Source: Cellulomonas sp. NS3
GTDB taxonomy: Bacteria; Actinomycetota; Actinomycetes; Actinomycetales; Cellulomonadaceae
Direction of reading: 5' to 3'
Assembly (NCBI RefSeq): GCF_024757985.1
Contig: NZ_CP103289.1
Span: 2,294,001-2,358,000, forward strand
DNA: 64,000 nucleotides
The notes below the pieces were generated by a model, which did no database searches, had not been told where the DNA came from, and saw only the letters and a program-made list of their open reading frames with translations. A program made the position numbers and the translations under genes. This document shows, piece by piece, positions 1-64,000 of the stretch; position 1 is the first letter of the stretch; every line of letters begins with the position of its first letter.

Positions 1-7
1 GCTCAGC

Positions 8-1393
8 TCAGAGCGCGCGACATCGCTCCTCCGCGCCGGCGAGCCCGACGACGGTCGAGGGGCCGACCATCCCGGCCGCGAGCGTCGTGCCGTCGGCGGG
101 GTCGACGAGCAGGAACGCGCCCGTGCGGCGGTGCTCGGCGTAGTCGTCGAGCACGATGGGCTCGGCGAGGCGCAGCTGCACCGTGCCGATGTCGTTGAGC
201 GCGAGGCGGTCGACGCCCGGCTCGACGGTCAGGGTGTCGATGTGCAGTCGGGAGTCGACCGTGCGCAGGATCGCCCGGACGGTCCGGGTGCCCGAGCGCA
301 CGAGCACGCGCGCGCCGGGGACGGACGGCGCGTCGGCGAGCCAGCACAGCGTCCCAGTGAGGTCCGCGCCGGTGACCGGGGCGCCCTCGGCCGGGGCGAG
401 CACGTCGCCGCGGGAGATGTCGACGTCGTCGGCGAGGCGCAGCGTCACGGACTGCGGCGCGTGCGCGACGTCGAGCTCCCCGTCGAACGTGTCGATGCCG
501 ACGACCCTCGTGCGCCGGCCCGAGGGCAGCACCACGACGTCGTCGCCGACCCGCACGACCCCCGACGCGATCCGCCCCGCGTAGCCGCGGTAGTCGGGGT
601 GCTCGGGCGTCTGCGGCCGGATCACGTACTGCACCGGGAAGCGCAGCGGCTCGGTCGTCGGGTCGCGGTCGACCGGGACGGCCTCGAGGTGCTCGAGCAG
701 CGTCGGCCCGGCGTACCAGGGCGTGCGCACCGAGCGGTCCACGACGTTGTCGCCCGCGAGCGCCGAGAGCGGGATCGCCTGGACGTCGTGCACGCCGAGG
801 CCGGCGGCGTAGAGCGTGAACTCGTCGGCGATCCCGGTGAACGTCGCCTCGTCGAAGCCGACGAGGTCCATCTTGTTGACCGCGAGCACGACGTGCGGGA
901 CGCCGAGGAGCGCCGCGATCGTCGCGTGCCGCCGGGTCTGCTCGAGCACGCCCTTGCGCGCGTCGACGAGCACGATGGCCAGCTCGGCGGTCGAGGCGCC
1001 CGTGACCATGTTGCGCGTGTACTGCACGTGGCCGGGGGTGTCCGCGAGCACGAACGCGCGCGTCGCGGTCGAGAAGTACCGGTAGGCGACGTCGATCGTG
1101 ATGCCCTGCTCGCGCTCGGCGCGCAGGCCGTCGGTGAGCAGCGCGAGGTCGACGACCTCACCGCCGCGCGCCTGGCTCGCGCGCTCGACGGCGGCGAGCT
1201 GGTCGGCGAGCACCGACTTCGTGTCGTAGAGCAGGCGCCCGATCAGCGTGCTCTTCCCGTCGTCGACCGAGCCCGCGGTCGCGAGCCGGAGCAGCTCGCG
1301 CTCGTGGTGCGTCGAGGGCCCGTGCCCCGCCGGGAGCCCGGTCGCGGGGGCGGCGCGCTCGTCCTGGTCCTGCTGCGTCATCGTCGTCCCCAT
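8..1393 (-). CDS. cysN: Sulfate adenylyltransferase subunit 1 (CysN GTPase)
   Basis: GTPase subunit of ATP sulfurylase. With CysD it makes adenosine 5'-phosphosulfate (APS) from sulfate and ATP in the cytoplasm, driven by GTP hydrolysis. The 461-residue protein has an EF-Tu-like GTPase domain with the P-loop GSVDDGKST at 41-49, the switch segment EQGITIDVAYRYF, DTPGH and NKMD, followed by beta-barrel domains. It ends without the APS kinase (CysC) extension of NodQ-type fusions, which fits the APS reductase encoded upstream. The ATG shares one base with the cysD stop (TGATG), so translation is coupled. It is the last operon gene visible; the operon may continue beyond the window start. Confidence 0.96.
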   Translation of the reverse strand: MGTTMTQQDQDERAAPATGLPAGHGPSTHHERELLRLATAGSVDDGKSTLIGRLLYDTKSVLADQLAAVERASQARGGEVVDLALLTDGLRAEREQGITIDVAYRYFSTATRAFVLADTPGHVQYTRNMVTGASTAELAIVLVDARKGVLEQTRRHATIAALLGVPHVVLAVNKMDLVGFDEATFTGIADEFTLYAAGLGVHDVQAIPLSALAGDNVVDRSVRTPWYAGPTLLEHLEAVPVDRDPTTEPLRFPVQYVIRPQTPEHPDYRGYAGRIASGVVRVGDDVVVLPSGRRTRVVGIDTFDGELDVAHAPQSVTLRLADDVDISRGDVLAPAEGAPVTGADLTGTLCWLADAPSVPGARVLVRSGTRTVRAILRTVDSRLHIDTLTVEPGVDRLALNDIGTVQLRLAEPIVLDDYAEHRRTGAFLLVDPADGTTLAAGMVGPSTVVGLAGAEERCRAL

Positions 1394-2340
1394 CAGAAGT
1401 AGCCCTCGCGCTTGCGGTCCTCCATCGCGGCCTCCGACGCCCGGTCGTCGGCGCGCGTCGCGCCGCGCTCGGTGAGCCGGCTCACCGCGACCTCGGCGAT
1501 CACGTCGGCGACCGTCACCGCGTCGGACTCGACCGCCCCGGTGCAGCTCATGTCGCCGACCGTGCGGTACCGGACCCGGCGCCGCTCGACGACCTCGTCG
1601 CCGCGCGGACCGCCCCAGTCGCCCGGCGCGAGCCACATGCCGTCGCGCTGGAACACCTCGCGCTCGTGCGCGTAGTAGATCTCCGGGAGCGGGATCCCCT
1701 CGCGCTCGATGTAGCGCCACACGTCGAGCTCGGTCCAGTTCGAGAGCGGGAACACGCGCACGTGCTCGCCCTTCGCGTGCCGGCCGTTGTACAGGTCCCA
1801 CAGCTCGGGGCGCTGGCGGCGCGGGTCCCACTGGCCGAACTCGTCGCGCAGGCTGAACACGCGCTCCTTGGCCCGGGCCTTCTCCTCGTCGCGGCGCCCA
1901 CCGCCGAACACGGCGTCGAAGCCGTGCGCGGTGATGCCGTCGAGCAGCGGGACGGTCTGGAGCGCGTTGCGCGAGCCGTCGGGGCGCTCCCGCACGGCGC
2001 CGGAGTCGATCGCGTCCTGCACGCTCGCGACGACCAGGCGCAGCCGGTGCTCGGCCACGACCGCGTCGCGGTAGTCGATGACCTCGGGGAAGTTGTGCCC
2101 GGTGTCGACGTGCATGATCGCGAACGGCACCGCGGCGGGCCAGAAGGCCTTGCGCGCGAGGTGCAGCATGACGATCGAGTCCTTGCCGCCGCTGAACAGC
2201 AGCACCGGGCGCTCGAACTCCCCGGCGACCTCCCGGAAGATGTGGATCGCCTCCGACTCGAGCGCCTCGAGCTGGGTCAGGGGGCGCGCGAGGGCGGCGA
2301 CGGCGGGCGCCGGCGCTGTCGTGGTCACGTCCGTGCTCAT
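1393..2340 (-). CDS. cysD: Sulfate adenylyltransferase subunit 2 (CysD)
   Basis: Catalytic subunit of ATP sulfurylase, partner of CysN. The 315-residue protein carries the PP-loop motif SGGKDS after the segment FERPVLLF, then MHVDTGHNFPEVIDYRD and FGGGRRDEEKARAKERVFS, all typical of CysD. Length matches the family (about 300). I chose the ATG at 2340 because it overlaps the cysH stop in an ATGA; a second in-frame ATG five codons upstream lies inside cysH. The C-terminus EDRKREGYF is characteristic of the family. Confidence 0.97.
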   Translation of the reverse strand: MSTDVTTTAPAPAVAALARPLTQLEALESEAIHIFREVAGEFERPVLLFSGGKDSIVMLHLARKAFWPAAVPFAIMHVDTGHNFPEVIDYRDAVVAEHRLRLVVASVQDAIDSGAVRERPDGSRNALQTVPLLDGITAHGFDAVFGGGRRDEEKARAKERVFSLRDEFGQWDPRRQRPELWDLYNGRHAKGEHVRVFPLSNWTELDVWRYIEREGIPLPEIYYAHEREVFQRDGMWLAPGDWGGPRGDEVVERRRVRYRTVGDMSCTGAVESDAVTVADVIAEVAVSRLTERGATRADDRASEAAMEDRKREGYF

Positions 2341-3041
2341 GTGTGCAGCCCGCATTCCGTCTTGTCCTTCCCCGACCAGCGTCCGGCGCGGGGGTCCTCA
2401 CCCGGCGCGACCGGGCGCGTGCACGGCGCGCACCCGATCGACGCGTAGCCGAGCTGGCGCAGGGGGTTGAGCAGCACCTGGTGCTCGGTCGCGTACGCGT
2501 CGACCTCGTCCTGCGTCCATGCGGCGAGCGGGTTGAGCTTGACCTTGTCCCGCTTGGCGTCCCAGCCGATCACCGTGATGTCGGTGCGGGTCGGGGCGTC
2601 CTCGCGGCGCATCCCGGTGACCCAGGCGCCGTACGGCGCGAGCCCGCGCTCGAGCGGCTCGACCTTGCGCAGCGCGCAGCACAGGTTCGGGTCGCGGTCG
2701 TGCAGGCGGGGTCCGTGCTCCGCGTCCTGCTCGGCGACGGTGCGCAGCGGAAGGATCGTCCGCAGCCGGATGTCCGTGGTCTCGGCGAACGCGTCGCGCG
2801 TCCCGATGGTCTCGGCGAAGTGGTACCCGGTGTCGAGGAAGATCACGTCGACGCCCGGCACCGCGCGGCTCGCGAGGTGCACGAGCACCTCGTCGCCCAT
2901 CGACGAGGCGACCACGAGGTCACCGCCGAACGTCTCGCCCGCCCAGGAGAGGATCTCGAGCGGGTGGGCGCCCTCGAGCTCGGCACCAGCGCGCTCGGCG
3001 AGCGTGCGCAGCGCGTCCTTGTCGTGCACGACCGTGCTCAT
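2337..3041 (-). CDS. cysH: Adenylyl-sulfate reductase (CysH, APS type)
   Basis: Reduces APS to sulfite and AMP, the step between CysDN and sulfite reductase. The 234-residue protein has the PAPS-reductase fold (SSMGDEVLVHLASRAVPGVDVIFLDTG is cut here to its hallmark FLDTGYHFAET) and the catalytic C-terminal cysteine in KTECGLHT. Two cysteine pairs, CC in NLCCALRK and CxxC in GCAPCTRP, are the [4Fe-4S] ligands that separate APS reductases from PAPS reductases; this is family knowledge applied to visible residues. ATGA overlaps join it to the small zinc-ribbon gene upstream and to cysD downstream. Confidence 0.96.
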   Translation of the reverse strand: MSTVVHDKDALRTLAERAGAELEGAHPLEILSWAGETFGGDLVVASSMGDEVLVHLASRAVPGVDVIFLDTGYHFAETIGTRDAFAETTDIRLRTILPLRTVAEQDAEHGPRLHDRDPNLCCALRKVEPLERGLAPYGAWVTGMRREDAPTRTDITVIGWDAKRDKVKLNPLAAWTQDEVDAYATEHQVLLNPLRQLGYASIGCAPCTRPVAPGEDPRAGRWSGKDKTECGLHT

Positions 3042-3196
3042 GACCCCACCACCAGTCCGAGGAACTTCACGCTGAACACCCGGGTGCACCCCCGGCACTC
3101 CCACTCGCCGCCGCGCGGACCGGCGGGCCGCAGGTCCTCGCCCGCGCAGAACGGGCAGTAGTACGGCGTCACGTGCCCGGAGTCGGCCTCGCTCAT
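3038..3196 (-). CDS. Small zinc-ribbon protein of the sulfate assimilation operon
   Basis: A 52-residue protein with two CxxC knuckles (YYCPFCAG at 12-19 and WECRGCTR at 32-39) and a hydrophobic tail FSVKFLGLVVGS. Both ends overlap neighbours by ATGA (stop of sulfite reductase at its start, cysH start at its end), so it is translated as part of the operon. The four cysteines suggest a zinc ribbon or small redox/chaperone protein. I recall similar tiny ORFs beside cysH in other actinobacteria, but no function is known to me. A role in delivering electrons or sulfite between the two reductases would be speculation. Confidence 0.85.
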   Translation of the reverse strand: MSEADSGHVTPYYCPFCAGEDLRPAGPRGGEWECRGCTRVFSVKFLGLVVGS

Positions 3197-4851
3197 CGCA
3201 GGTCCGCCTCGTCCGCGCGCAGCGCCCACTCGGCGAAGGACTCGCCCTCGAGACGCGCGTGGTCGAAGCGGGTCGCGACGCGCTCGACGTAGTCGGGCAG
3301 GTCCTCGGCCGCGATCCGCAGCCCGCGCAGCGTGCGTCCGAGGTGGCTGTCGACGCCCAGGCTCCCCCCGAGGTGGACCTGGTAGCCCTCCTCGCCGCCC
3401 GCGAGCGCGCCCTTGAGGCCGATGTCGGCGACCTGGATGCGGGCGCACGAGTTCGGGCAGCCGTTGAGGTTGATCGTCAGCGGGTGCTCGAACGTCGGCA
3501 GCCGGCGCTCGAGCTCGTCGACGAGCGCCGCGCCGCGCGCCTTGGTCTCGACGATCGCGAGCTTGCAGAACTCGATCCCGGTGCACGCCATGGTGCCCCG
3601 GCGGAACGTGGACGCGCTGCGCACCTGGAGCCCGAGCGCCTCGAGGCCGGCGACAAGGGCGTCGACCCGCTCGGCGGCGACGTCGAGCACGACGAGCTTC
3701 TGCTCGACGGTCAGCCGCACCCGGCCGCTGCCGGCCTGCTCGACGAGGTCGGCGATCTCGGTCAGCAGCGGGCCGCTGATCCGTCCGACGCTCGGGGCCG
3801 CGCCGACGTAGAAGAGGCCGTCGACCTGCGGGTGCACGCCGACGTGGTCGCGGCGCCCGAGCGGGGGAGCGGCGGGCTCGGGCCCGTCGGCGAGCCGGCG
3901 GCCGAGGTACTCCTGCTCCAGCACGTCGCGGAAGACCTGCGGGCCCCAGTCGGCCATGAGGAACTTCAGGCGCGCGCGGTTGCGCAGCCGGCGGTAGCCG
4001 TAGTCGCGGAAGATGCCGACGACGCCGGCCCACACGTCGGGGACGTCCTCGAGCGGGACGAACGCCCCGAGGCGCTTGGCGAGCATCGGGTTCGCCGCGA
4101 GCGCCCCGCCGACCCACAGGTCGAAGCCCGCACCGAGCTCGGGGTGCACGACGCCGACGAACGACACGTCGTTGATCTCGTGCACGACGTCGTGGTGCGG
4201 TGAGCCGCTGATCGCGGTCTTGAACTTGCGCGGCAGGTTCGAGTACGCCGGGTCGCCGATGTACTGGCTCTGGATGAGGTCGATCGCGGGCGTGCCGTCG
4301 ATGATCTCGTCGGCCGCGACGCCCGCGACGGGGGACCCGAGGATGACGCGGGGCACGTCGCCGCACGCCTCCTGGGTCGTGAGCCCGACGGCCTCGAGGC
4401 GGCGCCAGATCTCCGGGACGTCCTCGATGCGGACCCAGTGGAGCTGGATGTTCTGCCGGTCGGTGATGTCGGCGGTGCCGCGCCCGAACTCGGTCGACAG
4501 CTCGCCGACCGTGCGCAGCTGGGCGAGCGAGAGCCGCCCGCCGTCGCAGCGGACGCGCAGCATGAAGTACTCGTCGTCGAGCTCGTGCGGCTCGAGCGTG
4601 GCGGTCTTGCCGCCGTCGATGCCGGGCTTGCGCTGCGTGTACAGGCCCCACCAGCGCATGCGCCCGCGCAGGTCCTGGCCGGGGATCGAGGCGAAGCCCT
4701 CGCGCGAGTAGACCTCTTCGATGCGCCGGCGGACGTTCAGGCCGTCGTCGTCCTGCTTGAACTGCTCGTTCGCGTTGAGCGGCTCGCGCTGGTCGAAGGC
4801 CCACTGGCCCTCGTTCTTGGTCGCCGGCGGGGCGATCCGAGTCTGCGCCAT
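3193..4851 (-). CDS. sirA: Ferredoxin-dependent assimilatory sulfite reductase
   Basis: Six-electron reduction of sulfite to sulfide with siroheme and a [4Fe-4S] cluster. The 552-residue protein belongs to the nitrite/sulfite reductase family with two internal repeats. Cluster cysteines are visible as CTGIEFC (C-x5-C) and GCPNSC (C-x3-C); siroheme-binding Arg/Lys-rich segments include ITDRQNIQLHW and FRRGTMACTG. The operon of APS reductase and ATP sulfurylase favours sulfite over nitrite as substrate. The ATG at 4851 has a GGAGG Shine-Dalgarno nine bases upstream. About 105 bases separate it from the cysteine-rich leader ORF. Some annotations call such proteins nirA or cysI. Confidence 0.95.
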   Translation of the reverse strand: MAQTRIAPPATKNEGQWAFDQREPLNANEQFKQDDDGLNVRRRIEEVYSREGFASIPGQDLRGRMRWWGLYTQRKPGIDGGKTATLEPHELDDEYFMLRVRCDGGRLSLAQLRTVGELSTEFGRGTADITDRQNIQLHWVRIEDVPEIWRRLEAVGLTTQEACGDVPRVILGSPVAGVAADEIIDGTPAIDLIQSQYIGDPAYSNLPRKFKTAISGSPHHDVVHEINDVSFVGVVHPELGAGFDLWVGGALAANPMLAKRLGAFVPLEDVPDVWAGVVGIFRDYGYRRLRNRARLKFLMADWGPQVFRDVLEQEYLGRRLADGPEPAAPPLGRRDHVGVHPQVDGLFYVGAAPSVGRISGPLLTEIADLVEQAGSGRVRLTVEQKLVVLDVAAERVDALVAGLEALGLQVRSASTFRRGTMACTGIEFCKLAIVETKARGAALVDELERRLPTFEHPLTINLNGCPNSCARIQVADIGLKGALAGGEEGYQVHLGGSLGVDSHLGRTLRGLRIAAEDLPDYVERVATRFDHARLEGESFAEWALRADEADLR

Positions 4852-4912
4852 CGGGCGCTACCTCCGGGGATCGTGGGCGCGCGGGCCACGTCCTGCCGTC
4901 GCTGGGGACGGG

Positions 4913-4940
4913 GTGCCGGGACGGGACGAGCGCCCGGCAC
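4913..4940 (-). promoter_or_regulatory. Hairpin between cys leader ORF and sulfite reductase
   Basis: Perfect 8-bp inverted repeat GTGCCGGG/CCCGGCAC with a 12-base loop, 19 bases after the leader stop codon and about 60 bases before the sulfite reductase start. It has no T-tract. It could act as a terminator or a ribosome-access switch in an attenuation scheme. A second 6-bp pairing (GCGGAC with GTCCGC, 4970-4975 with 4995-5000) lies inside the leader ORF and holds the Cys-Cys-Cys codons in its loop, so ribosome stalling would disrupt it. Confidence 0.5.
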
Positions 4941-4958
4941 AGAAAAGGACGGGTCGAC

Positions 4959-5033
4959 TCAGGCGATCCGCGGACAGCAGCAGAAGGTGCGCAGGTCCGC
5001 AGCGCCGCCACAGGGGCGACAGCAGGGACACAT
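4959..5033 (-). CDS. Cysteine-rich leader peptide (putative cysteine attenuator)
   Basis: A 24-codon ORF beginning MCPCCRPC and ending FCCCPRIA, then TGA: seven cysteines in 24 residues, including a run of three. It sits directly upstream of the sulfate assimilation operon on the same strand. Polycysteine leader ORFs upstream of cysteine operons are an established attenuation class in mycobacteria, where ribosome stalling at Cys codons under cysteine shortage raises operon expression; assignment here is by analogy. Start is the only ATG in frame. A weak AGGTG lies 12 bases upstream and no clear leaderless -10 is seen. Confidence 0.75.
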   Translation of the reverse strand: MCPCCRPCGGAADLRTFCCCPRIA

Positions 5034-5224
5034 CGGCGACTTCAGCACCTGACGAGGATGACCGACGTAACCCGATCAGGGGAGGGCGTGACCACTGGAT
5101 GAGACGCGATGGTCGCGATGCGGGACGGCGGATGTCGTCATGCGGACCAGGACGGGCGTCCGAGGCCCCGATCGCCCGCTCACCAGCACGTCCGCCCTGC
5201 GCGGCGACGTCCCGCGGCCCGCCG

Positions 5225-5230
5225 TACGCT
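5225..5230 (+). promoter_or_regulatory. Candidate leaderless -10 box of zapE
   Basis: TACGCT (TANNNT) lies seven bases before the zapE ATG at 5238. That spacing puts the transcription start at or next to the start codon, as in the leaderless mRNAs common in actinobacteria. There is no Shine-Dalgarno sequence between it and the ATG, which supports a leaderless transcript. Confidence 0.5.
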
Positions 5231-5237
5231 GGACGTG

Positions 5238-6314
5238 ATGAGCATCCCCGCGCACGACACCGCACCCCCGGCACCCGGCGCCGCACGCGCTCCGGCGTCC
5301 GCCGTGACCAGCCTCACGTCCCGCCGGCCCGCGGTGCCGACCGAGCGGCTCCTCGCCGAGCTCGTGCCGCCGCGCCACTTCGCCGACGAGTCGTTCGACA
5401 CCTACCGGCCCGACCCCGCGCACGCGAGCCAGGCGCGGGTGCTCACGCGGCTGCGGGAGGTCGCGGGGGAGGTCGGCGCGCGCACCGATCGCCCCTGGTG
5501 GAAGCCAGGGCGGCGCACCGCACCGCCCGCGGTCTACCTCGACGGCGGCTTCGGCGTCGGCAAGACCCACCTGCTCGCCTCGCTCGCGAAGGAGCACGGC
5601 GAGCACGCCGCGTTCGGCACGTTCGTCGAGTACACCAACCTCGTCGGCGCGCTCGGCTTCGGGCCGACCGTCGAGGCGCTCGGGCAGCGCCGGCTCGTCT
5701 GCATCGACGAGTTCGAGCTCGACGACCCGGGCGACACCGTCCTGATGTCCCGGCTCCTGCGCGAGCTCGCCGACCGCGGGGTGGCGCTCGCGGCCACGTC
5801 CAACACGCTCCCCGGGTCGCTCGGCGAGGGCCGGTTCGCCGCCGAGGACTTCCTGCGCGAGATCCAGGCGCTCGCCGACCGGTTCGAGGTCCTGCGGGTC
5901 GACGGCGAGGACTACCGGCACCGAGCCGTCGTGACCGACACCGACCCGCTCGACGACGACGCGGTCCGGGGCGCGGCGGCGCGGGTCCCCGGCGCGAGCC
6001 TCGACGCGTTCGACGCGCTGCTCGAGCACCTCGCGACCGTGCACCCGAGCCGGTACGGCGCGCTCCTCGACGGCGTCACGCTCGCCGGGTTCACCGGCGT
6101 GCGACCGGTGCCGGGACAGGACGTCGCGCTCCGGCTCGTCGTCCTCGTCGACCGGCTCTACGACCGCGACGTGCCCGTCCTGCTGGGCGGCGGCCACGCC
6201 GGCGAGCTGTTCTCCCCGGAGATGCTCGCGGGCGGCTACCGCAAGAAGTACTACCGGGCGCTGTCCCGGCTCGGCGCGCTCGCGGAGGTCGGGCGGACGA
6301 CCGCCGCGGTCTGA
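5238..6314 (+). CDS. zapE: Cell division protein ZapE (AFG1-like ATPase)
   Basis: AAA-type ATPase of the ZapE/AFG1/LACE1 family, 358 residues. Walker A GGFGVGKT at 103-110, Walker B CIDEFEL at 155-161, sensor-like AATSNTLPGSLGEGRF, and a C-terminal segment GELFSPEMLAGGYRKKYYRALSRL cut here to its hallmark YRKKYYRALSRL. In proteobacteria ZapE associates with FtsZ; the actinobacterial role is less clear. It is divergent from the cys operon and alone in its transcription unit. A GTG one codon earlier is in frame; the ATG fits the -10 spacing better. Confidence 0.93.
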   Translation: MSIPAHDTAPPAPGAARAPASAVTSLTSRRPAVPTERLLAELVPPRHFADESFDTYRPDPAHASQARVLTRLREVAGEVGARTDRPWWKPGRRTAPPAVYLDGGFGVGKTHLLASLAKEHGEHAAFGTFVEYTNLVGALGFGPTVEALGQRRLVCIDEFELDDPGDTVLMSRLLRELADRGVALAATSNTLPGSLGEGRFAAEDFLREIQALADRFEVLRVDGEDYRHRAVVTDTDPLDDDAVRGAAARVPGASLDAFDALLEHLATVHPSRYGALLDGVTLAGFTGVRPVPGQDVALRLVVLVDRLYDRDVPVLLGGGHAGELFSPEMLAGGYRKKYYRALSRLGALAEVGRTTAAV

Positions 6315-6371
6315 GCGCCGCCGGCGGAAATCGGCTCGGCGTCCCGTGCGCTGCTCGGGGAGCATGGCGTC

Positions 6372-7394
6372 GTGACCGTCACCGAGCACGCCACCGGCCT
6401 GCGGGGTGACCTCGTGCTCGGCGACGACGTGCTCACCCTGCGCTGCCTGCGGGACGCCGACGCGCAGGCGATGGTCGACGGCGACGACCCGGACCAGGTC
6501 CGCTGGCTCAACGACGGCCACACGTCCGACCTCGCACGCACGCAGGAGTGGATCGGGCGGAACCAGCGCGAGTGGCGCGACGGCGGGCCGCGGCGGAACC
6601 TCGGGATCGTCGACCGGGCGACGGGTGCGCTGGCGGGGACGGTCGAGGCGCACCTGGCCCTGCCGGACCTGCCCCCGGGCACGGTCAACGTCGCCTACGG
6701 CGTCTTCCCGGCGTTCCGCGGGCGCGGCTACGCAGCGCGGGCCGTCGGGCTCCTGTGCACGTGGCTGGGCGCGGCGACGGACGCGGCGACCGTGGTGCTG
6801 CGGATCGACGCGGACAACGCGCCGTCGCTGGGCGTCGCCTGCGACCCGGGGCTGCGCCGCGCCGGGCTCGTGCGCGTGGGGCCGGGTCCGGACGGCCTCG
6901 TCCACCACGCGCTGCCCCTGCGGCGCGCCGCCCGGGTCGCGCTCGCCTGCGGGCCGGCCGGCTCGGGCAAGAGCACGCTCGCCGGGCGGCTCGAGCGCGC
7001 CGGATTCGTGCGGCTGTCGTTCGACGAGGAGGCGTGGCGCCGCGGGCACCGGGACCACCCGCTGCCCGCGCACGTCGCGGCCGCCGTCCACGACGTGCTG
7101 CGGGCGCGCCTCGTCGCGCACGTGCGGGCCGGGAGGGACGTCGTGGTCGACACGTCCTTCTGGTCGCGCGCGTCGCGGGACTCCTACCGCGCGCTCGTCG
7201 CACCGGTCGGCGTCGTGCCGGTCACCTACCACCTGGCGACGCCGCGCGAGGAGGTGCTGCGCCGGCTCGCGGCGCGCACGGGCGCAGGCCCGGACGACGT
7301 CGTGGTGCCCGCGGAGCTGGCCCGCGCCCACGTCGACGGGTTCGAGGTGCCGACGCCCGACGAGGGACCGCTCGTGGTGCTCGGGCGCGGCTGA
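6372..7394 (+). CDS. GNAT acetyltransferase fused to a P-loop kinase-like domain
   Basis: A 340-residue two-domain protein. The N-terminal half (about 15-185) is a RimJ/RimL-like GNAT acetyltransferase with the acetyl-CoA pyrophosphate-binding segment FRGRGYAARAVGLL at 115-128. The C-terminal half begins with Walker A CGPAGSGKST at 193-202 and has DVVVDTSFWSRASRDSYR, resembling the zeta-toxin/AAA_33 type of small-molecule kinases (aminoglycoside phosphotransferase or gluconate kinase-like P-loop proteins). The substrate is unknown; antibiotic modification is one possibility but not supported by context. GTG start at 6372, 57 bases after zapE, same strand. The two domains are in one frame with no break. 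Confidence 0.85.
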   Translation: MTVTEHATGLRGDLVLGDDVLTLRCLRDADAQAMVDGDDPDQVRWLNDGHTSDLARTQEWIGRNQREWRDGGPRRNLGIVDRATGALAGTVEAHLALPDLPPGTVNVAYGVFPAFRGRGYAARAVGLLCTWLGAATDAATVVLRIDADNAPSLGVACDPGLRRAGLVRVGPGPDGLVHHALPLRRAARVALACGPAGSGKSTLAGRLERAGFVRLSFDEEAWRRGHRDHPLPAHVAAAVHDVLRARLVAHVRAGRDVVVDTSFWSRASRDSYRALVAPVGVVPVTYHLATPREEVLRRLAARTGAGPDDVVVPAELARAHVDGFEVPTPDEGPLVVLGRG

Positions 7395-7423
7395 CCCCGC
7401 GCCGACGCGGTGCCCCGGGGCCG

Positions 7424-9277
7424 TCAGTCGACGGCGTCCACCACGGCGGTCGTCAGCACCGCGACCCCGCGCGCGGGCAGCACGAGCCGCGTCGTGGGGT
7501 CCTCGTCGTCCGGCGGCAGGAGCGTCGCGGGCGACCACGCGGCCGCGACTGTGAACGGTCCGCCCGCACCCAGCGGGACCGTGCGCTCGGCGTGCGCAAG
7601 GTTGACCGCCACCCGGGCGCCCCCGCGGTGCACGACGAGCCAGCCCTCCCAGGGGCCGACCGGCTCGTCGGACGCGTCGTGCGCCACCTCGGCGCCGGCG
7701 TCCGGGGCGTCGTCCCCCTCGAACCGGACCGACGTCGCCGTGAGGTCGCCCGACGCCAGGTCGGGGTCGCTGCGCCGGAGCGCCACGAGCTCGCGGTACC
7801 AGTCGAGCAGCTCGGCGTGCGGCTCGCGGGACGGCTCGGTCCAGTCGAGCCGGCTGCGCTCGACGGTCTTCGGGGACTGGGGGTCCGGCACCTCGACGTC
7901 GCCGCCGTACAGCGCCGTCCAGCCGTGCCCGCCGAACTCCCGGCGGCGACCTTCGCGGACGGCCTGCGCGAGGTCCGGCTCCGGGTGGTCCGTGAAGTAC
8001 ATCCAGGGCGTGCGTGCGCCCCACTCCTCGCCCATGAAGAGCATCGGGGTGAACGGGGACAGCAGCACGAGCGCCGCCTCGGCCGCGAGCGCACCCGGGT
8101 CGAGCCGCTCCGAGGGCCGGTCGCCGAGCGCGCGGTTGCCGACCTGGTCGTGGTCGGAGGCGAAGACGACGAAGCGGTGACCGTCCGTGCCGGGCGGCAC
8201 CGGCCGGCCCCACTCGCGGCCCCGGAACGTCGAGTACGTGCCGGCGTGCACGAACACCTCGGTGAGCGCGGTGCGCAGGACCTCGGGGGTCCCGAAGTCG
8301 ACGTAGTAGCCGTGCCGCTCGCCGGTCACGAGCGCGTGCACGGCGTGGTGGACGTCGTCGGCCCACTGCGCGGTCATGCCCCAGCCGCCCTGGCTCGTCG
8401 GCGTGAGGGACACGGTGTCGTTGAGGTCCGTCTCGGCGACGAGCGACAGCGGCCGGCCGAGCTCCTCCTGCAGCGCAGCGACCTCGTCGGAGAGCTGGGC
8501 GAGCAGGTGCACGGGGGAGTCGTCGACGAGCGCGTGCACCGCGTCGAGCCGCAGCGCGTCGACGTGGAAGTCGGTGAACCAGCGCAGCGCGCTGTCGCAG
8601 ATCCACCGGCGGACCTCGTGCGAGCCGCGGCCGTCGAGGTTGATCGCGGAGCCCCACGGCGTCTGGTGCGCGTCGGTGAAGTACGGCCCGAACACACCGA
8701 GGTAGTTGCCCGACGGCCCGAGGTGGTTGTGCACGACGTCGAGGCACACCGCGAGCCCGAGCCCGTGCGCGGCGTCGACGAACTCCTGCAGCGCGGCCGG
8801 GCCGCCATAGGGCTCGTGCACGCTGTACAGGCCGACGCCGTCGTAGCCCCAGCCGTGCTCGCCGTTGAACGCGGCGAGCGGCATGAGCTCGACCACGTCG
8901 ACGCCGAGGGAGACCAGGTGCTCGAGCCGGCGCGCGGCGGCGGCGAGCGTGCCCTCGGGGGTGAACGTGCCGACGTGCAGCTCGTAGACGACCGCGCCGC
9001 GGACGTCGACCCCGGACCAGCCGGCGTCGCGCCACGTGTGCGCGGACGCGTCGAACACCCGGCTCGGGCCGTGCACGCCCGCGGGCTGCCACGCGCTGCG
9101 CGGGTCCGGGGCCGGGTCGCCCCGGTCGACCGCGAACGCGTAGTCGGTGCCGGGGGCGAGGTCCCCGTCCGCAGTCCACCAGTCGTCGTCCGCGCGGGTC
9201 ATCGACCGGCGCTCGTCACCCAGCACGAGCTCGACCGCCCGCGCCCTCGGTGCCCACACACGTGCCTGCACGGTCAT
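7424..9277 (-). CDS. treZ: Malto-oligosyltrehalose trehalohydrolase (TreZ)
   Basis: Releases trehalose from maltooligosyltrehalose, the last step of the TreYZ pathway. The 617-residue GH13 protein has an N-terminal CBM48-like domain (MTVQARVWAPRA...), the (beta/alpha)8 barrel with nucleophile motif FHVDALRLDAVH, acid/base motif SLVAETDLND and FASDHDQVGN, and a C-terminal beta domain. Its ATG overlaps the treY stop as ATGA. It ends 29 bases from the convergent GNAT-kinase gene. Length is slightly above the usual 580 owing to an acidic loop before the C-terminal domain. Confidence 0.96.
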   Translation of the reverse strand: MTVQARVWAPRARAVELVLGDERRSMTRADDDWWTADGDLAPGTDYAFAVDRGDPAPDPRSAWQPAGVHGPSRVFDASAHTWRDAGWSGVDVRGAVVYELHVGTFTPEGTLAAAARRLEHLVSLGVDVVELMPLAAFNGEHGWGYDGVGLYSVHEPYGGPAALQEFVDAAHGLGLAVCLDVVHNHLGPSGNYLGVFGPYFTDAHQTPWGSAINLDGRGSHEVRRWICDSALRWFTDFHVDALRLDAVHALVDDSPVHLLAQLSDEVAALQEELGRPLSLVAETDLNDTVSLTPTSQGGWGMTAQWADDVHHAVHALVTGERHGYYVDFGTPEVLRTALTEVFVHAGTYSTFRGREWGRPVPPGTDGHRFVVFASDHDQVGNRALGDRPSERLDPGALAAEAALVLLSPFTPMLFMGEEWGARTPWMYFTDHPEPDLAQAVREGRRREFGGHGWTALYGGDVEVPDPQSPKTVERSRLDWTEPSREPHAELLDWYRELVALRRSDPDLASGDLTATSVRFEGDDAPDAGAEVAHDASDEPVGPWEGWLVVHRGGARVAVNLAHAERTVPLGAGGPFTVAAAWSPATLLPPDDEDPTTRLVLPARGVAVLTTAVVDAVD

Positions 9278-11789
9278 CCCTCCGATCGGACCAGGAGCGC
9301 CACGGGGAAGCGGTCGAGCAGCGGGGCGACCTCCTGGACGCCGCCCGCCACCTCGTGCCCGGTGAGCACGTCGTGCCACGTGCCGTCGGGCAGCGCGACC
9401 GTGTGGTCCGCCCACCCGCCGAGCCGCTCGAGGCCGACGCCGAGGCGCGTCGCCAGCGTCACGACGCGCGGGACGCCGGCGACGGTCCGGGTGAACGACA
9501 CGAGGTGGCCCGAGGAGTGCGCGAGCGCGCGGTAGCCGGCGTCGGGACCGGTGAACACCTCGGGCAGGTCGCGGCGCACGCGCAGGGCGCGCGACGTCAC
9601 GAGCAGCTTCTCGTCGGCGAGGTCGCGGGGGCCGGCGCCCTCGTCGAGCCGCGCGAGCCGGGCCTCGAGGGCCGCGGTGTCGACGGGCCGGCGGTTGTCG
9701 GGGTCGACCAGCGCGACCGACGGCACCTCGGTGCCCTGGTAGACGTCGGGGATGCCGGGGAGCGTGAGCTGGACGAGCTTGGTGCCGAGCGTCGCCGCCC
9801 GGACCGCGCCCCGCGTGCGCTGCTCCCAGTGCGCGAGCAGGTCGACGCACGTGTCGTCGGTCAGCACGCGCTGGGCCATGTCGAGCACCGCCGCCTCGTA
9901 CGCCGCGTCGGGCTCGGTCCACGTCGTGCGGCTCTTGGCCTCGCGGATCGCCTTCGTCAGGTACTCGGTGAGCCGGTCGGCGGTGAGCGGGCCCTCGGGG
10001 GTCCACGTCCCGGCGAGCGTCTGCCACAGCAGGTTCTCGGTGCGCCCGTCGAGCAGCGCGCCGCGGTACGGGGCCGACGCGGCGCGGAGCCGGTCGACCA
10101 GTGCGGACCACTCCACGGGCAGCTCGCTCAGCACGCCGAGGCGGTTGCGGGTGTCCTCGCTGCGCTTGGTGTCGTGCGTCGAGAGCGTCGTCATGCCGAG
10201 CGGGGTGTGCGTCTGCGCGCGGGCCGCCCACGTCGCGAGCTCCGTCGGCGTCAGCGCGAAGCGGTCCGGCTCGCCGCCGACCTCGGTCAGCCCGGTCAGG
10301 TGCGTCCAGCGGTAGAACGCGGTGTCCTCGACGCCCTTGGCCATGACCGCGCCGCACGTCTGCTGGAAACGGACCACGAGCTCGTCGCGGCGCGGGCTGC
10401 GGGTCCGGCCCGCGCTGCCCGCCTCGCGCCCGAGGAGCAGGTCGACGAGCACGTCCATCGTCGCGGCGCGCTCGGGGGCGAGCCGGGCCCGGGCCGACGC
10501 GGCGGCGGCCTCCATCGCCTCGAGCGAGTCGGGGTGCACGGCCTCCCCCGGGATGACGTACGCGCGGTACCGGTCGAAGGCGACGAGCAGCTCGACGAGG
10601 CAGTCCTGCAGCGCGCGCCACGTGTGGTCGCGCAGGCGCAGGTCCTCGCGGCAGATCGCCGCGGCGAGCTCGGTGAGGCGGAACACCTCCGCGTACAGCG
10701 CGCCGTCGACGACCTCGCGCTTGGCCTCGTCGACGATCGAGGGCAGCGAGTCGGACGTGTCGTTCGTCAGGCGGTGCATGGCCGCGCCCAGCACGGCTGC
10801 GCCGCCCGGGTCGACGAACGTCTGCTGGATGCGCCACAGCGCCTCGTAGCCCGTCGTGCCCGCGGTGTCCCAGTCGTTCGGGAGCTCCTCCTCACCCTGG
10901 AGGATCTTCTCGACGACGACCCACGCGCCGTCCGTGCGCTCGCGCAGCCGGGCCAGGTACCCCGCGGGGTCGGCCAGGCCGTCCGGGTGGTCGATCCGCA
11001 GGCCGTCGAGCGTGCCGTCGGCGAGCAGGTCGAGGATCAGCCGGTGCGTCGCGTCGAAGACCTCGGGGTCCTCGACGCGGATCGCCGCGAGCGTCCCGAC
11101 GTCGAAGAACCGCCGGTAGTTGAGCTCCTCGTCCGCGACCCGCCAGTACGCGAGCCGGTAGTGCTGGCGCTCGAGCAGCTCGGCGAGGGGCAGGGCCTCC
11201 GTGCCGGCACGCACCGGGAACACGTGGTCGAAGTACCGCAGGACCGTCGTCGTGCCCTCGGTGCCAGGGACCTCGACCTCGTCGAGCGACAGCTCGTCGC
11301 GGGCGAGGACCGCCCCGATGCGGTCGCCGAGCACCGGCATGAGCACGGCGCCGTCACCCGAGGCCCAGTCGACGTCGAACCACGCCGCGAACGGCGACTC
11401 GGGTCCGTCGACGAGCACCGACCACAGCGCGCGGTTGTGCCACACGGGCGTCGGGACGGCCATGTGGTTCGGCACGATGTCGAGGACGAGCCCGAGCCCG
11501 GCGCCGTGCGCGGTGTCCGCGAGCCGGCGCAGCGCGGGCAGCCCGCCGAGCACGGGGGAGACCTCGTCGTGGTCGACGACGTCGTACCCGTGCGTCGAGC
11601 CCGGCGCGGCGCGCAGGATCGGCGACAGGTACACGTGCGTGACGCCGAGCGCGGCCAGGTACGGCACGCGCTGCGCGACGTCGTCGAGCGTGAGGTCCTC
11701 GCCGAGCTGGACCCGGTACGTCGACACGGGGACCGGGTGACCCTCGCCGACGAGCCGGCGCGCCGGTGTCCCCGGTCGGGGCGACTCGC

Positions 11790-11793
<4 letters not shown>
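9274..11793 (-). CDS. treY: Malto-oligosyltrehalose synthase (TreY)
   Basis: Intramolecular transglucosylase that converts the reducing-end alpha-1,4 bond of a maltodextrin into alpha-1,1, giving maltooligosyltrehalose. The 839-residue protein starts near VSTYRVQLGEDLTLDD, has YLSPILRAAPGSTHGYD, VPNHMAV, the nucleophile motif DGLRIDHPDGL and VVVEKIL, and the C-terminal LTLPGIPDVYQGTE of the family. I chose the GTG at 11793 because it overlaps the glgX stop (GTGA); this adds a 27-residue N-terminal lead before the conserved STYRVQL. Confidence 0.95.
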
Positions 11794-13955
<2,162 letters not shown>

Positions 13956-13988
13956 CTGCCCAGAGTGCCAGGGAGCGTGCGGGGTCCG

Positions 13989-14000
13989 CCTCCCGGGAGG
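13989..14000. promoter_or_regulatory. Palindrome upstream of glgX-treYZ
   Basis: CCTCCCGGGAGG is a perfect 12-bp palindrome in the 73-base gap between glgX and the upstream mutarotase gene. It could be an operator or a small hairpin. A second partial palindrome, GTGACG-AG-CGTCAC at 14019-14032, overlaps the upstream gene's stop codon. Neither matches a regulator site I can name. Confidence 0.3.
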
Positions 14001-14028
14001 ACCTGGTCGCCTGCTCAGGTGACGAGCG

Positions 14029-14943
14029 TCACGCGGTGTCGCCCGCCCCGGTGGCCACGACCAGCGACTGCACGAGCCGATGCGTCGCACCGGGTGCGAG
14101 GTGCACCGCCGCCGCGCCGACGTTCGCGGCCTCGACGCAGACCATGCCGGGCCACTCGTCGTCGCCGAGGTCGGCCATCGCGCGGGCCTTGCCGACCCAC
14201 GGGTTCCACACGACCGTCGAGCCCGAGCCGTCCTTGGCGACGGTCACGGTGCGGTCGAGCGCCGGGTCCACGACGCGGACCGTCGCTCCGCTCGCGTACA
14301 CCCGGTCGGTCTCCGCGGTGAACCGCACGGGCTCGTCGCCCTGGCGCGCGTCCACCGGTCCTCCGGAGGCGGGCGCCTTGTCGACGTAGGACGCCCCCTC
14401 GAGGCCCTCGACGGTGACGCCGCGCACGTCGCCCACGGCGAGGTAGGTGTGCAGCGCGTCCGTCAGCGTGACGGGGGCGTCGTCGTGGTTCGTCACCGCG
14501 AGCTCGAGGCGCAGCGTCCCGCCCACGGTGACCCGGTACGTCGCTGCGAAGCGGTGCGGCCACGCCGAGGCCCGGGTGGCATCCGAGTCCGCGAGCCCCA
14601 GCTCGAGCGTCACGTCGCCCGACGCGTCCTCCGCGGCGCCCCGCAGCTCCCAGGCCGTCGTGCGCGCCCAGCCGTGCGCCGGTGCGTCCGCCGCCGCAGG
14701 GTGCGCGCCGAACCACGGGAAGCAGATCGGCACCCCGCCGCGGATCGGCGCGCCCGCCTCGAAGCGGCTCGCCGCGCTCGTCCACAGCACCGGCTCCTGG
14801 CCGCTCGGCTGCCAGGCCGTCACGTGCGCGCCGTGCAGGTACACCTCGGCGGTCGCGTGCGGGGTCTCGACGCGCACGCACGCGAGGCCGCCGCGGCCCT
14901 CAGCGAGCCGGACCGACGGGGGCAGGGCGGGAAGGGCAGGCAT
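14029..14943 (-). CDS. D-hexose-6-phosphate mutarotase-like protein (YeaD family)
   Basis: A 304-residue aldose-1-epimerase superfamily protein of the YeaD type, which interconverts anomers of hexose 6-phosphates. Visible motifs are EVYLHGAHVTAWQPSGQEPVL (cut to HGAHVTAWQPSG), APIRGGVPICFPWFGAH with the substrate-binding Arg, HGWARTTAWEL with the catalytic His, and VVWNPWVGKARAMADLGDDEW (key VVWNPW). It precedes the glgX-treYZ operon on the same strand with 73 bases between, so it may share a role in glycogen/trehalose carbon flow. ATG at 14943 with GGAG six bases upstream. Confidence 0.92.
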   Translation of the reverse strand: MPALPALPPSVRLAEGRGGLACVRVETPHATAEVYLHGAHVTAWQPSGQEPVLWTSAASRFEAGAPIRGGVPICFPWFGAHPAAADAPAHGWARTTAWELRGAAEDASGDVTLELGLADSDATRASAWPHRFAATYRVTVGGTLRLELAVTNHDDAPVTLTDALHTYLAVGDVRGVTVEGLEGASYVDKAPASGGPVDARQGDEPVRFTAETDRVYASGATVRVVDPALDRTVTVAKDGSGSTVVWNPWVGKARAMADLGDDEWPGMVCVEAANVGAAAVHLAPGATHRLVQSLVVATGAGDTA

Positions 14944-14951
14944 GACGCTCC

Positions 14952-15218
14952 TCAACGGGCTGGGCGGGCGCGGCCGGCGCTCGCGGGCGCCGGTGCCCCG
15001 ACGTCCACCCGGGCCGCGCCGGGTCGTGCGACGAGCGTACTGAGCGCCACCGGACCGGCGGGGCCCGGCGGGCTGCTCGAGCCTGCCGGGGCGCCCGAGG
15101 ACGGCGCGGGCGGGAGGCGGGCCGCGAGCGGGCGCACGGGGCGGATCGCGGCCACGAGGGCGAGCACGTCCGCGGAGCGCGGGTCGCCGGTCAACGGGCT
15201 GCCGTCGAGGTCGCTCAT
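14952..15218 (-). CDS. Possible small hypothetical protein upstream of the mutarotase gene
   Basis: An 88-codon ORF starting MSDLDGSPLTGDPRSADVLA, whose first 45 codons use G or C almost without exception at the third position, the signature of real genes in this genome. It is rich in Ala and Pro, has no recognisable domain, and ends eight bases before the mutarotase ATG, so it would be translated with it. No convincing Shine-Dalgarno precedes its ATG. It could also be a random open frame in GC-rich DNA. Confidence 0.35.
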   Translation of the reverse strand: MSDLDGSPLTGDPRSADVLALVAAIRPVRPLAARLPPAPSSGAPAGSSSPPGPAGPVALSTLVARPGAARVDVGAPAPASAGRARPAR

Positions 15219-15505
15219 CGTCCGGCCCGCGCGGGCTCGGCAGCGGCCGGGGCGGTGCCTGTGCGTCGGTCCACGGTGGTGCTCCGCTCTGCTCGGTCCT
15301 CGTCCTGGGAGGAGCCACGACGACGTGCCCTGATGCGTCCGCGCGCCCGGCGTCTTCCGGGTGCAGGGGTCCGCGGCACAGGCCACGGCGGACGGACGGA
15401 TCGACCCTCGGCGGGGACCGGTTCCGGCCGACCGTCCGACCCCTCCGGTGGCGCGCCCACCAGTGCGCTCGTACGGTCGAGGGACACGACCGGAGGAGGT
15501 TCGTC
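15219..15505. other. Intergenic region with candidate csbD promoter
   Basis: 287 bases between the possible small ORF and csbD. The only signal I see is TACGGT at 15472-15477, a TANNNT -10 candidate that would give csbD a short untranslated leader containing its strong Shine-Dalgarno GGAGGAGG at 15492-15499. No -35 of known consensus is evident. The open frames here are out of register with normal codon use. Confidence 0.4.
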
Positions 15506-15679
15506 ATGGGACTCGACGACAAGATCGGCAACGCGGCCGAGGATCTGCAGGGCAAGGGCAAGGAGGCGGCGGGCCGCGCGAGCGGCGACCGTGACCTCGA
15601 GGCCGAGGGCCGCACGGACCAGACGAAGGCCGACGTGAAGCAGGCCGGCGAGAAGATCAAGGACGTCTTCAAGAACTGA
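15506..15679 (+). CDS. CsbD-family general stress protein
   Basis: A 57-residue hydrophilic protein starting MGLDDKIGNAAEDLQGKGKE and ending KIKDVFKN, the typical CsbD pattern (DKIxGxAxxxxGKxKExxG repeated, with Asp/Lys-rich helices). CsbD was first described as a sigma-B-controlled stress protein in Bacillus; its molecular function is not established. Strong Shine-Dalgarno GGAGGAGG seven bases upstream and a stable terminator follow it, so it is a monocistronic unit. Confidence 0.9.
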   Translation: MGLDDKIGNAAEDLQGKGKEAAGRASGDRDLEAEGRTDQTKADVKQAGEKIKDVFKN

Positions 15680-15700
15680 CGCCGCCCGCACGACACCCCG

Positions 15701-15729
15701 GGCCGGTCGCTCCCACGGAGCGGCCGGCC
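15701..15729 (+). terminator. Terminator after csbD
   Basis: Inverted repeat GGCCGGTCGCTCC / GGAGCGGCCGGCC, 13 pairs with one G-U pair and a 3-base loop, 21 bases after the csbD stop. There is no T-tract, as is usual in high-GC actinobacteria. It may also serve the convergent gene ending at 15800. Confidence 0.7.
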
Positions 15730-15799
15730 CGTCGTCGTGCACGGGCGACGTGCCCGGGGAAGGGGAGGCCGTACCCGTCCCGGCGACGTGGGAGGGGCG

Positions 15800-16543
15800 T
15801 CAGCCTGCCACGTGGTGCGTGCGGGCCGCGGCGTACGACGGCTCGCGCAGCCGCGCCGCCCAGGGCGCGAGCGCCAGGCCCGGCAGCGGGTGCAGGACCG
15901 CGTCGAAGCGCAGGACGGAGTCCACGGTGGCCTGCGCGGGGCCGCCGACGACGAGCTCGCCGAACTCGTGCCAGCGTCCCGTCGGTGTCGCGTGCCCGAG
16001 CCGCAGGTGCCAGGGGTCCGCCGCGAGCTCGCGCGCGAGCGTGTCGAGGTCGGCGGGCAGGACGCGGGGCCCGGGCTCGGCGACGAGCAGGACGGGGCCC
16101 GACGGCGTCCGGTAGGGCAGGAGGCTCCCGTAGGGCCCGCCCGAAGGGGCGCGGTGCGGCGTGAGCAGGAACCTGCCGACCCGCCCGAGACCCGTGGTCG
16201 ACAGGAGCAGGTCCGACGGGCCGTCCACGCCGTCGAGCCGCAGCGCGAGGCCCTGGACGTCCGGCAGCGGTGCGGGCACCCCGCCCGACCGCGACACGCG
16301 GGCGATCCCGCGGTCGGTGCCGGGCTCGTCGAGCCAGCGCGCGCCGGTCGGACGCGGCGAGCCGAACCGGATCACGGTGGCCTGCAGCGTCGCACCGTCC
16401 GGGTGCAGCGGCCGCGCGCCCCGCAGCGCCGTCACCGCGCGCGTGAGCACGCCCAGCGCCGCGCCGGCCAGGGAGGCGCCGGCAGCCGCGCGCGGCACGG
16501 GAGCGGGCAGGGTGCCGTGGTCGGCGTCGTCGAGCGGGCGCAT
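15800..16543 (-). CDS. Conserved actinobacterial protein, possibly catalase-fold related
   Basis: A 247-residue protein with an N-terminal hydrophobic Ala/Gly stretch and the conserved-looking core PLPDVQGLALRLDGVDGP, DLLLSTTGLGRVGRFLLTP, YGSLLPYRTPSGPVLLV and a C-terminal FDAVLHPLPGLALAPW. The segment R-x(4)-S-R-S-G-G-x-PxPLPDVxGLAxR resembles the start of heme catalase domains, but catalytic His and Asn are not obvious. Similar proteins are named phosphodiesterase in some genomes, which I would not rely on. ATG at 16543, divergent from the SRPBCC gene. Confidence 0.75.
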   Translation of the reverse strand: MRPLDDADHGTLPAPVPRAAAGASLAGAALGVLTRAVTALRGARPLHPDGATLQATVIRFGSPRPTGARWLDEPGTDRGIARVSRSGGVPAPLPDVQGLALRLDGVDGPSDLLLSTTGLGRVGRFLLTPHRAPSGGPYGSLLPYRTPSGPVLLVAEPGPRVLPADLDTLARELAADPWHLRLGHATPTGRWHEFGELVVGGPAQATVDSVLRFDAVLHPLPGLALAPWAARLREPSYAAARTHHVAG

Positions 16544-16861
16544 CCCACGATCGTGGCGCTCGCGGGCGTCGGGCGCACGTCCAGGTCGGGACCGTCCACG
16601 GGGACGGCGGTCTGCGCGGGAGGCGGTCGACGCGGCGCCCGGCGCGCCGTCGGGCCCCCTGAGCAGGCGTTCCGATTGCCGGTGCCGCCGTTCGGGCGCA
16701 GGCTCGGTGTCCAGGAGGCGTCCGCGTCTCCCGGAACCGGTCGGGCCGCTCCCGGTGGCAGAAGCACCCGACCCGTCCCGTCCGACCCGGACCGCGACCG
16801 ACCGGTCACGGAACCCGCACCCCCGGCGACACGTCCCGCGTCGTCGGTGACAGGAGGCCCC
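16544..16861. other. Divergent intergenic region without clear genes
   Basis: 318 bases between two divergent genes. The downstream end holds the Shine-Dalgarno ACAGGAGG for the SRPBCC gene. I see no credible ORF, terminator or named operator. TTCCGATTGCC around 16671 is the least GC-rich stretch and may lie in a promoter, but no -35/-10 pair is convincing. Confidence 0.4.
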
Positions 16862-17404
16862 ATGAGCGTCCACGCCGCGATCACCGTGCGCCGACCCCTC
16901 GACGAGGTCTACGCGTACTGGTCCGACTTCACGAACTTCCCCCGCTTCATGGCGCACGTCGAGCAGGTCACGCTCGCGCCCGACGGCACCTCGCACTGGC
17001 GGGTGTCCGGCCCGATGGGCACGCACGTCGAGTGGGACGCGCGCGTGGTCGAGGCCGACGCACCGCGCCTGCTGCGCTGGGAGTCGGTCGGCAGCGCCGA
17101 CGTCGAGAACTCCGGCAGCGTGCGCCTGACGGAGGCGCCGGGGGACCAGGGCACCGAGGTCCGCGTCGAGATCGACTACCGCACACCCGGCGGCAAGGTC
17201 GGCGAGCTCGTCGCCCGGCTCTTCGGGGAGCAGCCGCGCCAGCAGGTCGAGGACGACCTGCGCCGGTTCAAGCAGGTCCTCGAGACGGGCGACATCGTGC
17301 GCTCCGAGGGCAGCCCGGGGGGCACGCGCGCGGGCAACCAGGCGCGTCAGCGGACCGCGGAACCCGTCGAGCAGGCGCCCGAGGGCGCGCTCGGCGCCGG
17401 CTGA
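16862..17404 (+). CDS. SRPBCC (START-like) family protein
   Basis: A 180-residue protein with a hydrophobic-ligand-binding SRPBCC fold: MSVHAAITVRRPLDEVYAYW at the start, then FTNFPRFMAHVEQV, WRVSGPMGTHVEWDARVVE and a C-terminal helix. This resembles the polyketide-cyclase/dehydrase-like proteins common in actinobacteria; the ligand is unknown. The last 30 residues are low-complexity and charged. AGGAGG lies six bases before the ATG. It precedes a zinc alcohol dehydrogenase and a second SRPBCC gene on the same strand, separated by a repeat-containing gap. Confidence 0.88.
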   Translation: MSVHAAITVRRPLDEVYAYWSDFTNFPRFMAHVEQVTLAPDGTSHWRVSGPMGTHVEWDARVVEADAPRLLRWESVGSADVENSGSVRLTEAPGDQGTEVRVEIDYRTPGGKVGELVARLFGEQPRQQVEDDLRRFKQVLETGDIVRSEGSPGGTRAGNQARQRTAEPVEQAPEGALGAG

Positions 17405-17472
17405 CCCGCCGGGCGCCCCGACGGGCCGCGGCGGCGATCCGCACGCTGGGCCGGCAGCGACGCACGACCGTG

Positions 17473-17556
17473 CACGACGAGCACCACGACGAGCACGACG
17501 ACGAGCACGACGACGAGCACGACGACGAGCACGACGACCAGCACGACGACCAGCAG
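17473..17556 (+). repeat. Seven 12-bp tandem repeats (GACGACGAGCAC)
   Basis: Seven consecutive 12-base units, consensus GACGACGAGCAC, with variants CACGACGAGCAC (first two) and GACGACCAGCAC (last two). On the plus strand one frame would read repeated Asp-Asp-Glu-His, and on the minus strand Val/Leu repeats. The frame carrying Asp/His repeats could begin at a GTG at 17470 but runs on into non-coding composition, so I do not call a gene. Copy number probably varies between strains. Confidence 0.8.
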
Positions 17557-17668
17557 GCACGAGCAGCACCCCGTGGGCGCGCCGCGGCCGGCCCCGCACG
17601 GGCCGCACCCGGACAGCGAGCCCCGCGGGCACACCGCGGGACCGCGGGCCGACGACGAGAGGGACGAG

Positions 17669-18841
17669 ATGCGCGCGAACAGGTGGATGGGCAAGGGAGT
17701 CGTCGAGGTCGGGGAGGTCCCCGACCCGCAGATCCTCAGCCCGCGGGACGCGATCGTGAAGGTCACGTCGACCGCGATCTGCGGGTCCGACCTGCACATG
17801 TACGGCGGCTTCATCCCGACGATGGAGAAGGGCGACGTCGTCGGGCACGAGTTCATGGGCGAGGTCGTCGAGGTCGGCAGCGCGGCGGGGAACCTGCGGG
17901 TCGGCGACCGCGTCGTCGTGCCGTTCCCGATCTCGTGCGGGGCGTGCACGCAGTGCGTGCGGCGCAACTACTCCCTGTGCGAGAACTCCAACCCGAACGC
18001 CGGCATGGCCGAGAAGGTCATGGGCTACTCGCCCGCCGGGATCTTCGGGTACTCCCACATGCTCGGCGGGTTCGCCGGGGGTCAGGCCGAGTACGTGCGC
18101 GTGCCGTTCGCGGACGTCGGCCCGCTGAAGATCGAGCACGACCTGACGGACGAGCAGGTGCTCTTCCTGTCCGACATCTTCCCGACCGCCTACATGGGCG
18201 CCGAGATGTGCGACATCAGGCCCGGTGACGTCGTCGCGGTGTGGGGCGCCGGGCCGATCGGCCAGCTCGCCGTCGCGAGCGCCTACCTGCTCGGCGCCGG
18301 CAAGGTCGTGGCCATCGACCGGTTCGACTACCGGCTGCGGATCGCGCAGGAGAAGGCCGGCGCCATCCCGGTCAACTACGAGGAGCAGGACGTCAAGGAG
18401 GCGCTCCTCGACATCACCGCGGGCCGCGGCCCGGACGCGGTGATCGACGCCGTCGGCATGGAGGCGCACCACCACGTCGGCGCGATCAACGCCTACGACA
18501 AGGTCATGCAGGCCGTGAAGCTCGAGCCGGACCGCGCCGGCGCTCTGCGCGACGCGGTGCTCAACGTGCGCAACGGCGGGGTCGTGTCGGTCGTCGGGGT
18601 CTACGGGGGGTTCGTCGACAAGTTCCCGATGGGCGCCGTCGTCAACCGCTCGCTGACCCTGCGCTCGGGCCAGTGCCACACGCACCGGTACATGCAGCCG
18701 CTGCTCGACCGTATCGTCGCCGGCGAGATCGACCCGAGCTTCGTGATCAGCCACCGCATGACGCTCGACGAGGCCCCCGCGGGCTTCGAGATGTTCCGCG
18801 AGAAGGCGGACGGCTGCAACAAGATCGTGATGACGCCGTGA
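17669..18841 (+). CDS. Zinc-dependent alcohol dehydrogenase (MDR superfamily)
   Basis: A 390-residue medium-chain dehydrogenase. Catalytic zinc ligands appear in ICGSDLHMYGG and GDVVGHEFMGE; the structural zinc cysteines are in CGACTQCVRRNYSLCEN; the NAD-binding motif is AVWGAGPIGQLA. The closest named group is glutathione-independent formaldehyde/threonine dehydrogenase-like ADHs; substrate not determinable. ATG at 17669 has GGGACGAG upstream; a longer frame from 17573 starts in low-complexity sequence and is less likely. The last codons overlap the next gene by GTGA. Confidence 0.92.
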   Translation: MRANRWMGKGVVEVGEVPDPQILSPRDAIVKVTSTAICGSDLHMYGGFIPTMEKGDVVGHEFMGEVVEVGSAAGNLRVGDRVVVPFPISCGACTQCVRRNYSLCENSNPNAGMAEKVMGYSPAGIFGYSHMLGGFAGGQAEYVRVPFADVGPLKIEHDLTDEQVLFLSDIFPTAYMGAEMCDIRPGDVVAVWGAGPIGQLAVASAYLLGAGKVVAIDRFDYRLRIAQEKAGAIPVNYEEQDVKEALLDITAGRGPDAVIDAVGMEAHHHVGAINAYDKVMQAVKLEPDRAGALRDAVLNVRNGGVVSVVGVYGGFVDKFPMGAVVNRSLTLRSGQCHTHRYMQPLLDRIVAGEIDPSFVISHRMTLDEAPAGFEMFREKADGCNKIVMTP

Positions 18842-19461
18842 GCGCGGCAGCCGGTGACGGCGACGCCACGACGGACAGCACGACGCACGGGGCTCGCGAG
18901 ACGCACACCCGTTCCGGTCCGCTCAGCGGCGGCATGGCCGTCGTGGAGCGGCGGGTCGGCTGCGCCGCGGAGGTCGTCGTCGAGGTCCTCGAGGACGGCT
19001 GGCTGTACGCCGGCTGGGTCGTCGGCGCGTCGCGCATCCGCGAGGTCGACGCGCACTGGCCGGAGCCGGGCGCGGCGATCCACCACTCCGCGGGCGTGTG
19101 GCCGTTCGTCCTCAACGACAAGACCGTCTCGCGCCGCTGGGACCCCCGCGGGCGCCTCGAGCTGCAGGCCCACGGGTGGCCGCTCGGCGAGGCGCGCGTC
19201 GTCATCGACGTGCGCCCGGAGAGCCCCACCTCGTGCCGCGTCGTGCTCGCCGAGGATGCCGTCAAGGGCCCGGGCGCGCTCGTCCCGCGCCCGCTGCGCA
19301 AGGCCGCGATCGTCCCGCGCAACAAGGAGGCGCTCCATCGCCTCGCCCTGATCGCCGAGGGGCGGGCGCGCGGCGACGGCGTCCCGCCGGGCCGGTCCGC
19401 CGGGGCGCCACCGGCCGGCTCGTCGGACGCTTCCGCAGGTGAGGGGGCCGGAACGCGCTGA
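18838..19461 (+). CDS. SRPBCC family protein coupled to the alcohol dehydrogenase
   Basis: A 207-residue protein with SRPBCC-like strands (AAEVVVEVLEDGWLYAGWVV, VDAHWPEPGAAIHHSAGVWP, RVVIDVRPESPTSCRVVLAE). I chose the GTG at 18838, which overlaps the dehydrogenase stop in a GTGA, giving a 34-residue polar lead before the conserved MAVVERRV; translation could also start at that ATG (18937). The C-terminus is a Gly/Ala/Pro-rich tail. The pairing with a dehydrogenase suggests a bound lipid or ketone substrate, but that is inference. Confidence 0.85.
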   Translation: MSAAAGDGDATTDSTTHGARETHTRSGPLSGGMAVVERRVGCAAEVVVEVLEDGWLYAGWVVGASRIREVDAHWPEPGAAIHHSAGVWPFVLNDKTVSRRWDPRGRLELQAHGWPLGEARVVIDVRPESPTSCRVVLAEDAVKGPGALVPRPLRKAAIVPRNKEALHRLALIAEGRARGDGVPPGRSAGAPPAGSSDASAGEGAGTR

Positions 19462-19589
19462 CGCCACGGGATGCGGGGGCGCAGGGGCCGGTGCACGCTT
19501 GTCCGGTATGACCCCCCGTGGCCCGCGGCCAGGCAGGCGCCGCGGACCTTCCCCGGCGAGCCCACCGGCTCAGACGAGGTGCCCCGCAC

Positions 19590-20603
19590 ATGATCCTCCC
19601 CACCCCTCGTGGACCGCTGAGCTCCGCCCTCGTCCCGCTGCTGCGGGGACCCGTGCCCGGCGACGACGACCCCGCACCCGCGCTCCCGGTCGCGGACGCG
19701 CTCGCGGCGTCCACCGACCTGCTCGAGGACGACGACGTCCAGCTCGCCCTGTTCTGCCTGTACGAGCTGCACTACCGCGGGTTCGAGGACGTCGACGACC
19801 GCTGGGAGTGGGAGCCCGGGCTCCTGCGCGCCCGCCGGCGCCTCGAGGACGCGTTCGAGACCGAGCTGCGCGAGCGCGTCAAGGTGCCCGACGCGCACGG
19901 GCTCGACGAGACCGGCGTCGCCGAGACGCTGTTCACCATGGCGGCCGCGGAGACGGGCCCCGGGCTCGCCCGGTACGTCGGCAAGAAGGCCTCCGAGGGC
20001 CAGCTCCGCGAGCTGCTCGTGCAGCGCTCGCTGTACCAGCTCAAGGAGGCCGACCCGCACACGTGGGCCGTCCCGCGGCTCTCCGGCGCCCCGAAGGCCG
20101 CGCTCGTCGAGATCCAGGCCGACGAGTACGGCGGCGGGGACCCCGAGCGCATGCACGCCGCGCTGTTCGCGCAGACGATGCGCGGCCTCGGGCTCGACGA
20201 CGCGTACGGCCGGTACGTCGAGGAGCTCCCCGCGATCACGCTCGCGTCGCTCAACGCGATGTCGCTGTTCGGGCTGCACCGGCGCCTGCGCGGCGCGGTC
20301 GCCGGGCACCTCGCGGCGTTCGAGATGACGTCCTCGCTGCCCAACCGCTTCTACGGCAACGGCTTCCGCCGGCACGGCCACGGGCCCGAGACGACGCTGT
20401 ACTTCGACGAGCACGTCGAGGCCGACGCCGTGCACGAGCAGATCGCGGGCCGCGACCTCGCCGGGGGTCTCGCGCGCGACGAGCCCGGGCTCACCGCCGA
20501 CATCCTCTTCGGCGCCGCGGTCTGCCTCGCGCTCGACGACGCCGTCGCCGAGCACATCATGACGGCGTGGCAGGCGGGCCGCTCGTCGCTGCGCGCCGCA
20601 TGA
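19590..20603 (+). CDS. Iron-containing redox enzyme (heme-oxygenase-like di-iron family)
   Basis: A 337-residue helical protein of the HDO type (heme-oxygenase-like di-metal oxidase/oxygenase). Candidate iron ligands are Glu59 and His61 in LYELHYRGFED, Glu174, Asp178/Glu179 in EIQADEYGGGDPERMHAALF (key EYGGGDPERMH, His189), and a C-terminal DDAVAEH. HDO enzymes use O2 for C-C cleavage or N-oxygenation on varied small molecules; the substrate is unknown here. ATG at 19590. The gene is followed 10 bases later by a GT2 gene. Confidence 0.85.
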   Translation: MILPTPRGPLSSALVPLLRGPVPGDDDPAPALPVADALAASTDLLEDDDVQLALFCLYELHYRGFEDVDDRWEWEPGLLRARRRLEDAFETELRERVKVPDAHGLDETGVAETLFTMAAAETGPGLARYVGKKASEGQLRELLVQRSLYQLKEADPHTWAVPRLSGAPKAALVEIQADEYGGGDPERMHAALFAQTMRGLGLDDAYGRYVEELPAITLASLNAMSLFGLHRRLRGAVAGHLAAFEMTSSLPNRFYGNGFRRHGHGPETTLYFDEHVEADAVHEQIAGRDLAGGLARDEPGLTADILFGAAVCLALDDAVAEHIMTAWQAGRSSLRAA

Positions 20604-20613
20604 GGGCCGTGCC

Positions 20614-21681
20614 GTGGGACCTCACCGCCTGCGCCTGACCTACGTCCTGCCGCTGCGCTGGACCGACGACGCTGACCTCGACGAGCTGACCGCGTACCTG
20701 CACGGGCTCGCGGGGCTCGTGCAGGAGGTCCTCGTCGTCGACGGCTCGCCGCCCCCGCTCCTGGCCGCGCACGCGCGCGCCTGGCACGGCCTCGTGCGCC
20801 ACGAGCGCCCCGACGCCTGGCCCGGCTGCAACGGCAAGGTCGCGGGCGTCATGACGGGCGTGCGCCTCGCGCGTCACGAGCACCTGGTGCTCGCCGACGA
20901 CGACGTGCGCCACGACGCCGGCACGCTCGCGGCGATCGACGCGCTGCTCGACGAGGCCGACGCCGTCCGCCCGCAGAACTACTTCGACCCGCTGCCGTGG
21001 CACGCGGTCTGGGACTCGGGGCGCACGCTGCTCAACCGGGCCCTCGGCGCCGACTACCCGGGCACGCTCGGCGTCCGCCGCTCGACGCTCCTGGCCGCGG
21101 GCGGCTACGACGGCGACGTGCTCTTCGAGAACCTCGAGCTCCTGCGCACCGTGCGCGCGGCGGGCGGTGCGGAGGTGATCGCCCACGACGTGCTGGTCGC
21201 GCGCCGCCCGCCGACCGCGCGGCACTTCGCGGGGCAGCGCGTCCGGCAGGCGTACGACAGCCTCGGGCAGCCCGTCCGGCTCGCCGTCGAGCTCGCCCTC
21301 GCACCCACGCTCGTGTGGGCCGGGCGCTCGCGGGTGCGGACCGTGGGGGTGCTCGCCGCGGTGCTGGCGCTCGCGGAGCGCGGCCGGCGCCGGGCGGGCG
21401 GGGCCGAGCGGTTCCCCGCCCGGTGCACGCTCGGCGCGCCGCTGTGGGTGCTCGAGCGGGCCGTGTGCGCGTGGGTCGCGCTCGGGATGCGCGTGCGCGG
21501 GGGCGTCCCGTACGCCGGGCAGCGGGTGCGGCGCGCGACGGCACCCGGCCGGGTCCGGCGCGCCCGGTGCGCGGCGGCCCGCCGGGAGCGGGCGCTCGCC
21601 GAGCCGGGACGGCCGGGCGGCACGCGCAGCACGGCGCGGGCGGTGCCGGTCCGGCCGGCTCCGGCCGTCAGTCGACGCTGA
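20614..21681 (+). CDS. Family 2 glycosyltransferase
   Basis: A 355-residue GT-A glycosyltransferase. It begins LRLTYVLPLRW, has VVDGSPPP, NGKVAGVMTGVRLARHEHLVLADDDVR with the metal-binding DDD, and NLELLRTVRAAGGAEVI; a hydrophobic segment (LALAPTLVWAG, then VGVLAAVLALA) suggests membrane association. The C-terminal 60 residues are Arg/Ala-rich and of low complexity. GTG start 10 bases after the HDO stop, so likely one transcript. Its 3' end overlaps the convergent EAL gene by 14 bases. Confidence 0.85.
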   Translation: MGPHRLRLTYVLPLRWTDDADLDELTAYLHGLAGLVQEVLVVDGSPPPLLAAHARAWHGLVRHERPDAWPGCNGKVAGVMTGVRLARHEHLVLADDDVRHDAGTLAAIDALLDEADAVRPQNYFDPLPWHAVWDSGRTLLNRALGADYPGTLGVRRSTLLAAGGYDGDVLFENLELLRTVRAAGGAEVIAHDVLVARRPPTARHFAGQRVRQAYDSLGQPVRLAVELALAPTLVWAGRSRVRTVGVLAAVLALAERGRRRAGGAERFPARCTLGAPLWVLERAVCAWVALGMRVRGGVPYAGQRVRRATAPGRVRRARCAAARRERALAEPGRPGGTRSTARAVPVRPAPAVSRR

Positions 21682-22933
21682 GCCGGCGCACCACGGCCCG
21701 CGCGGCCGCGGTGACCAGCGCGCGGTCGTGCGTCACGACCATGTCGAACGGGCGGTCCCCGTCCGCGTCGGCGTGCCCGGCCGCGCGTGCCACGAGGGCG
21801 CTCGCCGCGTGCGCGCCGAGCACCAGCACCGTCCACTCCTCGACGAGGGGGTCGTGGGCGTCGAGCGCCCACCCGCGCACCCCGGGTGCCGGCTCCGCCG
21901 GCATGTCCTCGCCGAGCGCCGCGACGAACGGCAGGCGCTGCGCGAGCCCGGCGTAGCGGCGCGCCGTCGCGGGGGTGACGTACCGCTCGTGCTGGAAGCA
22001 CGAGAGGACCATCGGCGGGACGAGCGAGTGCTGCGCCGCGAGCTCGAGGGTCGTCGAGAGCGGGACGAGGAGGCGCTTGGGGACGCGCTGGACCGTCCGG
22101 ACGGCGGCGGCGAGGTCGAACGGCGTGGTGCGGTGCTGCGAGGGGACCGGCGCGTGCGCCGCGAACCGCCCCGGGAGGTGCTGCGCGGCGCCGGGGACGG
22201 GGCCGGGACGACCCCAGTACCAGCCCTGCCCGAGCGTCGCACCGAGCACGACCGCGCGCGTGAGGTCGTCGGCGTCCTCGACGCCCTCGGCGACGACCTC
22301 CGCGCCGGACTGCTCGGCGTAGTCGCGCACCGCGCCCGCCACGACGACGGTCTGCGGGTCCTCGAGAGTGCGCAGCAGGCCCAGGTCGAGCTTGACGACC
22401 TCGGGGCGCAGGAGGGGGACGAACGCGAGCGACGCAGGCCGGGCCCCCACGTCGTCCAGGGCGATCGCACAGCCCGCGGTGCGCAGCCGGTCGGCGGCGG
22501 CGAGGATCCGGGCGGGCTCCGCCGCGAGTGCGCGCTCGGTGATCTCGACGACGACCTGCAGCCCGTCCGGGCGCCGGTCGAGCAGCTCGAGCACGGGTTC
22601 GAGGTGCTGGGTCAGGGTCTGCGGCTCGACGTTGACGAACAGCGTGGCGGCCGCGGCCGGGTGGTCGCCGGCCGCTCCGGCGAACGCCGCGGTCAGCGAC
22701 GCGCGCTCGAGCTCGACGAGCCGGCCGGCCGCGCGAGCGTCCTCGAGCAGCGTGAGCGGCGAGGACCACGGGGTCCCCGCCGGACCCCGCAGCAGCGCCT
22801 CGTGCCCGAGGGTGGCGCCGGTGCGCAAGTCGACGAGCGGCTGGTACACGCTGTGCAGCGCGCCGCTCGTGAGGACGTCGTCGAGCGGGGACCGGGTCGG
22901 TGTCGCCGTGCGGCGTGACGGTGCAGAGGTCAC
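21668..22933 (-). CDS. EAL domain protein with C-terminal DICT sensory domain
   Basis: A 421-residue protein. Residues about 20-235 form an EAL cyclic-di-GMP phosphodiesterase domain: EALLR at 45-49, FVNVEPQTL, VVEITERAL, ALDDVGARPASL (DDFG loop as DDVG), VKLDLGLLRT and EVVAEGVED, so the metal and base residues appear present. Residues about 255-421 match the DICT domain that accompanies cyclic-di-GMP enzymes and two-component systems. No GGDEF domain. GTG start at 22933, divergent from the CDGSH gene. Confidence 0.88.
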   Translation of the reverse strand: MTSAPSRRTATPTRSPLDDVLTSGALHSVYQPLVDLRTGATLGHEALLRGPAGTPWSSPLTLLEDARAAGRLVELERASLTAAFAGAAGDHPAAAATLFVNVEPQTLTQHLEPVLELLDRRPDGLQVVVEITERALAAEPARILAAADRLRTAGCAIALDDVGARPASLAFVPLLRPEVVKLDLGLLRTLEDPQTVVVAGAVRDYAEQSGAEVVAEGVEDADDLTRAVVLGATLGQGWYWGRPGPVPGAAQHLPGRFAAHAPVPSQHRTTPFDLAAAVRTVQRVPKRLLVPLSTTLELAAQHSLVPPMVLSCFQHERYVTPATARRYAGLAQRLPFVAALGEDMPAEPAPGVRGWALDAHDPLVEEWTVLVLGAHAASALVARAAGHADADGDRPFDMVVTHDRALVTAAARAVVRRLSVD

Positions 22934-23025
22934 GGGTGCCCCATCGGACGCACGGGGCCCGGTCTGACGGGTTCCGCGGGGCCGACCGGGTGCGGGGGTC
23001 CGGGGCCGGCAGCAGACTGACGACC

Positions 23026-23256
23026 ATGCTCGACGACCCCGACCTCCCGCCCGTCCCCCGCGCGCCGCGCCCGGCCGTCATCGTGGCGTGCCCCGACGGG
23101 CCGCTCCTCGTGCGCGGCGACGCGGAGATCCGCGACGCCGCGGGCGAGCTCGTGCCGCGCCGCCGGGCCACCGTCGCGCTGTGCCGCTGCGGGGCGTCGG
23201 CGATCAAGCCGTGGTGCGACGGCAGCCACAAGGCGACCGGTTTCACGACCCGCTGA
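23026..23256 (+). CDS. CDGSH iron-sulfur domain protein
   Basis: A 76-residue protein with the complete CDGSH signature: Cys53, Cys55, Cys64 and His68 in CRCGASAIKPWCDGSH at 53-68, the three-Cys one-His ligands of a [2Fe-2S] cluster as in mitoNEET. A weak -10 (CAGACT) lies seven bases before the ATG, so the mRNA may be leaderless. In other actinobacteria I recall such genes close to HDO-family and glycosyltransferase genes, as here. Function unknown; electron transfer or redox sensing is likely. Confidence 0.92.
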   Translation: MLDDPDLPPVPRAPRPAVIVACPDGPLLVRGDAEIRDAAGELVPRRRATVALCRCGASAIKPWCDGSHKATGFTTR

Positions 23257-23322
23257 GCAGCGCGACGGCGGGCGACGAGGCGGTCGTCGCCCGCGCGCGG
23301 TTGCGGTGCCGGGAGGCCGGGT

Positions 23323-23423
23323 TAGCGTGGACGAGCGGTCCAGCACAGGGCCTCTCTAGCCGCCCGGCGCGAGAGTCCTGGGCGGCAGCCGGCTGCGGCC
23401 GGCCACCAGGAAGGGCCATCACC
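23323..23423 (+). promoter_or_regulatory. Promoter and structured 5' leader of the manganese catalase operon
   Basis: TAGCGT at 23323-23328 is a -10 candidate giving a leader of about 90 bases. Within it GCCGCCC (23359-23365) pairs perfectly with GGGCGGC (23380-23386), and the 14-base loop holds GAGAG (23371-23375), complementary to CTCTC (23352-23356) just upstream of the stem, so an H-type pseudoknot is possible. A third hairpin follows, GCCGGC-TGCG-GCCGGC (23388-23403), 20 bases before the ATG. I do not recognise a known riboswitch. Confidence 0.45.
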
Positions 23424-23672
23424 ATGGCAACTGGAGAGACCGGGTTCGACGACGTCACGTTCGACCTCATCTCGCTGCAGTACCACTCGCTCAAGGCGGG
23501 TCACGACTACGGCCAGTACGTGCGCGACGCACGCAACGCCGGCCGGGACGACATCGCCGACTTCTTCGAGCAGGTCATGCGCGAGGACTCCGAGCGGGCG
23601 CAGCGCTGTCACGCGTTCCTCGGCGAGCTCACCCAGCACGGCACGTCCGCCACCAGCCCCCAGGGAGCGTGA
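23424..23672 (+). CDS. Small helical protein upstream of manganese catalase
   Basis: An 82-residue, largely alpha-helical acidic protein: FDLISLQYHSLKAGHDYGQY, then DARNAGRDDIADFFEQVMRE and DSERAQRCHAFLGEL. The spacing of Glu/His/Asp (Y-H-S-L, EQVMREDSERAQRCH) recalls half of a ferritin-like bundle but a full metal site is not clear. It ends three bases before the catalase ATG, so the two are co-translated; AAGGG lies upstream of its ATG. I do not recognise a named family. Confidence 0.85.
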   Translation: MATGETGFDDVTFDLISLQYHSLKAGHDYGQYVRDARNAGRDDIADFFEQVMREDSERAQRCHAFLGELTQHGTSATSPQGA

Positions 23673-23675
23673 TCC

Positions 23676-24560
23676 ATGTTCTTCCACCGCCAGGAGCTCC
23701 AGCACAAGGCCACCCCCGACAAGCCCGACGCCGTCTACGCGCGCAAGCTCCAGGAGGTGCTCGGCGGCCAGTACGGCGAGATCACCGTCGCGATGCAGTA
23801 CGGCTTCCAGTCGTGGAACGCCCACATCCCCGGCAAGTACCGTGACCTGCTCTTCGGGATCGGCGCCGAGGAGTTCGGGCACGTCGAGATGCTCGCGACG
23901 ATGATCGCCCAGCTCCTCGAGAAGGCGCCCATCGGCATCACCGAGGACGCCGTGCAGAACGACCCCACAGTCGCCGCGGTCATCGGCGGCACGGACCTGC
24001 AGCACGCGATCGTGGCGGGTGCCGGCGCGCGGCCCGTCGACTCCATGGGCAACCCGTGGTCGGCCGGGTACATCACCGCGAGCGGGAACCTGCTCGCGGA
24101 CTTCACGGCCAACGCGAACGCCGAGATGCAGGGCCGGCTCCAGGTGGCGCGGCTCTACCACATGACGGACGACTCGGGCGTGCGGGACCTCCTGAGCTTC
24201 CTGCTGGCGCGCGACACGATGCACCAGAACCAGTGGATGGCCGCCGCGGCCGAGCTGCGCGAGGAGGGGTACGAGGACTTCCCCGTGCCGAGCAACTTCC
24301 CGATCCGCAAGGAGGAGCGCGACGTGTCGTACGACTACATCAACTTCTCCAACGGGGAGCACGCGTCCGAGGGACGGTGGGCCAGCGGCCCCACGCCGGA
24401 CGGCAAGGGCGAGTTCTCCTACCGGGACGCCTCGACGGAGACCCCGGTGCCCATGCCGCCGCCGACGCGCCCCGACTCGCGCCTGTACGGCACGACGGAC
24501 CTGCCGAACCGCGTCGAGAAGATCGCCGGCGCCGTGCAGGACGCGCTGCACAAGGAGTGA
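23676..24560 (+). CDS. Manganese catalase
   Basis: A 294-residue non-heme catalase that dismutates hydrogen peroxide at a di-manganese site. The four-helix bundle is visible: LQEVLGGQYGEITVAMQYGF with a ligand Glu, GIGAEEFGHVEMLATMI with the Glu-x-x-His ligand pair, NANAEMQGRLQVARLYHMTDD (key EMQGRLQVARLYH) and FLLARDTMHQNQW with the second His/Glu ligands. C-terminal extension FSYRDASTETPVPMPPPTRP is typical. Second gene of a two-gene operon behind a structured leader, followed by a strong terminator. Confidence 0.96.
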   Translation: MFFHRQELQHKATPDKPDAVYARKLQEVLGGQYGEITVAMQYGFQSWNAHIPGKYRDLLFGIGAEEFGHVEMLATMIAQLLEKAPIGITEDAVQNDPTVAAVIGGTDLQHAIVAGAGARPVDSMGNPWSAGYITASGNLLADFTANANAEMQGRLQVARLYHMTDDSGVRDLLSFLLARDTMHQNQWMAAAAELREEGYEDFPVPSNFPIRKEERDVSYDYINFSNGEHASEGRWASGPTPDGKGEFSYRDASTETPVPMPPPTRPDSRLYGTTDLPNRVEKIAGAVQDALHKE

Positions 24561-24568
24561 GCGGACCG

Positions 24569-24598
24569 GTGGGGGCGGCGTCGGTCGCCGCCCCCCAC
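24569..24598 (+). terminator. Terminator after manganese catalase
   Basis: GTGGGGGCGGCG-TCGGT-CGCCGCCCCCCAC: ten contiguous pairs, one bulged C, then two more pairs, eight bases after the catalase stop. No T-tract. Confidence 0.75.
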
Positions 24599-24717
24599 CC
24601 GGCCGTGGGTCGGCGAGGCACGCTGCGCGGGAGCCCGGCGATCACCGGTCGGCCCTCGACGTCGGAGGACGAGCCGGTCGCGAGCAGCGTGCACGGCCGG
24701 CGACGGACGAGAGCGGG

Positions 24718-25443
24718 GTGGCGGTGGAAGGGCAGACGGACCTCCTCGCCCGGCTCGCGTCCGCGGTCGCGGGCGCACCCGAGCACGAGAGCTTCACCTG
24801 GCGGCTGTGCGAGGCCACGCGCAGGCTCCTCGGAGCTGACGGCGCGTCCCTCACGGTCGACAACGCCTCGACGAACCGCATCACGCTGTGCGCGACCGAC
24901 GAGGTCGCGGCGCAGCTCGAGAACCTGCACGACGTGCTGGGGGAAGGGCCCGCCACGTCGGCGTACCTCACGGGCGAGCCCGTCGTCGTGACGCTCGCGC
25001 AGGCCGCGGAGCGCTGGCCGATGTTCGCGGAGTCCGCGACGCGTCAGACCGGGGCCGGCCAGCTCTACGCCCTGCCCATGCGCCAGGGGTTCGCGGTCCA
25101 GGGCGTCCTGACCCTCTACCGGCGCACCGCCGGTCCGCTCTCCGAGGACGAGGCGGCTGCGCAGTTCCTCGCGGACGCTCTCGCCGCCGCGCTCCTGCAG
25201 GACGCCGGCGTGCTCTCCGACCTCGGCCCCGGCGGGTCCTGGTCGAACCGCGCGCAGGTCCACCAGGCCACCGGGATGGTTGTCGCGCAGCTCGCGGTCG
25301 GAGTGCGGGACGCCCTCGCGATCCTGCGGGCCCACGCGTTCGCGCTCGACCAGCCCCTCGCGCAGGTCGCGCAGGCCGTCGTGGCCCGCGAGCCGGTGTT
25401 CCGCCGGAGCGACGACGGAGGAGCGAGGACCGCGCCCACGTGA
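24718..25443 (+). CDS. GAF-ANTAR transcription antiterminator (first copy)
   Basis: A 241-residue regulator. Residues about 10-155 form a GAF sensor domain (LLGADGASLTVDNASTNRIT shown in part as GADGASLTVD, then VLGEGPATSAYLTGEPVVV). Residues about 170-230 form an ANTAR RNA-binding domain (AQVHQATGMVVAQLAVGVRD, then DALAILRAHAFALDQPLAQVA). ANTAR domains bind paired hairpins in mRNA leaders and prevent termination. GTG start at 24718. It is convergent with a second, non-identical GAF-ANTAR gene. Confidence 0.9.
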   Translation: MAVEGQTDLLARLASAVAGAPEHESFTWRLCEATRRLLGADGASLTVDNASTNRITLCATDEVAAQLENLHDVLGEGPATSAYLTGEPVVVTLAQAAERWPMFAESATRQTGAGQLYALPMRQGFAVQGVLTLYRRTAGPLSEDEAAAQFLADALAAALLQDAGVLSDLGPGGSWSNRAQVHQATGMVVAQLAVGVRDALAILRAHAFALDQPLAQVAQAVVAREPVFRRSDDGGARTAPT

Positions 25444-25634
25444 CCGCCAGCATCCCGGCCGAGAGGCCTTCCCGATGACCGGACGCAGCCCGACCCGCGC
25501 GGCCGCCGACGTGCCCGTGGCCCTCGGCCTGTTCCTCGCCGCCGCCTCGGGGGCCGAGGAGAGGCCGCGGGTGGGGTCACCGCCACCGGTGCACCGGGCG
25601 GGGTCGGCCGGTCCCGGTGCGCCGACGTGGCGCG

Positions 25635-26393
25635 TCAGCGGCTCGAGTCGCGGAACTCCGGGGGAGGGCTCGCCGGCTGGCCGGTCACACCCTCGATGAT
25701 CGCGACGGCGACGTCGCGGAGCTTGGTGTTGCGGTGCTGCGACGCGGTCCGCAGGATCGCGAAGGCGTCCTCCGCGCTGCACCGGTTCTGGGCCATGATC
25801 ACGCCCATCGCCTGGTCGATCGTCGCGCGGGAGGCGAGCGCGGCCTTGAGGTGGGAGTTGACCTCGGCCTGGCGCTGCGCCGAGCGGCAGACCGTGAGGG
25901 CGTGCGCGAGCTCCTGGGCGTAGCCCACGGCCGTCGCGAGGGCGGCGCCGTCCCAGGCGTCGGGCGTGGGGGAGTAGAGCGTGAGCAGCAGCTGGGCCTC
26001 GCCCTCGAGCCGCCCAGGGACGGCGACGACGGACCGGAAGCCGCAGGCGCGCGTGGCGTCGGCCCACCGGGGCCACCGCGTGTCGTCCTCGACGTCCGGG
26101 ACGACGACCATCCGGCCCTGCCGCCGCGCGGCAGCCGAGGGCCCTTCGGCGCGCTCGTCCGCCGTGCGCTCGCACGCCTCGGCGGCGGGGTCGCTCGAGG
26201 CGACCGTGCGCATCACGTCACCGTCCTGCACCGAGATCACGACGTGCGCCGACGGCACCACGCGTTGCAGCGCCGCGACCGGGAGCTGCTCGAGGAAGCG
26301 CTCGACGCACCCCGTCCCCGTCACCGCGTGCTCGTGCTCGTGCCCGTCGACCTCGTCGGCCGCGATCGTGAAGTCGTCCTTGGTCGTGGTCAT
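25635..26393 (-). CDS. GAF-ANTAR transcription antiterminator (second copy)
   Basis: A 252-residue protein: N-terminal acidic lead with HEHEH, GAF domain (about 35-180, with [20 protein letters not shown]), then ANTAR (about 190-240) [20 protein letters not shown] followed by [20 protein letters not shown]. The ANTAR part is clearly paralogous to the copy at 39622-40371 (shared [19 protein letters not shown]), much less to its convergent neighbour. ATG at 26393 with AGGGG 10 bases upstream; a GTG four codons earlier is also possible. Confidence 0.9.
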
Positions 26394-26644
26394 GCCGTTG
26401 CTCACCCCTGAACGTCCGGCTCGTGCCGCGTGCGTCCTCGCGCGCCCGTGTTCCCCAGGCGCAGTGCGAGCCGCTGCCCCAGAGCGGGCACGGCGGACCC
26501 GCGGAACCAGCATGAATCGCCCATGCCGACCACGCAACAGGAGGCTCTCGTCGCCGCGCGCGTCGTGGCTGGTCGTGGCATCCTTCGGGGGTCCGGCCGA
26601 GCCCAGTGCCGACGTTCCCGAGGGACCGACGGGGGAGCGCGCGC

Positions 26645-27562
26645 ATGCAGCCGCACCAGGGCACGAGCCGGGTCGTCGAGGACGACCGGGTGACCGTCGT
26701 CGTCGTGAGCCGCGACCGGCGTCGCGAGCTCCTGGACTCCCTCGCCCGGCACCGCGCCCCCGTCCTGCTGCTCGACAACGCCTCCGGCGACGGCACGGCC
26801 GAGGCGGTGCGGGCGTCGCTCCCCGACGTCCAGGTGACCGGCCTCGACCGCAACCTCGGTGCGTACGCCCGGACCCTCGGCGTGCGAGCCGCGCGCACGC
26901 CCTTCGTGGCGTTCGCCGACGACGACTCCTGGTGGGCGCCCGGTGCCCTGCGCCGCGCCGCCGACGTGCTCGACGCGCACCCGGACGTCGCCGTCGTGGC
27001 CGCCCGGATCCACGTGGGTCCCGAGGAGCGGCTCGACCCCTTCTGCGACGAGCTCGCCCGCTCGCCGCTGCCGCGCCGGGCGGGGCTGCCGGGGCCGGCG
27101 GTCCTCGGCTTCGTCGCGTGCGCCGCGATGGTCCGCGCGGACGCGTTCACGTCCGTCGGCGGGTTCGACGACGTGGTGCGCTTCCCCGGCGAGGAGGAGC
27201 GGGTCGCGCTCGACCTCGCCGCGGACGGGTGGCAGCTCGTCTACGTCGAGGACGTCCTCGTCCACCACCACCCGTCACCCGCCCGGCACTCGCCCGACGC
27301 GCGCGTGAGCGCCGTGACCCGCGCGCGCGTCCTCACCGCGGTGCTCCGGCTCCCGGCCCGCGACGCGCTGCGGACCGTGACCGGGGCGTGGGCCGGCGGG
27401 CCCGCGCCTCGCGCCGGGCTCCGCGCCGCCCTGCGCGACGTGCCGCGCGCGCTGCGGGCACGCCGGGTCGTGCCGCGCCACGTGCGGACCCTGCGCGCCC
27501 TGCTGCGCGACGAGCCCCCGCCGTCGCGACCCCACCCAGCCCTGCGACAGGAGACACCATGA
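26645..27562 (+). CDS. Family 2 glycosyltransferase
   Basis: A 305-residue GT-A enzyme: [69 protein letters not shown] with the metal-binding DDD, and a C-terminal [20 protein letters not shown] acceptor segment. No membrane span is evident. ATG at 26645 after GGGGGAG; the stop overlaps the next gene in an ATGA, pairing it with UDP-glucuronate decarboxylase, so UDP-xylose is a candidate donor (inference). Confidence 0.9.
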
Positions 27563-28545
27563 CGAGAAGCCTGACCGCGCCCGGACCCGTGCACACGTCG
27601 CTCGGCCGGGTGGTCGTCACCGGAGGCGCCGGGTTCCTCGGCAGCCACCTGTGCGAGGAGCTGCTCGCCCGCGGCAGCGAGGTCGTGTGCCTCGACAACT
27701 TCCTCACCGGCTCGCCCGCGAACGTCGCCCACCTCATGAGCGACCCCGCGTTCCACCTGCTGCGCTGCGACGTCACCGACTACGTGCACGTGCCCGGCGA
27801 CGTCGACGTCGTGCTGCACTTCGCGTCGCCCGCCTCGCCCGTCGACTACCTCCATCTGCCCATCGAGACGCTCAAGGTCGGCTCGGTGGGCACGGCGCAC
27901 GCGCTCGGCCTCGCGAAGGACAAGGGTGCCCGCTTCGTGCTCGCCTCGACCTCGGAGGTCTACGGCGACCCCCAGGTGCACCCGCAGCCCGAGGACTACT
28001 GGGGCCACGTCAACCCCGTGGGGCCGCGCGGGGTGTACGACGAGGCCAAGCGCTTCGGCGAGGCCATCACGACCGCGTACCGCACGACCCATCACGTCAA
28101 CACCGGCATCGTGCGCATCTTCAACACCTACGGACCGCGCATGCGGCCGAACGACGGCCGCGCCATCCCCACGTTCGTCCGGCAGGCGCTCGCCGGGGAG
28201 CCGCTGACCATCGCGGGCGACGGCTCCCAGACGCGGTCCGTCTGCTACGTCTCGGACCTCGTCGAGGGGATCCTCGCGATGGCGGCGAGCACGCACCCTG
28301 GTCCGGTGAACATCGGCAACCCGACGGAGCGGACCATCCTGCGGATCGCGCAGGACGTGATCGCCGCGACCGGCTCGTCGTCGACCGTCGAGCTCGTGCC
28401 CCGACCGGTGGACGACCCGGAGGTCCGGCGCCCCGACACCGCGCTGGCCCGCCGGGTGCTGGGCTGGAACCCGCGCGTGTCGTGGGACGAGGGGCTCGCG
28501 AGCACGGTCGAGTGGTTCCGCTCGGTGGTGACCGTCCCGGCGTGA
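27559..28545 (+). CDS. UDP-glucuronic acid decarboxylase (UDP-xylose synthase)
   Basis: A 328-residue extended SDR that converts UDP-glucuronate to UDP-xylose. NAD-binding motif [48 protein letters not shown] (characteristic of UXS), STSEVYGDP, the catalytic YDEAKR, and [19 protein letters not shown]. These are stronger for UXS than for dTDP-glucose dehydratase. ATG overlaps the preceding glycosyltransferase stop (ATGA). Confidence 0.93.
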
Positions 28546-28556
28546 GCGGGCGGGGC

Positions 28557-28600
28557 CGGCGCCGGTGCACCCCGCCGAGTGAGCGCCGGTGCCGGCGCCG
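28557..28600. terminator. Candidate bidirectional terminator between convergent genes
   Basis: CGGCGCCGG at 28557-28565 pairs with CCGGCGCCG at 28592-28600, with two wobble pairs and one more G-C pair extending inward and a 20-base loop. It lies between the UDP-xylose synthase (plus) and the GT9 gene (minus). The surrounding 150 bases hold no other feature I can see. Confidence 0.4.
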
Positions 28601-28695
28601 TCGCGCCGCCGTCCGGTGCCGGGTGTCACCAGCGCCGCCCTACGGAGCTGTCGGGCTCGCGGCTCGGCGCGCGGCGTGCGCGGGCCCTCGCGGGC

Positions 28696-29754
28696 TCAGT
28701 GCGCGCGGGCCAGGAGCGCGCGGGCGGCGGCGAGGACCTCGTCGGTGGTGACGCGGGCGAGCGCCGGGTCGAGGGTCGCGCCGTGGGGGTCGCCCGGGGC
28801 GTCCGGGGCGCCGTGCCACAGCACGGTGTGCCGCTCGGTGTCGACCGCGGGCCCCCACCGGGCGGGCGCGACGGGGCCGAACAGGAGGACCGACGGCGTC
28901 CCGGTCGCGGTCGCGACGTGCGCGACGCCCGTGTCGCCGCACACGACGAGGCGCGTGCGGGCCACGAGCGCGACGAGCCCGGGCAGGTCGAGCGTCCCCG
29001 CGGTGCGGTGCACGTGGCCGGGCGCGGTCGCTGCCTCGGCGACCTGGTCGACGAGGTCCTTCTCGCCGGCCGAGCCCGTGAGCGCGACGGTCAGCCCGCG
29101 TGCAGTGAGGTCGTGCAGCACGGTGCGCCAGCGCGCGGCGGGCCAGCGGCGCGAGGCCGACGCGGCTCCGGGGTGCAGCACGACGTCGGCGCGCGGGACG
29201 GCGGGCGCCGCGTCCCCGGCCGACCCGGCGGACCCCGCCGACGGGACCGGGAGCCGCAGGTCGCGGGAGTCGCAGGGCCCGCCCGCGTCCGCGACGAGGC
29301 GGCACCACCGGGCGACCTCGTGCTCGGCGTCGTCCCACGCGGGCCCGGCGTCGTGACCGGCCTCGGGGCACGCGAACGCCACGAGACGGTCCGGGTCCGT
29401 GCGGAGCAGGACATCGTGGCTCTGCGGCCCGCGGCCGTGCAGGTTGACCGCGACGTGCCCCCGCGCGTCCCACGGCAGCGCGGCACCCGGCGCGACGCCG
29501 CGGGCGGAGACCCCGGTGGCGTCGGTCTCCAGGACGGCGTCCACGACACCGAGGTCGCGCAGCAGCCCGGCCTCGGCGCGGGGTGCGGCGAGCACGAGCC
29601 GGCGGTCCGGCCACGCCCGCCGCACCCCGCGCAGCGCGGGCACCGCGGTCAGCGCGTCCCCGAGGCCGAGCGCCCGCAGCACGAGCACGTCGCCCCCGGG
29701 GCGCGCCGACCCGGCTCCCGGACGGCCCGGTGCGCCGCCGGGTGCACCGGTCAC
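28696..29754 (-). CDS. GT9-family glycosyltransferase (heptosyltransferase-like)
   Basis: A 352-residue GT-B protein of the ADP-heptose:LPS heptosyltransferase family: DVLVLRALGLGDALTAVPAL at the N-terminus, NLHGRGPQSHDVLL, VVLHPGAASASRRWPAARW and VVCGDTGVAHVATATGTPSV with the donor-binding Asp-Thr-Gly. GTG start at 29754 overlaps the SDR stop in a GTGA. It is the last gene of the nine-gene operon. In a Gram-positive the acceptor cannot be lipid A core; a cell-surface glycan or glycolipid is likelier. Confidence 0.9.
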   Translation of the reverse strand: MTGAPGGAPGRPGAGSARPGGDVLVLRALGLGDALTAVPALRGVRRAWPDRRLVLAAPRAEAGLLRDLGVVDAVLETDATGVSARGVAPGAALPWDARGHVAVNLHGRGPQSHDVLLRTDPDRLVAFACPEAGHDAGPAWDDAEHEVARWCRLVADAGGPCDSRDLRLPVPSAGSAGSAGDAAPAVPRADVVLHPGAASASRRWPAARWRTVLHDLTARGLTVALTGSAGEKDLVDQVAEAATAPGHVHRTAGTLDLPGLVALVARTRLVVCGDTGVAHVATATGTPSVLLFGPVAPARWGPAVDTERHTVLWHGAPDAPGDPHGATLDPALARVTTDEVLAAARALLARAH

Positions 29755-30479
29755 GGCCAGGAGCCCTCGCCGGAGGCCATGACGAGCATCTCGCGGATCT
29801 CGCAGCCGACGGGCTGGCGCAGCGCGGTCAGGACGGCGGCCGCGGTGTCGGCGGGGTCGTTGAGGTCCGCGTCGGGCCCGGGGCGGTACTGCTCGGTGCG
29901 CCCGTCGAAGAACGGGGTCCGCATCCCGCCGGGGACGAGCAGCGTGACGCCGACCCGCCCGGCGAGCTCGGCGGCGAGCGCCTGGCTGAAGCCGCGGACC
30001 GCGAACTTCGACGCGCAGTACGCCGTGGCGTCGCTCACGCCCTTGAGCCCGAGGGTCGAGGCGACGGTCACGACGGTGCCGCGCGACTCCTCGAGGTGGG
30101 GCAGGCAGGCCCGGACGACCGCGACGGTCCCGAACAGGTTGACCCGCACGACGCGCTCCCACGTCTCGGGGTCGATGTCGGCGAGCGTCCCGCACGCGTC
30201 GGTCCCGGCCGCGGTGACGACGGCGGACGGCGGGCCGACCTGCGCGACGAGCTGCTCGACGGCGGCCGCGGCGGCGGTGCTGTCCGACAGGTCGACCTGG
30301 ACGTGCGGGACGTCGGCCGCGGGCGCGCTCACGTCGAGCACCGCCGGACGCCCGCCGGCCGCGGCGACGGCCTCCACGACGGCCGCGCCGAGGCCGCTCG
30401 CGCCGCCGGTCACGAAGACGGTGCCGATCTCACGCGGGGCCCGGGCGGCGGGTCGGGTCGAGGTGTCGAGCTGGGTCAC
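29751..30479 (-). CDS. Short-chain dehydrogenase/reductase
   Basis: A 242-residue classical SDR: cofactor motif VFVTGGASGLGAAV, the NAG-like VVTAAGTDACG, catalytic Ser in VTVASTLGLKG, and YCASKFAVRGF (YxxxK). It is too short and of the wrong subclass for HldD, the heptose 6-epimerase, so a sugar 4- or 6-oxidoreduction is only a guess. GTG start, nine bases after the hldE stop with GAGGAG as Shine-Dalgarno; the only operon junction without overlap. Confidence 0.9.
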   Translation of the reverse strand: MTQLDTSTRPAARAPREIGTVFVTGGASGLGAAVVEAVAAAGGRPAVLDVSAPAADVPHVQVDLSDSTAAAAAVEQLVAQVGPPSAVVTAAGTDACGTLADIDPETWERVVRVNLFGTVAVVRACLPHLEESRGTVVTVASTLGLKGVSDATAYCASKFAVRGFSQALAAELAGRVGVTLLVPGGMRTPFFDGRTEQYRPGPDADLNDPADTAAAVLTALRQPVGCEIREMLVMASGEGSWP

Positions 30480-30488
30480 GAGGTCTCC

Positions 30489-31913
30489 TCACTGGTGGTC
30501 CGCGCGGGCGAGCCCCGAGCGGCGGATCATGGTGCTGGTCGAGCGCCCGTCGAGGTAGGGCAGGAGGACGACCCGCCCCCCGTGCCGCTGCACGACCTCG
30601 GTCTCGGGCAGGTCCGCGCCGCCGTAGTCGGCGCCCTTCGCCCACACGTCGGGGCGCAGGGCCTCGAGCGCGGCGCGGGGGTCGTCCTCGTCGAACACGA
30701 CGACGGCGTCGACGCAGTCGAACGCGGCGAGCACGCGCGCCCGGTCGGCCTCGGTCACGACGGGTCGGCCCTCGCCCTTGAGCCGGCGCACCGACGCGTC
30801 GGAGTTGAGCAGCACGACGAGCGCGTCGCCGAGCCGGCGGGCCGACTCGAGCATGGCGACGTGCCCGGCGTGCACGAGGTCGAAGCAGCCGCCGGTCGCG
30901 ACGAGGGTGCCCCCACCGGTGCGCAGGCGCGCAGCGACGTCGGCGAGCGCGACGTCGCGGTGCTCGACGGCGTCGGGCTGCGCGGCGGCGGACCCGTCGG
31001 CGGTCGCCGCCTCGGTGACGGCCCGGAACGCGTCGGCGCCGCCCCCGCGCACCCACGCGGTGGCCTCGGCGACGGCGGCCTGCACGGCCTCGGTGAGCAC
31101 GGCGCCGCGCGCGAGGGCGACGGCCGCGGTCGCGGCGAACCGGTCGCCGGCCCCGCACGGGTCCCCGCCCTCGACGGACGGCGCGGGCACGAACAGCGGC
31201 GCGCCGCCGGTCGGCGCGACGTACGCGCCCTGCGCGCCGACGGTGACGCACACGGCGCGGGCCTGCCACGTCGCGCGCAGCCGGCCCGCGAGCTCCTCGG
31301 GTGAGTCGCCGCCGGGCCCGTGGTCGCCGGCGGCGGCCGCTCGGGCCTCCCCGAGGTTCGGCGTCACGAGCGTCGCGCGGGGCACGGGGGCGCCGCCCCG
31401 CGGGTGCGGGTCCCACACGAGCAGCCCGCGCGCGGCCCGCTCGGCGAGCAGCGAGCGCACGTCCTCGTCGCGCGTCGTCCCGGCGCCGTAGTCGCTGACC
31501 AGCACGACGTCGGCGCTCTCGAGCGCGGCGCGCACCGCCGCGACCTCGACGTCGCGGGGGGTCCCCGGGCCGCCGTGGTCGAGGCGCACGAGGGACTGAC
31601 CTCCGCTGCGCACGCGCTCCTTGAGCCGCGTGGGCCCGCGGTGGCCGAGCGCGAGAACCCCGACGTGGGGCTCGAGGGCGGCACGCAGCCGGCGGCCCTC
31701 GGGGTCGTCGGCGATCGGGGCGACGAGCGTCACGCGCGCCCCGGAGGCCGCGCACAGCAGCGCGGTGAGGCCCGCGCCGCCGGGGCGCTCTCGCACGTCG
31801 GACACGTCGACGACGGGCACGGGTGCGTCGGGGCTGAGCCGGTCGGAGCGCCCGTGGACGTCCCGGTCGAGGACGACGTCGCCGACGATGACGACGTGGG
31901 GGCGGGCGGTCAT
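30489..31913 (-). CDS. hldE: Bifunctional heptose-7-phosphate kinase / heptose-1-phosphate adenylyltransferase (HldE)
   Basis: A 474-residue two-domain protein. The N-terminal PfkB-like kinase (about 1-310) has VVIVGDVVLDRDVHGRSDRL, GGAGLTALL and the anion-hole GGDPCGAGDRF; it phosphorylates D-glycero-D-manno-heptose 7-phosphate at C1. The C-terminal nucleotidyltransferase (about 335-474) has TGGCFDLVHAGHVAML and DVWAKGADYGG; it transfers AMP. HldE homologues give the beta anomer and ADP-heptose. ATG overlaps the gmhA stop (ATGA). Confidence 0.94.
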   Translation of the reverse strand: MTARPHVVIVGDVVLDRDVHGRSDRLSPDAPVPVVDVSDVRERPGGAGLTALLCAASGARVTLVAPIADDPEGRRLRAALEPHVGVLALGHRGPTRLKERVRSGGQSLVRLDHGGPGTPRDVEVAAVRAALESADVVLVSDYGAGTTRDEDVRSLLAERAARGLLVWDPHPRGGAPVPRATLVTPNLGEARAAAAGDHGPGGDSPEELAGRLRATWQARAVCVTVGAQGAYVAPTGGAPLFVPAPSVEGGDPCGAGDRFAATAAVALARGAVLTEAVQAAVAEATAWVRGGGADAFRAVTEAATADGSAAAQPDAVEHRDVALADVAARLRTGGGTLVATGGCFDLVHAGHVAMLESARRLGDALVVLLNSDASVRRLKGEGRPVVTEADRARVLAAFDCVDAVVVFDEDDPRAALEALRPDVWAKGADYGGADLPETEVVQRHGGRVVLLPYLDGRSTSTMIRRSGLARADHQ

Positions 31914-32623
31914 GCGCGCGCGCCGGTGCCGTCGAGGGACCGGCGGTCGAGCGCGGGTGCGGGCGGACCGGGCACCGCGGGCCCTGGGGGCGCTGGGGGC
32001 GGTCCCACCACCGCGGCCGACGGGGCATCCACCCCGGCGAGCCCCGCGTCGTGCTGCTCGACGCGCGCGTCGAACGCCGCGCACAGCGCGTGGATCGCGA
32101 CGAGGTGCGCGGCCTGCACCGCGGCCGTCGACGGCGCGGGCACGGCGAGCGCCTCGTGCGAGCGCCCGACCAGCGGGTTCGGCGCGACGCCCGTCAGCGC
32201 CCACACGCGCAGCCCGAGCGCCTGGCCGCGCTCGGCCGCGCGCAGGATGTTCGGGCTGCGCCCCGACGTGGAGAGCAGCACGAGCACGTCGCCGGGGCGG
32301 CCGTGCGCCTCGACCTGCCGGGCGAACATCTCGTCGGCGCCGTAGTCGTTGACGATCGCGGTGACGCTCGAGCTCTCGGCGCACAGCGACAGCGCGGAGA
32401 ACGGCCGCCGGTCGGCGAGGAAGCGCCCGACGAGCTCGCTCGTGAGGTGCTGCGCCTCCGCGGCGCTGCCCCCGTTGCCCGCCACGAGCACGCGGTGCCC
32501 CGCGACGAGGCGGTCGGCGAGCTCGGCGCCCCAGCGCTCGACGAGCCAGCTCTGGTCCCCGAGCCAGCGCAGCGCGCGCGTGAGCTCGCCGGTGTGCTCC
32601 TCGATCCACGACTGCGTGCTCAT
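31910..32623 (-). CDS. gmhA: Sedoheptulose-7-phosphate isomerase (GmhA, SIS domain)
   Basis: A 237-residue SIS-domain protein that isomerises sedoheptulose 7-phosphate to D-glycero-D-manno-heptose 7-phosphate, the first heptose step. VLVAGNGGSAAEAQHLTSEL with the phosphate-binding and His residues, SAIVNDYGADEMFARQVEAH-like TAIVNDYGADEMF and LLSTSGRSPNILRAAE are family hallmarks. About 40 Pro/Ala-rich C-terminal residues are an extension. ATGA overlaps on both sides. Confidence 0.93.
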   Translation of the reverse strand: MSTQSWIEEHTGELTRALRWLGDQSWLVERWGAELADRLVAGHRVLVAGNGGSAAEAQHLTSELVGRFLADRRPFSALSLCAESSSVTAIVNDYGADEMFARQVEAHGRPGDVLVLLSTSGRSPNILRAAERGQALGLRVWALTGVAPNPLVGRSHEALAVPAPSTAAVQAAHLVAIHALCAAFDARVEQHDAGLAGVDAPSAAVVGPPPAPPGPAVPGPPAPALDRRSLDGTGARA

Positions 32624-33855
32624 ACGGCCTGCTCCTCGACGACGTGGGCCACCCGGCCGGCGGACAGAAGCTCCCGGTACACGCGTGCGGTCTGCTGCGC
32701 GACGCGGTCCCACCCGTACCGGCGCACGGCGCGGCGCCGGGCGGCGGTGCCCAGCTCGACGGCGTGCTCGGGGTCGTCGACGACGCTGCGGACCGCCCGG
32801 GCGAGCGCGAGCGCGTCGCGCGGGGGGACGAGCACGCCGGTGGTGCCGTCCTGGACGGTGTCGAGCATCCCGCCGACGGCGCTCGCCACGACGGGTCGCC
32901 CGCACGCCGCGGCCTCGAGCGGGACGATCCCGAACGGCTCGTACCAGGGGGTCGCGACCACGACGTGCGCGGACCGCAGCACGGCCGGCATGTCGTCGTG
33001 CGCGACGCGCCCGAGGAACCGGACCCGGTCCTCGACCCGCAGGTCGACCGCGAGCTGCCACAGGCGCCGGCCCTCGGGGTCGTCGCGCACCTCCTCCTGC
33101 GCGGGCCCGCCGACCACGGCGAGCTCGACGTCGGGCAGGAGCGGCAGCGCGCGCACGGCGTTGTCGACACCCTTGCGCTCGACGAGCCGGCCCACGGACA
33201 GCATCCGGAACCGCCCGTCCTGCAGCGGCGGGACGGCGTCCTCCGGTCGCGGTGGCCGGAAGTGCGTGACGTCCACGCCGCACGGCACGACCGACACGCG
33301 CGAGGCGGGGACGCCGAGCCGCACGAGCTCGGCGAGCTCGTCGGTGCACGTCGCGACGACCCGCGTGACGGTCCGGGCGATCTGGGCCTCGACGTCGGCG
33401 CGCCCCGCGGGGCTCGTGTCGCGCTCGCCCTGGTGACGGCGCTTGACGGACCCGAGCGCGTGGAACGTCTGCACCACGGGCGGGCCCGTCACGGCGGCGG
33501 CCCGCAGCGCGGCGAGCCCGGACATCCAGAAGTGCGCGTGCACCACGTCGGGTGCGCCGTGCTCCCGCCACTCCCGCGCGAGCTCGTCGCCGAGCTCGGT
33601 CATGTAGGGGAGCAGCTCGTCCTTCGGCAGCGCCCGCGCCGGCCCCGCGCTCACGTGCACGACCCGCACGCCCGGGCGCATCTCGACGACCCGCGGCAGG
33701 GACGCGTCGTCGCGCCGGGTGTACACGTCGACCCGGTGACCCAGCCTCGCGAGGTGCTCGGCGAGCGCGGCGACGTGGACGTTCTGCCCGCCGGCGTCGA
33801 CGCCACCGAGCGTGGCGAGCGGGCTGGCGTGCTCCGACACCATCGCGATCCTCAT
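32620..33855 (-). CDS. GT4-family glycosyltransferase
   Basis: A 411-residue GT-B retaining glycosyltransferase. N-terminal MRIAMVSEHASPLATLGGVD and AGGQNVHVAALAEHLARLGH (as in sucrose-phosphate-synthase/MshA-like enzymes), HAHFWMSG, PCGVDVTHFRP, then the GT4 donor motif PWYEPFGIVPLEAAACGRPV with the EX7E glutamates and GMLDTVQDGTTGVLVPP. Donor and acceptor are unknown. It is translationally coupled on both sides. Confidence 0.93.
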   Translation of the reverse strand: MRIAMVSEHASPLATLGGVDAGGQNVHVAALAEHLARLGHRVDVYTRRDDASLPRVVEMRPGVRVVHVSAGPARALPKDELLPYMTELGDELAREWREHGAPDVVHAHFWMSGLAALRAAAVTGPPVVQTFHALGSVKRRHQGERDTSPAGRADVEAQIARTVTRVVATCTDELAELVRLGVPASRVSVVPCGVDVTHFRPPRPEDAVPPLQDGRFRMLSVGRLVERKGVDNAVRALPLLPDVELAVVGGPAQEEVRDDPEGRRLWQLAVDLRVEDRVRFLGRVAHDDMPAVLRSAHVVVATPWYEPFGIVPLEAAACGRPVVASAVGGMLDTVQDGTTGVLVPPRDALALARAVRSVVDDPEHAVELGTAARRRAVRRYGWDRVAQQTARVYRELLSAGRVAHVVEEQAV

Positions 33856-34811
33856 CGGACGACCTCCTTGAGCAGGACTTGCCAGTCGGACAGGAAACGG
33901 TCGAGACCGAAGCGCTCGAGCGCGTGGGCGCGGGCGGCCCGGCCGTGGGCGCGGGCCTCCTCGGGGTCGTGCAGCCAGCGGCGTGCGGCCGAGACGAGCA
34001 CGTCGGGGTCCGAGCTGACGACGCCGGCCGACGGCGGGACGGCCTCGGGCGCCGCCGTCGTCGCGAGCGCGAGCACCGGCATGCCGATCGTCATCGCCTC
34101 GACGAGCGCGAGCCCGAGGCTCGTCCAGCGGAACGGGTGCAGGTAGGCGCGTGCCCCGGCGAGCCGCGCGTGCATCCGGGCCTGCGGGACGTCGTCGTGC
34201 AGGTGGCCCGCGAGGCCCGGGACCAGGTCCGCGAGCCCCAGGACCCCCATGCCGTACACCTCGACCGGGACCCGCCCCGCGGCGTGCACCAGCAGGTCGG
34301 TCCCGGCGACCCGCCCACGCCGCACGGGCTCGTTCACCACGACCGCGACCCGCTCGCGCTCCCCGGTGTACAGCGGGCCCGGGTCGTGCACCCCGTGGTC
34401 GACGACCGTGGTCGGTGCGCGCCCGCAGTCCCACATGAGCGCGTTGAACGCGGTCACGTGCGCGACGGGGATGTCGGAGCGGTCCGCGAGCGGGTGCCGG
34501 GTCGTCGCCGCCGGGCCGGCGGGCGTGTTGTGCTCGACGTACACCGCCGGCACGTCGAGCCCCGCGCGCAGCCCCGTCCAGCGCTCGAGCAGCTCGATCT
34601 CGTGCGGGCGCTGGAGCACCACGACGTCGGGCTCGGCCGCCCGCAGCGCCTCGGGGGCGACCTCGCGGGCGCTCGCGGGCCACGTCCAGGTCCGCGCGCG
34701 ACCGCGACCGTCCGGCCCGCGATCGGGCACCACGGGGATCAGGTACTCGTCCGGGCCGGCGACGAACGACGTCTGCCACGAGCCGTGCACGTGCCACACG
34801 AGGACCCTCAT
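33852..34811 (-). CDS. GT4-like glycosyltransferase
   Basis: A 319-residue protein whose C-terminal half resembles GT4 donor domains: YLHPFRWTSLGLALVEAMTI then GMPVLALATTAAPEAVPPSA, with the Glu of EAM in place of the usual motif. The N-terminal half MRVLVWHVHGSWQTSFVAGP and VVLQRPHEIELLERW is acceptor-side-like. It is shorter than most GT4 enzymes (350-400) but both halves are present. Junctions are ATGA on both sides. Confidence 0.85.
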   Translation of the reverse strand: MRVLVWHVHGSWQTSFVAGPDEYLIPVVPDRGPDGRGRARTWTWPASAREVAPEALRAAEPDVVVLQRPHEIELLERWTGLRAGLDVPAVYVEHNTPAGPAATTRHPLADRSDIPVAHVTAFNALMWDCGRAPTTVVDHGVHDPGPLYTGERERVAVVVNEPVRRGRVAGTDLLVHAAGRVPVEVYGMGVLGLADLVPGLAGHLHDDVPQARMHARLAGARAYLHPFRWTSLGLALVEAMTIGMPVLALATTAAPEAVPPSAGVVSSDPDVLVSAARRWLHDPEEARAHGRAARAHALERFGLDRFLSDWQVLLKEVVR

Positions 34812-35932
34812 GCGCTCACCCCCGCCCCGAGCGCGGACCCGGTGGCCGCGCCGGCGACGGCGGCTCCCGCCGCCCCGGAGGCGCCGGCGAGGACGGCCGA
34901 GGGGCTGCCCGGCACGTGCGGGGCAGCTGCGGCGACCAGCGCGGCGACCGCGTCCACGACCTCGGCCGGGGAGATGCCGGTCAGGCACGGGTGGCCCGCG
35001 ACGGGGCACTCCCGCGCCCGGGAGCCCCGGCACGCCGCCCCCTGGTCGCCCAGCAGCCGGACCGGGACGCCGTAGGGCGCCCAGCGCTCCGCGGGAACGA
35101 CGGGGGAGAACAGGGAGACGACGGGTGTGTCGACGGCGGCCGCGAGGTGCGCCGGGCCGGTGTTGCCGGTCACGACGCACGCCGCACCGGCGAGGAGAGC
35201 GGCGAGCCGGTGCAGGTCGGTACGGCCCGCGACGGGCGTCCCGGTGCTGCCCGCGACCTGGGCGGCGAGCTCGTGCTCGGACGCCCCGCCCGTGACCAGC
35301 ACCCGCCAGCCGGCGTCGGTCAGGGCCGCGACCATCGCCGCGGCGTGCTCCGGTGCCGGCGCGCGCGAGGGCACCGACGCCGACGGGTGCACCACGACGT
35401 ACGGGCCGTCGGGCACGAGGTCCGCGACCGGGGGCAGCGGCTCCCGGACCCGCAGGCGCCCGTCGTCGCCGGGGGCGAGCTCGCCGCCCGCCGCCCGCGC
35501 GAGCCCGAGCGCCGCCTCCACCTCGTGCAGCCCCTCGGGGCGCGGGTGCCGCACGTCCAGCAGGGCCCCCGGGTAGTCGTGGCTCGTCGCGCCGACCCAC
35601 CCGATGCCCGCCATCCGCGCGAGCAGCGCCATGGGCAGCGGGCTCTGGTGGTCGGACGTGAACACCACGGCGCGGTCGTACTGGTGGGCGCGCAGGCGCG
35701 CGAGCAGCGCCTGGACCGCGCCCGTGCTGAACTCCGGCGGCCGGTACCCGCTCCACGGGGCGTCGAAGCGCAGCACCTCGTCGACGCCCGGCAGCAGCCG
35801 TGCGGCGGCCTCGCCCGACCCCGACACGAGCAGGTCGACGCCCGACGCCGTCGCGGCGAGGGCCCGGACCGCCGGACCCGTCAGCAGGACGTCCCCGACG
35901 TTGTCGAGGCGGACCGCGAGGACCTTGCTCAC
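34808..35932 (-). CDS. GT9-family glycosyltransferase (heptosyltransferase-like)
   Basis: A 374-residue GT-B enzyme: VLAVRLDNVGDVLLTGPAVR at the start, VFTSDHQSPLPMALLARMAG (key TSDHQSPLPMALL), GPYVVVHPSASVPSRAP, and CVVTGNTGPAHLAAAVDTPV, plus CRGSRARECPVAGHPCLTGI which is common in actinobacterial GT9 proteins. The last 35 residues are an Ala/Gly-rich tail. GTG start overlaps the previous stop (GTGA). Second GT9 of the operon. Confidence 0.92.
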   Translation of the reverse strand: MSKVLAVRLDNVGDVLLTGPAVRALAATASGVDLLVSGSGEAAARLLPGVDEVLRFDAPWSGYRPPEFSTGAVQALLARLRAHQYDRAVVFTSDHQSPLPMALLARMAGIGWVGATSHDYPGALLDVRHPRPEGLHEVEAALGLARAAGGELAPGDDGRLRVREPLPPVADLVPDGPYVVVHPSASVPSRAPAPEHAAAMVAALTDAGWRVLVTGGASEHELAAQVAGSTGTPVAGRTDLHRLAALLAGAACVVTGNTGPAHLAAAVDTPVVSLFSPVVPAERWAPYGVPVRLLGDQGAACRGSRARECPVAGHPCLTGISPAEVVDAVAALVAAAAPHVPGSPSAVLAGASGAAGAAVAGAATGSALGAGVSA

Positions 35933-37599
35933 CGGTCACCACCGCCGACCGTCGACAGCGACGCCGGCGCGGGGCCGGTCGGCACCCGCGGGGCGTGCGC
36001 TCCCGTGCGGGCGTGCTCCGCGCGGGTGCGCTGCTCCGGGGACGGGGGAGTCGTCCCGGCGAGGCGCTCGCGGACCAGCGCCACGGCCTCGGTCAGGCTC
36101 ACGGCGACGAGCGGTGCTGCCGCGACCTCCTCGGGCCGCGTCACCGGCGTGGGCACGAGCACCGCACCCGCCCCGGCGGCGATCGCGGCGCCGACGTCCG
36201 CGCCGATGTCGCCGACGACGACGCACTCCGCGGGGCTGACCCCGAGCCGCGCCGCGGCGCGCAGCACGAGACCCGGCTGCGGCTTGCGGCACGTGCACCC
36301 GTCGGCGGGGGTGTGCGGGCAGCGCACCCACACGTCGAACGGCCCGAGCTCGGCCTCGATCCGCGCCTCGACGGCCTCGACCTGCGCGAGCGTGAGCAGG
36401 CCGCGCCCGAGGCCGGACTGGTTCGTCACCACCCCGACCTTGATCCCGCGGGCGCGCAGGTCGTCGAGCACCGCGCGCGCGTCGTCCACGACCCGCACCC
36501 GGTCGGGGTCGCCGTTGTAGGGGACGTCGTGCACGAGAGTGCCGTCCCGGTCGAACAGCACCGCCTGCACCGGGACCGGCCACGGGGGCGCGCCGGCGCG
36601 GTGCGCCAGGGCGCCCGCGAGCCGGTGCCGCACCGCCGCCGCGGGGATCACGACGCTCGTCCACACCATCGTCCGCCGCTCCGCGAGCCAGCCGTCCTCG
36701 CCGCGCGCGGGCCCGGGCGCGATGCGGCGCCGCGCGAAGTCCGCCGTGAGCGCCGCCCACGCCGCACCCGCCAGCGCCGCGGCACCGCGCCGCCCGAGGA
36801 CCGCCGCCCCGAGCGCGCACACCCCCGCGCCGACGGTCGCGACGTGCCACGCGAACCGCCCCCGCCCGGTCTCGGCCTCCTCGCGCCACCGGGCCCCGTG
36901 CAGCGCCCGCATGAGCGCGTCGTCGCGCGCCCCCGCCTGGACCCGCACGCTGACCCGCGGGTCCGCCGGACGCACCGGGTGCTCCGTGGCGCGCGACCCG
37001 CGCACGAGCCGCCAGTCCTGCCGCCGTGCCCGCAGGGCCAGGTCCGCGTCCTCCCGGTACGCGCGCGGGAACCGCTCGTCGAAGCCGCCGAGCCGCTCGA
37101 GCACCTCGCGCCGGTACGCCATGTCGGCCGTCGCCCACCGCGCGCCCTCGAGCCCCGCGGTGTTCCGCTCCCAGTCGGTCGGGCGCCGGTGCCCGGGCAG
37201 CGGGACCCGCAGGCGCGCCTGGATGCCGGCGACGTCCGGCCCGGCCGCCGCGAGGTCCGCGGCGAGGTGCTCCGACCAGTCCGCGGGCAGCACGACGTCG
37301 TCGTCGAGCAGCACGACCCACTCCGCGCGCACCGAGCGCCACCCGGCGTTGCGCGCCGCGGCCGGGCCCCGCCCGCCCGAGCGGACGACCCGCACCGGCA
37401 CGCCCGCCCGGTCCAGACCCGTCAGGTCCGGCAGCACGAGCGCCCCCGGGGCGGCCTCGAGCGACCGGTCGTCGCACACCACCACCTCCACGGGCGCCGG
37501 GCGGTCCTCGCCGAACCGCTGCGCCGCGAGGCTCTCCAGCAGCACCCCGAGCGACGGACGCCCGATCGTCGGGACCACGACCGCGTACGCCGCCCTCAT
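35929..37599 (-). CDS. GT2 glycosyltransferase fused to heptose-bisphosphate phosphatase (GmhB)
   Basis: A 556-residue fusion. Residues 1-240 form a GT2 domain (YAVVVPTIGRPSLGVLLESL, VVVCDDRS, EWVVLLDDDVVLPADW with DDD, GGFDERFPRAYREDADLALR). Two hydrophobic stretches near 255-290 follow. Residues about 340-520 are a HAD phosphatase of the GmhB/HisB-N type: AVLFDRDGTLVHD, VVTNQSGLGRG, the zinc ligands in CPHTPADGCTCRKP and VVGDIGADVGAA. GmhB removes the C7 phosphate between the HldE kinase and adenylyltransferase steps, so this completes the ADP-heptose route. No frame break between domains. Confidence 0.92.
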   Translation of the reverse strand: MRAAYAVVVPTIGRPSLGVLLESLAAQRFGEDRPAPVEVVVCDDRSLEAAPGALVLPDLTGLDRAGVPVRVVRSGGRGPAAARNAGWRSVRAEWVVLLDDDVVLPADWSEHLAADLAAAGPDVAGIQARLRVPLPGHRRPTDWERNTAGLEGARWATADMAYRREVLERLGGFDERFPRAYREDADLALRARRQDWRLVRGSRATEHPVRPADPRVSVRVQAGARDDALMRALHGARWREEAETGRGRFAWHVATVGAGVCALGAAVLGRRGAAALAGAAWAALTADFARRRIAPGPARGEDGWLAERRTMVWTSVVIPAAAVRHRLAGALAHRAGAPPWPVPVQAVLFDRDGTLVHDVPYNGDPDRVRVVDDARAVLDDLRARGIKVGVVTNQSGLGRGLLTLAQVEAVEARIEAELGPFDVWVRCPHTPADGCTCRKPQPGLVLRAAARLGVSPAECVVVGDIGADVGAAIAAGAGAVLVPTPVTRPEEVAAAPLVAVSLTEAVALVRERLAGTTPPSPEQRTRAEHARTGAHAPRVPTGPAPASLSTVGGGDR

Positions 37600-39272
37600 C
37601 GGGCGGCCACCCCGGCGGACGCCCCCACGCGCGCGAACATCGTCGAGCGCCGCACCAGGTACGGGCCCACCACCAGCAGGTCCACGGGCGCCGACCCGAA
37701 CAGCTCGAGCGCGTCCCGCGGGTCGTCCACCATCGGGCGCCCCGCGGTGTTCAGGCTCGTGTTGATCACGACCGGCAGCCCCGTGCGGGCCTCGAACGCC
37801 CGCAGCGTCGCGCCCAGGCGCGGCTGCACCGCCGGGTCCACCGTCTGGATGCGCGCCGTCCCGTCGACGTGCACCGCCGCCGGGATCCGCTCCCGCCACG
37901 CCGGGCGGACGCTGTGCACGAACAGCATGTACGGGCTCGGGATCGGCCCGTCCGTGAAGATCTCCTCCGCGCGGTCCGCGAGCACCATCGGTGCGACGGG
38001 GCGGAACTGCTCGCGGCCCTTCACGTCGTTCAGGCGCTCGAGGTTCTCCGCGTGCCCCGGGTGCGCGAGCAGCGACCGGTGGCCGAGCGCTCGCGGGCCG
38101 AACTCGCTGCGGCCGTCGAACCAGGCGACCACGCCGTTGCGGGCCAGCACGTCGGCGACCTCCGCGCCGAGGTCGGCGGGCTCGCTGAACGGGACGGCCG
38201 CGCCCCGCAGCCACGCGGCGAGGTCGTCGTCGCTCCACCCGCGCCCGAGGTCGGCGCCCGGCATGGGCGCGAGCTCCTCGCCGCCGTCGGCCGCGACCTG
38301 CAGGGCCGCGCCGAGCGACGTGCCGGCGTCCCCGGCGGCGGGCTGGACCCAGACGTCCTCGAACGGGGTCTCGCGCCAGATCCGGGAGTTCGCGACGCAG
38401 TTGAGCGCGGTGCCGCCGGCCATCGCGAGCACCCGGTCACCGGTCTGCTCGTGGATCCAGCGCGCGAGCTCGACGAGGACCTCCTCGAGGCGCGCCTGCA
38501 CGGAGCACGCGAGGTCGGCGTGGTCGCCGCCCCAGGTGCCGTCGTCGACCCGCCTGGGCGCCCACCGCGACCAGTCGGGCGCCTCGGCGACGAACCCGCC
38601 GTCACCCGTCGGGTGCACGACCTCGCGCAGCTCCTCGAGGAAGCGCGGCTTGCCGTAGGACGCGAGCGCCATGACCTTGTACTCGTCGCTCGAGCGCAGG
38701 AAGCCGAGGTGCTCGGTGAGCGACTCGTAGAGCAGCCCGAGCGAGTGCGGCAGGGCCTGGCTCGCGAGGACCTCGAGGCGTCCGCCGCGGTAGCGGCCCG
38801 CGAGGTGCGACGCGCGCTCGCCGCGGCCGTCGAGGACGAGGACGCTGCAGTCGCGGTGCGGGGCGGCCAGCGCGGCCGACGCGGCGTGCGCGACGTGGTG
38901 CGGCACGTACCGCACGAGCGCGGGGTCGACCTCGCCGCCGAGCGCGGTCGAGATGAAGCCGGGGGCCTTCTCGGCGTACGTGGTGCGCAGGTGGTCCCAC
39001 GGGTCGTGCAGGCCGAGCTGCTCGGCGGGGACCACGAGGCCCGGGTCGAACGAGTACGCGATCGCGTCGAGGTCCTGCGGCTTGAGGCCCGCCTCGGCGA
39101 GGCACCAGCGCATCGACAGCTCGGGCAGCTCCCACGCGGAGAACGGGACGGGGCGCTTGCCGTGCTTGCGCCGGCTGAAGCGTTCCTCCTCGGCGGCGGC
39201 GACGGTGACGCCGTCGACGACGAGGGCTGCGGAGGGGTCGTGGTAGATGGCGTTGACGCCGAGCACGCGCAT
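37596..39272 (-). CDS. NodU/TobZ-type carbamoyltransferase
   Basis: A 558-residue O-carbamoyltransferase: VLGVNAIYHDPSAALVVDG at the start, AEEERFSRRKHGKRPVPFSA, the Kae1-like metal/histidine segment YVPHHVAHAASAAL, DGRGERASHL, GTALNCVANSRIW, and the C-terminal YrdC-like half FGPRALGHRSLLAHPG and VVINTSLNTAGRPMVD. Such enzymes make carbamoyladenylate and transfer carbamoyl to sugar hydroxyls (nodulation factors, tobramycin). First gene of the operon; ATG has AAAGG 12 bases upstream, and its stop overlaps the GT2-GmhB start. Confidence 0.95.
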   Translation of the reverse strand: MRVLGVNAIYHDPSAALVVDGVTVAAAEEERFSRRKHGKRPVPFSAWELPELSMRWCLAEAGLKPQDLDAIAYSFDPGLVVPAEQLGLHDPWDHLRTTYAEKAPGFISTALGGEVDPALVRYVPHHVAHAASAALAAPHRDCSVLVLDGRGERASHLAGRYRGGRLEVLASQALPHSLGLLYESLTEHLGFLRSSDEYKVMALASYGKPRFLEELREVVHPTGDGGFVAEAPDWSRWAPRRVDDGTWGGDHADLACSVQARLEEVLVELARWIHEQTGDRVLAMAGGTALNCVANSRIWRETPFEDVWVQPAAGDAGTSLGAALQVAADGGEELAPMPGADLGRGWSDDDLAAWLRGAAVPFSEPADLGAEVADVLARNGVVAWFDGRSEFGPRALGHRSLLAHPGHAENLERLNDVKGREQFRPVAPMVLADRAEEIFTDGPIPSPYMLFVHSVRPAWRERIPAAVHVDGTARIQTVDPAVQPRLGATLRAFEARTGLPVVINTSLNTAGRPMVDDPRDALELFGSAPVDLLVVGPYLVRRSTMFARVGASAGVAAR

Positions 39273-39621
39273 GCAGGCCGACCTTTCCAGGGGTCAGTCG
39301 GGGGAGCGCGTGGCTGTGCTCGAGGGACACTCTGTTCCCCTCGAGCACTTCTCGCACCTCGAACCGCTTCTCGGCGGTTGTCCGGTTCGTTCCGAACCGC
39401 GAGCGTCTGACCTGCGGTATCGGTTCCGGGCCTTGTCGCGTGACGCGGACGGCGCGGGTGCCGAGGGCCGCCTCCCCCGGGCTCGACGCCGCCCGTCGGG
39501 GCGGTCCTGGAGCCGGTCCTGGAGCCGGTGCGGGAGCAGTCCGGACGGGAGCCCGGCGCCGGTCCCGGGCGGTCCGGACGACAGCCTGGCGCCGGTGCGA
39601 GGGCGGTCCCGGGCGGCGGTG
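39273..39621 (-). promoter_or_regulatory. Hairpin-rich leader region upstream of the heptose/carbamoyl operon
   Basis: 349 bases with no convincing gene. On the minus strand, in order: CGGTTCG/CGAACCG with a 3-base loop (39383-39399), AACCGC/GCGGTT with the 6-base loop CGAGAA (39362-39379), and GTGCTCGAGGG/CCCTCGAGCAC with an 11-base loop (39316-39348), ending 43 bases before the carbamoyltransferase ATG. CGAGAAG and GCGGTTCG each occur twice. The stretch nearer the ANTAR gene (about 39500-39620) holds imperfect repeats of GGTCCTGGAGCC. Composition is less GC-rich than the genes around it. Confidence 0.55.
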
Positions 39622-40371
39622 TCAGGGCGTCGGACGGCGCTCCGCGAACTCGGTGCCGGGCTGCGGGGCGACGCCGGTGACGTTCTCGATGAGGGACGCG
39701 GCGACGTCACGGAGCTTGAGGTTGCGGTTCTGGGACGCGTTGCGCAGGATCCGGAACGCCTCCTCGGACGAGCAGCGGTTCTCCGCCATGATGACGCCCA
39801 TCGCCTGGTCGATCACGGCGCGCGAGGCGAGCGCGGCCTTGAGGTCCTCGTTGATCTCCGCCTGGTCCGCCGAGCGCAGGCACAGCCGCAGGGTGCGGGC
39901 GACCTCGTCGGCGTACATGTCGGCGGTGGCGAGCGCGTCGTCGTCCCACGCGCCCGGCTCCTCGGAGTACAGGTTGATCGCGATGTCGACGCCCTCGCGC
40001 ACCGCGCGGGGGATCGCGGCGGCCGACCGGAACCCGGCCTGCCGGGCGGCGTCGGCCCACGCGGGCCAGCGCTCGTCGCCGCGCTCGAGCTCCTGGATCA
40101 CGATCCGCTCGCCGGTGTCCGCGGACGTCAGGCACGGGCCCTCGTTCGCGGCGAACTCGACCTCGTCGCACTGCGCGGCACGCTCGTCGCTGCTGGCCAC
40201 GCCGGTGGGCCGCCCCTGCCGCTTGAGCATGATCGCGACGTGCGCGTCGGGCCGGATGCGCGCCGCCGCGGCCTGCGCGACGCCCTCGACGAACTCCTCC
40301 ACGCCCGCCGCCTCGAGCAGCAGCGTGTGCAGCTCGGTGATCGCGTGCGCGCGCTCGACGGTCCGGTCCAT
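39622..40371 (-). CDS. GAF-ANTAR transcription antiterminator (third copy)
   Basis: A 249-residue regulator: GAF domain (about 20-180, with ANEGPCLTSADTGERIVIQE and ERWPAWADAARQAGFRSAAA) and ANTAR domain (about 190-240, [40 protein letters not shown]). Paralogue of the gene at 25635-26393. ATG at 40371 is supported by GAGGAG seven bases upstream; a GTG ten codons earlier lacks one. It lies upstream of, and on the same strand as, the heptose/carbamoyl operon, whose leader holds several hairpins. Confidence 0.92.
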   Translation of the reverse strand: MDRTVERAHAITELHTLLLEAAGVEEFVEGVAQAAAARIRPDAHVAIMLKRQGRPTGVASSDERAAQCDEVEFAANEGPCLTSADTGERIVIQELERGDERWPAWADAARQAGFRSAAAIPRAVREGVDIAINLYSEEPGAWDDDALATADMYADEVARTLRLCLRSADQAEINEDLKAALASRAVIDQAMGVIMAENRCSSEEAFRILRNASQNRNLKLRDVAASLIENVTGVAPQPGTEFAERRPTP

Positions 40372-40481
40372 GGGTGCGCTCCTCGGCTCGACGACGTTCA
40401 CGGGACAAGGATCGCGCGGGCGCCCGGTTCGCGCACGTGCCCCGCGCGAGGCAGGTCGGACGCCCGTCCGGCTCGGGTCGC

Positions 40482-40495
40482 GAGAAGCGCTTCTC
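40482..40495. promoter_or_regulatory. LacI-type operator candidate
   Basis: GAGAAGCGCTTCTC, a perfect 14-bp palindrome with the central GCGC typical of actinobacterial LacI-family sugar regulators (compare the known CebR/CelR site TGGGAGCGCTCCCA). It lies between the divergent GAF-ANTAR gene and the sugar ABC transporter operon, 198 bases before the transporter ATG and 110 before the ANTAR ATG. No LacI gene is in the window. Confidence 0.65.
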
Positions 40496-40693
40496 CGGCG
40501 CACCATCTGTCCCAAGAGCCGCGTCGGCTCGGTCCTCCAGCCAGCGGGGACGCCCGCCCGGGTCCGCCCGGGTGGGACGGTGCCGCCCGCCACCCGTGGA
40601 CGGCCCGCCCGCCGGCGTCCGTGTCCGCTTCCGTCGACGACCGTCGGCCCGGACCGGCGTGGGTACCCACGGGCGGGATCGGAGGGGTGCGTG
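40496..40693 (+). other. Upstream region of the sugar ABC transporter
   Basis: 198 bases of mainly GC-rich non-coding sequence between the operator and the binding-protein gene. It holds a second perfect palindrome, CGTGGGTACCCACG at 40658-40671, ending nine bases before the Shine-Dalgarno GGAGGGG (40681-40687). That could be another operator or a hairpin affecting the ribosome site. I see no clear -10/-35. Confidence 0.4.
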
Positions 40694-42091
40694 ATGAGCA
40701 CGCGACGGGTTGGACTGTGCGGGACGGTGGCGGCGGCCGGGGTGCTCGCGCTCGCCGCGTGCGCGTCGGGCAGCGGGGAGCCGACGCAGGCCGAGGTGAC
40801 GTACGGGTCGGACGCCGCGATGAGCGGCGAGCTCACGGTGATGGGGTTCGGGACCGGCGACGACGTGGCGCAGGTGCGCTACGACCGTGCCACGGAGGAG
40901 CTCGGCGACGACGTCGACGTCTCGCTCGTCGAGGGCGACCTCGACATCCAGGCGTTCCTCTCCGCGGTCGCGGCCGGAGACCCGCCGGACCTGGTGTACG
41001 CGAACCGCGACCAGATCGGCACGTTCGCCTCGCGCGGGGCGATCCTCCCGCTGACCGACTGCATCGCCGCGGAGGACGTCGACACCGGCCAGTTCCGGGA
41101 GGCCGCGTCGGGCCAGGTCACGTTCGACGGCGAGGTGTACGCGCTGCCGGAGTTCAACCAGGTGCAGGTCACGATGGCGGACTCCTCGCTGCTGTCCGCG
41201 GCCGGGCTCGGCATCGAGGCCGTCAACGGGTCCGACTGGGACGCGGTCACGCAGGCCACGTCGGCGCTGGTCCGCCGCGACGGCGGGGCGCTGTCCGTGA
41301 TCGGCTTCGACTCCAAGCTGCCCGAGTTCTTCCCGCTGTGGGCCAAGTCCAACGGCGCGGACCTGCTGTCCGACGACGCGCGCACCGCCCAGCTGGACTC
41401 CCCGGAGGCGCTCGAGGCGCTCGAGCTCGCGGTCGCCGTGTACGACGCGCAGGGCGGGTTCCCCGCGGTGAAGGCGTTCCGCGACTCCGCGGACTTCTTC
41501 GGCGAGGGCAACCAGTTCGCGACGCACACCCTCGGGGCGATGCCGATGGAGAACTGGTACGTCAACGTCCTCAACGAGGTCTCCCCGGACGCGACGCTCG
41601 CGTTCGACACGTTCCGCACCCGTGAGGGCGAGCCGCTGGCGTTCGCGACGGGCTCGGCGTGGGCCATCCCGGCGGGCAGCCCGAACGCGGCGGCGGCGTG
41701 CCGGTTCGCGGCGACGATGGTCGAGCAGGACAGCTGGCTCGCGGCCGCGCAGGCCCGCGCCGACGCGCGCGCCGAGTCGGGCCAGGTCTTCACGGGCCTG
41801 CTGACCGGCAACGCGGACGCCGACGAGGAGATCCGCTCGACGCTCGTCGAGCCGTCCGGCTCCCCGGTGTGGGACCAGGCGGTCGAGGCGGTGTACGAGG
41901 CGAACGAGAACACGTTCTCGCTGCCCGCGAACCCGGCCGACGCCGAGTTCAAGGCGGCGTGGCAGGACGGCGTGAACCGCGTGCTCAACGGCCAGCAGGA
42001 GCCGGCCGAGGCGCTCGCGCAGGCGCAGGAGGAGGCGCAGGAGGCGCTCGACGACGCCTGGGCCGAGTGGGACGAGCGGTCGGACGGCTGA
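40694..42091 (+). CDS. Extracellular sugar-binding lipoprotein of an ABC importer
   Basis: A 465-residue family 1 solute-binding protein. Lipoprotein signal MSTRRVGLCGTVAAAGVLAL followed by AACAS, lipid-anchored at Cys23. Body has GDLDIQAFLSAVAAGDPPDL and YALPEFNQVQV typical of sugar-binding proteins, and an Ala/Glu-rich C-terminal helix. ATG after GGAGGGG; a GTG one codon earlier is in frame. It is followed after one base by two permease genes; no MsiK-like ATPase is in the operon, so a shared ATPase elsewhere is expected. Confidence 0.93.
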   Translation: MSTRRVGLCGTVAAAGVLALAACASGSGEPTQAEVTYGSDAAMSGELTVMGFGTGDDVAQVRYDRATEELGDDVDVSLVEGDLDIQAFLSAVAAGDPPDLVYANRDQIGTFASRGAILPLTDCIAAEDVDTGQFREAASGQVTFDGEVYALPEFNQVQVTMADSSLLSAAGLGIEAVNGSDWDAVTQATSALVRRDGGALSVIGFDSKLPEFFPLWAKSNGADLLSDDARTAQLDSPEALEALELAVAVYDAQGGFPAVKAFRDSADFFGEGNQFATHTLGAMPMENWYVNVLNEVSPDATLAFDTFRTREGEPLAFATGSAWAIPAGSPNAAAACRFAATMVEQDSWLAAAQARADARAESGQVFTGLLTGNADADEEIRSTLVEPSGSPVWDQAVEAVYEANENTFSLPANPADAEFKAAWQDGVNRVLNGQQEPAEALAQAQEEAQEALDDAWAEWDERSDG

Positions 42092-42092
42092 C

Positions 42093-43052
42093 GTGACGAC
42101 CACGACGGCCGCCCCGGTGGCCGCGGGTCCCGTCGCGCCCACCCGCACCGCGCGGGCCCGGTCGCGGCGCAACCTGTGGTCCGCCCTGCTGTTCCTGAGC
42201 CCGTGGATCGTCGGGTTCCTCGTCTTCACGCTGTGGCCGGTGCTGTACTCCGCGTACCTGTCACTGACGGACTACGACGTGATCAACGACCCGCGGTTCA
42301 TCGGGCTCGAGAACTACCGCGACATGGCCGCCGACCCGAAGATCGCGCTCGCCCTGACGAACACGGTCGTCTACACGGTGCTCGCCGTCCCGCTGCACGT
42401 GGTCGGCGCGCTCGGGCTCGCGCTGCTGCTCGAGCGGGCCGGGCGGTCCTCCGGGTTCTTCCGCACCGCGTTCTTCCTGCCCAAGATGACCCCGCCCGTC
42501 GCCGTGGGCGTGCTCGTGCTGCTGCTGTTCAACGGGCAGAACGGGCTGGTCAACGAGGCGCTCGGCGCGGTCGGCGTCCAGGGCCCGTACTGGACGACGG
42601 ACCAGGCGTGGATCAAGCCCGCGCTCGTGCTCATGAGCATGTGGACGATCGGGTCGACCGTCATCATCCTGCTCGCGGCCCTGCGCCAGGTGCCGTCCGA
42701 GCTGTACGACGCGGCACGGGTCGACGGCGCCGGGTTCTGGCGCCGGACGTTCGCGGTCACCGTGCCGATGATCTCGGGGACGCTGTTCTTCGTCGTCGTG
42801 GTCAACACGATCGCCGCGTTCCAGATGTTCACCGAGGCGTACACCGCGTTCTTCGGCTCAGGGAACACCACGTACGCGAACGAGGCGGCGCTGTTCTACG
42901 TCATCTACCTGTTCCAGCAGGGCTTCGAGAACCTCAACATGGGGTACGCCTCGGCGATGGCGTGGCTGCTGTTCGTGATCATCCTCGCGGTGACGCTCGT
43001 GCAGCTCGCGGTCTCCAAGCGCGTCGTCTACTACGAGGGGGACCAGAAGTGA
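42093..43052 (+). CDS. Sugar ABC transporter permease (MalF-like)
   Basis: A 319-residue inner-membrane protein with six predicted spans, beginning LLFLSPWIVGFLVFTLWPVL and including AFFLPKMTPPVAVGVLVLLL. The ATPase-contact EAA loop is ELYDAARVDGAGFWRRTFAV, with TVPMISGTLFFVVVV after it. GTG start one base after the binding-protein stop. Cytoplasmic N-terminus is Ala/Thr-rich. Substrate unknown; GH74 and xylan-type oligosaccharides are possible given the organism. Confidence 0.93.
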   Translation: MTTTTAAPVAAGPVAPTRTARARSRRNLWSALLFLSPWIVGFLVFTLWPVLYSAYLSLTDYDVINDPRFIGLENYRDMAADPKIALALTNTVVYTVLAVPLHVVGALGLALLLERAGRSSGFFRTAFFLPKMTPPVAVGVLVLLLFNGQNGLVNEALGAVGVQGPYWTTDQAWIKPALVLMSMWTIGSTVIILLAALRQVPSELYDAARVDGAGFWRRTFAVTVPMISGTLFFVVVVNTIAAFQMFTEAYTAFFGSGNTTYANEAALFYVIYLFQQGFENLNMGYASAMAWLLFVIILAVTLVQLAVSKRVVYYEGDQK

Positions 43053-43879
43053 CCCGCCGCGTGGGCCGCCCGCTCGTCCTCGCGGCGCTCGTCGCCGCGA
43101 CCGTCGTGTTCGTCTACCCGTTCGTGTGGCTCGTGAGCGCGTCGTTCAAGCCGCGCGGCGAGGTCTTCGACAACCGGCTCGTGCCCGAGACCTTCACTCT
43201 CGACAACTACGTGCAGGTGTGGCGCGAGGTGCCGATGGCCCAGTGGCTCGGCAACACCACGCTCGTGACCGTCCTCGCGGGGATCACCGTGACCCTGTCG
43301 AGCGCGGCCGTCGCGTGGGGGTTCGCGTACTTCCGGTTCCGGGGGCGCGGGTTCCTGTTCGGGCTCGTCCTCGCCACGATGATGCTGCCCGGCGCGGTCA
43401 CGCTCATCCCGACGTACCTGATCTGGAAGGAGCTGGGCTTCGTCGGGACGCTGACGCCGCTGTGGGCCGGGAACCTGTTCGGGAGCGCGTTCTACATCTT
43501 CCTGATCCGGCAGTTCTTCCTCGGGCTGCCGCGCGAGCTGTTCGAGGCCGCGCAGCTCGACGGCGCCGGGAACTGGACGATCTTCCGCGCCATCGCCCTG
43601 CCGCTCGCACGCCCCGCGCTGGTGCTCACCCTGCTGTTCGAGACCCAGGCCGCATGGACCGACCTCATGCGCCCGCTGATCTACGTGCAGGACTCCGACA
43701 AGTTCACCGTCCCCCGCGGGCTCAAGGCGCTGCTCGACCAGTACGGGTTCGGCGGGGAGTGGCACTGGGAGATCGTCGTGACCGCCTCGGTCATCGCGAC
43801 GCTGCCGATGATCCTGCTGTTCTTCGTCGGTCAGCGGCACTTCGTGCAGGGCATCGCGACGACGGGCTCGAAGGGCTGA
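43049..43879 (+). CDS. Sugar ABC transporter permease (MalG-like)
   Basis: A 276-residue membrane protein with spans LVLAALVAATVVFVYPFVWL, TVLAGITVTLSSAAVAWGFA, LVLATMMLPGAVTLIPTYLI, LPMILLFFVGQ, and EAA loop ELFEAAQLDGAGNWTIFRAI then ALPLARPAL. GTG start overlaps the previous stop (GTGA). Completes the permease dimer; a perfect 18-bp terminator follows five bases after the stop. Confidence 0.93.
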   Translation: MTRRVGRPLVLAALVAATVVFVYPFVWLVSASFKPRGEVFDNRLVPETFTLDNYVQVWREVPMAQWLGNTTLVTVLAGITVTLSSAAVAWGFAYFRFRGRGFLFGLVLATMMLPGAVTLIPTYLIWKELGFVGTLTPLWAGNLFGSAFYIFLIRQFFLGLPRELFEAAQLDGAGNWTIFRAIALPLARPALVLTLLFETQAAWTDLMRPLIYVQDSDKFTVPRGLKALLDQYGFGGEWHWEIVVTASVIATLPMILLFFVGQRHFVQGIATTGSKG

Positions 43880-43883
43880 CGGC

Positions 43884-43922
43884 GGGGCGGGCGGGCCGGC
43901 ACCGTGCCGGCCCGCCCGCCCC
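43884..43922. terminator. Strong bidirectional terminator
   Basis: Perfect 18-bp inverted repeat with a CCG loop, arms starting GGGGCGGGCGGGCCGGCA. It lies between the permease gene and the convergent zinc-ribbon SDR gene and can serve both strands. No T-tract. Confidence 0.85.
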
Positions 43923-43928
43923 GTCCGG

Positions 43929-45518
43929 TCACCACGCCGAGCGGGCGTAGTCCTTGAGGAAGCAGCCGAACAGGTCCTCGCCCGCCTCGCCGCGCACGAT
44001 CGGGTCGTACACGCGCGCGGCGCCGTCGACCAGGTCGAGCGGGGCGTGGAAGCCCTCCTCGGCGAGGCGCACCTTCGTCGGGTGGGGGCGCTCGTCGGTG
44101 ATCCAGCCCGTGTCCACCGCCGTCATGAGGATGCCGTCAGTCGCGAGCTCCGCGGCGCTCGTGCGCGTGAGCATGTTGAGCGCGGCCTTCGCCATGTTGG
44201 TGTGCGGGTGCCCCGGGCCCTTGTAGCCGCGCGAGAACACTCCCTCCATCGCCGAGACGTTCACGACGTACGTGCGCCGGGCGCTCGCGGCCCGCATCGC
44301 CGGGCGCAGGCGGCTGACGAGGATGAACGGCGCGGTCTGGTTGCACAGCTGGACCTCGAGCAGCTCCATCGGGTCGACCTCGTCGACCGTCGCGACCCAG
44401 CTGTTCGTGTCGTGGGTGTCCGGGACGAGCCCGCCCGCGTCGATCGACGTGCCCGCGACGAGGCGCTCGAGCGACGCGGCGTGCGCGGTGAGGGCCTGCG
44501 CGGTGAGCGCGTCGGCGTCCGCCGCGGCGAGGGCGAGCGCCGGGCTGGTGAGCTCGCTGACCGCGCCGGCGAGCGCGCGGGGGTGGGCGTCGCTGGTGTG
44601 CCCGAACGTGCGGATCGCCGGGAGCGGGCCGGCGGGCAGGGGGGCCAGCTCGGCGTCGGCGAGGCGGGAGTACGCGCCGGGGGAGCGGCGCACGGTCTGC
44701 GCGGCGTTGTTGATCAGGACGTCGAGCGGTCCGGCGGCGGCGACCGAGTCGGCGAGCGCGACGACCTGGGCGGGGTCGCGCAGGTCTATCCCGACGATCT
44801 CGAGCCGGTCGAGCCAGTCGGCGGCGTCGGGCATCGCGGCGAAGCGCCGGGCCGCGTCGCGCGGGAACCGGGTCGTGATCGTCGTGTGCGCGCCGTCGCG
44901 CAGGAGGCGCAGCGCGATGTACATGCCGATCTTGGCGCGCCCGCCCGTGAGGAGCGCGCGGCGTCCGGTCAGGTCGGTGCGGGCGTCGCGCTTCGCGTGG
45001 TTGAGCGCCGCGCACGACGGGCACAGCTGGTGGTAGAACGCGTCGACCTCGGTGTAGAGCTCCTTGCAGATGTAGCAGGGGCGGGCCTTGAGCAGCGTCC
45101 CGGCGGTCGCGCCGCGCGCGTTCGACACGAGCGGGATCCCGAGGGTCTCGTCGTCGATGCGCCCCGGGCTGCCGGTCGCGGTCGCGGCGACGACGGCGCG
45201 GTCCGCGGCGCTGATCGCGGCGCGCTTCTGGGTGCGGCGCTGCTTCTTCACGGCCTTGAACAGCCCCGACGTCGCGCGCCGGGCGACGGCGTGCTGGGGG
45301 TGGTCGTGGGGGAGTGCGACGAGCTGGTCGACGACGCGCAGGAACGTCGCGAGGTCCGCGTCCCCGACGCCGGGCCCGTGCTCCTCGGGCTGCTCGTCCG
45401 CCCGCGCGTCCGGCTGCTCGTCGGGCCGGGCGGCGGTGGGGCGCTCGTCGGTGGGGTGTGCCTCGGCGTCCCGGTGCGGGGCGGTGTCGCGCGCGTCGCG
45501 GCTGTCGGTGACGGTCAT
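43929..45518 (-). CDS. SDR-fold protein with N-terminal zinc ribbon
   Basis: A 529-residue protein. The first 55 residues are acidic and disordered. Residues about 145-170 form a zinc ribbon with CYICKELY and CPSC (Cys148, Cys151, Cys166, Cys169). From about 182 an SDR fold begins, with ALLTGGRAKIGMYIALRLLR as the cofactor motif and DVLINNAAQTVRRSP. The usual YxxxK is missing: at its place stands HPHTNMAKAALNMLTRTSA, i.e. Thr for Tyr, followed by ALNML. This is a conserved-looking family whose activity I cannot name. ATG at 45518, divergent from the mod operon. Confidence 0.88.
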   Translation of the reverse strand: MTVTDSRDARDTAPHRDAEAHPTDERPTAARPDEQPDARADEQPEEHGPGVGDADLATFLRVVDQLVALPHDHPQHAVARRATSGLFKAVKKQRRTQKRAAISAADRAVVAATATGSPGRIDDETLGIPLVSNARGATAGTLLKARPCYICKELYTEVDAFYHQLCPSCAALNHAKRDARTDLTGRRALLTGGRAKIGMYIALRLLRDGAHTTITTRFPRDAARRFAAMPDAADWLDRLEIVGIDLRDPAQVVALADSVAAAGPLDVLINNAAQTVRRSPGAYSRLADAELAPLPAGPLPAIRTFGHTSDAHPRALAGAVSELTSPALALAAADADALTAQALTAHAASLERLVAGTSIDAGGLVPDTHDTNSWVATVDEVDPMELLEVQLCNQTAPFILVSRLRPAMRAASARRTYVVNVSAMEGVFSRGYKGPGHPHTNMAKAALNMLTRTSAAELATDGILMTAVDTGWITDERPHPTKVRLAEEGFHAPLDLVDGAARVYDPIVRGEAGEDLFGCFLKDYARSAW

Positions 45519-45758
45519 CGGGATCTTCCATCTCTGCCGCCCCGGGCGGACGACGGGCCTCGCGGGGCCTCGTCCTCACGGGCACACGCCGGCGCGAGGT
45601 GCGCGCCAACCGCTCAGCGTACCGGCGGGCGGGCCGATCCCTCGGGTGACGTTCGCCCCACCCGGGCCCGGGTGCGGCGACCCCGAGTCGACGAGCCGCG
45701 GGTGTGCGGTACCGCGTCCGCGTCACGAGCCCTCGGCATCGAGCCGCGTCTGCGGTGA

Positions 45759-45764
45759 TATCGT
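45759..45764 (+). promoter_or_regulatory. Leaderless -10 box of the mod operon
   Basis: TATCGT (TANNNT) seven bases before the GTG at 45772, placing transcription start at the first base of the gene. No Shine-Dalgarno sequence is present, consistent with a leaderless mRNA. The -35 region is not recognisable. Confidence 0.55.
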
Positions 45765-45771
45765 CCGTTTC

Positions 45772-46176
45772 GTGACGCACTTCCGGATCGCCGAGGCCGC
45801 CGAGCTGCTCGGGGTGAGCGACGACACCGTGCGCCGCTGGGTCGACTCCGGCCTGCTGCGCGCCGGCTGGGACAGCGCCGGGCGCCGCCTCATCGACGGC
45901 GCGGACCTCGCCGCGCGCGCCGTCCAGAACGCCCGCACCCCCGAGGACCCGGGCGCGGGCGCCAGCTCCGCGCGCAACCGGTTCGTCGGCCTCGTCACCG
46001 CGATCACCGCCGACACGGTCATGGCCCAGGTCGAGCTCCAGTGCGGCCCGCACCGCGTCGTGTCCCTCATGTCGAGCGAGGCGGTGCGCGAGCTCGGCCT
46101 GCACGTGGGGGCGCTCGCGGTTGCGGTGGTCAAGGCCACGACGGTCATGGTCGAGACGCCCGGCACGAGCCGGTGA
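45772..46176 (+). CDS. HTH-TOBE molybdate-responsive regulator
   Basis: A 134-residue protein: a MerR/excisionase-type helix-turn-helix (residues 1-35, RIAEAAELLGVSDDTVRRWV) followed by a TOBE/molbindin domain (about 65-130, NRFVGLVTAITADTVMAQVE then LHVGALAVAVVKATTVMVE). TOBE domains bind molybdate, so this should sense it and control modABC, with which it is coupled by a GTGA overlap. This is the arrangement of ModE-like function in actinobacteria; it lacks the larger ModE HTH. Confidence 0.9.
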   Translation: MTHFRIAEAAELLGVSDDTVRRWVDSGLLRAGWDSAGRRLIDGADLAARAVQNARTPEDPGAGASSARNRFVGLVTAITADTVMAQVELQCGPHRVVSLMSSEAVRELGLHVGALAVAVVKATTVMVETPGTSR

Positions 46177-47066
46177 GCACGGCCCGCCCGGGACCGCGGT
46201 CCGGCGCGACGACGGCGCGGCCGGGCGCGGCACGGGACGGCGGACCACGCCGGGCACCCGGGACCGGGACCGTCTCGCCCCGGCTCCGGCTCCGGGCGAC
46301 GCCCGGGTCGCGTGCGCGCCGGGCCGCCCTCGCGGTGCTCGCGACCGGCGCCGCCCTCGTCCTCGCCGCGTGCGGGACGCCGGCCGGCGGCCAGGACCCC
46401 GTGCGCGTGCTCGCGGCCGCCTCGCTGCACGGGCCGCTCGACGAGCTCCTCGCGCTGCACGCCGAGCGTGCGGGCGGACCGGCGCCGCAGGTGACGTACG
46501 ACGGGTCGGCGGCGCTGCTCGTCCAGCTGCGCGAGGGAGCCGTCGCCGACGTCGTGGTGCTCGCCGACGCGGCGTCGACCGCCCGGGCCGCGGACGACGG
46601 GCCGCTCGCGGACCAGGGCGTCGAGATCGCCGCCAACACGCTCCGGATCGCCGTCGCCCCCGGGAACCCCCTCGCCGTCGCGGGGCTGGCCGACCTCGCA
46701 CGCCCGGACGTCGCGGTCGTGCTGTGCGCGGCGCCCGTCCCGTGCGGCGCGGCCACCCGCACGCTGCTGGCCGACGCCGGCGTCGACGTCCCGCGCGCGA
46801 GCGAGGAGCAGGCGGTGACGGCCGTCCTGGCGAAGGTCGCCTCGGGCGAGGCGGACGCCGGCGTCGTCTACGTCACGGACGTGCTCGGTGCCCGGGGCGC
46901 GGTCGACGGGGTCGAGATCCCCGGGGCGGCGCGGGCGCGCACCACGGTGAGCGCGGCGGTGCTGGACGGCGCCCCGCAGCCGGACCGGGCCCGCGACCTC
47001 GTCGCCCTGCTCGCCTCGCCGGACGCGCGCGCGGTGCTCGCCCGCCACGGCTTCGAGGCGCCGTGA
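46173..47066 (+). CDS. modA: Molybdate-binding lipoprotein (ModA)
   Basis: A 297-residue periplasmic-type binding protein. Long N-terminus with a signal AALAVLATGAALVLAACGTP, lipid-anchored at Cys67. VRVLAAASLHGPLDELLALH, VTYDGSAALLVQLREGAVAD, VVVLADAASTARAADDG, GVEIAANTLRIAVAPGNPLA and EADAGVVYVTDVLGARGAV are typical ModA. GTG overlaps the regulator stop (GTGA); translation could start further in but no better start with a lipobox exists. Confidence 0.93.
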   Translation: MSTARPGPRSGATTARPGAARDGGPRRAPGTGTVSPRLRLRATPGSRARRAALAVLATGAALVLAACGTPAGGQDPVRVLAAASLHGPLDELLALHAERAGGPAPQVTYDGSAALLVQLREGAVADVVVLADAASTARAADDGPLADQGVEIAANTLRIAVAPGNPLAVAGLADLARPDVAVVLCAAPVPCGAATRTLLADAGVDVPRASEEQAVTAVLAKVASGEADAGVVYVTDVLGARGAVDGVEIPGAARARTTVSAAVLDGAPQPDRARDLVALLASPDARAVLARHGFEAP

Positions 47067-47902
47067 CACCACGGACCGCCCCGCCCGGGGGTGCCCCGCC
47101 CCGCACGCTCGGTCCCCGGGTGCCGCGCACCGTGGCGGTCGCCGCGGCCGCGGGGCTCGCCCTGCTCGTGCTGCCCGTGCTGGCGCTGCTCCTGCGCGCC
47201 GACTGGGCGGGCCTGCCCGCGGCGGTCACGTCCCCGGAGGCCGTCGCCGCGCTGAGCCTGTCCCTGCGCACCGGTGCGGCCGCGACCGCCCTGTGCGTCG
47301 TCCTCGGGGTCCCGCTCGCGGTGCTCCTGGCGCGCTCGGCGACGCGTACCGCGGACGTGGTGCGCGCGCTCGTGACCCTCCCGCTCGTGCTGCCCCCGAC
47401 GGTCGGGGGGATCGCGCTGCTGTACCTCCTGGGCCGGCAGGGGCTCGCCGGGGAGCACCTCGACGCGCTGCTCGGGGTGCGGGTGCCGTTCACGACCGCC
47501 GCGGTCGTGCTGGCCCAGACGTTCGTCGCGCTGCCGTTCCTCGTGCTCGCCGTCGAGGGGTCGCTGCGCACGCTCGGCACCGGGTACGAGACGGTGGCGG
47601 CGACGCTGGGGGCGGGCCGCTGGACGGTGCTGCGCCGCGTCACGCTCCCGCTCGCCGCGCCGGGCCTCGCGAGCGGGACGGTGCTGTGCTTCGCCCGGGC
47701 CCTCGGCGAGTTCGGGGCGACCGCCCTGTTCGCCGGCAACGTGCCCGGGGTGACCCGCACGATGCCGCTCGCGATCTACACCGCGTTCAACGGCGCAGGG
47801 GTCTCCCCGGACACCGCCGTGGCGCTGTCGCTGCTCCTGGTGGCGGTGGCGGTCGTGATCCTCGTCGTGGCCCGCGCCTGGCGCCCGGGGGTGCGCGGAT
47901 GA
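47063..47902 (+). CDS. modB: Molybdate ABC transporter permease (ModB)
   Basis: A 279-residue membrane protein with five predicted spans, including AAAAGLALLVLPVLALLLRA and AVALSLLLVAVAVVILVVAR. The ATPase-contact loop is GYETVAATLGAGRWTVLRRV followed by TLPLAAPGLASG; FARALGEFGATALFAGNVPG is characteristic of ModB. GTG start overlaps the modA stop. Confidence 0.94.
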   Translation: MTPRTAPPGGAPPRTLGPRVPRTVAVAAAAGLALLVLPVLALLLRADWAGLPAAVTSPEAVAALSLSLRTGAAATALCVVLGVPLAVLLARSATRTADVVRALVTLPLVLPPTVGGIALLYLLGRQGLAGEHLDALLGVRVPFTTAAVVLAQTFVALPFLVLAVEGSLRTLGTGYETVAATLGAGRWTVLRRVTLPLAAPGLASGTVLCFARALGEFGATALFAGNVPGVTRTMPLAIYTAFNGAGVSPDTAVALSLLLVAVAVVILVVARAWRPGVRG

Positions 47903-49116
47903 GGCCCCGGTGGGGTGCACCGGCAGGCGCCGGCACCGCGGGTGAGGACGGGGGGACCGGTGCGGGCGTCGTGGCGGTCGCCGGCACCGGTCGTGCCCCG
48001 GGAGCGGAGGCCGGCGCGCGCGGGCGGTCCCTGCGGGCCGACGTCCGGGTGCACCGGCCCGCCTGCGGCGCCGCCGAGGCGTTCACGCTCGACGTGCGCC
48101 TCGACCTCGACCCCGGGCAGGTGCTCGCCGTCGTCGGGCCCAACGGCGCCGGGAAGTCGACCCTCCTCGCGGTCCTCGCCGGGCTCCTGCGCCCGAGCGC
48201 CGGGACCGTGCACCTCGCGGGCCGCGCCCTGACCCACGTCGACGCCACCGGCCGGGTGCACGCCGCCGTCCCCCCCGAGCAGCGCGGCGTCGGGCTGCTC
48301 GGCCAGGACCCGCGGCTGTTCCCGCACCTGAGCGCCCTGGAGAACGTCGCCTTCGGCCCCCGCGCCCACGGGACCTCCCGCGCCGCCGCCCGCGCCGCCG
48401 CCGCGGCCTGGCTCGACGCCGTCGGGCTGCCCGGCCTGGCCGCGCGGCGCCCCGGTGAGCTCTCGGGCGGGCAGCGCCAACGGGTCGCCCTCGCCCGCGC
48501 GCTCGCCGCCCGGCCCCACGCGCTGCTCCTCGACGAGCCCGTCGCGGCCCTCGACGCGACCCACGCCCCCCTCGTGCGCCAGCTCCTGCGCGAGCAGGTC
48601 ACCCGCACCGGCACCACGACCGTCGTCGTCACCCACGACGTGCTCGACGCCGTCGTCCTCGCCGACCGGGTCCTCGTCCTCGACGCCGGCCGGGCCGTGC
48701 ACGACGGGCCCACCGGCGCCGTGCTCGCCGCACCGCGCGACCCCTTCACGGCGGCGCTCGCGGGCGTCAACCTCGTCGTCGGTGCGGGGGACGCGGGCGG
48801 GGTGCGGGCCCCGGACGGGCGCGTGCTGCGCGGCACCGGCACGGTGCCCGACGGCGTCGCGGCCGCCGCGGTGTTCGCCCCGGGGGCGGTGTCCGTGCAC
48901 ACCGAGGAGCCCGTGCACGCGAGCCCCCGCAACGTGTGGCCCACCACGGTGGTGGCGCTCGAGCCGCGCGGGCCGGCCGTGGGGGTCCGCACGAGCGGAC
49001 GGCCCGAGGTCGTCGCCGACGTCACGGCCGCGTCCGTCGCCGAGCTGGGCCTGCGGCCGGGGGTGCGCGTGTGGCTGTCGGTCAAGGCCACCGAGGTGGG
49101 CGTGCACCTGCGTTGA
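47899..49116 (+). CDS. modC: Molybdate ABC transporter ATPase (ModC)
   Basis: A 405-residue ATPase. A 45-residue Gly/Ala-rich lead precedes the ABC domain: Walker A GPNGAGKST at 80-88, Q-loop LLGQDPRLF, signature LSGGQRQRVALARALAARP, Walker B ALLLDEPVAALD and the H-loop VVVTHDVLDA. A C-terminal TOBE domain (about 310-405, ending VWLSVKATEVGVHLR) can bind molybdate for feedback. ATGA overlap with modB. The N-terminal lead is unusually long for ModC; a later start is possible. Confidence 0.94.
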   Translation: MRPRWGAPAGAGTAGEDGGTGAGVVAVAGTGRAPGAEAGARGRSLRADVRVHRPACGAAEAFTLDVRLDLDPGQVLAVVGPNGAGKSTLLAVLAGLLRPSAGTVHLAGRALTHVDATGRVHAAVPPEQRGVGLLGQDPRLFPHLSALENVAFGPRAHGTSRAAARAAAAAWLDAVGLPGLAARRPGELSGGQRQRVALARALAARPHALLLDEPVAALDATHAPLVRQLLREQVTRTGTTTVVVTHDVLDAVVLADRVLVLDAGRAVHDGPTGAVLAAPRDPFTAALAGVNLVVGAGDAGGVRAPDGRVLRGTGTVPDGVAAAAVFAPGAVSVHTEEPVHASPRNVWPTTVVALEPRGPAVGVRTSGRPEVVADVTAASVAELGLRPGVRVWLSVKATEVGVHLR

Positions 49117-49227
49117 GCAGGGACGGCCCCGGCGGTGCTCCGCTCGACCGCCGCCACCGGCGGGACCGACCGCGCCACCCGCCGCCGCCACCCGCCGCCG
49201 CGCCACCGGGCGCCGCCAGCGGCGGGG

Positions 49228-49259
49228 CGTCAGTCCGCGCGCCGCGTCAGTCCGCGCGG
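49228..49259. repeat. 15-bp direct duplication at the pirin stop
   Basis: GCGTCAGTCCGCGCG occurs at 49228-49242 and again at 49245-49259, two bases apart. The second copy contains the pirin stop codon (minus strand), the first an extra copy of the last codons and TGA downstream. It looks like a small tandem duplication. Confidence 0.7.
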
Positions 49260-50206
49260 CGCCGCCGCGGCGTCAGGTGAACGTTCGGCAGCTCCGGGGC
49301 AGGGATGCGGGCCCCGTCGTGCCCGTCGACCACCCCGAAGCGCTCCTCGCGGGCGTGCTCCCAGTCGTGCCGGGCCCGGGCCACCTCCTCGTGGCTGCGA
49401 CCCACGAAGTTCCACCACATGACGATCTCGTCCGCGAACGGCTCCCCGCCCAGCAGCAGGAACCGTCCCCCGGCACCGCTGGCCACCGCGAGCCGGTCTC
49501 GGCCCGCCCCCAGGTACAGCAGCGGACCCGCCGGCAGCACCGCCCCGTCGACGGTGACGTCACCGGCCAGCACCAGGACCGCGTGCTCGAAGTCCCGGCG
49601 CAGCCGCAGCTGCGCGGTCGTCCCCGGGGCGACCTCGACGTCGGCCCCGAGCAGCGGCGTGTGCACGACCGCGTCCGACGCCGCCCCGCCCAGCTCGCCC
49701 ACGAGCACCGTCGCCACGAGCCCGTCGCCCGTCACCCGCGGCAGGTCACGGTGCTGCGCGAACGCCGCCGGGCCGTCCGCCGCGCTCGCGGGCAGCGCGA
49801 CCCACAGCTGCGCGCCGTCGAGCAGCGGGCGGTCGCCGAGCGACATCTCCGAGTGGGCGATCCCGTGGCCCGCGGTCATGATGTTGAGCTCCCCGGGCCG
49901 CACCACGACGTCGCTGCCGAGGCTGTCCCGGTGGTGGATCTCCCCGGTGAGCGGCCAGGTGACGGTCTGCAGCCCGGTGTGCGGGTGGGGGAGGACCCGC
50001 ATGTCCGTGCGGTCGGGCCCGAACCGGTCCAGGAAGCACCACGCCCCCACGAGCGGCAGGTCACGCTGGGGGAGCGTGCGGCTCACCTGCATGGCCCGCA
50101 GCCCGCCGAGCGGGACGTCCCGCGGCTCCAGCACCCGGTGCACCCGGCCACGCTGCAGCACGGGGTGGCACAGGGTCTCGTCGGGGCGCACGTCGAGGTT
50201 CGTCAC
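49247..50206 (-). CDS. Pirin family protein
   Basis: A 319-residue bicupin. N-terminal metal-site motif PHPHTGLQTVTWPLTGEIHH with three His and a Glu further on (GIAHSEMS), the pirin core, and the C-terminal cupin GRFLLLGGEPFADEIVMWWN. Pirins bind iron or have quercetinase-like activity; the role here is unknown. GTG start at 50206. A 130-base gap with several GC-rich inverted repeats separates its stop from the convergent modC. Confidence 0.93.
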   Translation of the reverse strand: MTNLDVRPDETLCHPVLQRGRVHRVLEPRDVPLGGLRAMQVSRTLPQRDLPLVGAWCFLDRFGPDRTDMRVLPHPHTGLQTVTWPLTGEIHHRDSLGSDVVVRPGELNIMTAGHGIAHSEMSLGDRPLLDGAQLWVALPASAADGPAAFAQHRDLPRVTGDGLVATVLVGELGGAASDAVVHTPLLGADVEVAPGTTAQLRLRRDFEHAVLVLAGDVTVDGAVLPAGPLLYLGAGRDRLAVASGAGGRFLLLGGEPFADEIVMWWNFVGRSHEEVARARHDWEHAREERFGVVDGHDGARIPAPELPNVHLTPRRRRAD

Positions 50207-50287
50207 GCCCCCACTGTCTCAGCCTCACCGGTCCCCGCGGCAGACCTCCGCCCCCCGCGCCGGCCCGCGCGTCGGCCGCACCGCACG

Positions 50288-50325
50288 CGTCGGCCCGCCC
50301 CGGGAACCCCCGGGACGGGCCGACG
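50288..50325 (-). terminator. Terminator downstream of the xyloglucanase gene
   Basis: CGTCGGCCCG/CGGGCCGACG ten pairs, one mismatch, then six more G-C pairs and a 4-base loop, 50 bases after the GH74 stop and upstream of the pirin start on the same strand. It separates the two transcripts. Confidence 0.8.
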
Positions 50326-50376
50326 TGCTGGTCGAGCCTCAGCGCGCCCCGTGACCGCGGCGCGCGCCCGGTCGGC

Positions 50377-53130
50377 TCACCCCGTCGTGCACGCCGCGCC
50401 GTTCAGCGTGAACGCCGACGGCCGCGCGTTCACCCCCGAGTAGGAGGCGTTGAACCCGACCTCGGTCGTCGCGCCCGCGGCCAGCGTGCCGTTCCACGCC
50501 GCGTTCGACACCGTCACCGCCGTCCCGCTCTGCGCGAACTCACCCGACCACCCGTTCGTGATCTTCTGGTTCCCCGCGAACGCGAACCCCAGCCGCCACG
50601 ACGGCACGGCGCTCGCGGACGTGTTGGTGATCTTCACCGACGCCGTGAAGCCCGAGCCCCAGTCGCTCGTCGTGTACGTGACCCGGCACGCGCCGGGGGC
50701 CGTGGTCGCGGTCGGGGTGGGCGTCGGGGTCGTGGTGACCGTCGGCGTCGGGGTCGGCGTGACCGTGGGCGTCGGGGTCGGCGTGCGCGTCGCGGTGGGC
50801 GTGGGCGTCGCGGTCGGGGTGGGCACCGTGCCGTCGGGGTCGCCCATCACGATGCCGCGCCCGTTCGTGCCGACGTACACGCGGCCGTACACGTCAGGGT
50901 CGCCCGTGATCGCCCCGCCCGTCCACGCCCACTGGTGCTGGTCGTCGTTGATGCGGACCCACGTGGCGCCCGCGTCGTCGGACCGGAAGATCCCGCGCAC
51001 GCCGCCGATCTTCGACGAGGTGTACACCGCCGGGTAGGTCCTGCCGGGGGCCGCCTTGCCGAAGCCCACGACGTCGCCCTGGTCGACGTTCGCGAGGCGC
51101 GTGAAGGTCTTCCCCGAGTCCGTCGAGCGCCACAGGCCGTACGCCGACGTCGCCGCACCGCCGGCGAGCCACACGTCGCCCTCGACGCCCGGGACGGCCG
51201 CGAAGCGCAGGTTGCCCTCGGTCGGCAGACCCGTCGCGGGAGACGCGGTGAAGCTCGCGCCGCCGTCCGTCGAGACGTACAGCGTCCCCGCGGCGTACGC
51301 GTAGAAGGTCTTCGGGTTCACGCGGTCGGACTCGACGCGCGCACCGGCCGGGACGCCCGTCGACGCCGTCCACGAGGACCCGAACGTCGTCGAGACGTGC
51401 ACGCCGGTGCCGTCGGGGCTCCAGACGATGGTCCCGCCGTCCGCGCTCATCGCCACGGTGCCGGCGCCCGTCACCCCGGGGGGCTCCTGCCCGGCCCACC
51501 AGCTGCTGCCCGAGCTCGTGGAGACGCCGATGTGGGACTCGACCGCGCCGTCGACCGCCTGGCCGACCCGCACCATCGTGGCCGGCTCGAGCGCCGCGAA
51601 GTCCACCCCGGTCACCGAGCCGTGGTAGGGCTGCGTGTACATCGTCGACGGGACCTTCGTGACGTCGGTGTGCACGAACCCGCCGATGTCCCCGAGGCCC
51701 GAGACGAGCTCCACCGCCCCGGGAGGTGCGGCGAGGTCGAGCACCGCCGTCTCCTCGAGGCCCTGCGCGCGCACCGTGAGGTCGATCTTCCCGCCCGCGT
51801 CCCACCGCGTGAGGTTGTCGGTGCCGTAGATCGTCGCGCCCGTCCCGTACAGCGCCCGGTCGGAGTCGAACGGGTCGATCTCGAACGACTCCGTCATCCA
51901 CCCGAGCTTCGGGCTCAGCTCGGGCTCGACCGACTGCTTGCCGAACGTCAGCCAGGGCGCGCCGCTGATGTCCTGGGTGTAGCGCAGCGTCCGCGCCGGG
52001 TAGCCCGCCCAGTCCCAGATCCGCGTCCACGTCGCGCCGCGGTCGGTGCTGCGGAACACGTTGATGTCCGGCCACCACGACACCTGCGTCGTGACCATGA
52101 TCGTGTCCGGGTCCTGCCGGTCGATCGTCAGGCCCGAGTACCCGAACGTGCTGTCCGCGCTCGACGACGGGACCGGGCTGATCTGCGTCCACGCACCCGA
52201 CGTCGTGTCGAGGCGCCACACGTCGCCCTTGCCGCCGTCGTACGGGCCGCCCGTGTCGGACGTCGCGACGTAGAGCTGCTTGCCGACGTGGTCGAAGACG
52301 CCCTTGTGCGGCAGGTACCCGGTCGGCTGACCCGGCACCCGCTCCCACGTCACGCCCGCGTCCGTGGACCGGTAGACGCTGTTCTCCTTGTCGGCCACCC
52401 CGACGTACAGCGTCCTCGTGGCCTGGCCCTTCGAGCCCGTCGTCGGGTCGAACGTCGTCCACAGGACACCCTGGTTGTCGGCCGTGTAGTCGTACGACGC
52501 GTCCTGCACGTAGTTCCCGACGTTGGGGAAGCTCGTCACCCTGTTCCAGGTGGCCCCGTAGTCCGTGCTCCGCCACAGCCCGTTGCCGCTCTCGGCGCCG
52601 TAGTACAGCACCGAGCTCCTGTTCGGGTCGATGCTCAGGCGCTCACCCATGCCGCGACCCGGCATGTTCCCGCCCACCTTGAACGGCAGCACGGTCGTCT
52701 TCCACGTCTCGCCCTTGTCGGTCGAGCGCATGATCGCGCCGTTGTTCGGGTCCCAGCCGTTCGTGTACGTCCCGGCCGCCACGTACACCCGGTTCGTCTC
52801 GACCGGGTCCGTCGCGAGGCTCAGGATCCCGTTGTGCCCCCAGTCGTCCCAGCCGACGTGGTCCGTGATCGGCACCCAGCGCCGCGTCGCCGGGTCCAGC
52901 CGGTACGCGCCCCCGATGTCCGTGCGCGCGTACACGAGGTCCTTCTCCGACTGGTTGAAGACGATCCCGGGCACGAAGCCCCCGCCCACGACCTCCACGT
53001 TGCCCCAGGCGTACCCGGTGGCCGCAGCCGCCTCCGGGGCCGAGGCGGCGTCCGCCGCGCTCACACCGACCGCCGCCGCAGCGACCAGGCCGAGCGCCGT
53101 CAGTGGCGCCATCACTGGTAGGACACGCAT
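50377..53130 (-). CDS. Secreted GH74 xyloglucanase with CBM2
   Basis: A 917-residue extracellular endo-xyloglucanase. Signal peptide LTALGLVAAAAVGVSAADAA at 11-30. Two beta-propeller domains of GH74 follow, with repeated S-T-D-x-G-x-T-W strands (STDKGETW, STDYGATW, STDAGVTW, STDRGATW). The catalytic aspartates of the family correspond to Asp71 in RTDIGGAYR and Asp481 in GLGDIGGF. A Pro-Thr linker (about 769-815) leads to a CBM2 (about 816-917; CRVTYTTSDWGSGFTASVKI through ACTTG with the two bridging Cys). ATG at 53130 has AGGAG eight bases upstream. Confidence 0.95.
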   Translation of the reverse strand: MRVLPVMAPLTALGLVAAAAVGVSAADAASAPEAAAATGYAWGNVEVVGGGFVPGIVFNQSEKDLVYARTDIGGAYRLDPATRRWVPITDHVGWDDWGHNGILSLATDPVETNRVYVAAGTYTNGWDPNNGAIMRSTDKGETWKTTVLPFKVGGNMPGRGMGERLSIDPNRSSVLYYGAESGNGLWRSTDYGATWNRVTSFPNVGNYVQDASYDYTADNQGVLWTTFDPTTGSKGQATRTLYVGVADKENSVYRSTDAGVTWERVPGQPTGYLPHKGVFDHVGKQLYVATSDTGGPYDGGKGDVWRLDTTSGAWTQISPVPSSSADSTFGYSGLTIDRQDPDTIMVTTQVSWWPDINVFRSTDRGATWTRIWDWAGYPARTLRYTQDISGAPWLTFGKQSVEPELSPKLGWMTESFEIDPFDSDRALYGTGATIYGTDNLTRWDAGGKIDLTVRAQGLEETAVLDLAAPPGAVELVSGLGDIGGFVHTDVTKVPSTMYTQPYHGSVTGVDFAALEPATMVRVGQAVDGAVESHIGVSTSSGSSWWAGQEPPGVTGAGTVAMSADGGTIVWSPDGTGVHVSTTFGSSWTASTGVPAGARVESDRVNPKTFYAYAAGTLYVSTDGGASFTASPATGLPTEGNLRFAAVPGVEGDVWLAGGAATSAYGLWRSTDSGKTFTRLANVDQGDVVGFGKAAPGRTYPAVYTSSKIGGVRGIFRSDDAGATWVRINDDQHQWAWTGGAITGDPDVYGRVYVGTNGRGIVMGDPDGTVPTPTATPTPTATRTPTPTPTVTPTPTPTVTTTPTPTPTATTAPGACRVTYTTSDWGSGFTASVKITNTSASAVPSWRLGFAFAGNQKITNGWSGEFAQSGTAVTVSNAAWNGTLAAGATTEVGFNASYSGVNARPSAFTLNGAACTTG
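50700..50830 (-). repeat. Coding repeat of the Pro-Thr linker
   Basis: Degenerate 12-base and 6-base repeats (GGCGTCGGGGTC type on the plus strand) that encode Pro-Thr-x-Thr units of the xyloglucanase linker. Repeats of this kind expand and contract by slippage. Confidence 0.75.
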
Positions 53131-53203
53131 CCGCTTCACTCCTTCGGGAACGGTGGGGTGCCCCCGCAGCCCGGACAGCGGGCCGTGGCGGCGCCCGACC
53201 GTA

Positions 53204-53242
53204 TCGAAGCGGTTCGACGCCATCGAGGCCTCGAAACCTTTC
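53204..53242. promoter_or_regulatory. Operator-like palindrome cluster between xyloglucanase and SARP regulator
   Basis: Three adjacent palindromes: TCGAAGCGGTTCGA (53204-53217, perfect 5-base arms), TCGAGGCCTCGA (53223-53234, perfect) and GAAACCTTTC (53233-53242, GAAA/TTTC arms), the outer two resembling LacI-family sites with central G/C pair. They lie 75-110 bases upstream of the xyloglucanase ATG and 120-160 upstream of the regulator ATG. TACTGT at 53286-53291 is a candidate -10 for the regulator. Confidence 0.55.
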
Positions 53243-53362
53243 AGCGCCACCCCAAGCGCCCATTCCCCCCGAAACGCCCAGCCGATACTGTGCACCGGTA
53301 CGCGGCACGAGGGGCACGAGGGCAGTTGCAACGACGCAACGGGACACCCAGGCGAGGTGCGT

Positions 53363-56300
53363 ATGACGACATCAGGCCACCCGGCCCTGCTGCGCAGCCG
53401 CACCTGGCCACCCCCCGCACCCCCCCTGCACCGCCCCCACCTCCTCCGCTCCCTCCTCGGGCCCGACGCTCCACCCCTCGCCGCGCTCGTCGCCCCCGCC
53501 GGCTGGGGCAAGACCACCCTCCTCGCCGACGTCACCACGACGAGCACCGGCGCTCGCGGCTGGCTGACCCTCGACGCCGGCCTGCGTGACCCCGCCGCCC
53601 TTCTCGCGCACCTGCGACACGCGTGCACCGAGCTCACCGCCACGCGCGAGCCGTGGACCACCGCGGAGCACGCCGTGGCCGCGCTGCACGAGCCCGGCCC
53701 GCCCGGGGTGCTCGTGCTCGACGACCTGCACACCCTCGGCGCCGGCCCCGCCGCGGACGTCGTGACGCTCCTGCTGCGCCACCAGCCCGCCCGCCTGCGG
53801 GTGCTGCTCGCCTCGCGGACCACGCCCGCGGCCCTCCTGACCCGGAGGCTGCGCGGCACCGCGACCCAGCTGGACGCGGACGACCTGCGCCTGCGGTCGT
53901 GGGAGGTCGCCGAGCTCGCCCGGATCCACGGCGGCCCCGTCGCGGCGTCGGACACCGACGAGCTGGTGCGCCGCACGGGCGGCTGGCCCGCCGGGGTCGA
54001 GCTGTTCCACCTCGCGACCCGCCGCCTGCCCGCGTCACGCCGGCGCTCCGTCGCGGGGGAGGGCACCGACCTCGAGCACGAGTACCTGGACCGGCACGTC
54101 CTCGGCGACCTCCCGGACGCGACGCGCGAGGTCCTCGTCACGACGAGCGTCCTCGCGCACCTGACGGTCGCGCGCTGCACCGCGCTGCTCGACACGGACG
54201 GCGCACGGCAGCACCTCGACACCGCGCACGGACTCGGTCTCCTGACCGCCGAGCCCGGCGACCCCGGCCGGCTCCGGCTGACCGAGCCACTGCGCGCCCA
54301 CCTCCTCGCCGCGCTCGCGCACCGGGACGGCCCCGCACGCACCCGCGCCCTGCACGCCGCCGCGGCGCACCTCGCGGCCGCCGACGGCGACCCGCACGAC
54401 GCGCTCGACGCCGCGTGCCGCGCGCACGACCACGCCACGGTGCACCACCTCCTCGCCGTCGACGGCCCGGCGCTCGCCCGGCGCCCCGGTCCCTGGCTCG
54501 ACGCGCTGCCCGACGTGCTGCGCGCGAGCGACCCGTGGGCGGTCCTCGCGCTCGCGCGCCGCCACCTCGCCGAGGGCGACCTGCGACAGGCCTCGAGCGC
54601 CTACCGCACCGCGCTCGAGCACGCCGCGACCCCGGCCGACCGCGCGGGGGTCCAGCGCGAGCTCGCGTGCGTCTCCGCCTGGGTCCCGGGAGCCGACCGG
54701 CTGGCCGTCCGGCGCGAGCCCGCCCGCGCCGCGCTCGTGACCCCCGACCGCAGCCGCGCCGGCGTCGCCGCCGGAGACCCGCCGACCCTCGTCCCCGCGC
54801 TCGCCGAGCTCGTCGCGGGAGACCCCGGCCGCGCCGCCGCGCAGCTCGGCGCTCTCCTCGACGCCGGCACCGTCCCGCCCGTCGTCGAGGCGCTCGCCCT
54901 GCTCGCACGCGCGGCCGCACTGAGCCTCACGGGGGACGCCGCCGCGCACGACGCCCGCACCCGCGCCACCACCGCCGCGCACCTGCTCCGCAGCGCCGCC
55001 CTCGAGCGGCTCGCCGACGGCCTCGAGCTCGCCTGCCGTCCGCGCCCGCACCCACGCGCGCTGCAGCACCTCACGGCGAGCGCCGAGACCGCCGGCGACG
55101 ACTGGGGCGCCGCGGTGCTGGGGCTCCTCGCGCTGTGCGCCGACGTCGTGCGGCGGAGCTCGACCCCCGAGGACGCCGACGACGTCCGCGCCCGGTTCGA
55201 GGCCCTCGGCGCACCGGCCCTCGCCGCCTGGTGCACCGCCCTCGCCGTGGTCGCCCACGCGCACGCGACCGCACGGGCCACGCCGCGGACCGCCGGCCGG
55301 CACTGCGAGACCGGCGTGCCGGACGCAGCCCCCGGCGAGCGTGCACCGCGCCTGACCGGGGTACCCGCCGCACTCGTCCGGCTGGCCCGCACCGCAGGCG
55401 CGACCGACCACGCGACGTCCCCGCCCGGCCCGCCGCGCACCCCGGCGCGCGTCCCGGCGGACGGCGGCGTGGACGGCGGTGCGGACGACCGGCCCCCCAC
55501 CGCCGGGACAGGCGCGCCCCTCGCACCGTCCGGGCGCAGCTGGCTGGACGCGGTCGCCCGGTCCCTCGAGGCACCCGGACGCGCCCGCCCGCCCGCCCCG
55601 GCCGGGTCCGCCGGCGTCGTGCCCCTCACCGCAGCCCGCCGCGTGGCGACCCACGGAGCGGGACCCGCGCACGCGCGGACCGAGCACGCCCGGCTCCAGC
55701 CCCGCGGCCCCGTCGCCGCCGTCGACCTCGCGACGCGACCGCACGCACTCGTCCCACCCGCGCCCTCCCCGCTGCCGCCCCTCGCGCGCCGGACGCGCCT
55801 CGTCGTGCGCTGCCTCGGAGGCTTCTCGCTCGTGCGCGACGGCCGCCCCGTCTCCCTCACGCACCTGCGCCCGCAGCACCAGGCCCTCCTGCGGGCGCTG
55901 TGCGCGCACGCCGGCGCCCCCGTGAACCGCGACCGGCTGCTCGAGTGGTTCTGGCCCGGGCGCGACCCGGAACGCGCCCAGCACAGCCTCCAGGTCGCCG
56001 TCAGCGAGCTGCGCAAGCTCCTCGAGCCGGCCACCGCGGGCGCTCGCGGCTCGGTCATCTGCCGGGACGCCGGGGGGTACGGGCTCCAGCTCGGCCCGGA
56101 CGACGAGCACGACGCGCGGACGTTCGAGCGGCTCCTGCACGACGCCCGGATCTCCGCTGACGGCGCCGCGGGGACCGCGCTCTACCAGGCGGCGGTCGAC
56201 GCGTACCCCGCCGACCTCCTGCCCGACGACGGGGTGAGCGAGTGGGTGGTGCACGAGCGCGAGCGGCTGCGCAGCTCCGCGGTGTCCGCGTGCCGGGTGC

Positions 56301-56626
56301 TGGCCGACCGGCACGCCCGCGCCGGCGACCACGCGGCGGCGATCCAGGTGTGCCGCCGGGGTCTGGCCGTCGACGCCTACCAGGACGGTCTGTGGCAGCG
56401 TCTCGCGCTCTCGCTCGACGAGGCCGGCGAGCCGGCGGCGGCCGCGGCGGCGCGGCGCGCGTACGCCGGGATCCTGCGCGAGCTCGACGTCCTCGTCGGG
56501 CCGGGGCCCGGGCGGCCGGCGGCGGCCGGGCGAGCGGTCGAGGACCCGCCCCGCACCGCGCCGGTCCGCGCCGTCCGTGCGGCCGGCCCGCTGGTCGCCT
56601 CGGCGCCGAGGCGCGCGCCGTCCTGA
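53363..56626 (+). CDS. Large MalT/SARP-type transcriptional regulator
   Basis: A 1087-residue regulator. N-terminal NTPase of the MalT/STAND type with Walker A APAGWGKTTLL at 44-54 and VLVLDDLHTLG; helical TPR-like middle (about 250-600); a Pro/Ala-rich segment (about 640-805); and at about 812-890 a winged-helix SARP DNA-binding domain (LVVRCLGGFSLVRDGRPVSL, then RDRLLEWFWPGRDPERAQHS) followed by a bacterial transcriptional activator domain to about 1050. Divergent from the xyloglucanase, with the palindrome cluster between. A role in polysaccharide regulation is inference. Confidence 0.9.
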   Translation: MTTSGHPALLRSRTWPPPAPPLHRPHLLRSLLGPDAPPLAALVAPAGWGKTTLLADVTTTSTGARGWLTLDAGLRDPAALLAHLRHACTELTATREPWTTAEHAVAALHEPGPPGVLVLDDLHTLGAGPAADVVTLLLRHQPARLRVLLASRTTPAALLTRRLRGTATQLDADDLRLRSWEVAELARIHGGPVAASDTDELVRRTGGWPAGVELFHLATRRLPASRRRSVAGEGTDLEHEYLDRHVLGDLPDATREVLVTTSVLAHLTVARCTALLDTDGARQHLDTAHGLGLLTAEPGDPGRLRLTEPLRAHLLAALAHRDGPARTRALHAAAAHLAAADGDPHDALDAACRAHDHATVHHLLAVDGPALARRPGPWLDALPDVLRASDPWAVLALARRHLAEGDLRQASSAYRTALEHAATPADRAGVQRELACVSAWVPGADRLAVRREPARAALVTPDRSRAGVAAGDPPTLVPALAELVAGDPGRAAAQLGALLDAGTVPPVVEALALLARAAALSLTGDAAAHDARTRATTAAHLLRSAALERLADGLELACRPRPHPRALQHLTASAETAGDDWGAAVLGLLALCADVVRRSSTPEDADDVRARFEALGAPALAAWCTALAVVAHAHATARATPRTAGRHCETGVPDAAPGERAPRLTGVPAALVRLARTAGATDHATSPPGPPRTPARVPADGGVDGGADDRPPTAGTGAPLAPSGRSWLDAVARSLEAPGRARPPAPAGSAGVVPLTAARRVATHGAGPAHARTEHARLQPRGPVAAVDLATRPHALVPPAPSPLPPLARRTRLVVRCLGGFSLVRDGRPVSLTHLRPQHQALLRALCAHAGAPVNRDRLLEWFWPGRDPERAQHSLQVAVSELRKLLEPATAGARGSVICRDAGGYGLQLGPDDEHDARTFERLLHDARISADGAAGTALYQAAVDAYPADLLPDDGVSEWVVHERERLRSSAVSACRVLADRHARAGDHAAAIQVCRRGLAVDAYQDGLWQRLALSLDEAGEPAAAAAARRAYAGILRELDVLVGPGPGRPAAAGRAVEDPPRTAPVRAVRAAGPLVASAPRRAPS

Positions 56627-56680
56627 CCACGGTCCGACGGCGCCGCCGGTCGCGACGGCCCGGGCGCGCGCCCTCCGGCC

Positions 56681-57412
56681 CTACGCCAGCCCGTGCCGCA
56701 CGGCGTACGCGACGGCGTGCGAGCGGTTGCGGAGCCCGAACCGACGCGTGATGTCCTGGATCACGGTCTTGACGGTCCGCTCGGAGTAGCAGAGCCGGTG
56801 GGCGATCTCCCGCGTGTCGGAGCCGGCGGCGAGCATCCGCAGGACCTCGATCTCGCGCTCGGAGAGCGCCGGACCTGCACCGGGGCTCGCCGGGGGCGCC
56901 GGGTGGCCCGCACCGTGCACGCCGCCGTGCGCCCCGCCGTGCGCCCCGCCGTGCGCAGCGGCGGGCCGCGCGTGGTCGACGTGCGGCGCCGGGGCGGCGG
57001 CTGCCGCGCGCAGGAGCGCGGCGAGGCTCGACCGGGTCACGTCCCGGCGCCACAGCACGCCCACGACGCCCGCGGACCGCGCGAGCGCGAAGTCGTGGGC
57101 GTCGAGCTCGGTGACCACGAGGACGCGGCGCGGCCGCGGACGACCGGCGGGGTCGGCGGCCGTGAGGTCCTCGGCGCGGACGCGGTCGAGCACGAGGAGC
57201 TGCACGTCGGCGGCCCCGCGCTCCGGGCGCGGCACGAGGACGACGTCGGCGCAGTCGCGCAGGAGCGTCTCGAGGCCGGCGGCGCTGAGAACGTCGTCGC
57301 AGTGCACGGCCACGTGGACGCGGGGGAGCGGCTCGGCGCGCAGGTGGGGGGTGCGGTCGCCCGCGGGGGCGGCGGTGCGGGTCGGTGTCGGACGCGTGGC
57401 GGTCGTCGTCAT
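56681..57412 (-). CDS. LuxR/NarL-type regulator with degenerate receiver
   Basis: A 243-residue protein. Residues about 30-150 resemble a response-regulator receiver (VHVAVHCDDVLSAAGLETLL, VQLLVLDRV, RVLVVTELDAHDFALARSAG) with CDD and LVLD in the acidic positions but no clear switch Lys. A Gly/His-rich linker (GGAHGGAHGGVHGAGH) follows, then a LuxR HTH at about 182-243 (ALSEREIEVLRMLAAGSDTR, SERTVKTVIQDITRRFGLRN). ATG at 57412; TTG at 57439 is also in frame. Convergent with the SARP regulator. Confidence 0.88.
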   Translation of the reverse strand: MTTTATRPTPTRTAAPAGDRTPHLRAEPLPRVHVAVHCDDVLSAAGLETLLRDCADVVLVPRPERGAADVQLLVLDRVRAEDLTAADPAGRPRPRRVLVVTELDAHDFALARSAGVVGVLWRRDVTRSSLAALLRAAAAAPAPHVDHARPAAAHGGAHGGAHGGVHGAGHPAPPASPGAGPALSEREIEVLRMLAAGSDTREIAHRLCYSERTVKTVIQDITRRFGLRNRSHAVAYAVRHGLA

Positions 57413-57643
57413 GGGGGCAGCGTGTCCGACACCGCTCAACAGGGGCTCAACACGGTGTCAACGGGCTCGAGAAACCGATCACGCGTCCAGGTGCGTACGC
57501 AATAACGGAAACAGGCGCCAACAGGGGCGCACAGGAAGACACAATGACAGCAGGGGAGGGCCCGGGCTCACGCCCGACCACCGGCGCAGGCTGGCGGGTC
57601 GGGGACGGATGCGCCCGCACGCCGGAGACGGTAGAACGAGACC
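57413..57643. other. Divergent promoter region with less GC-rich stretch
   Basis: 231 bases between two divergent genes, including an AT-richer segment around 57470-57545 (GAAACCGATCACG, GTACGCAATAACGG). GTGTC-C-GACAC at 57422-57432 is a short palindrome ten bases before the LuxR gene, and GCTCAACA occurs twice (57435 and 57450). These are candidate regulatory sites; no known consensus. Confidence 0.35.
57632..57637 (+). promoter_or_regulatory. Leaderless -10 box of the small acidic protein
   Basis: TAGAAC seven bases before the transcription start that would be the A of the ATG at 57644; no Shine-Dalgarno. Confidence 0.4.
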
Positions 57644-57853
57644 ATGAGCACCGTCCCGCGCGACCTGACGTCCGACACCGCCGCCGACCACCGCGCCGAG
57701 CGCCCCCTGACCGAGGCCGAGGCGTTCGCCGGGGACGCCCGGACCGGGGGAGACCCGAGCCGCGCGCCGCACTCGCTCTCCGCGACGGAGCAGCAGGCCG
57801 ACGACGAGGCGATCGCCGCCGCGGACGAGTGGGACGACCCCGCGCGCCTCTGA
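57644..57853 (+). CDS. Small acidic hypothetical protein
   Basis: A 69-residue hydrophilic protein rich in Asp, Glu and Ala, starting MSTVPRDLTSDTAADHRAER and ending ADEWDDPARL. No domain is recognised. Third-position G/C use is normal for the genome. Monocistronic: a candidate leaderless promoter just upstream and a very strong terminator ten bases downstream. Confidence 0.75.
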   Translation: MSTVPRDLTSDTAADHRAERPLTEAEAFAGDARTGGDPSRAPHSLSATEQQADDEAIAAADEWDDPARL

Positions 57854-57862
57854 CGGACCCCC

Positions 57863-57908
57863 ACGCACGGATGCGCCTGACCCCTCACCGGGGGTCGGGC
57901 GCATCCGT
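57863..57908. terminator. Very strong bidirectional terminator
   Basis: Inverted repeat of about 20 pairs with one G-U, arms GCACGGATGCGCC and GGCGCATCCGTG plus GACCCC/GGGGTC, and a 6-base loop. It lies between the small ORF and the App1 gene on the other strand. Confidence 0.85.
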
Positions 57909-57949
57909 GTGCAGGCAGGACCGTCCGGGCGGGGGACGGCCGGGCCGGC

Positions 57950-59059
57950 TCAGGTCAGGGCGACGCCCCGCGTCCGCCACTCCTCCAGGATCGCCGTGCC
58001 GTCGGCGCCCTGGACGACCGGCACGCCCTCGGCCTGCGTGCGGCCCTCCGCGCGGTTCGCCTGGTCGGTCGACGTCGGCGCGCCGTGCGCGAGGACGTGC
58101 TCGGCACCGGTCAGCTGACGGATCACCACCGCGTGCACGCGGTCGGGCCGCTCGCGCACGAGACTCGCGTAGATCTCCGGGTCGTGCTGCCCGTCGTCGC
58201 CCACGAGCACCCAGCGCATGTCGGGGAAGTCGCGCACGAGCCGGCGCAGCGTCTGGTTCTTGTGCTCCTGCCCGCTGCGGAACCACCCGGTGTTCGTGGG
58301 TCCCCAGTCGGTCAGCATGAGGGGCCCGACGGGGTACTGGTGCCGGCGGATGAACCGCCCGAGGGTCGGCGCCGCGTTCCAGGCCCCCGTCGACAGGTAG
58401 ATCACGGGCATGTTCGGGCGGTCGGTCAGCAGCGCGCGGTACAGCGCCGCCATGCCGGGGACCGGCTCACGCGCGTTCTCGTGCCGCACGAAGCTGTTCC
58501 ACGCGGCGATCAGCGGACGCGGCAGGCGCGTCACCATGATCGTGTCGTCGATGTCGCTCACGAGCCCGTAGGGCGTCGTGGGGTCGATCACGAGCACGGG
58601 CACCGACTGGCTCGCACCGCCCTCCGCCCGCACGGTGACGTCGTGCCACCCCGGCGCGAGGTCGGCCTCGACCACCGCGTCGATGTAGCCGCCGCGGTCC
58701 GCGACGGCGGTGGACGTGCGGCCCGAGACCTCGATCTCGACACGGGCCTCCGGCACCTGGGCGGTCGTGAAGGACCGCCAGCCCCGGACCGCACCGACGT
58801 CGCGCGCCTCACGCTCGCTCGTCGCCGTCCCGGCCCCGGGCAGCTCGGCGTCGGGCACCGCGGGGGAGGCGAGGAGCACGCGCGCGAGCACGCGGACCCA
58901 CCCCGCCGACGAGCCGTACCCGACGTAGGGCTCGACGCGGGCGGTCCACCCGCGGCCGGACAACCAGCGCGCGACCCGCCGGTTGAGCGCGTCCTCGTAG
59001 CGCGCCGCGCGGTGCGGGCGCTGGGTCGTGGTCGCGGCGGGTCGCGCGTGGTGCGTCAT
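57950..59059 (-). CDS. App1-like phosphatidate phosphatase domain protein
   Basis: A 369-residue protein whose second half is the App1 (DUF2183) domain: PYGLVSDIDDTIMVTRLPRP with the HAD-like DxDDT motif, PVIYLSTGAWNAAPTLGRF, LMLTDWGPTNTGWFRSGQEH and WVLVGDDGQHDPEIY. In yeast App1 dephosphorylates phosphatidate; bacterial members are uncharacterised. The N-terminal half is a beta-rich region without clear family. ATG eight bases after the Dps stop, so the two are an operon. Confidence 0.9.
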   Translation of the reverse strand: MTHHARPAATTTQRPHRAARYEDALNRRVARWLSGRGWTARVEPYVGYGSSAGWVRVLARVLLASPAVPDAELPGAGTATSEREARDVGAVRGWRSFTTAQVPEARVEIEVSGRTSTAVADRGGYIDAVVEADLAPGWHDVTVRAEGGASQSVPVLVIDPTTPYGLVSDIDDTIMVTRLPRPLIAAWNSFVRHENAREPVPGMAALYRALLTDRPNMPVIYLSTGAWNAAPTLGRFIRRHQYPVGPLMLTDWGPTNTGWFRSGQEHKNQTLRRLVRDFPDMRWVLVGDDGQHDPEIYASLVRERPDRVHAVVIRQLTGAEHVLAHGAPTSTDQANRAEGRTQAEGVPVVQGADGTAILEEWRTRGVALT

Positions 59060-59067
59060 CGGGGTGC

Positions 59068-59652
59068 TCAGCGGTCCGCCGCGCCCTTGGCGGCCGAGCC
59101 GGCCTTGCCCGCCGCCGACTTCTCGGTCGTCGCGCCGTCGGTGCTCAGCACGCCGCCGGCGGACTCGAGGTGGGCGCGCACGAACCAGTGGAACAGCTCG
59201 AGCTCGTGCAGGTGCCCGACGAGCAGATCGTTCGTGACGTCGTCGAGCTCCTCGGTGTCCTTCGCCGCCTTGCGGTGGTCCGTGATCACGCCCTGGTACA
59301 CCTCGTCGAGCGCACCCAGGTGCTCGATCGCGCCCGCACGGCCGATGGAGTAGTCGTCCCAGGTCCGCTCGGCCACGAGGGCGCCCGGCGTGCCGCGCGG
59401 CGGGACGCCCAGCGTCGCGATGCGCTCGGCGACGGCGTCGACCATCGCGCGCACCGCCTCGACCTGCGGGTCGAGCATCTCGTGGACCGCGATGAAGTGC
59501 GGGCCGACGACGTTCCAGTGGATGTGCTTGAGCGTGAGCGCGAGGTCGTTGAGCGCGTTCAGGCGGGTCTGCAGGATCTCGGCGAGCGTGGCGCCGTCCT
59601 CGGGGGTGAGCGACGGCACGGTGAACTTGGGCAGACCTGTACGACGGGCCAT
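59068..59652 (-). CDS. Dps-like ferritin
   Basis: A 194-residue ferritin-like protein: LTLKHIHWNVVGPHFIAVHE with the intersubunit ferroxidase ligands (His-W-N-V and HE, with Asp in MLDPQ), VRAMVDAVAERIATLGV and HELELFHWFVRAHLES. Dps proteins bind DNA and oxidise iron with peroxide. The last 20 residues are Lys/Ala-rich, as in DNA-binding tails. ATG at 59652; a longer frame upstream starts in non-coding sequence. Confidence 0.92.
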   Translation of the reverse strand: MARRTGLPKFTVPSLTPEDGATLAEILQTRLNALNDLALTLKHIHWNVVGPHFIAVHEMLDPQVEAVRAMVDAVAERIATLGVPPRGTPGALVAERTWDDYSIGRAGAIEHLGALDEVYQGVITDHRKAAKDTEELDDVTNDLLVGHLHELELFHWFVRAHLESAGGVLSTDGATTEKSAAGKAGSAAKGAADR

Positions 59653-59886
59653 GGTGGGGTGCCTCCTCGTGTCCGGCGCCGTGCTGGCGCCTGGATTCGT
59701 GTGCCTCCACCGTGCCCTACGAGCGGCGGGGTCGCATCCGGGCGTCACCGCAGGTGCGGAGCCGGTCCCGCCCGCGAGCGCGCAGGTGGGCGCGTCGCGG
59801 GCGGGACCGCGACGCGGCCGTCGGCGACGCTCCTCCGCGCCGGTGGCGGTGGTGGTGGGCCCCGGTCGGAGCGGCCGGGCGAGCGG
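59653..59886. other. Intergenic region upstream of dps
   Basis: 234 bases between the Dps gene and the DUF4126 gene stop. AGGAGGCACC lies six bases before the Dps ATG on the minus strand. I see no gene, terminator or named regulator site otherwise; the sequence is mostly GC-rich low complexity. Confidence 0.35.
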
Positions 59887-60510
59887 TCAGCCGACCCGTG
59901 GCGGCGGGGCCCCGTCGGTCTCCACGCCGGCTGCGGCCGCAGCGGTGCGCCGCCGCCGGAACCGCCACCACACGACCGCGAGCGCGACGACGAGCAGCAG
60001 CACGAGCACCGGGGCGAGGATCGCCGCGAAGGACAGGCCGACGCTCGTGGCGTCCTCGGCGGTGCTCGCCAGCGGGGCGCCGAGACCGAGGGTCGCGGCG
60101 TTGACGACCGGCCGGGCGGTCGCCTTCGCCGCGTGCACGACGAGCGCGAGGACGATCCCGATCACGACGGGCACCCAGCGGCCCGACTCGACGAACGCGC
60201 CCGGGTCGCTGACGACGGCGGTCTGCGAGGACGAGCCGGCGCCGAACGCGATGCCGCCCGCCGCGGGGCGCACGACCATCTGGACGACGTCGTTGACCGA
60301 GTCGACCCCGGGGATCTTGTCGGCGACGACCTCGAGCAGGAGGAGCACCCCGAGCACGACGAGGACCCACCCGTTCGTCAGCCACTCCCACCCGACGGGC
60401 GGGTCGACGAGGCCGGTCCAGCGGCCGAGCAGCCCGATGACGAGCAGCGGGACGTACGCGTTGAGCCCGGCCGCGGTGGCCAGGCCGGTGCCGGTGAGCG
60501 CCTCGAGCAT
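59887..60510 (-). CDS. DUF4126-like membrane protein
   Basis: A 207-residue integral membrane protein with about five hydrophobic segments: LNAYVPLLVIGLLGRWTGLV, WVLVVLGVLLLLEVVADKIP, VPVVIGIVLALVVHAAKAT, FAAILAPVLVLLLVVALAVV, plus AAGGIAFGAG. The conserved-looking DKIPGVDSVNDVVQ segment is typical of DUF4126. Function unknown. ATG at 60510. It follows, on the same strand, the DNA polymerase/ligase pair with 42 bases between. Confidence 0.85.
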   Translation of the reverse strand: MLEALTGTGLATAAGLNAYVPLLVIGLLGRWTGLVDPPVGWEWLTNGWVLVVLGVLLLLEVVADKIPGVDSVNDVVQMVVRPAAGGIAFGAGSSSQTAVVSDPGAFVESGRWVPVVIGIVLALVVHAAKATARPVVNAATLGLGAPLASTAEDATSVGLSFAAILAPVLVLLLVVALAVVWWRFRRRRTAAAAAGVETDGAPPPRVG

Positions 60511-60552
60511 GCGGTCAGCATCCCACCCGGGGGTCCCGGTGCGCGTCCGGTC

Positions 60553-61434
60553 TCAGTCGAGCGGGTCGCCGTCCTCGGCGAGCCGCCGGACGACCTCGTC
60601 GGGTCCGAGCTGCACGAGGCCCGGCCCGATCTCGTCCCACCACCGGGGTGCGGCCACGGTCGGCCGCTCCCGGCCCCGCAGCGAGTACGGCGTGATGGTC
60701 GTCTTCGCCGGGTGGTTCTGGCTCCAGTCGAGCAGGACCTTCCCGCCGCGCAGCTCCTTGCGCATGATCGCCACGACGAGGTCGGGGTGCGCGGCCGCGA
60801 GCTCGTGCGCGACGTCCCGGGCGTAGGCACGGACCTCCAGGACGGTCCGGCGCCCGGGCAGCGGCGCGTAGAGCTGCATGCCCTTGCTGCCCGACGTGAC
60901 CGGCCGGCACTCGAGCCCGTCGGCGCGCAGCCGCTCCCGCACGAGCAGGGCGACCTGGGCGCACGCGTCGAGCCCCGCGGGCGGTCCGGGGTCGAGGTCG
61001 ATCACGAGCCGGTCGGGGTGGCGCACGCCGCCGCGCGGTCCGACGCGCCACTGCGGGGTGTGCAGCTCGAGCGCTCCCTGGTTCGTCGCCCAGACGAGGG
61101 ACGCGAGGTCGTCGAGGAACGGCAGCGTCAGCTCCTTGCCCTCGTCCTCGGCCCCGGGGGCGGCGCGCAGCGTCTGGCGCCGGACCCAGTCGGGCGCCGA
61201 CGCGGGGAGGTTCTTCTCGAAGAATGTCTCGCCGCCGACGGCGCCGGTGAACCGGATGCGGGTCACGGGCCGGTCCTCGAGCTGGCGCAGCAGCGCGGGG
61301 GCGACCTGCGTCACGTAGTGCAGCACCTCGCCCTTCGTCGTCCCGGTCGACGGGTACATGACCCGGTCGAGGTGCGTCAGCCGGACCGGGCGCCCGCCCA
61401 CGTCGACGACCTGGGCGTCGTCCTTCGGCGTCAC
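60553..61434 (-). CDS. LigD-type polymerase/primase domain protein (NHEJ)
   Basis: A 293-residue stand-alone polymerase domain of the archaeo-eukaryotic primase superfamily as in LigD (PolDom): VRLTHLDRVMYPSTGTTKGE, RIRFTGAVGGETFFEKNLP, VIDLDPGPPAGLDACAQ with metal-binding Asp pair and PVTSGSKGMQLYAPL, then AIMRKELRGGKVLLDWSQNH. It fills and extends broken ends during Ku-dependent repair. GTG start overlaps the ligase stop (GTGA), so the two are co-translated; in many species they are one LigD polypeptide. Confidence 0.94.
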   Translation of the reverse strand: MTPKDDAQVVDVGGRPVRLTHLDRVMYPSTGTTKGEVLHYVTQVAPALLRQLEDRPVTRIRFTGAVGGETFFEKNLPASAPDWVRRQTLRAAPGAEDEGKELTLPFLDDLASLVWATNQGALELHTPQWRVGPRGGVRHPDRLVIDLDPGPPAGLDACAQVALLVRERLRADGLECRPVTSGSKGMQLYAPLPGRRTVLEVRAYARDVAHELAAAHPDLVVAIMRKELRGGKVLLDWSQNHPAKTTITPYSLRGRERPTVAAPRWWDEIGPGLVQLGPDEVVRRLAEDGDPLD

Positions 61435-62366
61435 CGGACCTCCCACGGGTCGACCGGGACCTCGTCGCGCACCCCCCGCACCGCGGGGTGGCGCAGCCGT
61501 CCCGAACCGGTGCGCCCCAGGTACGCGACGTCGACCTGCAGCACGGGCTCGCACCAGACGGTGTCGCGCCGGTCGAGCGGCGCGAGCTGCTCGTCGAGCG
61601 GGCAGTCGGTGCGGGTGTGCGGCTCCAGCAGGCGCCGCAGCTCGCGTCCCAGCTCGCCGGCGAGCCCGCTGCCGGCACGCCCGAGGTAGCGCAGGCGCCC
61701 GTCGGCGGCCGGGGCGGCGAGGTGCACCGCACCGAGCCGCCCGGAGCCGGTCGTCTCGGGGCGCCAGCCGGCGACGAGCGCGGTGCGCGTCGAGCGGTGC
61801 GCCGCCTTGAGCCAGTCGGGTGAACGTCGGCCGGGCTGGTAGGTCGACGACCGGCGCTTCGCGACGACGCCCTCGAGCCCGTGCGCGCGGGTGACCTCCC
61901 ACAGCCCGGGTCCGTCGGGGTAGACCGGGGACAGCGTCGCGGGCGCCGGGAGCTCGAGACGCTCGAGCGTCGCGCGGCGCTCGTCGAAACTCCGCCGGGT
62001 CACGTCGACGCCGTACAGCTGCAGGACGTCGAACACGAGGTAGCTCACCGGCAGCGTCCGCGACAGGGCGGCTGCACGGGCGGCGTCGCGCACGTGCATG
62101 CGGGAGGCGAGCGCCTCGAACGACGGGATCCCGTCGGCCATCGCGACGACCTCCCCGTCGAGCACCGCGCCCGGGAGGTCCGCGAGCGCCGCGAGCTCGG
62201 GGTAGGCGACGGTGACCTCCCGACCGCTGCGCGCGTGCAGCCGCAGGCGTCCGCTGGTGGTGTCGGCGAGCACGCGGACCCCGTCCCACTTGATCTCGAA
62301 CGCCCACCCCGGGCCGCTCGGCAGGGGTGACCCGGGGGTCGTAGGGGTGGCGAGCATGGGCTGCAC
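61431..62366 (-). CDS. ATP-dependent DNA ligase (LigD-type)
   Basis: A 311-residue ligase. Motif I EIKWDGVRVLADT with the adenylated Lys, LDGEVVAMADGIPSFEALAS, YLVFDVLQLYGVDVTRRSFD, the C-terminal motif EGVVAKRRSSTYQPGRRSPD, and DWLKAA. The OB-fold half ends GRTGSGRLRHPAVRGV. I chose the GTG at 62366 (VQPMLATPTT); an ATG three codons later is also possible. It is divergent from ku. Confidence 0.93.
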   Translation of the reverse strand: MQPMLATPTTPGSPLPSGPGWAFEIKWDGVRVLADTTSGRLRLHARSGREVTVAYPELAALADLPGAVLDGEVVAMADGIPSFEALASRMHVRDAARAAALSRTLPVSYLVFDVLQLYGVDVTRRSFDERRATLERLELPAPATLSPVYPDGPGLWEVTRAHGLEGVVAKRRSSTYQPGRRSPDWLKAAHRSTRTALVAGWRPETTGSGRLGAVHLAAPAADGRLRYLGRAGSGLAGELGRELRRLLEPHTRTDCPLDEQLAPLDRRDTVWCEPVLQVDVAYLGRTGSGRLRHPAVRGVRDEVPVDPWEVR

Positions 62367-62466
62367 GGGTCCATCCTGCCCAGGTAGGCCGTGTTCGGCG
62401 CGCGCTCGAACGCGCTCTGCGGACCGGCGAGGCTGCGCGACACGGAGCTCGAGGAGGTGGTCGTCG

Positions 62467-63564
62467 GTGCGTGCCATCTGGAAGGGTGCCGTCGCCTTCG
62501 GTCTGGTCAACGTCCCGGTGAAGCTCTACGCGGCCACGGGGGAGCACGAGGTCCCGCTGCACCAGGTGCACAAGGACGACGGCGGGCGGATCCGGTACCG
62601 CAAGGTGTGCAGCGTGTGCGGCGAGACCGTCCAGTTCAGCGACATCGCCAAGGGCTACGAGACCGACGAGGGCGAGCTCGTGGTGCTGACCGACCAGGAC
62701 CTCGCCGAGCTGCCGCTGGCGACCGAGCGCGAGATCTCGGTCGTCGAGTTCGTGCCTGCCGAGCAGGTCGACCCGATCCTCCTCGCGAAGACGTACTACC
62801 TCGAGCCGGAGAAGACGTCCGCCAAGCCGTACGCGCTGCTGCGCGAGGCGCTCGAGGCGAGCGACCGGATGGCGGTCGTCAAGGTCGCGCTGCGGCAGCG
62901 CGAGTCGATGGCGGTGCTGCGTGTCCGCGACAACGTGATCTGCCTCCAGACCCTGCTGTGGCCCGACGAGGTGCGTGAGGCGGACTTCCCGATCCTCGAC
63001 ACCGACGTCACGGTCCGCCCGCAGGAGCTCGCGATGGCGTCGTCCCTCGTCGAGTCGCTCGCGGGGGACTTCGACCCGTCGGGCTTCGAGGACTCCTACC
63101 AGGCGGCGCTCGAGTCGCTCATCGAGTCGAAGGTCTCGTCGGGCAGCACGCGTCAGGTGCCCGCGACGGCGGCGAAGGACGAGAGCACGGGCGGCGAGGT
63201 GGTCGACCTGCTCGCGGCGCTGCAGCGCAGCGTCGAGAAGGCCCGCGCGGGGCGCGGGGGAGCGGCGGACGCCGAGGCCGAGGCCCCCGCACCCGCGACG
63301 CGCACGCGTGCGTCGTCGGACGCGGACGGCGACGCCGGTGGCGCCGGTGGCGCCGGTGCTGGACGCAAGCCGGCGGCGAAGCGCGCGTCGAAGGCGTCCG
63401 CGAGCGCGAAGGACGACGCCCCGGCGGCGAGCACGAGGTCCCGCCGCGCGAAGGCCGACGACGACGGCGACGCGGCCGCGACCCCGAAGAAGCGCGCGTC
63501 GACGGCACGGTCGGGCGCGGCCAAGGAGCCCGCGAAGACCGCGTCGCGTCGTCGGGCGTCCTGA
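62467..63564 (+). CDS. ku: Ku DNA end-binding protein
   Basis: A 365-residue Ku homodimer protein: AIWKGAVAFGLVNVPVKLYA at the start, HKDDGGRIRYRKVCSVCGET with the zinc-like CxxC, LPLATEREISVVEFVPAEQ, KTYYLEPEKTSAKPYALLRE, then a bridging core and a 110-residue Ala/Lys/Arg-rich C-terminal tail (GRKPAAKRASKASASAKDDA and TPKKRASTARSGAAKEPAK) typical of actinobacterial Ku and thought to bind DNA. GTG start nine bases after GAGGAGG. Confidence 0.94.
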   Translation: MRAIWKGAVAFGLVNVPVKLYAATGEHEVPLHQVHKDDGGRIRYRKVCSVCGETVQFSDIAKGYETDEGELVVLTDQDLAELPLATEREISVVEFVPAEQVDPILLAKTYYLEPEKTSAKPYALLREALEASDRMAVVKVALRQRESMAVLRVRDNVICLQTLLWPDEVREADFPILDTDVTVRPQELAMASSLVESLAGDFDPSGFEDSYQAALESLIESKVSSGSTRQVPATAAKDESTGGEVVDLLAALQRSVEKARAGRGGAADAEAEAPAPATRTRASSDADGDAGGAGGAGAGRKPAAKRASKASASAKDDAPAASTRSRRAKADDDGDAAATPKKRASTARSGAAKEPAKTASRRRAS

Positions 63565-63568
63565 GGCC

Positions 63569-64000
63569 GTGGGGCACGACCCGGCGGACCTGCGCGAGCG
63601 CGTGGTCGCGACGCTGCGGCGTGTCGCGTTCCTGCTCGAGCGGGCGCAGGAGAGCGGGTACCGGGCCGAGGCGTTCCGCGGGGCGGCGCGCGCGATCGAG
63701 AGGCTCGGGGCCGGCGAGGTCGCCGCACGCGTCGCCGCCGGGACCCTGACCGACCTCCCGGGCGTCGGCGCGCGCACCGCGCAGGTCGCTGCCGACGTGG
63801 CGGCCGGGGGAGCGGTCGCCTACCTCGCCGACCTCGAGGAGCGGCTCGGGGCACGCGCGTCGGACACCGGGCCGGGGGCGGCCCTCCGGGAGGCGCTGCG
63901 CGGGGACCTGCACGCGCACACCGAGGCCAGCGACGGGTCGAGCCCGGTGCAGGAGATGGTGCTCGCGGCGATCGACCTGGGCCACGAGTACCTCGCGATC
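63569..64000 (+). CDS. PHP-domain protein, 5' part (cut by window end)
   Basis: 144 codons, open at the window edge. N-terminal helical region with a helix-hairpin-helix-like LTDLPGVGARTAQVAAD, then the PHP phosphoesterase start RGDLHAHTEASDGSSPVQEM with His-x-His metal ligands. This is the pattern of PHP proteins related to the C-terminal part of DNA polymerase X. It starts four bases after the ku stop and may take part in end processing. Confidence 0.85.
   Translation, partial: MGHDPADLRERVVATLRRVAFLLERAQESGYRAEAFRGAARAIERLGAGEVAARVAAGTLTDLPGVGARTAQVAADVAAGGAVAYLADLEERLGARASDTGPGAALREALRGDLHAHTEASDGSSPVQEMVLAAIDLGHEYLAI

Follow-up and report, generated by a model that had tools for sequence, protein, structure and literature searches.

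The cwg ("cell wall glycan") operon of Streptomyces coelicolor comprises twelve genes, SCO6179-SCO6190 (PMC6767563, PMC5839063). This operon is controlled by SigE and induced by vancomycin (PMC6767563) and has served as a SigE envelope-stress marker since 2002 (Hong et al. 2002, as cited in PMC6767563). SCO6178 is annotated as a polysaccharide deacetylase (PMC6767563). Where published annotations of cwg genes are specific, they name an isomerase, a bifunctional enzyme, and a heptosyl transferase (PMC5839063, PMC4630627, PMC5882110), in agreement with the assignments made here. The literature searched, which also included PMC13011467, yielded no identified product of the S. coelicolor operon; PMC11481543 describes streptomycete wall polymers as Kdn/Gal/GlcNAc polymers and nowhere uses the word heptose. 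Two further systems are related. In the lipopolysaccharide (LPS) inner core of Pseudomonas, heptose II carries a carbamoyl group, and WapO is a putative carbamoyltransferase (PMC8005017). Moreover, tridomain NDP-heptose synthetases have been described in actinobacteria (Tang et al. 2022, as cited in PMC11573728).

Gene content and order of the Cellulomonas locus

The window, a 64,000-nucleotide stretch of Cellulomonas sp. NS3, carries nine genes head to tail on its minus strand from 39272 to 28696, as seen from its open reading frames and family profiles. In order, they encode a NodU-type carbamoyltransferase, a GT2–GmhB fusion, a GT9 glycosyltransferase, two GT4-like glycosyltransferases, GmhA, HldE, a short-chain dehydrogenase/reductase (SDR), and a second GT9. 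The first-pass annotation had proposed such a nine-gene operon, and all nine genes could be assigned to families by profile. Its eight genes joined by 4-bp overlaps are borne out at seven of the eight junctions, whereas HldE and SDR are separated by a 9-bp gap; likewise, the GT2 and GmhB domains that it listed separately are both present but lie in one fused gene of 556 aa. Convergent with the operon, at 26645–28545, are a UDP-glucuronate decarboxylase gene and a GT2 gene, kinds also found in cwg, and the unit is thus larger than nine genes, since these two members of the same system adjoin it.

To place the locus, we compared it with the Streptomyces genome G764, in which the exact 28-nt SigE promoter published for cwg (PMC6767563) precedes the same gene set. 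Its twelve genes, as in cwg, run UXS-CT-GT2-GmhB-GT9a-GTb-GT4-GmhA-HldE-GT9b-GT2-GT2 (UXS, UDP-glucuronate decarboxylase; CT, carbamoyltransferase), and the divergent gene encodes a polysaccharide deacetylase, as annotated for SCO6178. All eleven gene kinds of G764 occur in the window locus, with GT2 and GmhB fused and one end GT2 against two. The order from the carbamoyltransferase through GT9b is also kept, with the SDR inserted before GT9b. Similarly, the S. coelicolor operon shares with the window this order through the second GT9 and the presence of UDP-glucuronate decarboxylase and GT2. In contrast, the window has the fusion, the extra SDR, and UXS with one GT2 moved to the convergent pair behind the operon, and a pattern search found no SigE-like promoter. 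Judged by gene content and order, the window locus is a rearranged Cellulomonas form of the actinobacterial cwg operon.

The DNA before the operon contains a conserved leader (39273..39437, minus strand) with a strong hairpin at 39316-39348. Between the window and the closely related Cellulomonas cellasea, 150 of 172 alignment columns of the leader are identical, against 116 of 200 for the DNA before it, and the fold has a z-score of -2.7 (two sequences compared). As for an ANTAR-type RNA, no Rfam match reached gathering scores in the window, and the leader is represented by two sequences only. The SigE-like pattern [GC]NAAC-N15-17-NGTC has no match in the 488 nt upstream of the window operon and a single loose match, in C. 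cellasea, before the operons of twelve relatives. In an empty-site comparison with five Cellulomonas genomes lacking HldE, the two flanking genes tested were not usefully shared.

Enzymes of the locus

The three heptose-donor enzymes keep their catalytic motifs and have heptose enzymes among their best matches. GmhA (31910..32623, minus strand, 237 aa), the putative sedoheptulose-7-phosphate isomerase and cwgH counterpart, has PRK13936/TIGR00441 as best matches and phosphoheptose isomerases in the PDB (best 9.7e-34). HldE (30489..31913, minus strand, 474 aa), the cwgI counterpart, matches PRK11316 as well as TIGR02198 and TIGR02199, as a bifunctional heptose-7-phosphate kinase and heptose-1-phosphate nucleotidyltransferase would, and finds the heptose kinase 4e84 and the 'putative cytidylyltransferase' 5x9q in the PDB. 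The fusion protein (35929..37599, minus strand), counterpart of cwgC and cwgD, has GT2 at about aa 5-206 (N-terminal) and HAD-IIIA/GmhB at about aa 344-506 (C-terminal); the best PDB matches of the latter are the D,D-heptose 1,7-bisphosphate phosphatases 4pnh and 2gmw. All three fall below their NCBIfam equivalog cut-offs, with 296 of 521 bits for HldE, 150.7 of 276 for GmhA, and 109.8 of 178 for GmhB; so do the separate HldE domains (nucleotidyltransferase 177.1 of 181.5, kinase 151.9 of 345 bits).

These families, motifs, and PDB matches support the earlier claim of a heptose-donor pathway, whereas ADP as its sole nucleotide is less certain. Heptose nucleotidyltransferases that are promiscuous for NTPs carry the STTR5 motif (F/L)XXGRSTT, in which R occupies position 5 (PMC11573728). 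The window HldE reads YLDGRSTS, departing in the first and last letters, and the R of GRST is present in 23 of 29 related HldE; this R fits a use of UTP or CTP as well. Furthermore, no HldD epimerase anywhere in the 4.78-Mb genome scores above the cut-off (top match 96.5 against 274.6 bits), which rules out L,D-heptose via an HldD encoded elsewhere. The D,D form predicted earlier is therefore supported as the expected one, and an epimerase other than HldD, such as the operon SDR, could conceivably offer an alternative route.

Both GT9 matches of the whole genome fall inside the operon, and both match WaaC or WaaF in the PDB, consistent with their earlier assignment to the heptosyltransferase family. 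The first (GT9a; 34808..35932, minus strand, 374 aa, PF01075, cwgE counterpart) has a family profile that matches WaaC 2gt1/2h1f at 6.6e-18, and its fold is settled by this match. Across 17 sequences, D14, R190, T258, and H262 are invariant, as is N257 at the position of WaaC D261. The donor-site residues of WaaC are D13, K192, E222, and D261–H266. The second (GT9b; 28696..29754, minus strand, 352 aa, PF01075, cwgJ counterpart) matches WaaF 1psw and WaaC and keeps the DTGVAH motif. Between them lie the GT4-like GTb (33852..34811, minus strand, 319 aa, PF00534/PF13524, cwgF counterpart) and a GT4 near MshA (32620..33855, minus strand, 411 aa, cwgG counterpart). The latter scores 260.9 bits against TIGR03449 (MshA), below the cut-off of 462.5, and matches PDB 6kih and 3c48; 6kih is a cyanobacterial sucrose-phosphate synthase. 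The convergent GT2 (26645..27562, plus strand, start codon uncertain) corresponds to the last two cwg genes, SCO6189/6190, and its kind is found in 15 of 30 loci including the window, at 170 bits or more.

The O-carbamoyltransferase (37596..39272, minus strand, 558 aa, cwgB counterpart) belongs to the NodU/TobZ/GdmN family, with Pfam Carbam_trans_N and _C domains and the HHVAHA and DGRGE motifs. All 12 PDB sequences matched by its profile are carbamoyltransferases, including TobZ and GdmN (E 5e-106 to 3e-119). The classical SDR (29751..30479, minus strand, 242 aa, PF00106) has TGGASGLG and YCASK motifs; it scores at least 150 bits in 21 of the 29 related loci, and no counterpart was found in the Streptomyces cwg loci (L168-L172). 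UXS (27589..28545, plus strand, start codon uncertain), the UDP-xylose synthase and cwgA counterpart, matches UDP-glucuronate decarboxylase 1 (4gll/2b69, 1e-102) at 347 bits, with the next enzyme type at 135 bits. Of 30 loci, the window among them, 11 have it; so do 42 of the 80 named loci at a threshold of 80 bits, of which 41 reach 250. Another gene that recurs beside the locus, in 6 of 55 named loci (five families) and 5 of 29 further loci, encodes a nucleotide-sugar dehydrogenase closest to UDP-glucose 6-dehydrogenase, which is the step preceding UXS.

Distribution and co-inheritance in Actinomycetota

The set recurs across distant Actinomycetota, a spread that the first-pass annotation missed, along with the cwg type of the operon and the membership of UXS and the further GT2. 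With this gene set shared by remote members of the phylum, the operon is far beyond chance and is not an isolated oddity. Among 29 fetched loci with HldE, GT9a, GmhA, and GT4 are each present in 28, GmhB and GTb in 27, GT9b in 25, and the carbamoyltransferase in 24 (at least 100 bits; GT9b at least 180). Neighbour genes were called with a codon-position gene caller that misses some genes, and single-gene counts in named loci are lower bounds, many loci stopping at contig ends. Among 396 genomes of the phylum, HldE occurs in 44, the carbamoyltransferase in 35, and both in 29, a joint figure counted by hand from two lists (Fisher p 3e-27, for genomes that are not independent).

The two genes also part in places. 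At threshold, 15 of the 44 HldE genomes have no carbamoyltransferase, and HldE scores high in four of these 15 (G008, G204, G279, G352). Six genomes have the carbamoyltransferase without HldE. In four of these six (G013, G200, G269, G381), the contig ends behind carbamoyltransferase–GT2; G193, a Streptomyces genome scored as complete, keeps only UXS, carbamoyltransferase, and GT2; and G155 has a more distant carbamoyltransferase (48% identity) without the other genes. In addition, the carbamoyltransferase stands alone in 15 named loci, 14 of them labelled as Geodermatophilaceae or one of its genera; HldE was found in all 13 such genomes searched, and the core operon in all five fetched. The HldE tree runs largely along family lines, with 11 changes against a shuffled mean of 27.5. 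Collectively, these distributions show at the sequence level that the carbamoyltransferase and heptose genes are co-inherited.

In a separate locus, L057, one gene of 679 aa bears HldE directly preceded by a GmhA match; no other cwg genes accompany it, and it is perhaps of the tridomain synthetase kind. The window shares NDP-heptose synthesis in an actinobacterium with these synthetases; in contrast, it encodes isomerase and HldE by two distinct genes within a cwg context.

Proposed product and rival explanations

Similar to the Pseudomonas inner core, the window combines a heptose-donor pathway, GT9-type transferases, and carbamoyl transfer. In contrast, it has a UDP-xylose supply and GT4 enzymes but no HldD above the cut-off and no lipid A as a base. 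Two LPS marker genes were searched, LpxC (PF03331) and KdtA (PF04413), and neither has a match in the genome, in line with the absence of LPS assumed earlier. Because the donor pathway and GT9 enzymes are present while both markers are absent, a heptose product other than LPS is indicated, as had been suggested.

We consider it probable that the cwg-type operon makes a carbamoylated heptose oligosaccharide in the cytoplasm, probably with xylose, for use in the cell envelope; its substrates, sugar order, carbamoyl site, acceptor, and envelope location are what we infer. GmhA would isomerise sedoheptulose 7-phosphate, the HldE kinase domain would form heptose 1,7-bisphosphate, the GmhB half of the fusion would cleave off the 7-phosphate, and activation by the HldE nucleotidyltransferase domain would yield NDP-D-glycero-D-manno-heptose, namely ADP-heptose and perhaps its UDP or CDP forms as well. 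The two GT9 enzymes would transfer heptose, UXS would provide UDP-xylose, the GT4 and GT2 enzymes would attach the remaining sugars, and the carbamoyltransferase would cap one chain sugar, most likely heptose. The oligosaccharide would be assembled in the cytoplasm to serve the envelope, and in Streptomyces at least, cell-wall stress raises expression of the operon. Several observations count against this: the pathway enzymes score below equivalog cut-offs, GT9a has N at the WaaC D261 site, no SigE-like promoter was found by pattern at the window, the streptomycete wall polymers described in PMC11481543 are made of Kdn/Gal/GlcNAc, and G193 and the 15 HldE genomes break the pairing. Export is unexplained, because a crude scan finds hardly any membrane segment in the operon and all enzymes look cytoplasmic. 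Inspection of the recurrent neighbours by eye revealed nothing recognisable as a flippase, polymerase, or ligase; the only recurrent transporter seen is an MFS gene in 10 loci, all Streptomycetaceae.

This lack of a recognised exporter, polymerase, or ligase among neighbours common to the families would suit a different fate, in which the heptose enters a small secreted or intracellular glycoside, as in septacidin, a specialised metabolite that uses heptose (PMC11573728, PMC11461863). Several structurally solved carbamoyltransferases are also named for antibiotic pathways (TobZ, GdmN, novobiocin). However, the same core occurs in many families with an HldE tree mostly by family, PKS, NRPS, or other scaffold genes were not recognised by eye among recurrent neighbours, and envelope-stress control by SigE with vancomycin induction in S. 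coelicolor (PMC6767563) speaks for the envelope; we regard the metabolite as unlikely.

The cytoplasmic appearance of the enzymes would equally accord with GT9 enzymes that heptosylate proteins to give a heptosylated, carbamoylated glycoprotein, for which E. coli aah, with protein glycosylation from ADP-heptose (PMC11461863), is a precedent. This is improbable given six glycosyltransferase genes, the neighbouring GT2 included, and a UDP-xylose supply, which point to an oligosaccharide, and given WaaC/WaaF as the best structure matches of the GT9 enzymes. Finally, the sub-cut-off scores might mean that HldE and GmhA act on another sugar phosphate and that no manno-heptose is made. The joint presence of GmhA, HldE, GmhB, and GT9a in 26 of 29 fetched loci and the best PDB matches, which are phosphoheptose isomerases, a heptose-7-phosphate kinase, and D,D-heptose bisphosphate phosphatases, make this very improbable.

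For the preferred envelope oligosaccharide, a testable composition follows, namely D,D-manno-heptose, xylose or glucuronate, and an O-carbamoyl group. More tentatively, cwg may make an old envelope oligosaccharide shared by many Actinomycetota, a carbamoylated chain of D,D-heptose and xylose that takes the role of the LPS inner core in bacteria without LPS and is raised under wall attack, perhaps with UDP- or CDP-heptose as donor. If true, this would be an envelope glycan built on heptose outside LPS, and Gram-positive bacteria would have a source of NDP-heptose. The cwg reading would account for the NDP-heptose synthesis kept in many actinobacteria without LPS, which is of further interest since NDP-heptoses act as agonists on ALPK1, a vertebrate sensor (PMC11573728, PMC11461863).

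Operon layout and predicted heptose pathway

The nine-gene operon proposed in the first-pass annotation is real and lies on the minus strand (39272–28696). In transcription order, it encodes a 558-aa carbamoyltransferase, a 556-aa GT2 joined to a GmhB-like HAD-IIIA domain, a GT9 (GT9a), a short GT4-like enzyme (GTb), a GT4, GmhA, a bifunctional HldE, a classical SDR and a second GT9 (GT9b); a codon-position gene caller written for this analysis recovered the same nine genes. The 4-bp overlaps claimed at the gene junctions are present at seven of the eight, and the eighth is a 9-bp gap. Convergent with the operon and directly behind it, the same caller placed a UDP-glucuronate decarboxylase (UXS; 27589–28545, plus strand) and a separate GT2 (end GT2; 26645–27562, plus strand). 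In a comparison with solved structures, the former scored 347 bits to UDP-glucuronate decarboxylase 1, the next enzyme type reached 135 bits, and its predicted identity is clear.

Heptose enzymes are likewise the best solved-structure matches for GmhA, the kinase part of HldE and the GmhB part, and the nucleotidyltransferase part of HldE matches 5x9q, named a putative cytidylyltransferase. The catalytic motifs of these enzymes are retained, and the earlier biochemical reading is sound. The strict NCBIfam equivalog cut-offs are not reached, so the exact substrate is less certain. HldD was not found in the whole genome (single contig, 4,776,279 bases), and D-glycero-D-manno-heptose is therefore expected; possibly, the SDR is an HldD-unrelated epimerase. 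Additionally, HldE carries GRST including the arginine, a position occupied by R in 23, Y in five and H in one of 29 relatives. This arginine is given, in the part of the source available, as a hallmark of NTP-promiscuous heptose nucleotidyltransferases (PMC11573728), so UDP- or CDP-heptose would be possible besides ADP-heptose. Neither LpxC nor KdtA has a match in the genome, which bears out the earlier caution about lipopolysaccharide.

As a family profile, GT9a aligns with WaaC along the greater part of its length (6.6e-18). Across 17 sequences, D14, R190, E219, T258, G259 and H262 of GT9a, invariant or nearly so, align with D13, K192, E222, T262, G263 and H266, donor and catalytic residues of WaaC, and the position of WaaC D261 is an invariant N. 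The C-terminal half of GT9b aligns with WaaF and WaaC and retains DTG..H. The nearest structures to the GT4 are Tll1590 (6kih) and MshA, enzymes of two kinds that act on small phosphorylated acceptors; for the window enzyme, this likeness is a hint of such an acceptor but no more.

In comparison with Cellulomonas cellasea, the operon leader (39273–39437) shows higher conservation than the DNA upstream of it, and it is predicted to fold into a strong hairpin (39316–39348, loop AACAGAGUG). GAF-ANTAR proteins, possibly RNA-binding antiterminators, flank the heptose system on both sides (39628–40401 and 25641–26405, both minus strand and about 50% identical; also 24718–25437, plus strand, just under the ANTAR cut-off). 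The leader might be bound by the ANTAR protein next to it or serve as an operator. Elsewhere in the window, a 956-aa protein that combines sortilin/BNR-type repeats with a CBM2 cellulose-binding domain at its C terminus (50380–53250, minus strand) is likely a secreted glycanase.

Relationship to the Streptomyces cwg operon

The cwg operon of Streptomyces coelicolor is described as a vancomycin-induced unit of 12 genes whose SigE promoter has been mapped (PMC6767563). In the published annotations compared here, which cover SCO6180–6188 (cwgB–cwgJ) except SCO6184, the genes are mostly 'putative transferase', plus a 'dehydratase', which we take for a HisB-like GmhB, a phosphoheptose isomerase and a bifunctional synthase/transferase; SCO6183 is listed as a putative heptosyl transferase and SCO6185 as a glycosyltransferase. 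Allowing up to three mismatches, the cwg promoter was found in 8 of 295 Streptomyces-genus genomes, and the reversed control pattern gave 0 matches. Five of these eight loci were fetched, and a sixth (genome G334) is locus L045. In genome G764, an exact promoter match precedes twelve genes, UXS–carbamoyltransferase–GT2–GmhB–GT9a–GTb–GT4–GmhA–HldE–GT9b–GT2–GT2, with a divergent polysaccharide deacetylase matching the SCO6178 annotation as far as available (PMC6767563). Loci L171 and L172 carry the same twelve genes; L169 has twelve, but GT9a and HldE are each split across two frames, and L170 is a remnant. Such decay recurs in Streptomyces, where L147, like L170, keeps the first genes or the promoter and has lost the rest.

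A profile scan of genome contigs with the carbamoyltransferase alignment gave the named loci, the top-scoring 80 among at least 581 relatives (gene labels at 80 bits or more). Of the 26 starting with UXS, the promoter lies within 400 nt in five, at 1–5 mismatches, and is absent from the remaining 21 (11–15 mismatches; L094 among them without upstream DNA). Judged from sequence, the window operon is linked to cwg by gene content and order, not by regulation, because the search upstream of it turned up no SigE-like promoter. Compared with the S. coelicolor operon, the Cellulomonas form is fused (GT2+GmhB) and rearranged.

Distribution and inheritance in Actinomycetota

Among 396 genomes taken from across the phylum, 44 have HldE at E ≤ 1e-40. 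The window is one of the best 30 HldE loci, and up to 20 kb of sequence was retrieved for each of the remaining 29. At thresholds of 100 bits (GT9b, 180; SDR, 150), the core in these 29 comprises GT9a, GmhA and GT4 (28 each), GmhB and GTb (27 each) and GT9b (25), along with carbamoyltransferase and GT2 (24 each) and SDR (21); in some cases a gene is missing because the contig stops (L043, L049). Most keep the gene order of the window. GTb–GT4 lies upstream of the carbamoyltransferase in L047, L055, L058, L059 and L062, and GTb lies apart in L050. Carbamoyltransferase and GT2 are missing from L042, L060 and L065, and L057 has GmhA and HldE alone. Of the 30 loci, window included, 11 have UXS and 15 have the end GT2. 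In L057 (Streptomyces-type genome), where the other cwg genes are missing, HldE sits in a 679-aa gene (9291–11327), perhaps a tridomain NDP-heptose synthetase. L060, without carbamoyltransferase, has two HldE genes (6804–8231 and 12195–13553), one more distant (229 bits).

Many named loci are short, so their counts (best 80 of at least 581) are lower bounds: GT4 59, HldE 56, GT9a and GTb 55 each, GmhA 44, UXS 42, GT9b 41, GT2 alone 36, GmhB alone 29, fused GT2+GmhB 26, SDR 24 and end GT2 21. The closest named relative is C. cellasea NBRC 3753 (97% for the carbamoyltransferase, 96% for HldE). HldE occurs in 23 of 121 genomes of the window's family and two of seven listed for its genus; it is widespread in the family, yet often missing. 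The HldE tree (54 rows: the window plus the 53 named loci whose HldE exceeds 380 aa) largely tracks NCBI families, with 11 label changes versus 27.5 in shuffles, a pattern that favours mostly vertical inheritance accompanied by losses; Cellulomonadaceae by itself takes four changes.

The carbamoyltransferase was detected at E ≤ 1e-120 in 35 of the 396 genomes. Both genes occur in 29, carbamoyltransferase alone in six and HldE alone in 15 (hand count; Fisher p 3e-27, no clean probability since the genomes are related). Most HldE-alone genomes have low-scoring HldE, and four reach 368 bits or more. Fifteen named loci (best 80 of at least 581) have the carbamoyltransferase as their sole cwg gene in the stretch examined, 14 of them titled Modestobacter, Geodermatophilus, Blastococcus or Geodermatophilaceae. 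A helicase gene precedes it in all three loci inspected (RecQ-like by Pfam in L093). Fourteen of these loci were followed up, which gave 13 searchable genomes, and HldE lies elsewhere in 13 of the 13, nearly full length above 400 bits in 12 and in two pieces on two contigs in one. All five HldE regions fetched from them carry GT2+GmhB, GT9a, GTb, GT4, GmhA, HldE and GT9b, and four carry UXS. Another role for the carbamoyltransferase would not require HldE; its presence in all 13 thus ties the enzyme to the heptose pathway independently of linkage. For the sugar that may be carbamoylated, the nearest precedent comes from Pseudomonas, where WapO is the putative enzyme and heptose II bears the carbamoyl group (PMC8005017).

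Building blocks, export and product

The most widely distributed additional neighbour is a nucleotide-sugar dehydrogenase (6 of 55 named loci, in five families; 5 of 29 fetched loci), whose best named match, for one of the six and one of the five scanned, is UDP-glucose 6-dehydrogenase, below the model's cut-off. Together with UXS (42 of the 80 best of at least 581 named loci), this neighbour supports UDP-xylose (or glucuronate) as a predicted building block. No flippase, polymerase, ABC exporter or LCP ligase was recognised by eye among representative sequences of recurrent neighbours within about 10 kb. The sole recurrent transporter seen is an MFS gene in 10 loci, Streptomycetaceae only (for example, L132 18898–20220, minus strand), which may encode an exporter or lie there by chance. 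Across the eleven proteins, a simple hydropathy scan found a single weak membrane segment. Accordingly, the product may be a soluble glycoside, or else a short oligosaccharide that is built on a lipid or another acceptor and exported by proteins encoded elsewhere. The available part of PMC11481543 describes the wall polymers of streptomycetes without heptose, so the cwg product, if a wall glycan, would have to be a minor component, be made on induction or be lost during work-up. In the literature, we found no identified product of this operon type. Collectively, the system is a known operon type, and what this analysis adds is its phylum-wide spread, the fused and rearranged Cellulomonas form, the unlinked carbamoyltransferase co-inherited with the heptose genes, and a testable composition.
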